IMG/VR virus record: IMGVR_UViG_3300020417_002200
Span: 1-34,308 of that record
Origin: a virus
DNA length: 34,308 bases
Reading direction: 5' to 3' (one strand)
Both the position numbers and the translations under genes were made by a program. A model generated the notes under the pieces. It searched no databases, was not told the origin of the DNA, and was given only the letters and a program-made list of their open reading frames with translations. Position 1 is the first letter of the stretch. Each line of letters begins with the position of its first letter. This document shows positions 1 to 34,308 of the stretch, piece after piece.

Positions 1-585
1 GCCTTCAGACTGTCTAGAGATAATACCAAAACCTGACATATTTGCCAGAGAGGTCAAATCACTGTCTAACGGTTGTGCGTCTCCAATACCATATGCTGCC
101 AAAGAATTAGGACTGTCAGCATCAACAATACGACCTCTAGAGTCAACTGTAATTCTAGTATATGTGCCTTGTGCGTCTAGGTCATTAGGGTCATAGTGTG
201 GTAGTGCGACCACATAATTCAATTCAGCAGTAATCGTCAGGTTAGCAGATCCATCAAACGTACCTGCACCAGACATGTCACCACCCAGACTGATTTGTCT
301 AGCGTTTGCAAGTCTTGTTGCGGTTGCCGAATTACCAATCAAAGATGCAGTAATTGCACCTGCTTCAAAGTTACCGTCAGCATCACGTTTAACCAACGTG
401 TTAGCGGTATTAGATTCAGTCTCGATGGGTCGCTCATATTTCAGCGAGTTCCATGAGGTAACACCATCACCAATTTTAATACGCGACGTGTCAATCTCAA
501 TCCCCAACTCACCTTGGGCGAGAATAGGGTTGACGTTTGCCCACTGCTGGGCACCATCACGGCGTAATTGAATTCTATTTGCCAT
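1..585 (-). CDS. Tail fibre / receptor-binding-like protein, N-terminal part (cut by left edge)
   Basis: The frame opens with ATG at 585 and has no stop through position 1, giving 195 codons of a longer protein. The first ~50 residues (MANRIQLRRDGAQQWAN, then a GELGIEID stretch) match the N-terminal signature of major-tropism-determinant-like tail fibres, which usually attaches a fibre to the virion. Around residues 80-120 there is a typical tail-fibre repeat: LIGNSATATRLANARQ followed by FDGSANLTI. A further GRIVDA...AAYGIGDAQPL segment is also fibre-like. The expected role is an adhesin or side fibre whose receptor-binding end lies outside the window. An AGGA Shine-Dalgarno (595-598) sits 9 bases upstream of the ATG, and a TATAAATA late promoter lies about 40 bases upstream. 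The gene thus appears to start its own late transcript after the terminator behind the preceding gene. It could be the functional counterpart of T4 gp12 or a side fibre; the visible part cannot decide. Confidence 0.85.
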   Translation of the reverse strand, partial: MANRIQLRRDGAQQWANVNPILAQGELGIEIDTSRIKIGDGVTSWNSLKYERPIETESNTANTLVKRDADGNFEAGAITASLIGNSATATRLANARQISLGGDMSGAGTFDGSANLTITAELNYVVALPHYDPNDLDAQGTYTRITVDSRGRIVDADSPNSLAAYGIGDAQPLDSDLTSLANMSGFGIISRQSEG

Positions 586-625
586 TGCTTAGGATCCTAG
601 GGCACTTTGCACAGTCTTTCTAAGT

Positions 626-633
626 TATTTATA
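626..633 (-). promoter_or_regulatory. T4-like late promoter (TATAAATA)
   Basis: Read on the minus strand, positions 633 to 626 spell TATAAATA, the exact T4 late promoter core; cyanomyoviruses use NATAAATA. It lies downstream of a terminator and about 40 bases before the fibre start codon, a sensible spacing for a short leader. Late-promoter function is inferred from the motif and its position. Confidence 0.7.
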
Positions 634-639
634 TCTAAT

Positions 640-659
640 AAAAAACCCCTTGCGGGGTC
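640..659 (-). terminator. Rho-independent terminator after the small-gene pair
   Basis: On the minus strand CCCC (657-654), a GCAA loop, GGGG (649-646) and a run of six T (645-640) follow one another; an A-T pair extends the stem. It starts about 6 bases after the stop codon of the 69-residue gene (665-667). The T run is present only on the minus strand, which agrees with the direction of all genes here. It probably ends or attenuates the long structural transcript before the late promoter at 626-633. Confidence 0.85.
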
Positions 660-664
660 AGGTT

Positions 665-874
665 TTATGCTTCCTCGGTTGTCTCCTCGGGAGTCTCTTT
701 CGGTTTGAGATATTCTAGAGTTTCGATTGCACCCAAAAGTTTAAGTGCAGTTGCCTCATTGTCTTTAATCTTCTTTCCAAGATCTTGATTCTCAGAAATC
801 AAGTTTTGATAACGAGTGCGAAATTGCTCTAGAAGCTCTTCCTGGCTTGCAGTTTCGGTCACATCAGCGGGCAT
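665..874 (-). CDS. Small coiled-coil protein, function unknown
   Basis: This gene encodes a 69-residue acidic protein. Residues ~10-58 (ELLEQFRTRYQNLISENQDL onward) have hydrophobic residues at heptad-like spacing and no proline, which predicts one continuous helix and probably a coiled coil. The tail is proline, glutamate and threonine rich (KPKETPEETTEEA). The ATG at 874 is preceded by a strong AAGGAG Shine-Dalgarno, which decides the start, although this start lies inside the preceding gene (11-base overlap, different frame). A terminator follows immediately. The combination of small size, helical character and a structural operon suggests an oligomerising accessory, scaffold or chaperone for neighbouring baseplate or fibre proteins. 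That role is inference; no family with a known function is recognised. Confidence 0.8.
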   Translation of the reverse strand: MPADVTETASQEELLEQFRTRYQNLISENQDLGKKIKDNEATALKLLGAIETLEYLKPKETPEETTEEA

Positions 875-1142
875 CGGGCTCTCCTTGTATAAGTGTTTTC
901 AGTAAATTTTTAATATCGCCTAGGTCTGATTTTAGACCATCAACGTCATTTTGTAAAGCCTCAAACCTCTCGTCCTTTTTAGCACGACGGTTGTAGGCAG
1001 CCATGTATTCATCATACTCCGTTTTGTTACAGTTGACAACTGCATTCGATTCGGGGTCTCTATACCATCCATCCTTACCCTTTACAGGGATAAGGTCTGG
1101 ACTGAATGGCTCAATGTGGTCTGTTTCTTTGTCTCTTGACAT
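864..1142 (-). CDS. Small conserved-type phage protein, function unknown
   Basis: The reading frame can be extended to a TTG at 1151, but the better start is the ATG at 1140-1142 (MSRDKETDHIEPF), giving 92 residues. Upstream is A/T rich with no convincing Shine-Dalgarno. The central part (KDGWYRDPESNAVVNCNK followed by YDEYMAAYNRR) has the pattern W/V-R-D-x(2-3)-N-A-V/I-x-N-x(3)-E-Y, which I associate with small proteins near structural genes of cyanomyoviruses. The C-terminus (ERFEALQNDVDGLKSDLGDI) is a likely short coiled coil. It follows the 2,434-residue gene after a 30-base gap and overlaps the next gene by 11 bases, so the two small genes are probably translationally coupled. No enzymatic motif is seen. 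Confidence 0.8.
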   Translation of the reverse strand: MSRDKETDHIEPFSPDLIPVKGKDGWYRDPESNAVVNCNKTEYDEYMAAYNRRAKKDERFEALQNDVDGLKSDLGDIKNLLKTLIQGEPDAR

Positions 1143-1172
1143 AATCAACAATAATAATTATAATCAACCGTG

Positions 1173-4100
1173 TTAGGTTGCAAGAGCGATAGCTCTAAGG
1201 TCAGCGAGGAGTGGGACACGTGCCTGGTTTTTAGACCGCATCACAATCTTTAACTGGAAAGCGTTGAAACTGAGACCTTTCTTCTCGTATGCATAGTCTT
1301 TCCAGAGATATTCTTCTGTAGGACTAGAGTCATACTGTTGATTAAGAGTTGTAATAGGTCCACCGATAGAAGTCCAACCAATGTTGTTGGGGTCGGCGTT
1401 ATCACCAGTCTTAAATGCACGATAGTAAATTCTTACTTCCGTTGCAGGGTGTCTAGTGATTTGGAAATCAACCTTAATCGAGCGTGCTTCACTACCCAAG
1501 CGAGCGAGACGAGTAATATATACCGCGTCGTTTTGGTCACCAGTAGGTAGAGTGGATACATCCTGTGCTCTATCAATCTGGGATTGCTGTCCATAGGGTG
1601 AAGGACCACCAGGCCAGTTATTGATTCTGTTAGTAGTCGTGATTAGCGACAATCTATCTAGGTCAATACAAGGCGAGACAGTTGACTTTCCAGTGGTCAA
1701 GGTAATTGCCATCTTCAATGACTTATTACCATCCAGTTTATTCTGCTCATTAATCTTAGAGCAGATAAGTTGAGGAGAAGTGAAATGATTCTCTTCATTC
1801 AACACAACATCCAGATACTGACCATTGTTGATAAAGGAGTTTTGGTCAACAACAGTTGAGCCATCTCCAACAGACGTACCTGTAGTAGTATTTACACGAG
1901 CAAGAATCTCGGTTTCTGGAAGTTGCATCGTGGAAACCGTAGGTGTGACACACTCAAACTGGACATTTTGAGATGCCCATACATCAGCACCACCGCCACG
2001 AATACCGTTAGTTGCAACGTGGTCGATATGCAACATGTAAGTGTCAATCCAAGGGCAAGATGTAGAAGTGTGGACCTTGTTAATTTCCGTTAGAGGAATA
2101 CCATCAAGGTTATAACACTCAACTACTGTGCCAGAAGGATGCTCAACATCGGCAGTGCCGAATGCACCTCTACCAGAAGTAGCAACTGTGATTACCTGAC
2201 CGTTAGCAGAGATTGCAGAGTATTGAATAATCTCCTCTCCAATCTTCATGTAGCCAGGATTGAGGTTACCAATCTGTGCTCCACCAATAATCTGGTGGAA
2301 TTGACTACCATCTTGGACCTGAATACTTGTGCTACCTTGAGCAAGAGTTGTGGTAAGTGTAGTATCAGGGACTTCAGACTTAACACCCATAATCTCTACG
2401 TTGTTGGTGCGTTGATGCATACCATGGTTTCTGTGGTATACCAACACTTCCTTATCATCCGATGGGAATGAAGGAGCAGCAGTAGGATATGCGTCGTAAG
2501 AGTCACCACTGTAACTGATGTTGCTAATCGTTGCCGATGTGCCGCCAGGCTCAGACAGGGTGTCAGAAGTATCGAAAGATTTAGTAATAAAGTTAAGTGT
2601 CAGCGTATTAGTGTTACCGTCATATGCAGTCACTGTGCCAACAGCACCACTACCAGACCCACTAACTTGGTCGCCAGTCTCAAATACACCATTGAAGATT
2701 GCAGAAAGCACAATCGTTGCAACAGACTGAGATGATGTCAAACCTTGGAATGGGTCGCCATTAGTATCAAGGAAACCAGCGGCAAATGTGCCAGTGATAT
2801 CCGTCAATGTCATTTTCTCTGGGTCAGAGGTAGCATCATATTCTTTGATAGTACCTGCAGCACCTGAGGGTTGCTGGACAATTCTCGCACCAACTGTAAA
2901 GTTGTAGTTATTACCAGAAGGCATCAACAGTTGTTGTGTTGGCTTCAGTGTTTGAATTGGATTCTCAATAAGGTTGTGAATACCTCTATTTCCTCTACCC
3001 AACTCAGCGTTATTGAGAATAACGGTGCCACTTGATTGTGTAAAGTTAGCGCGATATACAGTAAACTTAAGGTCTTCATACTGGTCAGCAGTCCAAGTAG
3101 AAGCGTTTTGTGACTTGAAGAGCACACCAGAATATGGCTGCTCAGAGATGGTCCTTGTGCCAGATACATCAATATCACCCATTCTGGAAATCCAGACCTG
3201 ATACTCGTTAGAGTCGGACAGTAGGACAATACAGTATTCTGTGCCTGCCTTAATATAAACAGGAGACCTGAATGTAAACTTAGTTGGGATTGCAGCGTTG
3301 TCTGACAATTCTACTTGGTCAGGGTCAATCGTGCAGTCAGAGAATGGAAGGATTTCCTTAGAAGGATAACCATTTTCCATGGTCCTGATTTGCATCGAGA
3401 TAGGAATGCTGCCATCTTTAGTCTTAAAGAAGATATCAACACTACTCAAGAATACACCACCTTCTTCTTCCACAAGGAAGGATTGTGCCAGAGGGTCATA
3501 CCAACCAATCTGACGTGTGGATGTTCTGGTAGTTGTAACAGTCCTTCTATCATTAACAGTATCTCTTACCAACTCAGCATTTCTGACAGCAAGGATATTC
3601 TCTCTAACTGTCTTCAAAGTACCTGTTGCCATGTAAGTGGTATCTGCAGAAGAATCAACTTCGCCAGGTGCTCTACTATTAGTTTGTGATGTAGTAAATC
3701 TAACGGAGCGTGTACCAGTTGCCCAACGTGGGTTGGAATCATTCTTAGGTGAAGGAATGAATAGTGTGCCCTTCAAGTTACCAATGTTATCAGTCAACAG
3801 TCTTCTATCTCTAACGACTGCTCTAGCACCAGAAGTTTGTCCAACCAATACCTCACCGACAACTACGTTACCGAAGAAGTTAGGGTTGACGCTTTCTGCC
3901 ATTGCAGTAACATCGATATTCAAGAATGCTGTTTGTGATGCATAAGACTCAGCAAGTGTACTTGCACCAGTGCCATAAGGGTCAGTCTTCATGCCATCAT
4001 TGGCAGGAGCAACCTTGATTTGACACTTGGAAATCTCACCAATAACTGTCTCACCAACAACGAAAGGAGTTTCGTTAGTGTTGGGGTCAGCAGTAGAAGA

Positions 4101-7100
4101 CTTAACCAACTCAATAATCTTAGGAGTAATATAACCAGTAACGTTGACACCATCAAAGAAGGCATACATTCTGGTCCTAGGCTTCAATCTATCAACGTTG
4201 AAACCGATATTTCTGGAGCGAATCCAAGGCACGACACTCTGTGAGAGCACGCTATCACCAAGAGACTTCTGCTCAATCTTAGGAATAACTCTAGTCCTAA
4301 TACCCTGTCTTGCCTGGTTGTTAACAACCCTCCAAGTCCTTCTTTCGTGGACGAATAGAGGTTGTCTACCTTGACCGTGACCCAATCTACCGAGTCTACG
4401 ACCACCAGCGGAGAAACTACCAGACCTGTTTCTAAATCTAGTTCTGGAGATGAGAGATTCACCTGTCCAGTTAGTCTTCCAACTACCCCATTGGATAGGA
4501 GCAAAACCATTCTGGTCAATCTGCATATCTCTAGCAACAGCAGAGAAGTCACCTTCAACGTTTTCAATACGTGCAGGCATTCTCTCGATGTCAATCCAGT
4601 CATCAGATGCAGGAGAAAGGTCAATACGTCCGATGAAAGTAAACACGTTGAATGGGTTTACGTTTTCAGTCCTAGAAGCATAAGGTTGTTTTACAATCTC
4701 CATGTCTTCATAGGGCAACATCACCATGTTACCTGCAGTCTTCACAACGTTGCTAGACTCAGCAAGATTCAACTCTAGAGGGACGTTAGTTGTATAGTGT
4801 GAAGGTCTAAGGTGACCCTGACTAAAGTCCATGGATACCTTATAGTCAACGTGAAGCACGTCTCCAATAGTATGGTCGGTGAAGTCATCCACCACATATC
4901 CATTCTTCAATCTATCAAAACCATTATCATCGTAGGACTTGGTATTCTCTGCCTGAGACTCAAGCATAGTCAGTGAAGTGTAATACTCCACGTGTGACAG
5001 TCTGGTCTCAATGTCACCAATATCCTTCATCGTATAACGACGAATGATTTCAGGGTTAACAAGGATATCTCTTTCTACATCGTAGACATAAGGACGATAT
5101 TCAATCTGTGCCAACAACATCGCATTGTCAATGTTGTCTGGGGGTGGAAGGTCTTCCGAAGATACACCTTTAACAATCTTCAGTTGATTATCATGAGTGA
5201 GGAAGAGTTTATCTGCTCTAGGAAGATAGTAGCAGTAGTCCATTCTGATTTCAGTATTAACCTTCGGCACGTCGAAGATAGTGGAGCCACCAGCACCACC
5301 AGTTGTGTCGAATGTCCTAGCACCAAAGTCAAGAGATGCACAGTTTACATAATATGGAGCGGATACTGTGCCACTTCCAGATGCCAACTCACCAACGCCA
5401 GGTCGGAAGTCAACTTGGTCTCTCAGGAAGTTAATAGACCCGTCAAGTTTATACTTAGGAATTTCTTTGAAAGTAATACCAGTGTATGACTGGTTGGAGA
5501 AATAGTCTCCAGAAGATTCATGAATGAAGTAGTCAAAGATAACAAGTAGTTTACGAATGGGTGGTGTAAACTGTGGGTTTCTGGTCATCTTAGACACATC
5601 ATAATAATGTGCTTTTTGTCCAGCATCCAAATCAAACTGAGAAGTAATAACTTTACTACCAAGTGATACTGACCCATCAGCGTCATCGATGATAGCACTC
5701 AGTTGCACATTATCATCATCTACACCATCGATAGTTTCACCAGCAGCAAACGGAATTTCGTTAAGTGCAACATAATACAATCTCAATGTGCTGTTGATAA
5801 ACTGAATAACTCTACCGCGAGCACCAGATGTTTTACCAACAATAACACTACCATTATCGAAGAAGGTAGATTCTGTTAGGACCAGATAAGGTGCTTCAGC
5901 ATCATTATCATTTTCAGATTCATATATAGCATGAATTTTATAGACATCATTCAGTGCGAATGAAATCTCTTCATCTTCAATTCTTGTGCCATACAAGTTA
6001 CCATATGCAAGACCATATCTCTGTTGGTCTTGTTGGTTACGTGTGCGGATGACTTTCATCGCACGCATCTTAGCGGCAGTTTTAATTTTTCTGGTAACGA
6101 TATTTTTAGATACCAGAGCAGTCAACTTAACAGTATTGACATTTGCCAATCCATCAATAGTAACTGACTGTCTGTCAGCACCAAAGGTAACTGTCAATGT
6201 GCCTGCATCATTCAATGCATCGATGTCAAGGTTTTGTCCAACTGAATATGCAGACCCAGACTCACCAAGAATAGTAAGAATATAATTTTCGTTATCAAGA
6301 GTAGCAAACTGCTCAGATTCAGGAAGAGAAACAGTAACACCACCAGACACAACAGTCTTATTATTGAATGTCCTAAAGACGAAGAATGATTCATCAGAGA
6401 TGGACTTCATAGATGTCCTAGGTGTGTCAATAGACATCTCACCATTCTGATAGTCCTTCTGGAATACGAAAGGACGCATTCTAACCAGAGTGCCATACTC
6501 ACCATCAGTAGCACTACCCTTTGTCAAGGATACGTCTAGTTTCGCAGTCTGTGTCTGATAGTCAAATACGGGAGCAGGAGAACCTGAAGATTGGTTACCG
6601 CTTGTAGTAGAAATGTTTTGTGGGTCAACTCTCAAAATTCTAAGAGTCTTTTCACCTTCAGCAGATGTTTGAGTTGCAGTAACTACTTCACCAGGTCTAA
6701 GGTCATCTTCCATCTTGGTTTTGAAACCAACGATGTCTTGACCACTTGCTTGGTCAATAGTAACTGTAGATGCTTCAATCTGTTGCTGGTCATTAAGAAG
6801 AAGGTTTGCACCAAAGATGATAGCATTAGATTGGTTTCTACCTCTAACAGAGCGAGAGTCAGTGAGGTTAAAAGAGTGTGCTGCTTCCAGTGTGCCGATA
6901 ACACGACCATCTCTTTCAACAACTTCACCATTTACAAAGTCACCAGAGACTTGCTCCAGCATACAATATGTGCCACTACCATTGTCAGCAACGAAACCTC
7001 TAGCATTAGATGTACGACCTCTGAGCACATCACCAACTGCCACGGCATTATTACCAGCAGCAAAGTTGATAGCAGTAAACATCTGCGCATCAAAAATCCA

Positions 7101-8477
7101 CATGTCATACATGTTATTGTTGTCGAGCTGCAACTGAATGGTGCGTGCACGACCAATCATTCTACCTACAGTAGAAGATGTATTGTTTAGAGTCCAGTCG
7201 TCATACAACTCAAGTGTTTGATATGCTTCTTGGACACCTTCACCAGTAAGGTCAGGCCATCCATAAACGTCATACACTTTCAGGAATTGACCAAGACGGA
7301 ATGCCAAGATACCGTTTTGGACACATTCAAAATCTCTAGGTTTAGGAGCATCTACGAATTCAGGGACAAGGAATTCAGTCCTATAACCTTTAACGTATGC
7401 TCTACCTGGTGAAATCTCAAAAGATACGAGGTCATCAGATGCCAAGTTACCATCATCAGTTGTCTCGCCAGGTCTATACACACCATTATTGAAACCATCA
7501 TCAAGGTTTTCTCTAGGTGTGATAGTAAATGTATCAATTACATAGTCACCAGACTCTTCATAAGTCCTTCTCGCAAGTGACTTCTCAAGCTCAGAATATG
7601 CAGTAGATGTAACAAACTCTTCAACTTTAGAGTTGTTAAGTCTAAGCAATTCAATAAAGTTTTTATCAGTCGTGTCGTTAATTGCTTTCTTGACAAGACT
7701 TGTTTTAATTCTAAATCTATGACCACCTGGTGCAGAATAGTTTGATGTACCTGCAGCGTTATCATTTAGTGTTGGGTCATCTTCTGGAGTAACAATAGAC
7801 TCACTTACTTCGAGACCAACCCTGTAAGAAGGACTATTTGTATACTGGTCAAGGATAAGATAAGAAGATGGGATGTCAACGAAATGACCACGAATAAAAT
7901 AAACACCTTGGTTAATATAGGCAACAGATGCAACAGCAGTTGCTTCAACAGGAAGGAGCTGACCAAATGGTGAGCCAACCTCAATCAGAGTTGTGCCAAA
8001 CGTAATCTCATTTTCGGCAAGCAACTGCTCGTTAGGTTGGAAACCTTTAATAGTGGTGTCAGAAACTGTGTCACCAGACTCAATATACTTAACGTATAGA
8101 GTAACGTAACCACGAGTAGATTCAGATGCAGGAATAGAATAGAGGACTTTCGCCTTGATGCCAGTGGTGATACCCTCAATAATCTGACCATGAAGTTGAG
8201 TACGATATGTCTCAACATCTACACCGAGGAATGACTGTTGCAGGATGATAGCTTGGACCTGTAGGTCATAACCTACCTGACCAGGAATCACCATCGCACC
8301 TTCTTTGAAGAAGTGTTGTCCGATGGACTCCAACTGATTCTGCAGAATACTCTGCATAGTCGTTAGCTCTCTAGCTTGGATAGGATATCCAGGTCTAAAG
8401 AGGACTCGGTAAAAATTCTTATCCTTATCGAAATCGTCGAAATAAGGAGAGATATTCAGATTAGTATTCTGTGGCAT
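1173..8477 (-). CDS. Giant DUF4815-type virion structural protein (2,434 residues), baseplate/tail-fibre associated
   Basis: ATG at 8477 lies one base after the gp8 stop codon (TAAGATG), so translation is probably coupled. The N-terminus (NLNISPYFDDFD, FYRVLFRPGYPIQARELTT, ILQNQLESIGQHFFKEGA, about residues 6-60) is the signature of the DUF4815 family found in many cyanomyovirus structural proteins. Beta-rich modules follow: GE/GD-x-V-x-G-x-TSGA units near residues 485, 880, 1545 and 1940; a module near 775 shared with the giant protein; a basic Arg/Gly-rich stretch near 1350; a VVPWIRSRNIGF...FFDG motif near 1415; a DPLAQSFLVEEEGG fibre-like domain near 1660-1800; and a conserved beta-sandwich-like C-terminus ending RVPLLADLRAIALAT. 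No enzymatic motif is seen. Its place after gp8 is where T4 has genes 9 and 10, so a role in joining fibres to the baseplate is plausible but inferred. Confidence 0.92.
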   Translation of the reverse strand: MPQNTNLNISPYFDDFDKDKNFYRVLFRPGYPIQARELTTMQSILQNQLESIGQHFFKEGAMVIPGQVGYDLQVQAIILQQSFLGVDVETYRTQLHGQIIEGITTGIKAKVLYSIPASESTRGYVTLYVKYIESGDTVSDTTIKGFQPNEQLLAENEITFGTTLIEVGSPFGQLLPVEATAVASVAYINQGVYFIRGHFVDIPSSYLILDQYTNSPSYRVGLEVSESIVTPEDDPTLNDNAAGTSNYSAPGGHRFRIKTSLVKKAINDTTDKNFIELLRLNNSKVEEFVTSTAYSELEKSLARRTYEESGDYVIDTFTITPRENLDDGFNNGVYRPGETTDDGNLASDDLVSFEISPGRAYVKGYRTEFLVPEFVDAPKPRDFECVQNGILAFRLGQFLKVYDVYGWPDLTGEGVQEAYQTLELYDDWTLNNTSSTVGRMIGRARTIQLQLDNNNMYDMWIFDAQMFTAINFAAGNNAVAVGDVLRGRTSNARGFVADNGSGTYCMLEQVSGDFVNGEVVERDGRVIGTLEAAHSFNLTDSRSVRGRNQSNAIIFGANLLLNDQQQIEASTVTIDQASGQDIVGFKTKMEDDLRPGEVVTATQTSAEGEKTLRILRVDPQNISTTSGNQSSGSPAPVFDYQTQTAKLDVSLTKGSATDGEYGTLVRMRPFVFQKDYQNGEMSIDTPRTSMKSISDESFFVFRTFNNKTVVSGGVTVSLPESEQFATLDNENYILTILGESGSAYSVGQNLDIDALNDAGTLTVTFGADRQSVTIDGLANVNTVKLTALVSKNIVTRKIKTAAKMRAMKVIRTRNQQDQQRYGLAYGNLYGTRIEDEEISFALNDVYKIHAIYESENDNDAEAPYLVLTESTFFDNGSVIVGKTSGARGRVIQFINSTLRLYYVALNEIPFAAGETIDGVDDDNVQLSAIIDDADGSVSLGSKVITSQFDLDAGQKAHYYDVSKMTRNPQFTPPIRKLLVIFDYFIHESSGDYFSNQSYTGITFKEIPKYKLDGSINFLRDQVDFRPGVGELASGSGTVSAPYYVNCASLDFGARTFDTTGGAGGSTIFDVPKVNTEIRMDYCYYLPRADKLFLTHDNQLKIVKGVSSEDLPPPDNIDNAMLLAQIEYRPYVYDVERDILVNPEIIRRYTMKDIGDIETRLSHVEYYTSLTMLESQAENTKSYDDNGFDRLKNGYVVDDFTDHTIGDVLHVDYKVSMDFSQGHLRPSHYTTNVPLELNLAESSNVVKTAGNMVMLPYEDMEIVKQPYASRTENVNPFNVFTFIGRIDLSPASDDWIDIERMPARIENVEGDFSAVARDMQIDQNGFAPIQWGSWKTNWTGESLISRTRFRNRSGSFSAGGRRLGRLGHGQGRQPLFVHERRTWRVVNNQARQGIRTRVIPKIEQKSLGDSVLSQSVVPWIRSRNIGFNVDRLKPRTRMYAFFDGVNVTGYITPKIIELVKSSTADPNTNETPFVVGETVIGEISKCQIKVAPANDGMKTDPYGTGASTLAESYASQTAFLNIDVTAMAESVNPNFFGNVVVGEVLVGQTSGARAVVRDRRLLTDNIGNLKGTLFIPSPKNDSNPRWATGTRSVRFTTSQTNSRAPGEVDSSADTTYMATGTLKTVRENILAVRNAELVRDTVNDRRTVTTTRTSTRQIGWYDPLAQSFLVEEEGGVFLSSVDIFFKTKDGSIPISMQIRTMENGYPSKEILPFSDCTIDPDQVELSDNAAIPTKFTFRSPVYIKAGTEYCIVLLSDSNEYQVWISRMGDIDVSGTRTISEQPYSGVLFKSQNASTWTADQYEDLKFTVYRANFTQSSGTVILNNAELGRGNRGIHNLIENPIQTLKPTQQLLMPSGNNYNFTVGARIVQQPSGAAGTIKEYDATSDPEKMTLTDITGTFAAGFLDTNGDPFQGLTSSQSVATIVLSAIFNGVFETGDQVSGSGSGAVGTVTAYDGNTNTLTLNFITKSFDTSDTLSEPGGTSATISNISYSGDSYDAYPTAAPSFPSDDKEVLVYHRNHGMHQRTNNVEIMGVKSEVPDTTLTTTLAQGSTSIQVQDGSQFHQIIGGAQIGNLNPGYMKIGEEIIQYSAISANGQVITVATSGRGAFGTADVEHPSGTVVECYNLDGIPLTEINKVHTSTSCPWIDTYMLHIDHVATNGIRGGGADVWASQNVQFECVTPTVSTMQLPETEILARVNTTTGTSVGDGSTVVDQNSFINNGQYLDVVLNEENHFTSPQLICSKINEQNKLDGNKSLKMAITLTTGKSTVSPCIDLDRLSLITTTNRINNWPGGPSPYGQQSQIDRAQDVSTLPTGDQNDAVYITRLARLGSEARSIKVDFQITRHPATEVRIYYRAFKTGDNADPNNIGWTSIGGPITTLNQQYDSSPTEEYLWKDYAYEKKGLSFNAFQLKIVMRSKNQARVPLLADLRAIALAT

Positions 8478-8478
8478 C

Positions 8479-10014
8479 TTAGAACTCGATTACGATTTTA
8501 ATATCCTCGATTTGGTCTCCAGCACGAGTAATCGCGCCCCTGTTATCTATGTAGATAACTTCTCCAGAGTTAGGTTGGACCTCAGGTTTGGCATAACCAT
8601 TAGTGAATGCCATACCCAAGTCATATTCCGTGTTGTTGATAACTCTGGTTGAGGAGCCAGAAACAATCGGGAAGTTAATATCAGGGTCAGCAGATGCACC
8701 TGATGTTGCACCTACGACAGGGTTACCACCCTCAAACTCAATTAGGTTTCCAGTGAATTCAGGGAATACACCGTCAATTCTGTTTTGGTAATACTTAAGG
8801 ACTTTTGTAGTAGAATTCCAAGAGATTACACGACCACGAGCAGTTACTTGTTGACCACCAATGGTCCTAGACTGTGTGATAATTTCGTCTGTTTGAAAGT
8901 TACCAGTAAAAGAAGGAGAGAAGATTACCGCTTTTGTTGCTGACAAAGTAAGGTCAGAAGTCAACTCCTGAGTGCCATACTTAAATGGGTTAATAACCAA
9001 ACCAATACGACGGTAATCGTTATCAGTTGGGAAGTCACCACTACCTTCAGCATAGGTAAACTTGGTGTTAATCATGACTCGGAAACCACCCAGCTCAGTG
9101 GCAGGGTCAGCACCGTGTCCAGTTACGGGTGGGATAATGACTTCGACGCTACCCCCTGTACCTGTCCCTGCACCGATTCCGTTGACTTCATCGATGATGA
9201 CTTTACCGAAGGTGTATCCACTTCCTCCCGAAGTAACAGTGGCGTTAACAATACGCCCACCATCAACAACAAGCGAAACACGCCCGCCAATGCCATCACC
9301 TTTAATGGGGACATTTTCATAAGTGCCATTGTTATAACCAGAACCTGAGGACGCAATAATAACAGTATCAATTTCACCACCGATAGCATCTGCTACCACG
9401 GCAGTGTCACTCAACACTGGCATATATTCGTTGGAGAAGAATTTTAGGACTTGACCAACAGGGATCGTATACATATACTTCCAACGATAACCATCGGCAG
9501 TTGTAATAACGGATGTGGAAGTACCAGTAGGCTCAACAGTAGAAGGTTTACCGTTAGGATCAGAAGGACTGGTCCCGTTGTAGATGCACTTATAGACCTG
9601 ATACGACGAGTTAACGACGTAAAAGTCTGCATCATAAAGTTTCGTCGCACCCGACGAAGCGGTTTTAGTCGCGGAGTAATCATGACGATACATGTCATAA
9701 ACGTAACCCAAACCACCAGTGGTCTGTTCGGGTGGAATCCAATCTGTACGACGGATAACTTGAATCGTGTCATTTGCTAACACACGTTTCAATGATATCA
9801 TGTCAGCATAGTCATCCGAAAACTCTTGGAAAGAGTCAACAGGATCAGGTGCTGCATTTTCGTTGTCCCATGGTTGAGGACGACCGATGAACACGTACAG
9901 TCGGTCACGGTCAGCTCCTGCTAAGAGGTCAGATTGCGTGGGGTCGGGACCCTCAAGTGCTTTTCTGAATCTTTCAGCAGTAAAAATTCTAAACTGGTCG
10001 GTAAGTAGTGCCAT
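8479..10014 (-). CDS. 8: T4-like baseplate wedge protein gp8
   Basis: The N-terminal third carries the gp8 pattern: TDQFRIFTAERFRKAL, a YVFIGRPQPWDNE segment, RRTDWIPPE, YDMYRHDYSA, LYDADFYVVNSSYQVYKCI, then DGYRWKYMYTIPVGQVLKFF. In T4, gp8 is one of the proteins making up each baseplate wedge. At 511 residues it is longer than T4 gp8 (334). Part of the excess is a glycine-rich insert at about residues 213-300 with two GSGY units (GSGYNNGTYENVPIKGDG and GGSGYTFGKVIID) like those of neighbouring proteins. The core resumes with FRVMINTKFTYAEGSGDFP and RRIGLVINPFKYG. ATG at 10014 follows a 35-base gap containing CATAAATA and a weak purine-rich tract. It ends one base before the DUF4815 gene. I am confident of the family, less so of the insert boundaries. 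Confidence 0.93.
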   Translation of the reverse strand: MALLTDQFRIFTAERFRKALEGPDPTQSDLLAGADRDRLYVFIGRPQPWDNENAAPDPVDSFQEFSDDYADMISLKRVLANDTIQVIRRTDWIPPEQTTGGLGYVYDMYRHDYSATKTASSGATKLYDADFYVVNSSYQVYKCIYNGTSPSDPNGKPSTVEPTGTSTSVITTADGYRWKYMYTIPVGQVLKFFSNEYMPVLSDTAVVADAIGGEIDTVIIASSGSGYNNGTYENVPIKGDGIGGRVSLVVDGGRIVNATVTSGGSGYTFGKVIIDEVNGIGAGTGTGGSVEVIIPPVTGHGADPATELGGFRVMINTKFTYAEGSGDFPTDNDYRRIGLVINPFKYGTQELTSDLTLSATKAVIFSPSFTGNFQTDEIITQSRTIGGQQVTARGRVISWNSTTKVLKYYQNRIDGVFPEFTGNLIEFEGGNPVVGATSGASADPDINFPIVSGSSTRVINNTEYDLGMAFTNGYAKPEVQPNSGEVIYIDNRGAITRAGDQIEDIKIVIEF

Positions 10015-10037
10015 CTTTTAGCAGTTTCCCTTCTTTT

Positions 10038-10045
10038 TATTTATG
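10038..10045 (-). promoter_or_regulatory. Candidate late promoter before gp8 (CATAAATA)
   Basis: The minus strand reads CATAAATA, which fits the NATAAATA late-promoter form of T4-like cyanophages. It lies in a 35-base intergenic gap, 24 bases upstream of the gp8 ATG, just enough for a short leader holding the purine-rich AAGAAGGGAAAC tract. It could boost gp8 and the DUF4815 gene separately from read-through transcription. Evidence is motif plus position only. Confidence 0.45.
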
Positions 10046-10049
10046 AGGC

Positions 10050-11912
10050 TTATTCATCCTCGTTTCTAACATAAGTTGTGTACTCAACAGAAATAATATC
10101 TGCCTGCGCACCTGACGTATTACCACGTAAAATTTCTCCAACTTGCCACTTATAAGTGGGGTCGTTTGCAACAATATCCTTAACAGTCAATGTAAACTGA
10201 CCATCTTTAGGTCCAGTCACTCTTTCAACTGTGGTTGCAGTTAGACCTGTTGTTAGACCTTCTACAACTTCGGCGTTTCCACCTGCACCTGGCACATTGA
10301 ATAGTGTGGCAGTGTTATATGTAATGACTATATTTGCTACAGATGTGTGAGTATCACCATCTCCCAAAGCACCAGCAGTACTAATAGTTGCAACCAAAGG
10401 TTGTGCGTTACCATCGTAGATTTGGTCACCAACTTGGAAGAGAGTTGTGTTTTGACCACCAAGTGTCTCCTCAATACCATATTTAGACGAGGCGATACCC
10501 CCATCTAAATTAATTTGGTTTTCATACTCTGTCCCAGTGTTAACAAGGTCAATAATACCGTCACCCGCACCATCTAATTCATCATCATCCTCAAACTTTC
10601 TATTAAGGATTAGACTAATTGGACTTGTAAATGCAACGATATTTTCTCCTTCTGCCTCTACCAACACATGAGGCTCAACACCTGTGCCAGACGATGCAGC
10701 AATACCACATACAAACGCGATAATTTTTGACTTCTCATTAGAGCGACCAGCGTCAATAAACGCCAATTCATCAACCTGAAATGTCAGGTAAAGTGCTCTT
10801 TCAGTAGGGTCCCAATCATATACGATTGCAACTCTATTATTAGAGGACTCAATAACTCTTCTTACCTTATCAGTAACTTGGAAATCATATTGAGTTATCC
10901 CATTTTCATCATTCTGCAAACTATCGAGAATGACTTTTTGGTCAAATCTAAAGTTGATACCTCTATCACATCCAGTAAATGATGTAGCAGTCTTACCTGT
11001 ATATCTGATAACTTCCCTACCAACCAGGAATTTACCTGAGCCTGCATATGGGTCAGTTGTCTCAACATGTATGGTGTCACCACCACTGCTGACATTAGTG
11101 AGTAGACCTGTCAGGTTATACAGCACAGAGTTTAAGCTCTGTCTATTTCTCGCTGTCCTAATAAGGTCGGTATCTCTTGTAAAGATAATGTTTGGTGTGC
11201 TTTGATATCCACTACCACCAGAGATTAGGTCAATGTTGGTAATAGCACCAAGGTCAATATAGGCCGCGGCAGATGCACCGCTACCACCGCCACCAATAAT
11301 CTGAATAAGTGGAGGAGTCTCAAAGAATTCACCAGCGTTGGTAATTTGAATGCTACTAACTTGACCAAACTGATTGACGTTTGCAACACCAGTCGCACCT
11401 TGTCCACCACCACCTGAGATGATAATGTTAACGTCTTCTTCAGTATAGTTTCTACCAGCCTGCTGAATAGACAAACCAGTTAGCAGACCTGTGATAGGCA
11501 CCAACTCACTACCTGACCCACCACCACCTACAATGTTTGCCTCAGCATCAAAATATCCATCACCGAAAGCGGTCATCTGGATATAGTCAATACCACCGTC
11601 AGGTTTTAGAAATACATTACCTGTCGCTGAGCCATCTGAATTCTCATCTTCAATTTCTAATCTTAGAGGGTCATATCCTTCACCAGGATCTAAAACCTCT
11701 ACAGCAATAATCTCACCTTTACTACCAGCGATAACTGGTCTCAACACTGCCTCTCTAATAGGTGTGCCACAATTACCAATACGAAGCCTAGGTGGGTCAT
11801 TAGGGTCATAACCTGACCCCGACTCAACGACATAGACCTCCCTCACCCCGAAGATGCTGTTAAACATCGGGACGATTTGTGCTCCAGAACCAGTAACTGT
11901 GCGTGTTGTCAT
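10050..11912 (-). CDS. GSGY beta-repeat structural protein (620 residues)
   Basis: ATG at 11912 overlaps the previous gene's TGA as ATGA, so the two are translationally coupled. Roughly residues 25-245 hold six tandem units of about 35-40 residues with the pattern I-x-GSGY-x(3)-P-x-I/V-x-I-x-GGGGSGA (for example GSGYDPND, GEGYDPL, GSGYQSTP), some degenerate (GRNYTEED, GEFFETPP). A phage beta module follows at about 270-330 (FLVGREVIRYTGKTATSF, GCDRG), like one in the DUF4815 protein. The last ~30 residues are a WQVGEILRGNTSGAQADI module. These are structural, probably beta-rich folds with no catalytic residues seen. The gene directly precedes gp8, and its repeat type is also found in gp8 and the giant protein, which suggests a baseplate-peripheral protein or fibre. 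The exact role is unknown. Confidence 0.88.
   Translation of the reverse strand: MTTRTVTGSGAQIVPMFNSIFGVREVYVVESGSGYDPNDPPRLRIGNCGTPIREAVLRPVIAGSKGEIIAVEVLDPGEGYDPLRLEIEDENSDGSATGNVFLKPDGGIDYIQMTAFGDGYFDAEANIVGGGGSGSELVPITGLLTGLSIQQAGRNYTEEDVNIIISGGGGQGATGVANVNQFGQVSSIQITNAGEFFETPPLIQIIGGGGSGASAAAYIDLGAITNIDLISGGSGYQSTPNIIFTRDTDLIRTARNRQSLNSVLYNLTGLLTNVSSGGDTIHVETTDPYAGSGKFLVGREVIRYTGKTATSFTGCDRGINFRFDQKVILDSLQNDENGITQYDFQVTDKVRRVIESSNNRVAIVYDWDPTERALYLTFQVDELAFIDAGRSNEKSKIIAFVCGIAASSGTGVEPHVLVEAEGENIVAFTSPISLILNRKFEDDDELDGAGDGIIDLVNTGTEYENQINLDGGIASSKYGIEETLGGQNTTLFQVGDQIYDGNAQPLVATISTAGALGDGDTHTSVANIVITYNTATLFNVPGAGGNAEVVEGLTTGLTATTVERVTGPKDGQFTLTVKDIVANDPTYKWQVGEILRGNTSGAQADIISVEYTTYVRNEDE
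11175..11840 (-). repeat. Six-unit GSGY glycine-rich repeat array in the 620-residue protein
   Basis: Six coding repeats of about 105-120 bases each encode a beta-strand, a G-x-GY turn, a P-x-I/V strand and a GGGGSGA loop. Some units are clear and others eroded, so this is an old duplicated protein repeat and not a recent DNA tandem repeat. Confidence 0.75.
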
Positions 11913-13405
11913 ACGATTATGATGTCACCAATCATTGCTGTGTGTGATGGGATACCACACTGATATTTGTAGTTAGTACCTGGCGACAGTGACATAGGAA
12001 TCGTGTAGTATTGGACTCCTTCATCGCTACCACTTGTGCCATTGGTAATAGCAGACCCACCTGCTGATTGTCTAAGTTTGAATGGGTGAGATGCACCTGA
12101 AGCATTATGGAATCTGTAAGTAAATCCTCTCATCAGATAGATGGTTGGATTCCATGTGCTACTTGATACGCCAGGTCCATCAAAAGACCATCCATTACTT
12201 GTGTTACCATTAACAACCCATCCGATTGTAGGAGATGCAACGGTTTCTAAAGTGCCGTTTCCATCAACGATTAGGTTGTTATTCTCACTAAGACTTTGAC
12301 CGCTAGTGAGAGAAAGTTGAGCTGTAATAGTTGCAGTATTACTACTTACAGCGGTAGTAATGCCGTTGCCTCCAGCGATGGTGAAAGTGCTATCGCTGGC
12401 ATTTGCAGTATATGACCCACTATCACCTGCAACACCCTGCAATACGTTTTGGACAACGTTGGGTGAAGAGTTTGTAATTGTTAGATTATCACCATTAATA
12501 GCGGTGGAAACCCCAGTGCCACCAACAAAATTAATAGTAGTAGCAGTAGAATTAGCCGTCTTGCTTCCGCTGTCAGAGCCGATACTAGAGAAGATATTTT
12601 GGTCTGCATCTCCTAATGCTCCTGTCATATTGATGGTAACTGTATCTCCAGCAATAGATGTGGAGATGTTAGTGCCACCAGCGAATGTTAACGTATCCGT
12701 CGCAGCAGACGCCGTAGTCGTACCAGAGTCCGCATTGATTGTCTCGAAAAGGTTTTGTGTAGTGCCGCCACCACCGCCAGTTGAGGCAAGATCATTTGCT
12801 GGCTCCCATTGCGAATTTGCTGATACCCATTTTAACACTTGACCATCAGAAGGTCCACCACCTGCTGTTAAATCAACATCAGTCAATTCACCGATGCTGC
12901 TACCAGAGTCAATCAGCTGAATCCATGCTCCACCATGAGCAAAATATCCATGGTTTTCTGCGTGCACATGTGCAAACATACCATGATGGTTTGATGCAGC
13001 AGGCAAGTCACCTGTAGTGTCAAAGTGATTGGTATACTTTAGTTTACCGTCAGTGCCATCAATATAAGTTAGTGCATCTCCTGTGCCACCTGCCCAAAAT
13101 TTAATATGACCACTACCATTAGGTTTGATAACGACATCACCATTAGATGATGAGCTGATTTGGAATCCTCCAACGTCTAGATTTTCTGTCAACGTTGAAA
13201 GACCACCCTCTACAAATGCTGAGCCATCCCATTTAAGGAATTGTCCATTAGAAGGTGTGCCGATATTAATTTGCAGGTTGGTATCATTACCAAGAGCTGT
13301 ATACAACTCATTAATAACGGAATTCAGTTTGATAGCGCCATCTCTCAGGCTATCACCTGTCCCGTCATTAGCGGATGAGCCGATGTTGAGGTTTTGCTTT
13401 GCCAT
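11909..13405 (-). CDS. Fibre-like structural protein with cupredoxin-like C-terminus (498 residues)
   Basis: The N-terminus (NLNIGSSANDGTGDSLRDGA then IKLNSVINELY) is a motif common at the start of T4-like phage fibre-type proteins. Residues ~215-358 hold three tandem units of about 45 residues, each beginning Q-N-(L/I/V) and containing DSG-x(2)-TA, an F/I-x-GG core and a T-x-I strand. The last ~80 residues resemble a cupredoxin: a YRFHNASGASHPFKL strand, then YKYQCGIPSHTAMIGDI. H440, C483, H488 and M491 are spaced like type 1 copper ligands; C-x4-H resembles azurin. Whether copper is bound is unknown. ATG at 13405 follows a 25-base gap with no clear Shine-Dalgarno. The stop overlaps the next start. 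The likely role is a minor fibre or a decoration of the baseplate; this is inference from family and context. Confidence 0.88.
   Translation of the reverse strand: MAKQNLNIGSSANDGTGDSLRDGAIKLNSVINELYTALGNDTNLQINIGTPSNGQFLKWDGSAFVEGGLSTLTENLDVGGFQISSSSNGDVVIKPNGSGHIKFWAGGTGDALTYIDGTDGKLKYTNHFDTTGDLPAASNHHGMFAHVHAENHGYFAHGGAWIQLIDSGSSIGELTDVDLTAGGGPSDGQVLKWVSANSQWEPANDLASTGGGGGTTQNLFETINADSGTTTASAATDTLTFAGGTNISTSIAGDTVTINMTGALGDADQNIFSSIGSDSGSKTANSTATTINFVGGTGVSTAINGDNLTITNSSPNVVQNVLQGVAGDSGSYTANASDSTFTIAGGNGITTAVSSNTATITAQLSLTSGQSLSENNNLIVDGNGTLETVASPTIGWVVNGNTSNGWSFDGPGVSSSTWNPTIYLMRGFTYRFHNASGASHPFKLRQSAGGSAITNGTSGSDEGVQYYTIPMSLSPGTNYKYQCGIPSHTAMIGDIIIV
12330..12760 (-). repeat. Three tandem QN...DSG...GG beta-repeats
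   Basis: Three in-frame repeats of about 135-145 bases encode the starts TQNLFETINADSG, DQNIFSSIGSDSG and VQNVLQGVAGDSG. Each continues with TA-x(5-7)-F/I-x-GG-x-x-I/V-x-T-x-I. They are diverged copies, consistent with a fibre-shaft beta module. Confidence 0.75.
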
Positions 13406-13427
13406 GGTGGGTAGATTTCTACAGTGT

Positions 13428-13435
13428 TATTTAGG
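13428..13435 (-). promoter_or_regulatory. Weak late-promoter-like element (CCTAAATA)
   Basis: CCTAAATA on the minus strand overlaps the TAA stop of the upstream gene and lies about 22 bases before the ATG at 13405. It matches TATAAATA at six of eight positions. A T4-type start would leave only a very short leader. It may simply be a TAA stop followed by A/T. Confidence 0.25.
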
Positions 13436-15029
13436 TGCCGTCGAAGGACTGAGCGGTAGAATCCATAGTCGATGATGTACTATCGAATCTATTAGCAAGG
13501 TTACCGCCACCACCTTGTCCAGCAACAGTCAGTGTGACTGCGTTAGAATCTAGTGGTGAGTTTTGTGCTGCTGGGGCACCGAGTGGTCCCGTAATACGGA
13601 CTCGATACTTATAACCAGTCATATATGCCAGTGCAGTCACCTGATAAGATGCTGCTGTTGCTCCAGTGATTGCTGCAAAAGCGAAACCACCGTCAGTGGA
13701 GCGATACCATTGATATCCAATAGGACCGTTTTCTGGCAAAACTTGTGAATTGGCAGTAAACGTAGCGGTCTCGCCAACGTTGACTGTTGCATTCTGGGGT
13801 TGCAGTGTAAACTGCAATGTGGATGGTGCAGGACCACCACCTCCTTGGTCTCCACCACCACCCTGATCGGGCACTACAGTGGTGTTTGTATATGTGACAT
13901 CAATCAACTCTCTAGTTGTCAATCCACACATGAATGGAAACTCTGCGTGAGTTACATCGTCAGGGTCAACACTCAAGAAGTATGCATATGTGCCTGTTGG
14001 ATATTCTGGTGTGATACAAAATCTTCCATTATGGTAGTCTAGGTCACCAGTGCCCTCAACATACTGCCAGTCCTCAACGAGAGACCCTGCAGGGGGGTTT
14101 TCGGGAGTGCTACCATAGTCAGGTCTACCATCAACTTCCACGTCCCTGATAGCATATGATGAGGACATGGGTTTGGTGCCACTCAAATTATCCCATGGAT
14201 TCTGATAGGCATAAGGACCATATACAGGGAATCCATCAAAGGCGACTCCAACCATCTTGGAGTGTCCATCAGGATGTCTGATGTTGTCTCCGTTATATTG
14301 TGTGGTGCCATAATAATCATTATAAGATGCTATAGCAGACCCTGCTTTCCAACAAGACAGGAAGTCTGAATCATGATAATGATATTGTCCAGACTGCTCA
14401 GGGTGACCACCACAACTATCAGCACCAAAACTGATAGGCAGATTATCTGCATGAGCATTCCAACTAAACCCTGTAGGAGGGTTACCTCCATCACCAGCAC
14501 TAGGATTAAACAGTGCTACACCATTAGCAGAGATACCAATAGTGCCTAGAGGAGTATTAGTCCTACCATTTCTCTGGTCATAATATGTGTAAGCACCTGT
14601 AACAGGTGTTGTTGCCTGGTCAGCAACAATCAAATCAAGTCTGTCATCTGATGCTAACCAACATTCGCCATCAATAGATGTGAATGATGTGCCCTTAAAC
14701 AGAAATACTTGTTTATAGTCATCAAAGACAAAGAGAATACGGTCGCCTGGTCGAATACTTGGATTCGCACCAGCGAATAACGCATTGTCATTTAACGATA
14801 GTGTTATCGAGCGAATAAAACCGTCATGAGTATAATTGGCATCATCAAACTGACGGCCAATACCAAATGTCCCACCACGATAGTAGAAGTCGTGGTCGAA
14901 ATCTTGCTCTTGAACAGTGTTGGGATTGTTATCATTGGGAAACGTACCATAACCTACGGGAGCAGGCAGACCATCTGCTGCTACCGTAAGAATTCTAGTA
15001 CCTGAAACGTAACTTGCAGTGCCCGCCAT
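13431..15029 (-). CDS. YHYH-domain plus Ig-like domain virion protein (532 residues)
   Basis: ATG at 15029 lies 14 bases after the stop of the giant gene, with no clear Shine-Dalgarno. After a beta-rich N-terminus, about residues 155-390 form a complete YHYH domain: IGISANGVALFNP, a SCGGHPEQSGQYHYH core near residue 213, VGVAFDGFPVYGPYAY, then GDLDYHNGRFCITPEYPTGT and YAYFLSVD. YHYH domains occur in secreted and phage proteins, but their activity is not established; the conserved His, Cys and Asp residues suggest metal or ligand binding. Residues ~400-507 are an Ig-like domain (FTLQPQNATVNVGETATF ... YQWYRSTDGG ... YRVRITG), a common virion surface add-on thought to aid weak binding to cells or glycans. 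A short Ser/Thr-rich tail follows. Both modules recur in the neighbouring giant protein, which points to shared ancestry or exchange. Confidence 0.9.
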   Translation of the reverse strand: MAGTASYVSGTRILTVAADGLPAPVGYGTFPNDNNPNTVQEQDFDHDFYYRGGTFGIGRQFDDANYTHDGFIRSITLSLNDNALFAGANPSIRPGDRILFVFDDYKQVFLFKGTSFTSIDGECWLASDDRLDLIVADQATTPVTGAYTYYDQRNGRTNTPLGTIGISANGVALFNPSAGDGGNPPTGFSWNAHADNLPISFGADSCGGHPEQSGQYHYHDSDFLSCWKAGSAIASYNDYYGTTQYNGDNIRHPDGHSKMVGVAFDGFPVYGPYAYQNPWDNLSGTKPMSSSYAIRDVEVDGRPDYGSTPENPPAGSLVEDWQYVEGTGDLDYHNGRFCITPEYPTGTYAYFLSVDPDDVTHAEFPFMCGLTTRELIDVTYTNTTVVPDQGGGGDQGGGGPAPSTLQFTLQPQNATVNVGETATFTANSQVLPENGPIGYQWYRSTDGGFAFAAITGATAASYQVTALAYMTGYKYRVRITGPLGAPAAQNSPLDSNAVTLTVAGQGGGGNLANRFDSTSSTMDSTAQSFDGT

Positions 15030-15040
15030 CGTTTTACTTT

Positions 15041-15048
15041 TATTTAGT
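15041..15048 (-). promoter_or_regulatory. Doubtful late-promoter-like element (ACTAAATA)
   Basis: ACTAAATA overlaps the stop codon of the giant gene and ends only 12 bases before the next ATG. This is too close for a normal late promoter with a leader. It is listed because the same TAAATA core recurs at three other gene junctions. Confidence 0.15.
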
Positions 15049-18000
15049 TGTCATCGAAGATTTGTACTGGGCTGAAGTTGCTCAATACGGTTGCACCTGT
15101 CTGGACGCTAAGGACAGCACTCAATGAGTAAACAGGAGTTGCACCTGCAGCAGTGATTGCGACTCTGTATTCGTCACCATCGTCTGCCTGTGCAGCGTTG
15201 TTTGTATTGTATGTGGACTGGTTAGCACCAATGATGTTGCTCCAAGTCTGTGTGCCATATTCCTTCTTCTGCCACTGATAATTGAGTGAAGAAGTGTTAG
15301 TAACTGTTGCCGCTACTGTGAAGGATGCTGTCTGACCTTGGTTAACAGTCACGTTAACTGGGTCAATCTGAATAGCGATTGTGCCAGGTGTGATTGTTGT
15401 GCCACCAGTGTATTCAGCACCTTCACCCGCGAGGACATCGAAACCACCGTTGACAGGTGTGCCAGTAGGTTCGACGAAATCTACAGGGACTTCAGTCTCA
15501 ACGTCAACTACAGGTGAGGTGTAACCAACACCCGAAGTCTTAACATCAATTCTTGTGATACCCATCAATGCCTTGATTTGTGCGTCAAAACCAGAGGAGG
15601 AAATAACGTCAACATTCGGGCGTGAGGAATATCCATCGCCAGGATTGGTGAGGATAGCGTTAGTAACCTGACCAGAGATAATACTTGCAAGAGCAGCAGC
15701 GTTACGACCCTTAACTGAGCCAGTATATTCAAAGGTAATCAAAGAGTTGGAAGACTCAATCAGAGCAACATCTCTTCTAAATTCTTCACCCTCAATTAAC
15801 AGTTGGTCACCAGCTTCAATAGGTGGCACCACAGTTGCAGCAATCACGTCAGCGTCACTACCAATGTAGGAGAATCCAACGAATGTGCTACCTGCGCGAG
15901 GCACTTCAGCGAAGATGATTCTAGAACCCACAAGCTCGTATGCGATGCCAGGTTCCTGAATGATACCGTTGAGTGAAACGATAATGTTGTTTTCAGGGAG
16001 GATAGTGTTAGAAGAAACACCCTCAGTAAGAGTCAGTGAGTAGAAGAGACCTTGACGCTTGAGGTTGAAGGACGAGCGTAAGGAGTCAAACTCAAAGCTG
16101 ATATCATCCAACTGACGCAACTTACCAACATAGTATCCAATAAACTCAGACCCGATTTCAGGTGCCTCGTTGAATTGAATCTTGTCGGAGAATGCAACGT
16201 AAGATGCGTTACCGCCAGGTGGTTGAAGGACACCGTTAACAAACACGAGCAAGTGACCAGCAGGATCTGGGAAGTATGCTTCACCATTGCTGACTGTGAG
16301 GTCAAACTGTGTCTGACTACCGTCAAATCCTCTAAAGTATCTCTCAACTCTACCTTCCAGTGTGCGTGCGTTAGTAACAGCACCACCCCATCCATAATCA
16401 GACTTAACAGTCATGTTATTGGAGAATACGCCGACAGCATCTTCGACCCAAATGGTTGCAGTGATACCTTGCTGCTCAATAGCAACAACTTTACCGTAAG
16501 TGAAGGATTGTGTATCAGTGTAGGAGTTAACCTGTGCGTAGATAGTTGGGAAGTTACTACCAACATCAATCTTACCGATAGAGTTAGCAGGGTTAGACAA
16601 TTCAGAGATATCACCACCAACACCCACAGGAATGAGGTTAGCGATAAACAATCTATGAATGCCATATTGAGGGTCACTTGGGTCAAGGTCCAAACCGTTG
16701 ATATACTCAGTTACCGTTGCACGGAAACCAGGATTTTTCTCAATGGTGCCTTGTAACAAGGATACTTGGTCGCCAGGTCTGAATGTATCAGAAACGCCAG
16801 TATCAGTAATAGCAGTGCCCAACTCAAGTTGATAGATGTTGGTGCCGTGGATAAACTGGTTAAGTTGAATCTGAGTGCCAGAGATACCCTTAATATCAAG
16901 GATGTAATCTGTAACACTACCGTAGATAACGTCGCCAGGCTCCCACTCGTTAGTGATTGTCTCAACATCAATCGTGACACGACCACCAGTGTTACCAGTC
17001 AAACTACCAGACTTGTTAACGTAGGATGACATGTAACCTTCGGCAGCGTTGGAATCGCTGAAGAAGTAATCATCAGTATCAAAGTCACCACGCTCAACGT
17101 TGATAAGCAGTCTGTCATCAGATGTGCCGACTGTAGCAGTTGCACCTGAGGTGATACCTTCGATGACTGCACCAGCAGCGATTGTGCCAGCAACGTTGAT
17201 AAGTTTGACGAAGGACTCGCCGTCGTTATTAGTCTTAGTTGTTTGAAGGACTTTACCAGTGTTAGCAGTTGCACCTTGGACCACGACATCTTCACCGTTA
17301 ACGAAGTTGTCATAAATTGCCAGTGTCTGTGAAACGTTGGTGAGAGGATAATTCTTAAATTTCTTAAGGATTCTTGCCTCGTTAGCAAAGACGCTTCCAA
17401 CCTCAGATGTTGCTTCAGATGTAGACCCGAAGATAACGTCTGCAGGGTTAAATCCACCTTGGATTGGAGTCTCAGATGGGTCTGCAGGGAATACAGAAGC
17501 GACACGATTAATACCACTTCTTCTAACAACAGAGAAGATTTGCTGACCACTGTTAGAAAGGTCTGGAAGTAATTCTCTGAATCTACCGTCATGAATGTAG
17601 TGAGCACCAACTTCAAACCATGTCGCAGTTGCAGTCATCACATACCAATAAGATTGGGTAGCGAATGCTTCGACAGAAGTCTGAGATGCTGGGATGTATT
17701 GTAGGATATCACCACGACGGAATTGGTTAGAGCGATATACTCTAACTCTATACTCAGCACGGTCAAATCCAACGTTGACTTCAGGTGTGAGGACAACCAA
17801 AGCAGGGTCAGTGTTGTAGTCAACACCCATCTCATACTTAAGGTTGCGAGGCATGAGGTCTGTAGAAGGCACAAATGTGACACTTGCTTCAGTCGGGAAT
17901 TTAGACATCTCCAAGGAATACTCCATCGGGTTGAAGGAGGAATCCATGATGAATTCTGCTGCCTCTTGATTGTAATCCAATCTTTCAGGCATAACGTAGA

Positions 18001-21000
18001 TGTCATATCCAGTCCAACCAGGATCTCCCAAGTCATAGAGGACTGCCTTAGCATATTCTCTCAGACGTGTGATTGTGTAGAGTAGATGTGAGCGGACAAC
18101 ATTATCGAAGGCGATGAAGTTACCTTCACCGTCAAACCATGTCTGTGTAAGTTTGAATGCGCCAGCATTACCGCCAGTAATCATGTCATAGCGGACTGCC
18201 TTCATTACTTGATGGCAGAATTCCATGGTCACATTAGTTGTGCCATAGTATTGGGTGACCATATCAAAGGCACGACCACAGATTGCTTGGTCATTAAAGG
18301 CAAGCATATTAGCAACACGCTTGTCATTCTTAGTGCCACCACCAAGAGCATGTGAAAGCAACGACATCAAACTATCGATAGCAGATGTTACGTTGTAGCA
18401 TGTGCCACCTTGATATTCTGTATTACTATTGAATGGGAATGTCTTAGTTACACTATTAGTAAGATAGTTGGAGTTAGCAGTTGCTGCCTGAGTAATAGTC
18501 TCAATAGGAATTTCCATGAGAGTATTGATTGCAGAAACAACCTCAGGACATGTCATATTCCATGTGCCCTCAGCATCAGACCCACCATTACTTTGGTCGT
18601 AGGTTGTGCCAAGTGCTCTATGCACGCTGTCGGGAGTATACTTAACAGGCCATACCTTCGGAAGTGTGACAGTGCGTCCAAAGATTTGACTAGGATTAGC
18701 AAGTGCATCAACAGGAATTGCCATGAGTGTTTGCAACTCAGTAACCACAGCATCAGACTCATTGCCAGAATAATCTGGGTCAACCTGACGTGCTCTGTAG
18801 TATTGCAACTCAGAATGGACTCCGTATGACCAACCAGTATTAGTCTCACCAGATGGGGTTGTTTGACCGCCAGTAACGAAACCAGCAACACTACCAGTTG
18901 TAGACCATACTCCAGCACCACCGCCAAGACCTTGGTTGAGTGCAGGTGTCTCACCTTCACCAACGAGGTTACCATCAATCCAGAGTCTTACGCGACCGTT
19001 ACCAGTTGCCTGTGACCCACCACATCTAACTTCCCAAGCAATTTCATGCTGTAATCCATCCATATAGGTTGCAAGTCCAGAGACTTGGACATCAGTAACT
19101 GCAAGACCATTGATGGTATTAGCAGCACCACCAGCGATAGAATCGCCAACACCAGCACGCAATCTGAGATATGTGCCACTATCGCGGAAACCTAACCATG
19201 TGCCATAAGTGGAATTACCAGACTTAAACAACATCTGGTCGCTAGGAGTGCCGTTAGGTAGAGTAACAACCGCTGTCATCACAAAGTCATCGCCAGGATC
19301 GAAACCTGTAGAAGAATTTGTGCTAACGTCGATAGAAGCATTTGCAGTAAATGTCCTAGTTACATTGTTGTTGTATTCTGTGCCAATTTGGACTTCTCCA
19401 GCAAGGACATTCAATAGACTGTTGCCAGGATTAGGCACAGCGTCAGTGAATCTCTGAGCAACACCATAATTTGCAGTGTTGGTAATAATCTGGTCTCTCA
19501 TTGCACGGATTGCAAGGTCACGTGCTCTGTTGATAATCCATGTAGTTTCAGCAGTCAGTCCAGTAACGTGGATTGCACTGCTACCACCATAACCAACATA
19601 GAATTCTGAAGCATACTGCATGAAGTTGTCACCGTCATACTTCAAGTTGAAGACAGCGGCACGCACAAGGTCAGTAACGTCATGGACACAATCGATAGCA
19701 CCAGCAGACCTAATGCAGTTAGTCTCAGCACTAACCCACTGGTGTGTATATTGTTGACCAGCAGGAGATGCACCAACGTTAACAGTAACAGTGCCAGTCT
19801 GTTTCTTAATAGCGCCAGCGGTGGCACTTACGAAAGTATGAGGATACTGGTCTGCCTGTGCACCGACGCCAACGTAACATGTAAATGTGTCAGAATCTAC
19901 AACAGTTACAATCAACCACTTGTTGTTTGCAGGGTCAGTGGAGCGAGGATAGGAATGATTAGTTGCATTGCCATCTTTGGTGCAAGTAAATGTAATACCA
20001 TTAGTTGCAATCTTAATTCTATCTCCAGTTGTCAAACCATGAGCACTAGAAGTGTTGATGGTCATCTTACCAGTTACTTGGTCATAACCAGCTGTAGATA
20101 CATCATGAGAAGTTTCACCAACAGCAGTGACAGGTAGTGTCACGTTATATGCAGGGTCGCTTCTGCGAGGATACGGATGATTAGACCCGTAGTCATCCTG
20201 AGAGCAAGTGAATGTTAAACCATTCTCTGCAATATACAATCTGTTACCAACATTGAAGGAGTGGCGTGGGATTGTCAATACAAGGTCGCCACTAGAAGCA
20301 GTATATGCACCAGTTGTAGGTGTGAAATGCTCACCACCAAGATTTCTACCGTAACGGACGCATCCAGTTACAGCACTTTGGAATTGGTGTGTATATTGCT
20401 GGCCAGTAGGAGATGCACCAACGTTTACCTGAATAGTGTCTTTGGTGACTTCTTCAATCTCAAGATACTTCTCATATGCAGGGTCAGTTACACGAGGATA
20501 TGGATGGTCATCAGCGTAACTATTCATTGAGCATCTGAATGTGATACCCAAAGGAGCAATCTGAATTGTTTCACCACTTTGGAATCCATGGTTAGGAATG
20601 GTGAGGACCATTACACCAGTTGCTGCAGTATAAGTTGCAGTGGTAGGAGTTACTTCCTTAAACCACATTGCACTGCTACCACCGTTAATAGCAAGTGAAG
20701 GATACTGTGCTTTACCATCTGCTACTGCTTGCTCAGCGATATAGCGAATGTTGCTATCAATAGCATCACCACACTTCTTATAAATTTCATCTCTAGGATT
20801 CTGCTCATATGACTGGACAGGAGTCGTATCAGCGGTATTGCCGTCAATATAATCTCGGCCAAAACCATTACGCAAGGTCAAAATTGCGATGTCTCTAGTA
20901 ACCTTCATTGTGGTTACAGATGCTTCCCATTCAGTCTCAACGTGCTTCAGGGAGTTATTTTCTGTCTCGATATAAAGAGCAGATGCATCATATGTCTTCT

Positions 21001-24000
21001 CGTTGCAGTCATACAGAAGGTCATGACCGACAGAATCGAGAATATCCACAACGTCATCCTCACAGTTAACAGGTCCACCAGCGATTCTCAAATGAGAATA
21101 CTTGGACATGTCATTCATAATTGCCACTGCCTCTTGAGCAATCAGACGCTTATTATCCTGAATTGCATTTACAGAGTCGATAAATCTGTCATTGACACTT
21201 CTATTATTCTGAGGATATCCTTCAGCGTCAATAGTGACAGTATCATCTCTATAAGAGCTACGTGTCGTAAACTGTGGGACGTAGTAATCATCTTGTGACC
21301 ATGCTGGGATTCCAAGACCTGATGCAGTTTGACCAGGTGAGAGGAGAAGTTGATTAACTGCCTTAGTTGCAAGCATCTTGGCATAATCAAATGCATCAAG
21401 CATTGCATTGAGCTCATGCTCAACATGCAAGATATTTTCCTGAGAATCAAGATATTGGTCGATTACATTCTGGACCTGATATGTGCCACCTGTAGCAAGG
21501 TCACCGATAACAGCAGGAAGAATGAAGTCCTTAACGTCTCTTTCACAATATGGTTGACCATAACCAGGCATCTGTAAGAAGTCATACTCGGTGCCGTTGA
21601 TAGTTGCTTGATACTTATCTTGAATGTAACCAGCAACTTCTTCTGCAATGTAAGAGCGATTTTTCCAAAGTGCCACACCACCATCTCTAAATCTGTCACC
21701 AGTAGGTGCCAAGACTTCAAGCATCGCATCCATTAGGCCGCGAATCTCATCTTGGACGTTTTGAGTTGCAGGAGTTGCGAAGTTATTGGGGACTCTTAGT
21801 CTCTCAGTATATGTGCCTGTAAGGTCATAAGAAGTTGTTGTGACGATATCAATCATCAGGTCAACTGTCTTATCCCATGCATACAGAGTCTGAAGAATCT
21901 CATTACCAACGTGCTTCAACTTACCAGATGCTTCCAGATAAGTCCTTGCAGTGTAAAGGGTATGGTAGTTACCACCTTCTCTGAGGTCTTTAATAAGCGC
22001 ACCAAGAATATAATCCTTAGTATCTCTTATACACTTGTTAGTGCCAGTATAAGACTGTGATGCAGGGTTGTCGCCAGGAATTGTAAAGTCTGGGAATTGT
22101 GCCTGCATCATGCCAACTGCTTCTTCAGCAATCCAAGCATCATTCAATTCAATAATACCTGCTGCTTCTCTGAATGGAAGTCTTCCAAGGTCAACATCTT
22201 CGATGATAATTTCATCTTGACCATAGTCAACATTCTTAGCAGTTGCAGAAGAAATACGCTGACCAGTATAGGTAGCAAATGTCTCAGTAGTAGAAAGGAT
22301 GAATGGTGCTTCACCATCAAGTCCCAAGGAGATTCCTTGACGACTAAAGTCAATCTGAGTAGGAGGTGTAAATCCTGCGCTGTAATCTGCAAATCCTTTT
22401 CTAACAACCAGATTATCAATGTTTCCAGTAAACCCAAGAGTCTGCTGGAAGGATGTGCCGACGTAGCAAGGAGCATAGAGATATTGATTAGTGTCTGCGG
22501 TAGACCCAACAGATACACCGTCAACATACAGAGTGGTAACTCCTGTGCTTCTAACAACAGCAATATGATGCCAGTTTGTAGGCACCAATGTGCCACCAGA
22601 AACTAGAGTTGTGTTACCATTAGCAACTCTTACTGTAGTGCCATCGAGATATACTCTAAGACCAGATGTAGCGGATGTGCGTCTAAAGTCAACTATATGT
22701 TGTGTGCCAGACAGTGCATCAGCATACAACCATGTCTCGATTGTGAATGCTTGGTCAGCAAAGGTAAAGTCGTAACTATCAGGTGCAGTCAGATAACCGT
22801 TAGATGGAATTCTAATGGACTTGCTTCCAGATACTCTAGGATTCTTAACGATAACACTTTGTGTGCAAGGACCCTGATTAGTCAGTCTGGAGTTGGTGAT
22901 GTATTCATTATCAGTGAATGCCCCAGTTACATTACTGGTAAATATCCACTTCAGACCAGAATTGACGCCAATAGCAGCTGCCGATGCATTAGATGTAATA
23001 CCCTTAATGACATCGCCAGTGATAAACAGACCACTAGACTTATCCTTATAAGCAAGTTTAATAGTCCTTAGAGTTTCATTATTAACGAATGTGCCGTCTG
23101 TGATAGTAGGAAGTGCGTTGACATTAGCAAGTGTGCCTGCATCGATTGCAGTGCCAGCAATATCAACAAGAGTTGCAATGTATGCTTGGACGTTAGCACA
23201 GTTTTGAATAGTTTCGTTTCTACCAGAAGAGTAGTTGGGGTCGAAGTATTCTGCCTTAGTGCCACCACCAGTAAATACTGCATCAGGAAGTGCATCAACA
23301 AAGGTGTGTGCATAGTCACCACCAGTGGTAATAGCATTTGTGACACCAGATACGAAAGTATGCTGATACTGCTGGTCGGCAGGAGAAGCACCAATCATGA
23401 CAGTGATTGTAGTCGCTGTCTTAGAAATGATTCTGATGTATTCTCCAGAATAGGGGTCAGTAGAGCGAGGATATGTATGGTTACTAGCGTTAGCATCCAT
23501 CGCACATGTAAATGTCAGTGCGTTGTCTGCAATTCTAATCATCTGATTGAGTTTGAGACTATGTGCCCCAATCTCCATCACCAATCTACCAGTAGCAGGG
23601 TCGTAAGTTGTGCCTGTTTGAGCAGTGAAAGTTGAATTAGATGTAACGCCTACATTGACTGTAATAGTTGTAGGAGTTACTGCACTGATTGCAAGTGCAG
23701 TATCGAATGATGGGTCACCAGCTCTAGGATAGGAGTGGAAAGTATCGCCATCATCAGCAAGACATGTAAATCTCAGTGAATGAGGTCTAATCTTAACAGT
23801 ATCTGAAGTAGTCAGAGAGTGTGTGCCGATGGTCAATTCCATGACACCACTAGATGCTGTATAAGTTGCAGCACTTACATCAAACTCTTCAAGGGAATCA
23901 TTACCATTCTCATAAGGACCAACATATGTGGTTGGGTCCTTAAGCATGAATCCTGTTACAGATACTCTGCTATTAACCTGATGATAAAGGAGGTTGTTGA

Positions 24001-27000
24001 TTGCCTCAAACATCAAATGTTGGGCCGCGGCGAATACAGTTAGAGACGCTGCTTCTTCACCTGTCAGACCATTGGTGATAGGTGTGCCGTTTGCTTGGAA
24101 ATACTTCTTAGTGAATTCAACGATATTGAAGTTACCACCGTCAGAAACGTCTTGTGCGATAGCATCAATCATCAGACCAACGTCACGACGACATTTAGTC
24201 TGGCCTGGTGAGTAAGTGCCAGCGGTTTCATCAGGCAACTCAGTCAAGTTACCATTAGTAAGAGCAGTGTCTACAATCTCATGTAGAGTTTGCATTGCTG
24301 CCTGCACATCGGAGCAGTTGTCATTACCTTGGTTAGATGTATTAGCACCATTAGTACCGTAATCATCATTAGGTGATGGGTCAGCAGTAATACCATTACC
24401 GTCATAACCCTCGTTTGTCAACTCATTATGATAGGGGAATGTAATGCCAGCAACACTACCATTGACTCCAGTGTAGTCAGCAGTGATTTGGTTGGTAATC
24501 GCCAACTTCATCCATGCTAGTGCTCTTTCAAATCCATAACGAGTTTCAGCAGATTCGTTGTTTACATAAACGAATGCACCGTTAGCATCGAAGTATTTTT
24601 CAGAGAATTTACGAGTATAGACGTTACCACCACGGAATGTGTCAATAGCAATCGCCTTGATATACAACTGGATATCTCTTACACACTTAGACTCATCGGG
24701 GACAGTTAGAGATGGATACTGAGTAATCATCTCATCATATGCCACAGCAGAGATATAATCGATATTCTTGATAATCAGACGATATGCATCAGAATATCTG
24801 CTCCATGGGTTTGTAATTACATCGCCAGGGAAATAGAAGTATGGATGCTCAACTGCAATCTGTGCTTCAGCAAAATCAATAATTTGCTGCTTATTGCCCA
24901 GAATCATCGCAGAAGCATCTTTGAATCTGTTTTCTGCAGTTCCGTGGAAGGAAGAGTTAGGATTGTTGTAATTTACTCTTCTGTTGACGATAGTGTCGCC
25001 AGCAGAAATTGTGCCACCAGTTAGACCTGTATATACAACTTCAGTGCTTCTGACTTGCTCAAAGTCAAGGAAGTCTTCATTAATTCTTTGGTCAGCAGCA
25101 TACAACTCTGTAGGAGTAATAGACGACTTAGAAATATCATCAAGAATCTTATTGGGATTAGTGATGCTAACAAGACGCTCAAACAGTAATCCGAAGAATG
25201 TAGAGCCAGGGTTGATAATCAACTCGTCTACAACGTCAGAAGTGACAGGATCGGTGTATGGTGCGATATATGTGATTTGACCAGCAATCTTAGACTTAGC
25301 AGAGTAGATAAACTCATTAAGTCTCAAATCAAAGATACCAGTCTCAAATCTTGGAGTACCTGATGTTTTACTGACCACAATGCGGTCTGAGATGGTCCCT
25401 TGGTCATCAATGTTAGTTTCTTCGATAATAGCGGTATCACCTTCGAGATTAGTGATAGATTCGCCAAATTCAAAGATTGTAGAGGTATTAACCAGAGTTA
25501 CGCTTTCAACAAACGCTGCAAACAACTCTCCTCTAACAACTTGCTCATTAAGGTTAAATGTGCCTCCAGTGAGGTTAATAACGTCAATATGAGCTAATCC
25601 AGAGTCAATAACGGTTGCAATGGTGTCAGAATCTTCACCTTGGACTTGTTGACCCAAAGTTGGGAAAATACCGAAGTCGTTACCGCCAAGAGAGTCATAA
25701 AGTGCAATTCTGTAGATAGGAGTTGGTGTAACACCCAAAGTCCTATAGTTAACCTTAGAAGGTGGTTTTGGAGGCTCAGCAAACACAAGATTGCCGCCAA
25801 CCACTTGATAGGACTCACCAGGCGCTTGAATCACACCATTAAGCGTAATCATCAACTGGTCTTCGCTAACAATGACTTGCTCGCCTTCTACAGTGATTGG
25901 GAATTGCTTATCGATACCATTGAAGTCACCAGAGATGTCATCCATCTTTTTAACGATAGATGTCAAGATTTCCTCAGAAGAAGTCAATCTTCTCTTTCTG
26001 AAGAGCACTTCAGTGTTGTTATAGTCGGTATAAACGGGTTCGGCAGCACCGAATGATGTAATCTCGTTTACATTACTATAGTTGTTGATATTCACCTGTT
26101 TGGTGAATTCTGTGCCAATACGACGACCAGAAATGTCTTTACCGCCAGTCAGCTCCAACTGACCAAACATGTTGAAACCAGCGGGGTGGTTATTTTCCAA
26201 TACCTGAGTTTTCCACTCTGTAATTGGGATATTGGACTTAATAACGTATGAGAAGTTTTGGTAGAAGTAAGAGTCTTGAATCTTCTGGACAATCTCGGAA
26301 GGTTTACCAACATCGTCGATAAAACGACCAGGTGTCCTAGTTAGAGAGTCGATATTAAGCACACCACGTGCAATGCTCAAGTTGTCGATAAGACCAGATG
26401 CTTTGGAGATTTGACCAGTTACTTTCTCGCCTCTCAACCAATTACCGTTATAATCAACAATCTTAAGAATCTTAGGACCAATCTGCCAACCAGTATTGGT
26501 AGAAACGATACCAGTTGCAGTTGCTGTCTCAGGACTGCTACCTTGATAAACTTCCTCACCCTCAAGGAATCTAGAAGTTTCAACCACTGCTTCAGCACGA
26601 CCACCAAAGACTTCAGTAAGCAATACCTGACGACCTTCACCAGTTGTCAAGAATGTAATGTAGTCACCAGCAAGTGCGTTTGCTTGAGTCAGTGCAAAAC
26701 GAATTTGGTCAGATTCGAGTGAATTTGCTTCACCAGCAATAGCATAGTAAACCTGCCCTTCAACCAAAGTGGTCAAACCTGCACTACTTGGTTTTGGAAG
26801 GATACCTTCTGTGCTACCTACATCTTCTGCTCTAAACGTAACTGCAGCACCAGTTGTAATACCATGAGGGAAGTTAAACTGCAGATAGTTAAGGTCAAGG
26901 TTAACAACGTAGTTAAATTCTGATTTAAGAGTAACAGTAGGCTCAGATGAGTATCCAGCACCAGGATTCTTAATGATAATCTCATTAAGTCTGTTATTCT

Positions 27001-30000
27001 TGATAATTGCTTCAGCAGTTGCTCCAGCACCGCCACCACCTTCAATGACAACAGCAGGAGTTGATGTATAACCAGAACCTGGGTCAATAATGGTAATTTC
27101 GGAAAGAATCGAAGTATTGAAGAGTTGGAGGTTAACTGGGAAGGTAATCTCAGGTTTCAGAGTATAATCGTGTGAATAACCGAAACCAAACTCATTATTC
27201 TTCAGTCTCTTAATCTTACCGATGTTTCTACCTGTCAAGAAGACAGATGCACCGCTACCTTCGCTAGGAATGATAACATTTACAGCACCACCAGAACCTG
27301 CAAGGGTTGGTCCAAGAATACCAGGAATAGCATCAATATCAATGCTTGCAGTGGTATAACCTTTACCTGGGTCAGTAACTGCAGCATTAGTGATGGCACC
27401 AGACCCAACTTCATCATCTAGGACAACTGTAATCGTTGCTTTACCACCTTCACCATCTCCATTGATGGGCACATCATAATAGACGCCAGCTGCATATTCA
27501 GTACCTCCATCAACCACCACAATCTTCTCGATTTGACGGAAAGAGGCAATATCAGAAATAATTGGTAGTTTCTGGTAGAATCCACCAGGTGACACCAGTT
27601 TAATTGTATTAATAGGTCCAACTGCTCTTGTAGAAGTTGTAGAGTAGAAGGAATATGGATTATCAAACTCATCGTTGATAATTTCAGCAGATGACCTCTC
27701 AGGCTCCTTAAGAAGTGGGAATCTGAATTGGAAATCGGTCAGAATCTGAGAAACAGTAAACGTGCCTTGATATGGAGTCGTAATAACGTCAATAAAGGAG
27801 TTGGACCCAACAGGTGAGTCTGCTCCAGTCCTAGATGGGTCAAAGTAGTAAGAGATGTTAGTAACATCGCCCAATACGGAGAATTTGACGAAAGGTGCAC
27901 TAGACCCTGCAGCATTAATACCAGGTGTGCCGACTCTTTCGATATTATTGAAAGAATACTCTAGTTTGTACTGATTATCCTGAGAGAAGGACAGATAGTA
28001 TCCGAAGTTAGAAACATCAGACACATCAAAGACGTATTGGTGATCTCTAGTAAATTCTAAGGTTGGGTGCTTAGCATAGATGTTGACATTCTGAATACCA
28101 TTGTTATTAAAGGCAGGGTCAGACACTGCAGTCGCTCTAATAGCGAATGTAAACTCTCTGCTACCAAATAGTTGGTCAATGAAGAAACTTCCGTTGAATT
28201 GGTTTCCTTGGAATCCTTCAGCAAACAGAATATCGCCAACTTTGAAGTTATGAGCACTATTGGATGTGCAATATACAAATTCAGTCCTTGCAGAAGCAGT
28301 CCTGAGAATATCTTTCTCTAGACGTGCTGTTACGCGAATTTTCTTAACTCCAGCAAAACCAGAAATCTCTACAGACTTCTCATCTTCCGCTAAAGTGATA
28401 TTATTGTCATTAAGTGAAACAACGTCGCCAGGAATGTATGTGCTGCCTGGTTGGATGTCAATAATCTCTACAGAGTAGTTTGCACCTTGTGCATAAGGCA
28501 TCAAACGTGTCTTAGCACTAATTGCTTCAGAGGTTGCAATATGAGTCCAAGTAACGCCACCATCAGATGCATCACCAGTAGTATGGACAGGTGCAGTTTC
28601 TCCTGCAACGCCACCACCACCGACTGCAACTTCATATACATTCAAGCGATACCATACACGCTGACCGACAGCATAAAGCAGACCAGGCACCCACTCAGGC
28701 ATATCAAGACCAATATACTGAGGTCTAGGATAAGGATGCTGAGTTAGGTCAACAGTAAACTTACCTGCATCGTCAATAAATGCCCAGTTGATAACACCAT
28801 CAGATACAACACCAACAGTATGAGTTGGAGAAATTGTGCCTGATGTGCCAGCACCCTGTGCTTCATAAATTCTCTTGCCGTTGTAAACACGGTCACCAGA
28901 GGCATATACAGTATTAGTTGCCCATGGTTTCTCTTCTTCAATAGTATCGAAGTATGTGCCTTCGATTTCATTGATATCATTAGCAGTTGTTCTGAATCTA
29001 TCGGTATTGTTGAAGTTACCATAGATTTTACCAACCTTATACTTATTACCAAAACCAGGATTCAGTAATGTGCCTTCAGGGACTTCAACGATGGTGCCGT
29101 ATGCTTGAGTAACACCATTAGAGTTGAATTGCTGTAAGATACTACCCTTAGTAAGTTTTACATCTTGGTTAAGAGTAAATTCAAGGACGTTATCAATCTT
29201 CTGATAGAGTGCATCTCTCAGATAGAATTTCTTGACAACGTTAGCAGCAATCGTAAGTCTCTTACCTTGAGGTGATGGGACAGTAGATGTCTTAGTGCCA
29301 TACTCATGCTTGTTAGCAGTTAGTGCATATGTACCAGGAGTTAACGTGGACGCGGTTTGTGACATGTCCAGAATCTGCAAACCACCAGGTCCAATCTCCC
29401 ATGCACTAATGGCAGACTGATTAAGTGATGTCCATACTGTGCTGAGAGTAATATCGGTAAATGCAACAGTCGTATACTTTGTATTACCTGTCATTGTGTA
29501 GGATGCACGCTTATCATGCAACCTATCAAACTTGATTAGAGCAATATCACTATCAGACATAGTGACAGGCACTTCTGCTGCTGGGACTTGGAAGGTTGCA
29601 CTGTAAGGTGCCTTGTCATCTATAACAAGGTCATCCATATGACCAATAAAGCAGTTAGTGCTGCCAGGTGCAGTTTGAGGACCAGCAACTACAAGTGCAT
29701 CAAGAGAGATGTCATTTGTGCTCTGATATTCAACAGCAAGGTTACCATTGAAGTAAACTTCATACTTATAAAGACCGAGTGACTCTTCACGTTTCTGGAA
29801 GAGGATGTGATTCCATGCTCCACCACCCATTGCAGTCCAATAAGTAGCAGCAGTGGAAGATGCAACTTGTGTATTGTTAAGATACACAATAAACTTCTGG
29901 TAACCAGGCGATGTAGTATCACCATCCAGAGAAATTCTTATAGGTTGACCACCAGAGATAGGTGCAATGTCAAATAGGACAGGCTCATGATTTGTGGCAT

Positions 30001-33000
30001 GTGCTGTGCCATTCATAGCAAACCATGCTTGTGCAGACCACTCTTTAGTTGCCTTATTGAAGTTTGTTAGTGAAACAGGAGCAGGTGCTTGGAATTTAAG
30101 TGCACCACCACCAAACTTAGTGATTACAGCATCATGAGATACATCACTTTGTGAGAAGTATACCCATGTAGCAAGATTTTGCTTGGTTTCATCAACAGTG
30201 ATGTCATTGCTGTCATTAAATCTAAAGGATGCAAGTTGGTCAGCAACTTGACGGTCAACTGCCAAGATGCAGTCACCAGAGTTGTCAACAGCATGAGATT
30301 TTGCTCTGAAACCGACAGATGTAGTCTCGTCTACCTTAGTTTCAGCAATAACTGTGCCGTTATACTTGATATAAGAGATAATTGCATATCTGTTGTTTTC
30401 AGACTCGTCAACATCAGCAACCAAGGTGTAATTGCCAAACTCATCGACTGTAACACCTGCATGGTAGATATTTCTAAATTGTCCACCGATAGAGAAGGTC
30501 TTGGACCACTCCCAACCAGAATTAGCGGAAGATACTGCAAATTTGTTGACTTGAATCTTGTCATACTTCGCAGTAGCATTATTGTAGACATTCCAGATGA
30601 GGATAACATCGTTATAGTCGTCGATTAGGAATTGTGGGTCTCTGACGTATCCACCGATGGTTGGCATCTGGCGAATATAGTCAATTTCGAGGTTTGCACC
30701 GTCATAGAAGAATACACCGAAGATTAAGTCATCATTTTGCTGGTTTACGCCAACAAAGAAGAATCTGTCGTCTGCAATCCACTCAATCTGATTCAATTCT
30801 TCAGAATCGTCTTCAGATGCAATCTTTCTCTTCTCTACAAGGTTACCTTCGACATCACATTGGATAATCCAGATGTCGTTAGGGTCAGGAGAGTTAGAAT
30901 CTGTATAACCACCAATATAAATGCGTTGCTCTTGGTCAAGAGTGATAGTCTTGATAAAGTCTCTTCTTGTGCTACCAGAGATACCAGCAATAGACTTCTG
31001 CCACTTCAGAATACCGTCTGGAGCGTTAGCATTATTGAATCCAGACTCATAAAGTCCAATCCATACATCTGGGTTGTAGACATCGTTGTCAGGATTTAAT
31101 GTTTGGCCTGCAACATATATGAGGTCCTTTTCTGGAGCACTATTTACATAGATTTTAAGAAACTCTGCTCTCTTTTGATTGGCATTCTGAGGAATGAGAT
31201 GTCTTTCCCAAACCAACTGTCCAAGGTCATCAAACTTAGCAAGGAAACCTGCCTCGTCAGCATCTGCTTCAATAATCTTACCGCAGATATATGTCTGACG
31301 CTCATCGGTAGTCTTAATATCATTAACAACAATCGTGCCGTTTGACTCAAGATACTCAGTCAACCAATAACGAGTTTTCTTATATTGTTGTGGGTGCGAG
31401 ATACGAATCTGGGGAGGATTGTCCACATCGTATCCATTACCAGAGTTGATAATATCAACAGTATTGACATTACCAGTATTCAGGAGATTAATTCTTAATT
31501 GTGCATCCTGACCTTGTGCTGTAATCAACTCAAAGGTAGGAGGAATGTCAGAATTATAACCAACACCACTCTGCAGAATACCGATTGACTCGATACCAGC
31601 AACAACCTTAACTTTGAAGAGTTTGTTAGTGTTATCGATAACAGGACGAGAGTTAACGATTACTTCGTCTTGTTGACGCAACTCATGCTCGATATCAGTA
31701 GTAATAACACCATAAGGTCTGTCACCAATAATTTCTTTGGTGTATGCAGTAATCTTTTGACCCTTAACGGACTCAATAATTGCAGACGCACCAAATCCAC
31801 CAGTGCCTTCATCATCAAAGAAGACAGTATCATTAACCTGATAAGATTCGCCTGGGTTTTCAATAACAAAACCATCAATTTGAGCATCCTCAAACTGAGT
31901 AGTTGTCTCAACTTCAATATCAACTCTAGATTCAGCAGATACTTTCGGGAAGTAATCATAGATTTGCAGAGTTGCCTCTTCAGACATCTCTAGGATTTCT
32001 TGCTGCTCATTAGCATCGATGATGCCATCATTATTACTATCCTGAATCTCAAAGATAATAGGATAACCTTCAATTTCAGTTGTTAAGACATCTGCCTCTT
32101 GGTTAGGTTGTCTATCAACATCAATGTCAACATTTACATAAGGGTCTCTGTATCTGACGACTCCTGATGGGATGTTTTCTTGGGTAGCATCTTGGCTAAA
32201 GTTCCAGGCATCAGGTAGAGAGTTAAACTGGGGTCCAAGGATATAGGGGAATTCGGGGATACCAGTATCTGACGCATCGATTGTGATGAAATATGCATAG
32301 GTGCCATCAGGATATTCAGGTGTTTTACAGAAACGACCGTTGTAGTTGTCTAAGTCACCAGATTGGAAGTCATAGAAGTAGTCAGCAACGAATGACCCAG
32401 CAGGATACTCAGAAAGCAGAGGACCGTCGATACGAGCAGGGTTAGGATTAGTAGCTTGGTCAAAGACAACATTTGTTTTGAGTTTATACGAAGTTCTAAG
32501 GCGACGGATACCGCTATTTTGGTCAGTTGGGTCAATATAAGCATATGGACCGTAAATTGGGTTACCGTCAAACGCCCAACCAATAATAGGAGAGTGTTTG
32601 AAGTTAGATTCTAACTCTTGGAATTGTTGAGTGACAGGATCTAAGAATACGTTGTCTCCAACCACATAACGCAACTCTTTAGGGTCAGAGAGGTGAGCAT
32701 ATTCACCACCAAACTGGTTATTGTAACCAGTAAAGACATAACCTTTAGCAAAGTCGTATTTTTGCTCCAAGTCATACTGAAGGTTTTTATTCCACTTGAA
32801 TACTTCAGGAGTAAAGGTTGCAAGTTGTCCAACCGACTCCAATCTAATAGTAGTATTACCTTGAGTGTAACCAATACCTTTATTAGTAATGGTAACTCCC
32901 AACACACGCCCTTTATCTTCACCAGTGGTGCCGATTGTTGCTTGTGCAATAGCACCGAAACCATCACCATTGATAATTACGTTAGGTGCTGTGGTATATC

Positions 33001-34308
33001 CACTACCAGAGTTAATAATAGCGATAGATACGATTCTACCGTTAATAACAATAGCTTGTGCAAGAGCACCTTCACCTGAGTTGACTCTTACTGCAGGTAG
33101 AGATGTATATCCAGTACCAAAGTTTGTGATATTAACGCTGGAGATAGGACCACGGACGTTTGCAGTTGCCTCAGCACCTGTGCCATTACCACCAGTAATA
33201 GAAACTGAGGGTTGTGATGTAAATCCGCTACCTGGTTGCTCAACCAGAATTCTTGTAACTCTACCACCAGTAATAACTGCCTGTGCAGTAGCACCGCTAC
33301 CACCACCTCCAACAATAGAGACAAGAGGTGACTCAGTATAACCACTACCTTGGTTAGTAACAGTAAATCCAGTCAGACTACCATTAACAACCACTTCGGC
33401 CGCGGCACCAGTACCACCGCCACCTGTAATTTCTAGATTTGGTTTAGCACCAGCATCATATCCCTCACCAATGCTATCAACATCAATCTTAGTAAGAGGA
33501 CCATATTGGACAAACTCAGCTGACTTATATGCCCAGATAGATACACCGTTAATCCAACTACCAATCGGAGTGTTAGCACCGATATCTTGTCTTTCTGAGA
33601 TAGTTTGGACAACTCTAGGGAATCTGAGCAGTTTACGCTGGTTACCAGGAATCAGTGCCGACCCAGTGAAAGGACCAATCTTATAGTTGGGTAGACCAGA
33701 AGCAGCAACGTAAACGTAGCTATCATTAAAGAAGGAGTTTTGAATGTTAGTGGTGAATTCGCTAACAACCTTATTGATAGAAGTAACATTAGACTTACCT
33801 CGGTTAAGGTCAACAGATAGAAGGATATTACCTTGAGGGATAATATCAGTCGGGACGTTGATTTGGTATGAGAAAGTAAAATCGTCAATACGAGAAGTTA
33901 CAGTAAAGGTGCCGTTATACACAACGGGGTTTGCACCATATACAGTAACTTGGTCAGATACCAACAAACCATGTGGGTTGTTGCAAACAACTGTGGCAGT
34001 CTGGTTATTAACACCACCAGGTGTTACGCTATCAACCTGAATTAGTTTTTTAACGTTATACAACCAAGAAGACAGTCTTTCATCAAGAGAAGATGACCCA
34101 AGGTTAGCAACCTTCAGTTTATCGCCCTTAATGTAGTAAGACCCAGTGTCATCTAGGACGGTAGTGCCCGCTTCAGCAATACCAAGGATTCTCAACTTAC
34201 ATTCTTGAGAAGTGCCACGGTTTGTATAAACAAAGATGTCAGACTGGACTATTGTGCCAGGATCCCAATCCTCTACAACACCATTCTTAGATCTGGTGCA
34301 TTCAATAA
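15044..34308 (-). CDS. Giant mosaic virion structural protein, at least 6,420 residues (5' end outside window)
   Basis: The frame runs from the right edge to TAA at 15044-15046 without a stop. An in-frame TTG at 34195 could be taken as a start, but the frame stays open upstream (IECTRSKNGVVEDWDPG ...), so the true start is beyond 34308. The visible part alone would be about 700 kDa. Modules in order, by position: six GSGY repeats (33505-32830); a half YHYH domain (32600-32235); an EF-hand-like loop (32041-32006); two more GSGY units (31590-31405); a propeller-like region (31390-30240); a LamG-like domain (30240-29570); two carbohydrate-binding-like repeats (28945-28515); more GSGY units (27535-26920); an NGVIQAPG module (25960-25740); helical C-x-R-D...GGN modules interleaved with beta cassettes and two LamG-like domains (24935-18010); two NGV/IQ modules; two GSGY units; an Ig-like domain (15400-15085). 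It is probably a baseplate-attached adhesin or fibre. Its place before gp8 is that of T4 gene 7, but homology cannot be judged without the N-terminus. Confidence 0.9.
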   Translation of the reverse strand, partial: IECTRSKNGVVEDWDPGTIVQSDIFVYTNRGTSQECKLRILGIAEAGTTVLDDTGSYYIKGDKLKVANLGSSSLDERLSSWLYNVKKLIQVDSVTPGGVNNQTATVVCNNPHGLLVSDQVTVYGANPVVYNGTFTVTSRIDDFTFSYQINVPTDIIPQGNILLSVDLNRGKSNVTSINKVVSEFTTNIQNSFFNDSYVYVAASGLPNYKIGPFTGSALIPGNQRKLLRFPRVVQTISERQDIGANTPIGSWINGVSIWAYKSAEFVQYGPLTKIDVDSIGEGYDAGAKPNLEITGGGGTGAAAEVVVNGSLTGFTVTNQGSGYTESPLVSIVGGGGSGATAQAVITGGRVTRILVEQPGSGFTSQPSVSITGGNGTGAEATANVRGPISSVNITNFGTGYTSLPAVRVNSGEGALAQAIVINGRIVSIAIINSGSGYTTAPNVIINGDGFGAIAQATIGTTGEDKGRVLGVTITNKGIGYTQGNTTIRLESVGQLATFTPEVFKWNKNLQYDLEQKYDFAKGYVFTGYNNQFGGEYAHLSDPKELRYVVGDNVFLDPVTQQFQELESNFKHSPIIGWAFDGNPIYGPYAYIDPTDQNSGIRRLRTSYKLKTNVVFDQATNPNPARIDGPLLSEYPAGSFVADYFYDFQSGDLDNYNGRFCKTPEYPDGTYAYFITIDASDTGIPEFPYILGPQFNSLPDAWNFSQDATQENIPSGVVRYRDPYVNVDIDVDRQPNQEADVLTTEIEGYPIIFEIQDSNNDGIIDANEQQEILEMSEEATLQIYDYFPKVSAESRVDIEVETTTQFEDAQIDGFVIENPGESYQVNDTVFFDDEGTGGFGASAIIESVKGQKITAYTKEIIGDRPYGVITTDIEHELRQQDEVIVNSRPVIDNTNKLFKVKVVAGIESIGILQSGVGYNSDIPPTFELITAQGQDAQLRINLLNTGNVNTVDIINSGNGYDVDNPPQIRISHPQQYKKTRYWLTEYLESNGTIVVNDIKTTDERQTYICGKIIEADADEAGFLAKFDDLGQLVWERHLIPQNANQKRAEFLKIYVNSAPEKDLIYVAGQTLNPDNDVYNPDVWIGLYESGFNNANAPDGILKWQKSIAGISGSTRRDFIKTITLDQEQRIYIGGYTDSNSPDPNDIWIIQCDVEGNLVEKRKIASEDDSEELNQIEWIADDRFFFVGVNQQNDDLIFGVFFYDGANLEIDYIRQMPTIGGYVRDPQFLIDDYNDVILIWNVYNNATAKYDKIQVNKFAVSSANSGWEWSKTFSIGGQFRNIYHAGVTVDEFGNYTLVADVDESENNRYAIISYIKYNGTVIAETKVDETTSVGFRAKSHAVDNSGDCILAVDRQVADQLASFRFNDSNDITVDETKQNLATWVYFSQSDVSHDAVITKFGGGALKFQAPAPVSLTNFNKATKEWSAQAWFAMNGTAHATNHEPVLFDIAPISGGQPIRISLDGDTTSPGYQKFIVYLNNTQVASSTAATYWTAMGGGAWNHILFQKREESLGLYKYEVYFNGNLAVEYQSTNDISLDALVVAGPQTAPGSTNCFIGHMDDLVIDDKAPYSATFQVPAAEVPVTMSDSDIALIKFDRLHDKRASYTMTGNTKYTTVAFTDITLSTVWTSLNQSAISAWEIGPGGLQILDMSQTASTLTPGTYALTANKHEYGTKTSTVPSPQGKRLTIAANVVKKFYLRDALYQKIDNVLEFTLNQDVKLTKGSILQQFNSNGVTQAYGTIVEVPEGTLLNPGFGNKYKVGKIYGNFNNTDRFRTTANDINEIEGTYFDTIEEEKPWATNTVYASGDRVYNGKRIYEAQGAGTSGTISPTHTVGVVSDGVINWAFIDDAGKFTVDLTQHPYPRPQYIGLDMPEWVPGLLYAVGQRVWYRLNVYEVAVGGGGVAGETAPVHTTGDASDGGVTWTHIATSEAISAKTRLMPYAQGANYSVEIIDIQPGSTYIPGDVVSLNDNNITLAEDEKSVEISGFAGVKKIRVTARLEKDILRTASARTEFVYCTSNSAHNFKVGDILFAEGFQGNQFNGSFFIDQLFGSREFTFAIRATAVSDPAFNNNGIQNVNIYAKHPTLEFTRDHQYVFDVSDVSNFGYYLSFSQDNQYKLEYSFNNIERVGTPGINAAGSSAPFVKFSVLGDVTNISYYFDPSRTGADSPVGSNSFIDVITTPYQGTFTVSQILTDFQFRFPLLKEPERSSAEIINDEFDNPYSFYSTTSTRAVGPINTIKLVSPGGFYQKLPIISDIASFRQIEKIVVVDGGTEYAAGVYYDVPINGDGEGGKATITVVLDDEVGSGAITNAAVTDPGKGYTTASIDIDAIPGILGPTLAGSGGAVNVIIPSEGSGASVFLTGRNIGKIKRLKNNEFGFGYSHDYTLKPEITFPVNLQLFNTSILSEITIIDPGSGYTSTPAVVIEGGGGAGATAEAIIKNNRLNEIIIKNPGAGYSSEPTVTLKSEFNYVVNLDLNYLQFNFPHGITTGAAVTFRAEDVGSTEGILPKPSSAGLTTLVEGQVYYAIAGEANSLESDQIRFALTQANALAGDYITFLTTGEGRQVLLTEVFGGRAEAVVETSRFLEGEEVYQGSSPETATATGIVSTNTGWQIGPKILKIVDYNGNWLRGEKVTGQISKASGLIDNLSIARGVLNIDSLTRTPGRFIDDVGKPSEIVQKIQDSYFYQNFSYVIKSNIPITEWKTQVLENNHPAGFNMFGQLELTGGKDISGRRIGTEFTKQVNINNYSNVNEITSFGAAEPVYTDYNNTEVLFRKRRLTSSEEILTSIVKKMDDISGDFNGIDKQFPITVEGEQVIVSEDQLMITLNGVIQAPGESYQVVGGNLVFAEPPKPPSKVNYRTLGVTPTPIYRIALYDSLGGNDFGIFPTLGQQVQGEDSDTIATVIDSGLAHIDVINLTGGTFNLNEQVVRGELFAAFVESVTLVNTSTIFEFGESITNLEGDTAIIEETNIDDQGTISDRIVVSKTSGTPRFETGIFDLRLNEFIYSAKSKIAGQITYIAPYTDPVTSDVVDELIINPGSTFFGLLFERLVSITNPNKILDDISKSSITPTELYAADQRINEDFLDFEQVRSTEVVYTGLTGGTISAGDTIVNRRVNYNNPNSSFHGTAENRFKDASAMILGNKQQIIDFAEAQIAVEHPYFYFPGDVITNPWSRYSDAYRLIIKNIDYISAVAYDEMITQYPSLTVPDESKCVRDIQLYIKAIAIDTFRGGNVYTRKFSEKYFDANGAFVYVNNESAETRYGFERALAWMKLAITNQITADYTGVNGSVAGITFPYHNELTNEGYDGNGITADPSPNDDYGTNGANTSNQGNDNCSDVQAAMQTLHEIVDTALTNGNLTELPDETAGTYSPGQTKCRRDVGLMIDAIAQDVSDGGNFNIVEFTKKYFQANGTPITNGLTGEEAASLTVFAAAQHLMFEAINNLLYHQVNSRVSVTGFMLKDPTTYVGPYENGNDSLEEFDVSAATYTASSGVMELTIGTHSLTTSDTVKIRPHSLRFTCLADDGDTFHSYPRAGDPSFDTALAISAVTPTTITVNVGVTSNSTFTAQTGTTYDPATGRLVMEIGAHSLKLNQMIRIADNALTFTCAMDANASNHTYPRSTDPYSGEYIRIISKTATTITVMIGASPADQQYQHTFVSGVTNAITTGGDYAHTFVDALPDAVFTGGGTKAEYFDPNYSSGRNETIQNCANVQAYIATLVDIAGTAIDAGTLANVNALPTITDGTFVNNETLRTIKLAYKDKSSGLFITGDVIKGITSNASAAAIGVNSGLKWIFTSNVTGAFTDNEYITNSRLTNQGPCTQSVIVKNPRVSGSKSIRIPSNGYLTAPDSYDFTFADQAFTIETWLYADALSGTQHIVDFRRTSATSGLRVYLDGTTVRVANGNTTLVSGGTLVPTNWHHIAVVRSTGVTTLYVDGVSVGSTADTNQYLYAPCYVGTSFQQTLGFTGNIDNLVVRKGFADYSAGFTPPTQIDFSRQGISLGLDGEAPFILSTTETFATYTGQRISSATAKNVDYGQDEIIIEDVDLGRLPFREAAGIIELNDAWIAEEAVGMMQAQFPDFTIPGDNPASQSYTGTNKCIRDTKDYILGALIKDLREGGNYHTLYTARTYLEASGKLKHVGNEILQTLYAWDKTVDLMIDIVTTTSYDLTGTYTERLRVPNNFATPATQNVQDEIRGLMDAMLEVLAPTGDRFRDGGVALWKNRSYIAEEVAGYIQDKYQATINGTEYDFLQMPGYGQPYCERDVKDFILPAVIGDLATGGTYQVQNVIDQYLDSQENILHVEHELNAMLDAFDYAKMLATKAVNQLLLSPGQTASGLGIPAWSQDDYYVPQFTTRSSYRDDTVTIDAEGYPQNNRSVNDRFIDSVNAIQDNKRLIAQEAVAIMNDMSKYSHLRIAGGPVNCEDDVVDILDSVGHDLLYDCNEKTYDASALYIETENNSLKHVETEWEASVTTMKVTRDIAILTLRNGFGRDYIDGNTADTTPVQSYEQNPRDEIYKKCGDAIDSNIRYIAEQAVADGKAQYPSLAINGGSSAMWFKEVTPTTATYTAATGVMVLTIPNHGFQSGETIQIAPLGITFRCSMNSYADDHPYPRVTDPAYEKYLEIEEVTKDTIQVNVGASPTGQQYTHQFQSAVTGCVRYGRNLGGEHFTPTTGAYTASSGDLVLTIPRHSFNVGNRLYIAENGLTFTCSQDDYGSNHPYPRRSDPAYNVTLPVTAVGETSHDVSTAGYDQVTGKMTINTSSAHGLTTGDRIKIATNGITFTCTKDGNATNHSYPRSTDPANNKWLIVTVVDSDTFTCYVGVGAQADQYPHTFVSATAGAIKKQTGTVTVNVGASPAGQQYTHQWVSAETNCIRSAGAIDCVHDVTDLVRAAVFNLKYDGDNFMQYASEFYVGYGGSSAIHVTGLTAETTWIINRARDLAIRAMRDQIITNTANYGVAQRFTDAVPNPGNSLLNVLAGEVQIGTEYNNNVTRTFTANASIDVSTNSSTGFDPGDDFVMTAVVTLPNGTPSDQMLFKSGNSTYGTWLGFRDSGTYLRLRAGVGDSIAGGAANTINGLAVTDVQVSGLATYMDGLQHEIAWEVRCGGSQATGNGRVRLWIDGNLVGEGETPALNQGLGGGAGVWSTTGSVAGFVTGGQTTPSGETNTGWSYGVHSELQYYRARQVDPDYSGNESDAVVTELQTLMAIPVDALANPSQIFGRTVTLPKVWPVKYTPDSVHRALGTTYDQSNGGSDAEGTWNMTCPEVVSAINTLMEIPIETITQAATANSNYLTNSVTKTFPFNSNTEYQGGTCYNVTSAIDSLMSLLSHALGGGTKNDKRVANMLAFNDQAICGRAFDMVTQYYGTTNVTMEFCHQVMKAVRYDMITGGNAGAFKLTQTWFDGEGNFIAFDNVVRSHLLYTITRLREYAKAVLYDLGDPGWTGYDIYVMPERLDYNQEAAEFIMDSSFNPMEYSLEMSKFPTEASVTFVPSTDLMPRNLKYEMGVDYNTDPALVVLTPEVNVGFDRAEYRVRVYRSNQFRRGDILQYIPASQTSVEAFATQSYWYVMTATATWFEVGAHYIHDGRFRELLPDLSNSGQQIFSVVRRSGINRVASVFPADPSETPIQGGFNPADVIFGSTSEATSEVGSVFANEARILKKFKNYPLTNVSQTLAIYDNFVNGEDVVVQGATANTGKVLQTTKTNNDGESFVKLINVAGTIAAGAVIEGITSGATATVGTSDDRLLINVERGDFDTDDYFFSDSNAAEGYMSSYVNKSGSLTGNTGGRVTIDVETITNEWEPGDVIYGSVTDYILDIKGISGTQIQLNQFIHGTNIYQLELGTAITDTGVSDTFRPGDQVSLLQGTIEKNPGFRATVTEYINGLDLDPSDPQYGIHRLFIANLIPVGVGGDISELSNPANSIGKIDVGSNFPTIYAQVNSYTDTQSFTYGKVVAIEQQGITATIWVEDAVGVFSNNMTVKSDYGWGGAVTNARTLEGRVERYFRGFDGSQTQFDLTVSNGEAYFPDPAGHLLVFVNGVLQPPGGNASYVAFSDKIQFNEAPEIGSEFIGYYVGKLRQLDDISFEFDSLRSSFNLKRQGLFYSLTLTEGVSSNTILPENNIIVSLNGIIQEPGIAYELVGSRIIFAEVPRAGSTFVGFSYIGSDADVIAATVVPPIEAGDQLLIEGEEFRRDVALIESSNSLITFEYTGSVKGRNAAALASIISGQVTNAILTNPGDGYSSRPNVDVISSSGFDAQIKALMGITRIDVKTSGVGYTSPVVDVETEVPVDFVEPTGTPVNGGFDVLAGEGAEYTGGTTITPGTIAIQIDPVNVTVNQGQTASFTVAATVTNTSSLNYQWQKKEYGTQTWSNIIGANQSTYNTNNAAQADDGDEYRVAITAAGATPVYSLSAVLSVQTGATVLSNFSPVQIFDDN
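15085..15400 (-). other. C-terminal Ig-like domain of the giant protein
   Basis: The coding segment reads IQIDPVNVTVNQGQTASFTV, then LNYQWQKKEYGTQTW, then GDEYRVAITAAG. These are the V-x-x-G-x-x-A-x-F, Y-x-W and D-x-Y-x-V strand markers of an I-set-like Ig fold. The domain is the last in the protein, and the adjacent 532-residue protein has an Ig-like domain in a similar late position. Confidence 0.7.
15490..15680 (-). repeat. Two GSGY-type units near the C-terminus of the giant protein
   Basis: GDGYSSRPNVDVIS and GVGYTSPVVDVETEV repeat the strand, G-x-GY turn, strand pattern used elsewhere in the same protein. Confidence 0.6.
15870..16345 (-). repeat. Two tandem NGV/IQ-PG beta modules
   Basis: Two neighbouring modules share the order: F-x-L strand, long loop, LLVFVNGVLQPPG or IIVSLNGIIQEPG, a Y-x-V/A strand, I-x-F-x-E/A-x-P and a GS-x-F-x-G strand. 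A third copy lies at 25740-25960 (LMITLNGVIQAPGESY). This is a common phage structural module of unknown function. Confidence 0.65.
18770..19440 (-). other. LamG/concanavalin-like domain 3
   Basis: A beta-jelly-roll pattern is visible: FTANASIDVSTNS, DDFVMTAVVTLP, WLGFRDSGTYLRLRAG, LQHEIAWEVRCGG, GRVRLWIDGNLVGEGE and a final Y-x-ARQVDPDY strand. The order strand, D-G-x(2)-H-x-I-x-W, then L-W-I-D-G-N-L-V fits laminin-G-like sugar-binding folds. It is more diverged than the other two. Confidence 0.55.
19695..20650 (-). repeat. Second beta-repeat cassette (FTC...H-x-YPR...DP), inserted in a helical module
   Basis: Three copies of a ~90-residue unit are present: a YTA(A/S)(T/S)G-x(2)-VLTI start; a HGF/HSF-x(2)-G-x(2)-I-x-IA turn; the core F-x-C-x(5-8)-H-x-YPR-x-(S/T)DP; and a tail VNVGASP-x-GQQYTHQ. 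Cores lie near 20481-20545 (FRCSMNSYADDHPYPR), 20155-20215 (FTCSQDDYGSNHPYPR) and 19938-19998 (FTCTKDGNATNHSYPR). The middle copy has its core before, and apparently its tail (19700-19800) after, the third copy. Confidence 0.75.
22350..22840 (-). other. LamG/concanavalin-like domain 2
   Basis: This is a clear laminin-G-like pattern: SIRIPSNGYLTAPDSYDF, FTIETWLYADAL, LRVYLDGTTVRVAN, NWHHIAVVRSTGVTTLYVDG and GFTGNIDNLVVRKG. The strands and the W-H-H-I-A-V-x-R...L-Y-V-D-G signature are typical of the fold that binds glycans in many surface proteins. Confidence 0.8.
23300..23890 (-). repeat. First beta-repeat cassette (FTC...H-x-YPR...DP)
   Basis: Two copies of the same unit as at 19695-20650 have cores near 23714-23780 (RFTCLADDGDTFHSYPRAG) and 23455-23520 (FTCAMDANASNHTYPRSTDP). 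A full GASPADQQYQHTFVSG tail follows the second copy. A second tail-like piece (GGDYAHTFVDALPDAV) comes after it, so copy 2 may sit inside the tail of copy 1. Confidence 0.7.
26920..27535 (-). repeat. Four GSGY-type units in the middle of the giant protein
   Basis: The units are GTEYAAGVYYDVPINGDG, GKGYTTASIDIDAIPG, GSGYTSTPAVVIEGGGGAGA and GAGYSSEPTVTLKS. The first two resemble the two units inside gp8 (GSGYNNGTYENVPIKGDG), including the following GGS/GGAVxVIIP segment, more than they resemble the other units of the giant protein. Confidence 0.7.
28515..28945 (-). repeat. Two carbohydrate-binding-like repeats
   Basis: Two units share the pattern W-x(4)-Y/LY-A-x-G-x-R-V-x(5)-Y-E-A/V...P-x-H-T-x-G-x(2)-S-D-G-x(2)-W: WATNTVYASGDRVYNGKRIY with SPTHTVGVVSDGVINW, and WVPGLLYAVGQRVWYRLNVY with APVHTTGDASDGGVTW. 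The spacing of aromatic residues resembles small chitin/cellulose-binding (CBM5/12-like) modules in phage fibres. Sugar binding is inferred. Confidence 0.55.
29570..30240 (-). other. LamG/concanavalin-like domain 1
   Basis: The coding segment runs LASFRFNDSNDITVDE, GGGALKFQAPAPVSL, WSAQAWFAMNGTAHATN, YQKFIVYLNNTQVAS, AWNHILFQKREESLGLYKYE, VYFNGNLAVEYQST and GHMDDLVIDD. This is the usual order of strands in LamG-like lectin folds, including the final G-x-(I/M)-D-D-L-V-I-D strand. Confidence 0.75.
30240..31390 (-). other. Beta-propeller-like region
   Basis: Roughly 380 residues contain repeated I-Y-I/V-x-G strands, each followed by D-x-W-I-x(4)-D/E and a G-x-L/I-x-W/E-K strand: TYICGKIIEADADEAG, IYVAGQTLNPDNDVYNPDVW, IYIGGYTDSNSPDPNDIW, RFFFVGVNQQNDDL, YTLVADVDESENNRYAI and CILAVDRQ. 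About six or seven such units, each 50-60 residues long, suggest one propeller. This is pattern reading, not a profile match. Confidence 0.5.
31405..31590 (-). repeat. Two GSGY-type units before the propeller-like region
   Basis: GVGYNSDIPPTFELIT and GNGYDVDNPPQIRISH are in tandem. Both have the PP variant also seen in the first unit of the 620-residue protein (GSGYDPNDPPRLRIG). Confidence 0.6.
32006..32041 (-). other. EF-hand/dockerin-like calcium-binding loop
   Basis: The twelve codons encode DSNNDGIIDANE, with D1, N3, D5, G6, I8, D9 and E12 in the canonical EF-hand loop positions, followed by the acidic helix-like QQEILEMSEEATLQ. A single loop is present. Calcium binding is inferred from the loop consensus. 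Confidence 0.65.
32235..32600 (-). other. C-terminal half of a YHYH domain in the giant protein
   Basis: The segment reads IIGWAFDGNPIYGPYAY, then GDLDNYNGRFCKTPEYPDGT and YAYFITIDASD. It parallels the second half of the YHYH domain in the neighbouring 532-residue protein. The first half, including the His-rich YHYH core, is absent and replaced by other sequence. Confidence 0.8.
32830..33505 (-). repeat. Six-unit GSGY repeat array near the visible N-terminus of the giant protein
   Basis: The six units are GEGYDAGAKPN, GSGYTESP, GSGFTSQP, GTGYTSLP, GSGYTTAP and GIGYTQGN, lying near 33460, 33340, 33225, 33108, 32993 and 32865. The spacing is about 115-125 bases (38-41 residues). Each turn is followed by V-x-I/V-x-GGGGSGATAQA-like glycine/alanine loops and a GR-x-x-x-I strand. 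The regular period suggests a stacked beta structure. Confidence 0.85.

Follow-up and report, generated by a model that had tools for sequence, protein, structure and literature searches.

A Predicted Cupredoxin Domain with a Putative Type 1 Copper Site at the C-Terminus of a Cyanomyovirus Baseplate Wedge Connector

Results

The window analyzed here is the whole of a 34,308-nucleotide stretch of viral DNA (IMG/VR record IMGVR_UViG_3300020417_002200), and all of the features discussed below are encoded on its reverse strand. A 498 aa ORF at positions 11909..13405 matches the Pfam family T4_gp9_10_N (2.6e-9, 37.8 bits against a cut-off of 25) and phrog_677, "baseplate wedge tail fiber protein connector" (1.1e-139), and by these matches is a cyanomyovirus T4 gp9/gp10-like baseplate wedge connector. 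Its T4 gp9/gp10-type N-terminal domain, per Pfam, spans residues 3-89 (13139..13399), and a PDB search with the connector profile retrieved residues 7-147 of T4 gp9 (7.3e-11) and residues 2-40 of T4 gp10 (1.6e-10). The C-terminal domain of T4 gp10 (residues 397-602) had no sequence match to the connector profile in the PDB matches listed, and no cyanophage connector structure was seen in PDB searches with the domain and connector profiles.

Further along the connector, a His-rich stretch with an HVH (HxH) motif (residues 140-157; 12935..12988) varies among relatives, and three fiber-type repeats of about 50 aa, recognized by eye at residues 217-266, 269-318, and 319-368 (12302..12757), share a QN.., DSG, GG.. 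pattern. AF2 places beta hairpins in the repeats with low confidence; for the full-length connector, predicted as a monomer of a presumed trimer, AF2 gave a model (mean pLDDT 67.5) that is of poor quality except toward the C-terminal end. The protein begins MAKQNLNIG..., with no export signal visible by eye, and ends in the domain considered here (residues 391-498; 11912..12235), for which the search query was residues 386-498 (11912-12250). GC content differs little between the domain (0.428) and the remaining gene (0.442), so there is no sign of a recent transfer.

On one side of the connector gene lie a 620 aa baseplate-linked protein (10050..11912; phrog_22827, and phrog_708, baseplate wedge subunit) and a gp8-like baseplate wedge subunit (8479..10014; PF09215, 2.4e-18; phrog_438). 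On the other side is a 532 aa virion protein with a YHYH domain (13431..15029; PF14240, 8.6e-37; phrog_25852), followed by a 6383 aa ORF (15044..34195) in the position of the "baseplate wedge initiator" of phage S-WAM1 (KU686210.1), a placement by size and annotation. The PDB search with the YHYH protein gave 35 antibody-fragment matches, which were dropped; a linker-like stretch rich in Gly and Ser most probably accounts for them. Both the connector family and the gene order match S-WAM1, and from this homology and gene order we infer that the connector is located in the baseplate, probably as a trimer at the rim. The T4_gp9_10_N and phrog_677 matches and the context of relatives thus agree with the earlier note on this DNA, made from the letters alone, in placing the domain on a virion-type protein. 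No second cupredoxin was detected by profile in frames of at least 40 aa in the window, the next score being 5.4 bits (E 0.47).

That note had also proposed a cupredoxin-like domain at the end of the protein, in its last ~80 residues. The cupredoxin identity and the terminal position are borne out by structure prediction, structure matches, and profile homology, whereas the domain is longer than thought, at about 108 residues (~391-498). Given an input of 59 sequences, AF2 predicted the C-terminal domain with a mean pLDDT of 92 and a pTM of 0.84. The 50 Foldseek matches listed against the PDB were all either cupredoxins or copper enzymes with cupredoxin domains as building blocks; their TM-scores were only 0.45-0.57 with rmsd values of 4.6-9.5 A, and the loops therefore differ from those of known cupredoxins. 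VIA-align placed residues 26-134 of 6tfd on top (Z 10.4, rmsd 2.3 A, 93 residues aligned, 15% identity), with Z of at least 8 in 73 of 998 chains, and the matches listed were cupredoxin-domain proteins. AF2, VIA-align, and Foldseek thus all indicate a Greek-key beta-sandwich of the cupredoxin type, and we regard this fold of the connector C-terminus as practically certain. The model also has the putative ligands in the order of strands and loop that fits cupredoxins: in domain numbering, His55 lies just ahead of strand E57-60, Cys98 ends the penultimate strand (E93-98), and His103 and Met106 lie in the loop preceding the last strand (E107-112).

Single-sequence searches gave much less. Pfam, PHROGs, and NCBIfam put no cupredoxin label on the full ORF, a Pfam search with the domain of the window alone found nothing at E up to 1, and against the PDB this domain gave only a weak match, to 2dv6 (0.022). 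A profile of 34 diverse family members, however, retrieved 59 PDB sequences with E values no higher than 1, every one a copper protein of the cupredoxin kind; amicyanin mutants gave the best match (2.7e-5), and wild-type amicyanin 1aac was found at 7.6e-5. In the rusticyanin and amicyanin alignments, the H, C, H, and M pair one for one with the known ligands. When the four ligand columns were masked (26 of the 34 rows used), amicyanin was still on top, albeit weakly (best 0.005), and 15 of 16 matches at E up to 10 were copper proteins; this control is slightly rough, as the X letters let a few rows slip two columns where the second His stands. With E values of 1 or less, 14 of the 34 rows match the Pfam model Copper-bind (PF00127), the best at 7e-4; the window domain itself does not reach the gathering cut-off of this model and is therefore classed as a cupredoxin and not as a PF00127 member. 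A second cupredoxin copy, in the proximal tail fiber of P-SSM2, does pass the Copper-bind cut-off (23.3 versus 21.2 bits); its nearest NCBIfam model is amicyanin (5.7e-5, under that model's cut-off). Weak matches to the Pfam At5g54830-like model were seen in as many as 12 of the 34 rows (best 0.0025).

The four putative copper ligands are H440 in SHPF (codon 12086..12088), C483, the candidate thiolate ligand and the sole Cys of the connector (11957..11959), H488 (11942..11944), and M491, the candidate axial ligand (11933..11935). They had been put forward with the spacing H-x42-C-x4-H-x2-M, which is exact in the translation of the ORF. When the connector was shuffled 200,000 times at constant composition, this exact spacing never arose, and a loose version (H-x30-70-C-x2-4-H-x2-4-M) arose in 252; the case rests on conservation and fold more than on the motif. 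C-x4-H is the azurin spacing, as the earlier note had it, but it does not extend across the family: among 59 close sequences, window included, C-x4-H-x2-M occurs in 22 and C-x2-H-x2-M in 37, and among the 34 diverse ones the counts are 5 and 29. By these alignments, C-x4-H is a local, lineage-specific insertion, and most relatives have amicyanin's C-x2-H-x2-M. Pro directly follows the first His in all 34 diverse rows, but some copies from a wider scan have another residue. This position is Asn in plastocyanin, azurin, and amicyanin, so that cellular blue copper proteins read HN and the phage domain HP, and multicopper oxidases contain HPxH. With Pro in place of Asn, the hydrogen bonding to the Cys would be non-standard.

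Every sequence of the close set (59 of 59) and of the diverse set (34 of 34, with identities down to ~30%) has the four ligands, the window being included in both sets. Only 11 of the 99 columns tested in the diverse set are invariant, and the ligands are among these few; the associated probability of 9e-5 assumes independent columns and is a guide only. A wider scan gave 109 distinct stretches, many of them near-duplicates, of which 100 have all four ligands and the other 9 are truncated, with none substituted. One 43-residue partial match from a separate scan has Ala at the first-His column, the other incomplete matches of that scan being gaps. Of 59 full-length orthologues, 47 have the counterpart of C483 as their only Cys. 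The main IMG/VR set (the best 80 of 285) was found by patterns including ...YQC and FTYRF[NH]N, and its Cys conservation is partly built in because YQC was part of the search; His440, His488, and Met491 lie outside these two patterns, and another pattern search, which yielded nine loci, also used HPFKLRQS.

A tblastn search found the domain in 317 of 50,697 phage records, 314 of which bear the name Synechococcus, Prochlorococcus, or cyanophage; it is also present in Methylophilales and Pelagibacter phages. Among 23 records chosen for having the domain, it lies at the connector end in 16 and near the start of a tail-fiber protein in 3 more, and the same four-ligand set recurs in tail fibers and other virion proteins. 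Seven records lack the domain on a connector (P-SSM2, S-SCSM1, S-H34, P-HM1, Sf-CH8, S-TIM66, and Melnitz); a separate gp9/10-type protein scores over the cut-off in two of these, one has a weak match in an 1826 aa frame, and four have none. This at most hints at an either/or placement of the domain, on connector or tail fiber. The domain is not universal, as the cupredoxin profile finds nothing in S-PM2 at E up to 0.01. A pattern scan of genome contigs found five loci in three MAGs and one isolate assembly, each in a frame of 496-504 aa with the domain at its end, and one of these loci is cyanophage-like. No cellular donor was found among the genome contigs with these peptide patterns, which reach close relatives only. 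Neither copper nor cupredoxin is named in the annotations of the matches listed in two sets of 60.

Discussion

The connector C-terminus is, as judged from its sequence and model, a real cupredoxin whose type 1 copper site is intact and strongly constrained. We read the domain as genuine and the site as complete because the predicted fold, the amicyanin-type homology, the one-to-one ligands, and the conservation agree. We think it probable that the predicted site is competent for copper, and we lean somewhat toward copper actually being bound in the virion.

Amicyanin, rusticyanin, plastocyanin, and azurin share with the phage domain the cupredoxin fold and the His, Cys, His, Met order, and amicyanin also has the spacing of most phage relatives, from which the window's subgroup departs by two extra residues between Cys and His. 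Unlike cellular blue copper proteins, the phage domain is the C-terminal part of a virion-type protein with no visible export signal. Its best structural match is the N-terminal blue-copper domain of the Hyphomicrobium three-domain nitrite reductase (2dv6, 6tfd), which in the 2dv6 alignment has the C-x4-H spacing of the window but belongs to a redox enzyme and is only 15-17% identical. T4 has the gp9/gp10 N-terminal domain in common with the window's connector, which likewise has a gp8-like gene close by; T4 itself, however, has no cupredoxin-profile match at E up to 0.01.

In the literature covered here, metals in phage tails are discussed as iron in HxH motifs, as in T4 gp37, with the "Ferrojan horse" hypothesis proposing metal in phage adhesion structures, marine phages included (PMC11705849). 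There the iron is held by HxH in a trimeric fiber, unlike the putative single-chain His-Cys-His-Met site of the phage domain. Some cyanophage genomes carry the plastocyanin gene petE as an auxiliary metabolic gene (PMC3037559, PMC5083919, PMC2984593), which is a separate host-type gene and not a domain of a virion protein. It was reported in Syn9 and P-SSM2 (PMC2984593); in the records of these two phages, all profile matches fall in frames of 406-1175 aa, none of them plastocyanin-sized. The text retrieved in our literature search, mainly from open-access papers, dealt with petE and host plastocyanin, Borg cupredoxins, viral NirK, and azurin as a drug, and contained no report of a virion cupredoxin.

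Free copper is very scarce in the cytoplasm, the compartment in which virions assemble. The reading that we favor, with a modest degree of confidence, is a metal-stabilized joint or tip module of the baseplate/tail-fiber connector. The main job of the copper would be mechanical, holding the ligand loop in place and making the terminal beta-sandwich more rigid; this sandwich would sit at the joint of baseplate and long tail fiber, by analogy with the HxH-bound iron reported for the T4 fiber tip. The connector would be made metal-free in the copper-poor cytoplasm, and loading might take place at or after lysis or at the envelope of the next host. A mainly structural or attachment role seems somewhat easier to accept than a redox one. 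A bolder version, in which copper-loaded cupredoxins are a metal-dependent latch in many marine T4-like phages, made copper-free, loaded outside, and locking or arming the baseplate so that infectivity depends on environmental or host-surface copper, strikes us as quite improbable.

The scarcity of copper at assembly also suits a captured rigid surface module that holds no metal and keeps the site residues for packing or hydrogen bonds, as do the Pro after the first His (34 of 34 rows) and the failure of the window domain alone to match the Pfam copper model. Such a metal-free sandwich is nevertheless unlikely: the ligands are invariant down to ~30% identity and across different virion proteins, and one family member passes the Copper-bind cut-off. 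Packing roles are normally filled by several residue types, and metal-free cupredoxin-like domains usually lose their ligands. The earlier suggestion of a trace of capture from an electron-transfer protein, if taken to mean a decayed site, is disfavored by the same observation; with the ligands among the few invariant residues, we reject capture and decay from an electron carrier.

The conserved Cys could instead serve as an anchor, bonding a neighboring baseplate protein covalently or redox-sensitively. The precedent is T4 gp10, in which Cys555, the only Cys conserved among T4-like gp10 proteins, was suggested to bond gp7 (PMC3004832), and the site Cys is the only one in most orthologues (47 of 59). 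This would account neither for the two His and the Met, just as invariant and in cupredoxin order, nor for the recurrence of the same set in tail fibers and other virion proteins, and we hold it to be highly improbable. We also find it very hard to credit that the domain takes copper from, or gives electrons to, the host envelope at attachment, for instance to shield the host or the progeny against oxidative or copper stress. A complete predicted type 1 site and the predominance of cyanophages (314 of 317 records) would be in keeping with this, but Methylophilales and Pelagibacter phages have the domain too, there is no known electron partner, and few copies per virion are expected. Lastly, although the loose motif does turn up in shuffles (252 of 200,000), the fold, the masked-profile homology, and the conservation speak so strongly against a coincidental motif in an unrelated beta-sandwich that we give this practically no weight.

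The finding identifies the C-terminal region of phrog_677 and related proteins as a cupredoxin. If the copper-bearing module that we favor is real, a type 1 copper site in cyanomyovirus connectors and tail fibers would represent a different metal and a different chemistry from HxH iron. The domain is probably expressible and soluble, and whether virions carry copper, and whether adsorption or stability is copper-dependent, are testable questions.

The connector protein and its genomic setting

The minus-strand ORF at 11909-13405 encodes a 498 aa protein that begins with a T4_gp9_10_N domain (37.8 bits against a cut-off of 25) and as a whole is a member of phrog_677, "baseplate wedge tail fiber protein connector". 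A full-length profile of 12 sequences (the window and 11 others) matched T4 gp9 (7.3e-11) and T4 gp10 (1.6e-10) through its N-terminus, and amicyanin (E 0.008 and up) through its C-terminus. Deposited records use both names, gp9 and gp10, for this connector, and the sequence does not discriminate between them. Baseplate genes surround the connector gene in the order of Synechococcus phage S-WAM1, compared by size and annotation. When the 8.5 kb around the gene was searched as DNA against the phage collection, the best 5 of 78 records shared 77.7-78.6% identity with it across 23-24% of its length; judged by sequence, the virus thus looks like a cyanomyovirus of Kyanoviridae without a close match among the named isolates in that collection.

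The connector also contains a His-rich stretch, HHGMFAHVHAENHGYFAH (12935-12988, minus strand), with an HxH motif; it is retained in S-WAM1, P-TIM40, and S-SZBM1 and altered in P-RSM6. HxH motifs are proposed iron sites of phage fibres, and those of T4 gp37 and marine phages have already been discussed (PMC11705849). The adjoining virion protein (13431-15029, minus strand) has a YHYH domain (PF14240, 8.6e-37). The cupredoxin's structural matches in the viral structure library include a phage protein labelled "YHYH domain-containing", so the two predicted domains may be fused elsewhere. The record of phage S-ShM2 (NC_015281.1) splits the connector between two overlapping annotated ORFs (402 and 945 bp), and the phrog_677 match there is divided into pieces, one containing stops, perhaps through a frameshift or sequencing error.

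Fold and homology of the C-terminal domain

An earlier note had proposed a cupredoxin-like domain at the end of this protein, with H440, C483, H488, and M491 as copper ligands in the arrangement H-x42-C-x4-H-x2-M. All four residues are found in the translation at that spacing. Of 200,000 shuffled sequences of equal composition, none reproduced it and 252 contained a looser form. An AF2 model of the last 113 residues, built from 59 distinct sequences, had a mean pLDDT of 92 and a pTM of 0.84; in the full-length model, residues from 391 on have block pLDDT values of 86-95 and the remainder is mostly poor. All 50 rows listed by Foldseek against the PDB were cupredoxins or copper enzymes containing cupredoxin domains, with modest TM-scores (0.45-0.57). 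VIA-align ranked the N-terminal region of a nitrite reductase with three domains highest (Z 10.4, rmsd 2.3 Å, 93 residues); a rusticyanin gave Z 8.9, and 73 of 998 chains reached Z 8. Prediction and comparison therefore bear out the proposed cupredoxin fold.

As a single sequence, the domain made a weak PDB match (2dv6, 0.022). A ten-sequence profile (the window and 9 others) matched 18 PDB sequences at E ≤1; every one is a type 1 copper protein, and the best E-value was 0.011. A profile of 34 diverse rows matched 59, all of the cupredoxin kind, led by amicyanin mutants (2.7e-5; wild-type amicyanin 7.6e-5), and its printed alignments set H, C, H, and M opposite amicyanin's own. Hiding the four ligand columns, in a profile of 26 of the 34 rows, left amicyanin on top (0.005), and copper proteins still made up 15 of the 16 matches at E ≤10. 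The homology thus extends beyond the ligands, yet is much weaker without them.

Distribution among phages

By tblastn (E ≤1e-3), the domain was found in 317 of 50,697 phage records; by name, 246 are Synechococcus, 50 Cyanophage, 18 Prochlorococcus, and 3 Marine. The window's gp8 (E ≤1e-5) matched 459 records under the first three names (374, 61, and 24, respectively), so the domain is common, though perhaps not universal. Among the matches listed, Escherichia and Shigella T4-like phages matched the connector's first 40 residues; these names were absent from the domain's matches in the phage-record searches. The domain's presence in Melnitz, a Methylophilales phage, and Mosig, a Pelagibacter phage, argues against a tie to photosynthetic hosts.

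Placement was surveyed in 23 records, 22 of them chosen because they matched. In 16, one of them the window, the domain forms the connector's C-terminal end. In three (P-SSM2, S-SCSM1, and Sf-CH8) it occupies roughly residues 55-200 of a protein whose annotation reads tail fibre, proximal tail fibre, or long tail fibre, and in the remaining four it is located elsewhere. Some genomes have multiple matches (four each in P-SSM2 and P-HM1), and many of the 50 matches listed from the predicted viral structure library are cyanophage tail or virion proteins.

The P-SSM2 proximal tail fibre (AY939844.2, 223225-226509) has two cupredoxin copies, the second exceeding the Pfam Copper-bind cut-off, as well as a Peptidase_S74 chaperone domain. 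Among the 50 matches listed from the viral structure library (BFVD), six resembling the domain in predicted fold are pithovirus- or marseillevirus-named entries, "Beta-sandwich protein" or uncharacterised. A record filed as Nonlabens xiamenensis 1Q3 (NZ_RMVE01000006.1) is most likely a cyanophage genome within a bacterial assembly, since a comparison of 3,318 bp showed 98.9% identity to cyanophage P-TIM40 and the two are nearly equal in size (188,235 versus 188,632 bp).

Conservation of the ligands

Among 59 distinct close sequences, comprising the window and relatives at 49-88% identity to it, invariance covered the four ligands and 21 further columns of 106 tested; among 34 diverse sequences (30-88% identity), 11 of 99 columns were invariant, four being the ligands. 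The site Cys is the sole Cys in 47 of the 59 full-length orthologues, and the other 12 have two. A profile scan of the loci collected gave 109 distinct stretches, some of them from further phages and from virion proteins besides the connector, proximal tail fibres and large structural proteins among them. All four ligands were present in 100; the other nine were truncated (H only in five, CHM in two, CH and HCH in one each), and no ligand substitution occurred among the 109. Six extra records were chosen without a prior check for the domain, three via a search with the remaining connector sequence and three by name. Matches occurred in P-SSM4, S-BM3, Mosig, and S-RSM4; S-PM2 and T4 gave no profile match at E ≤0.01. 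Complete matches kept H, C, H, and M, the set was distributed over split pieces in S-RSM4, and one 43-residue partial match had Ala at the position of the first His.

The azurin-like C-x4-H noted earlier is present in the window but reflects a two-residue insertion of its subgroup (22 of the 59 close and 5 of the 34 diverse sequences); all others in both sets have C-x2-H-x2-M, the spacing of amicyanin. Pro directly follows the first His in all 34 diverse rows, with different residues in a few wider copies. The domain differs here from plastocyanin, azurin, and amicyanin, in which Asn is usual; multicopper oxidases carry HPxH.

Proposed role and novelty

Models and alignments together point to a predicted cupredoxin with a complete ligand set, strongly constrained, on a baseplate-type virion protein. 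Because a type 1 site is pre-formed and holds copper tightly, and because nothing else known to us explains well the joint invariance of His, Cys, His, and Met in a cupredoxin fold, we infer that the domain binds copper at its putative type 1 site. Since cytosolic copper is scarce, the metal would be acquired outside the cytoplasm. With about 18 chains per virion by T4 stoichiometry, phages would by our own estimate be a negligible copper store, which makes reservoir readings unlikely. A mechanical or adhesive role, one step further from the data, is what we would propose. Three fibre-type repeats precede the domain at the connector's end, and the domain's alternative position, close to where tail-fibre proteins begin, is consistent with action at the joint between baseplate and fibre. 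The connector's T4 relatives occupy the baseplate rim as trimers: gp9 attaches the long tail fibres and gp10 belongs to the pin (PMC3004832).

Plastocyanin (petE) is a known cyanophage gene (PMC3037559, PMC5083919, PMC2984593). It is distinct from the virion domain, whose profile matches in Syn9 and P-SSM2 all fall within 406-1175 aa frames. In the open full-text literature we found no description of phage virions carrying a cupredoxin; with that view partial and subscription papers mostly outside its scope, the silence is weak evidence of novelty. The cupredoxin kind and the T4-like connector are each known already; what appears to be new is their combination and the conservation of its site.
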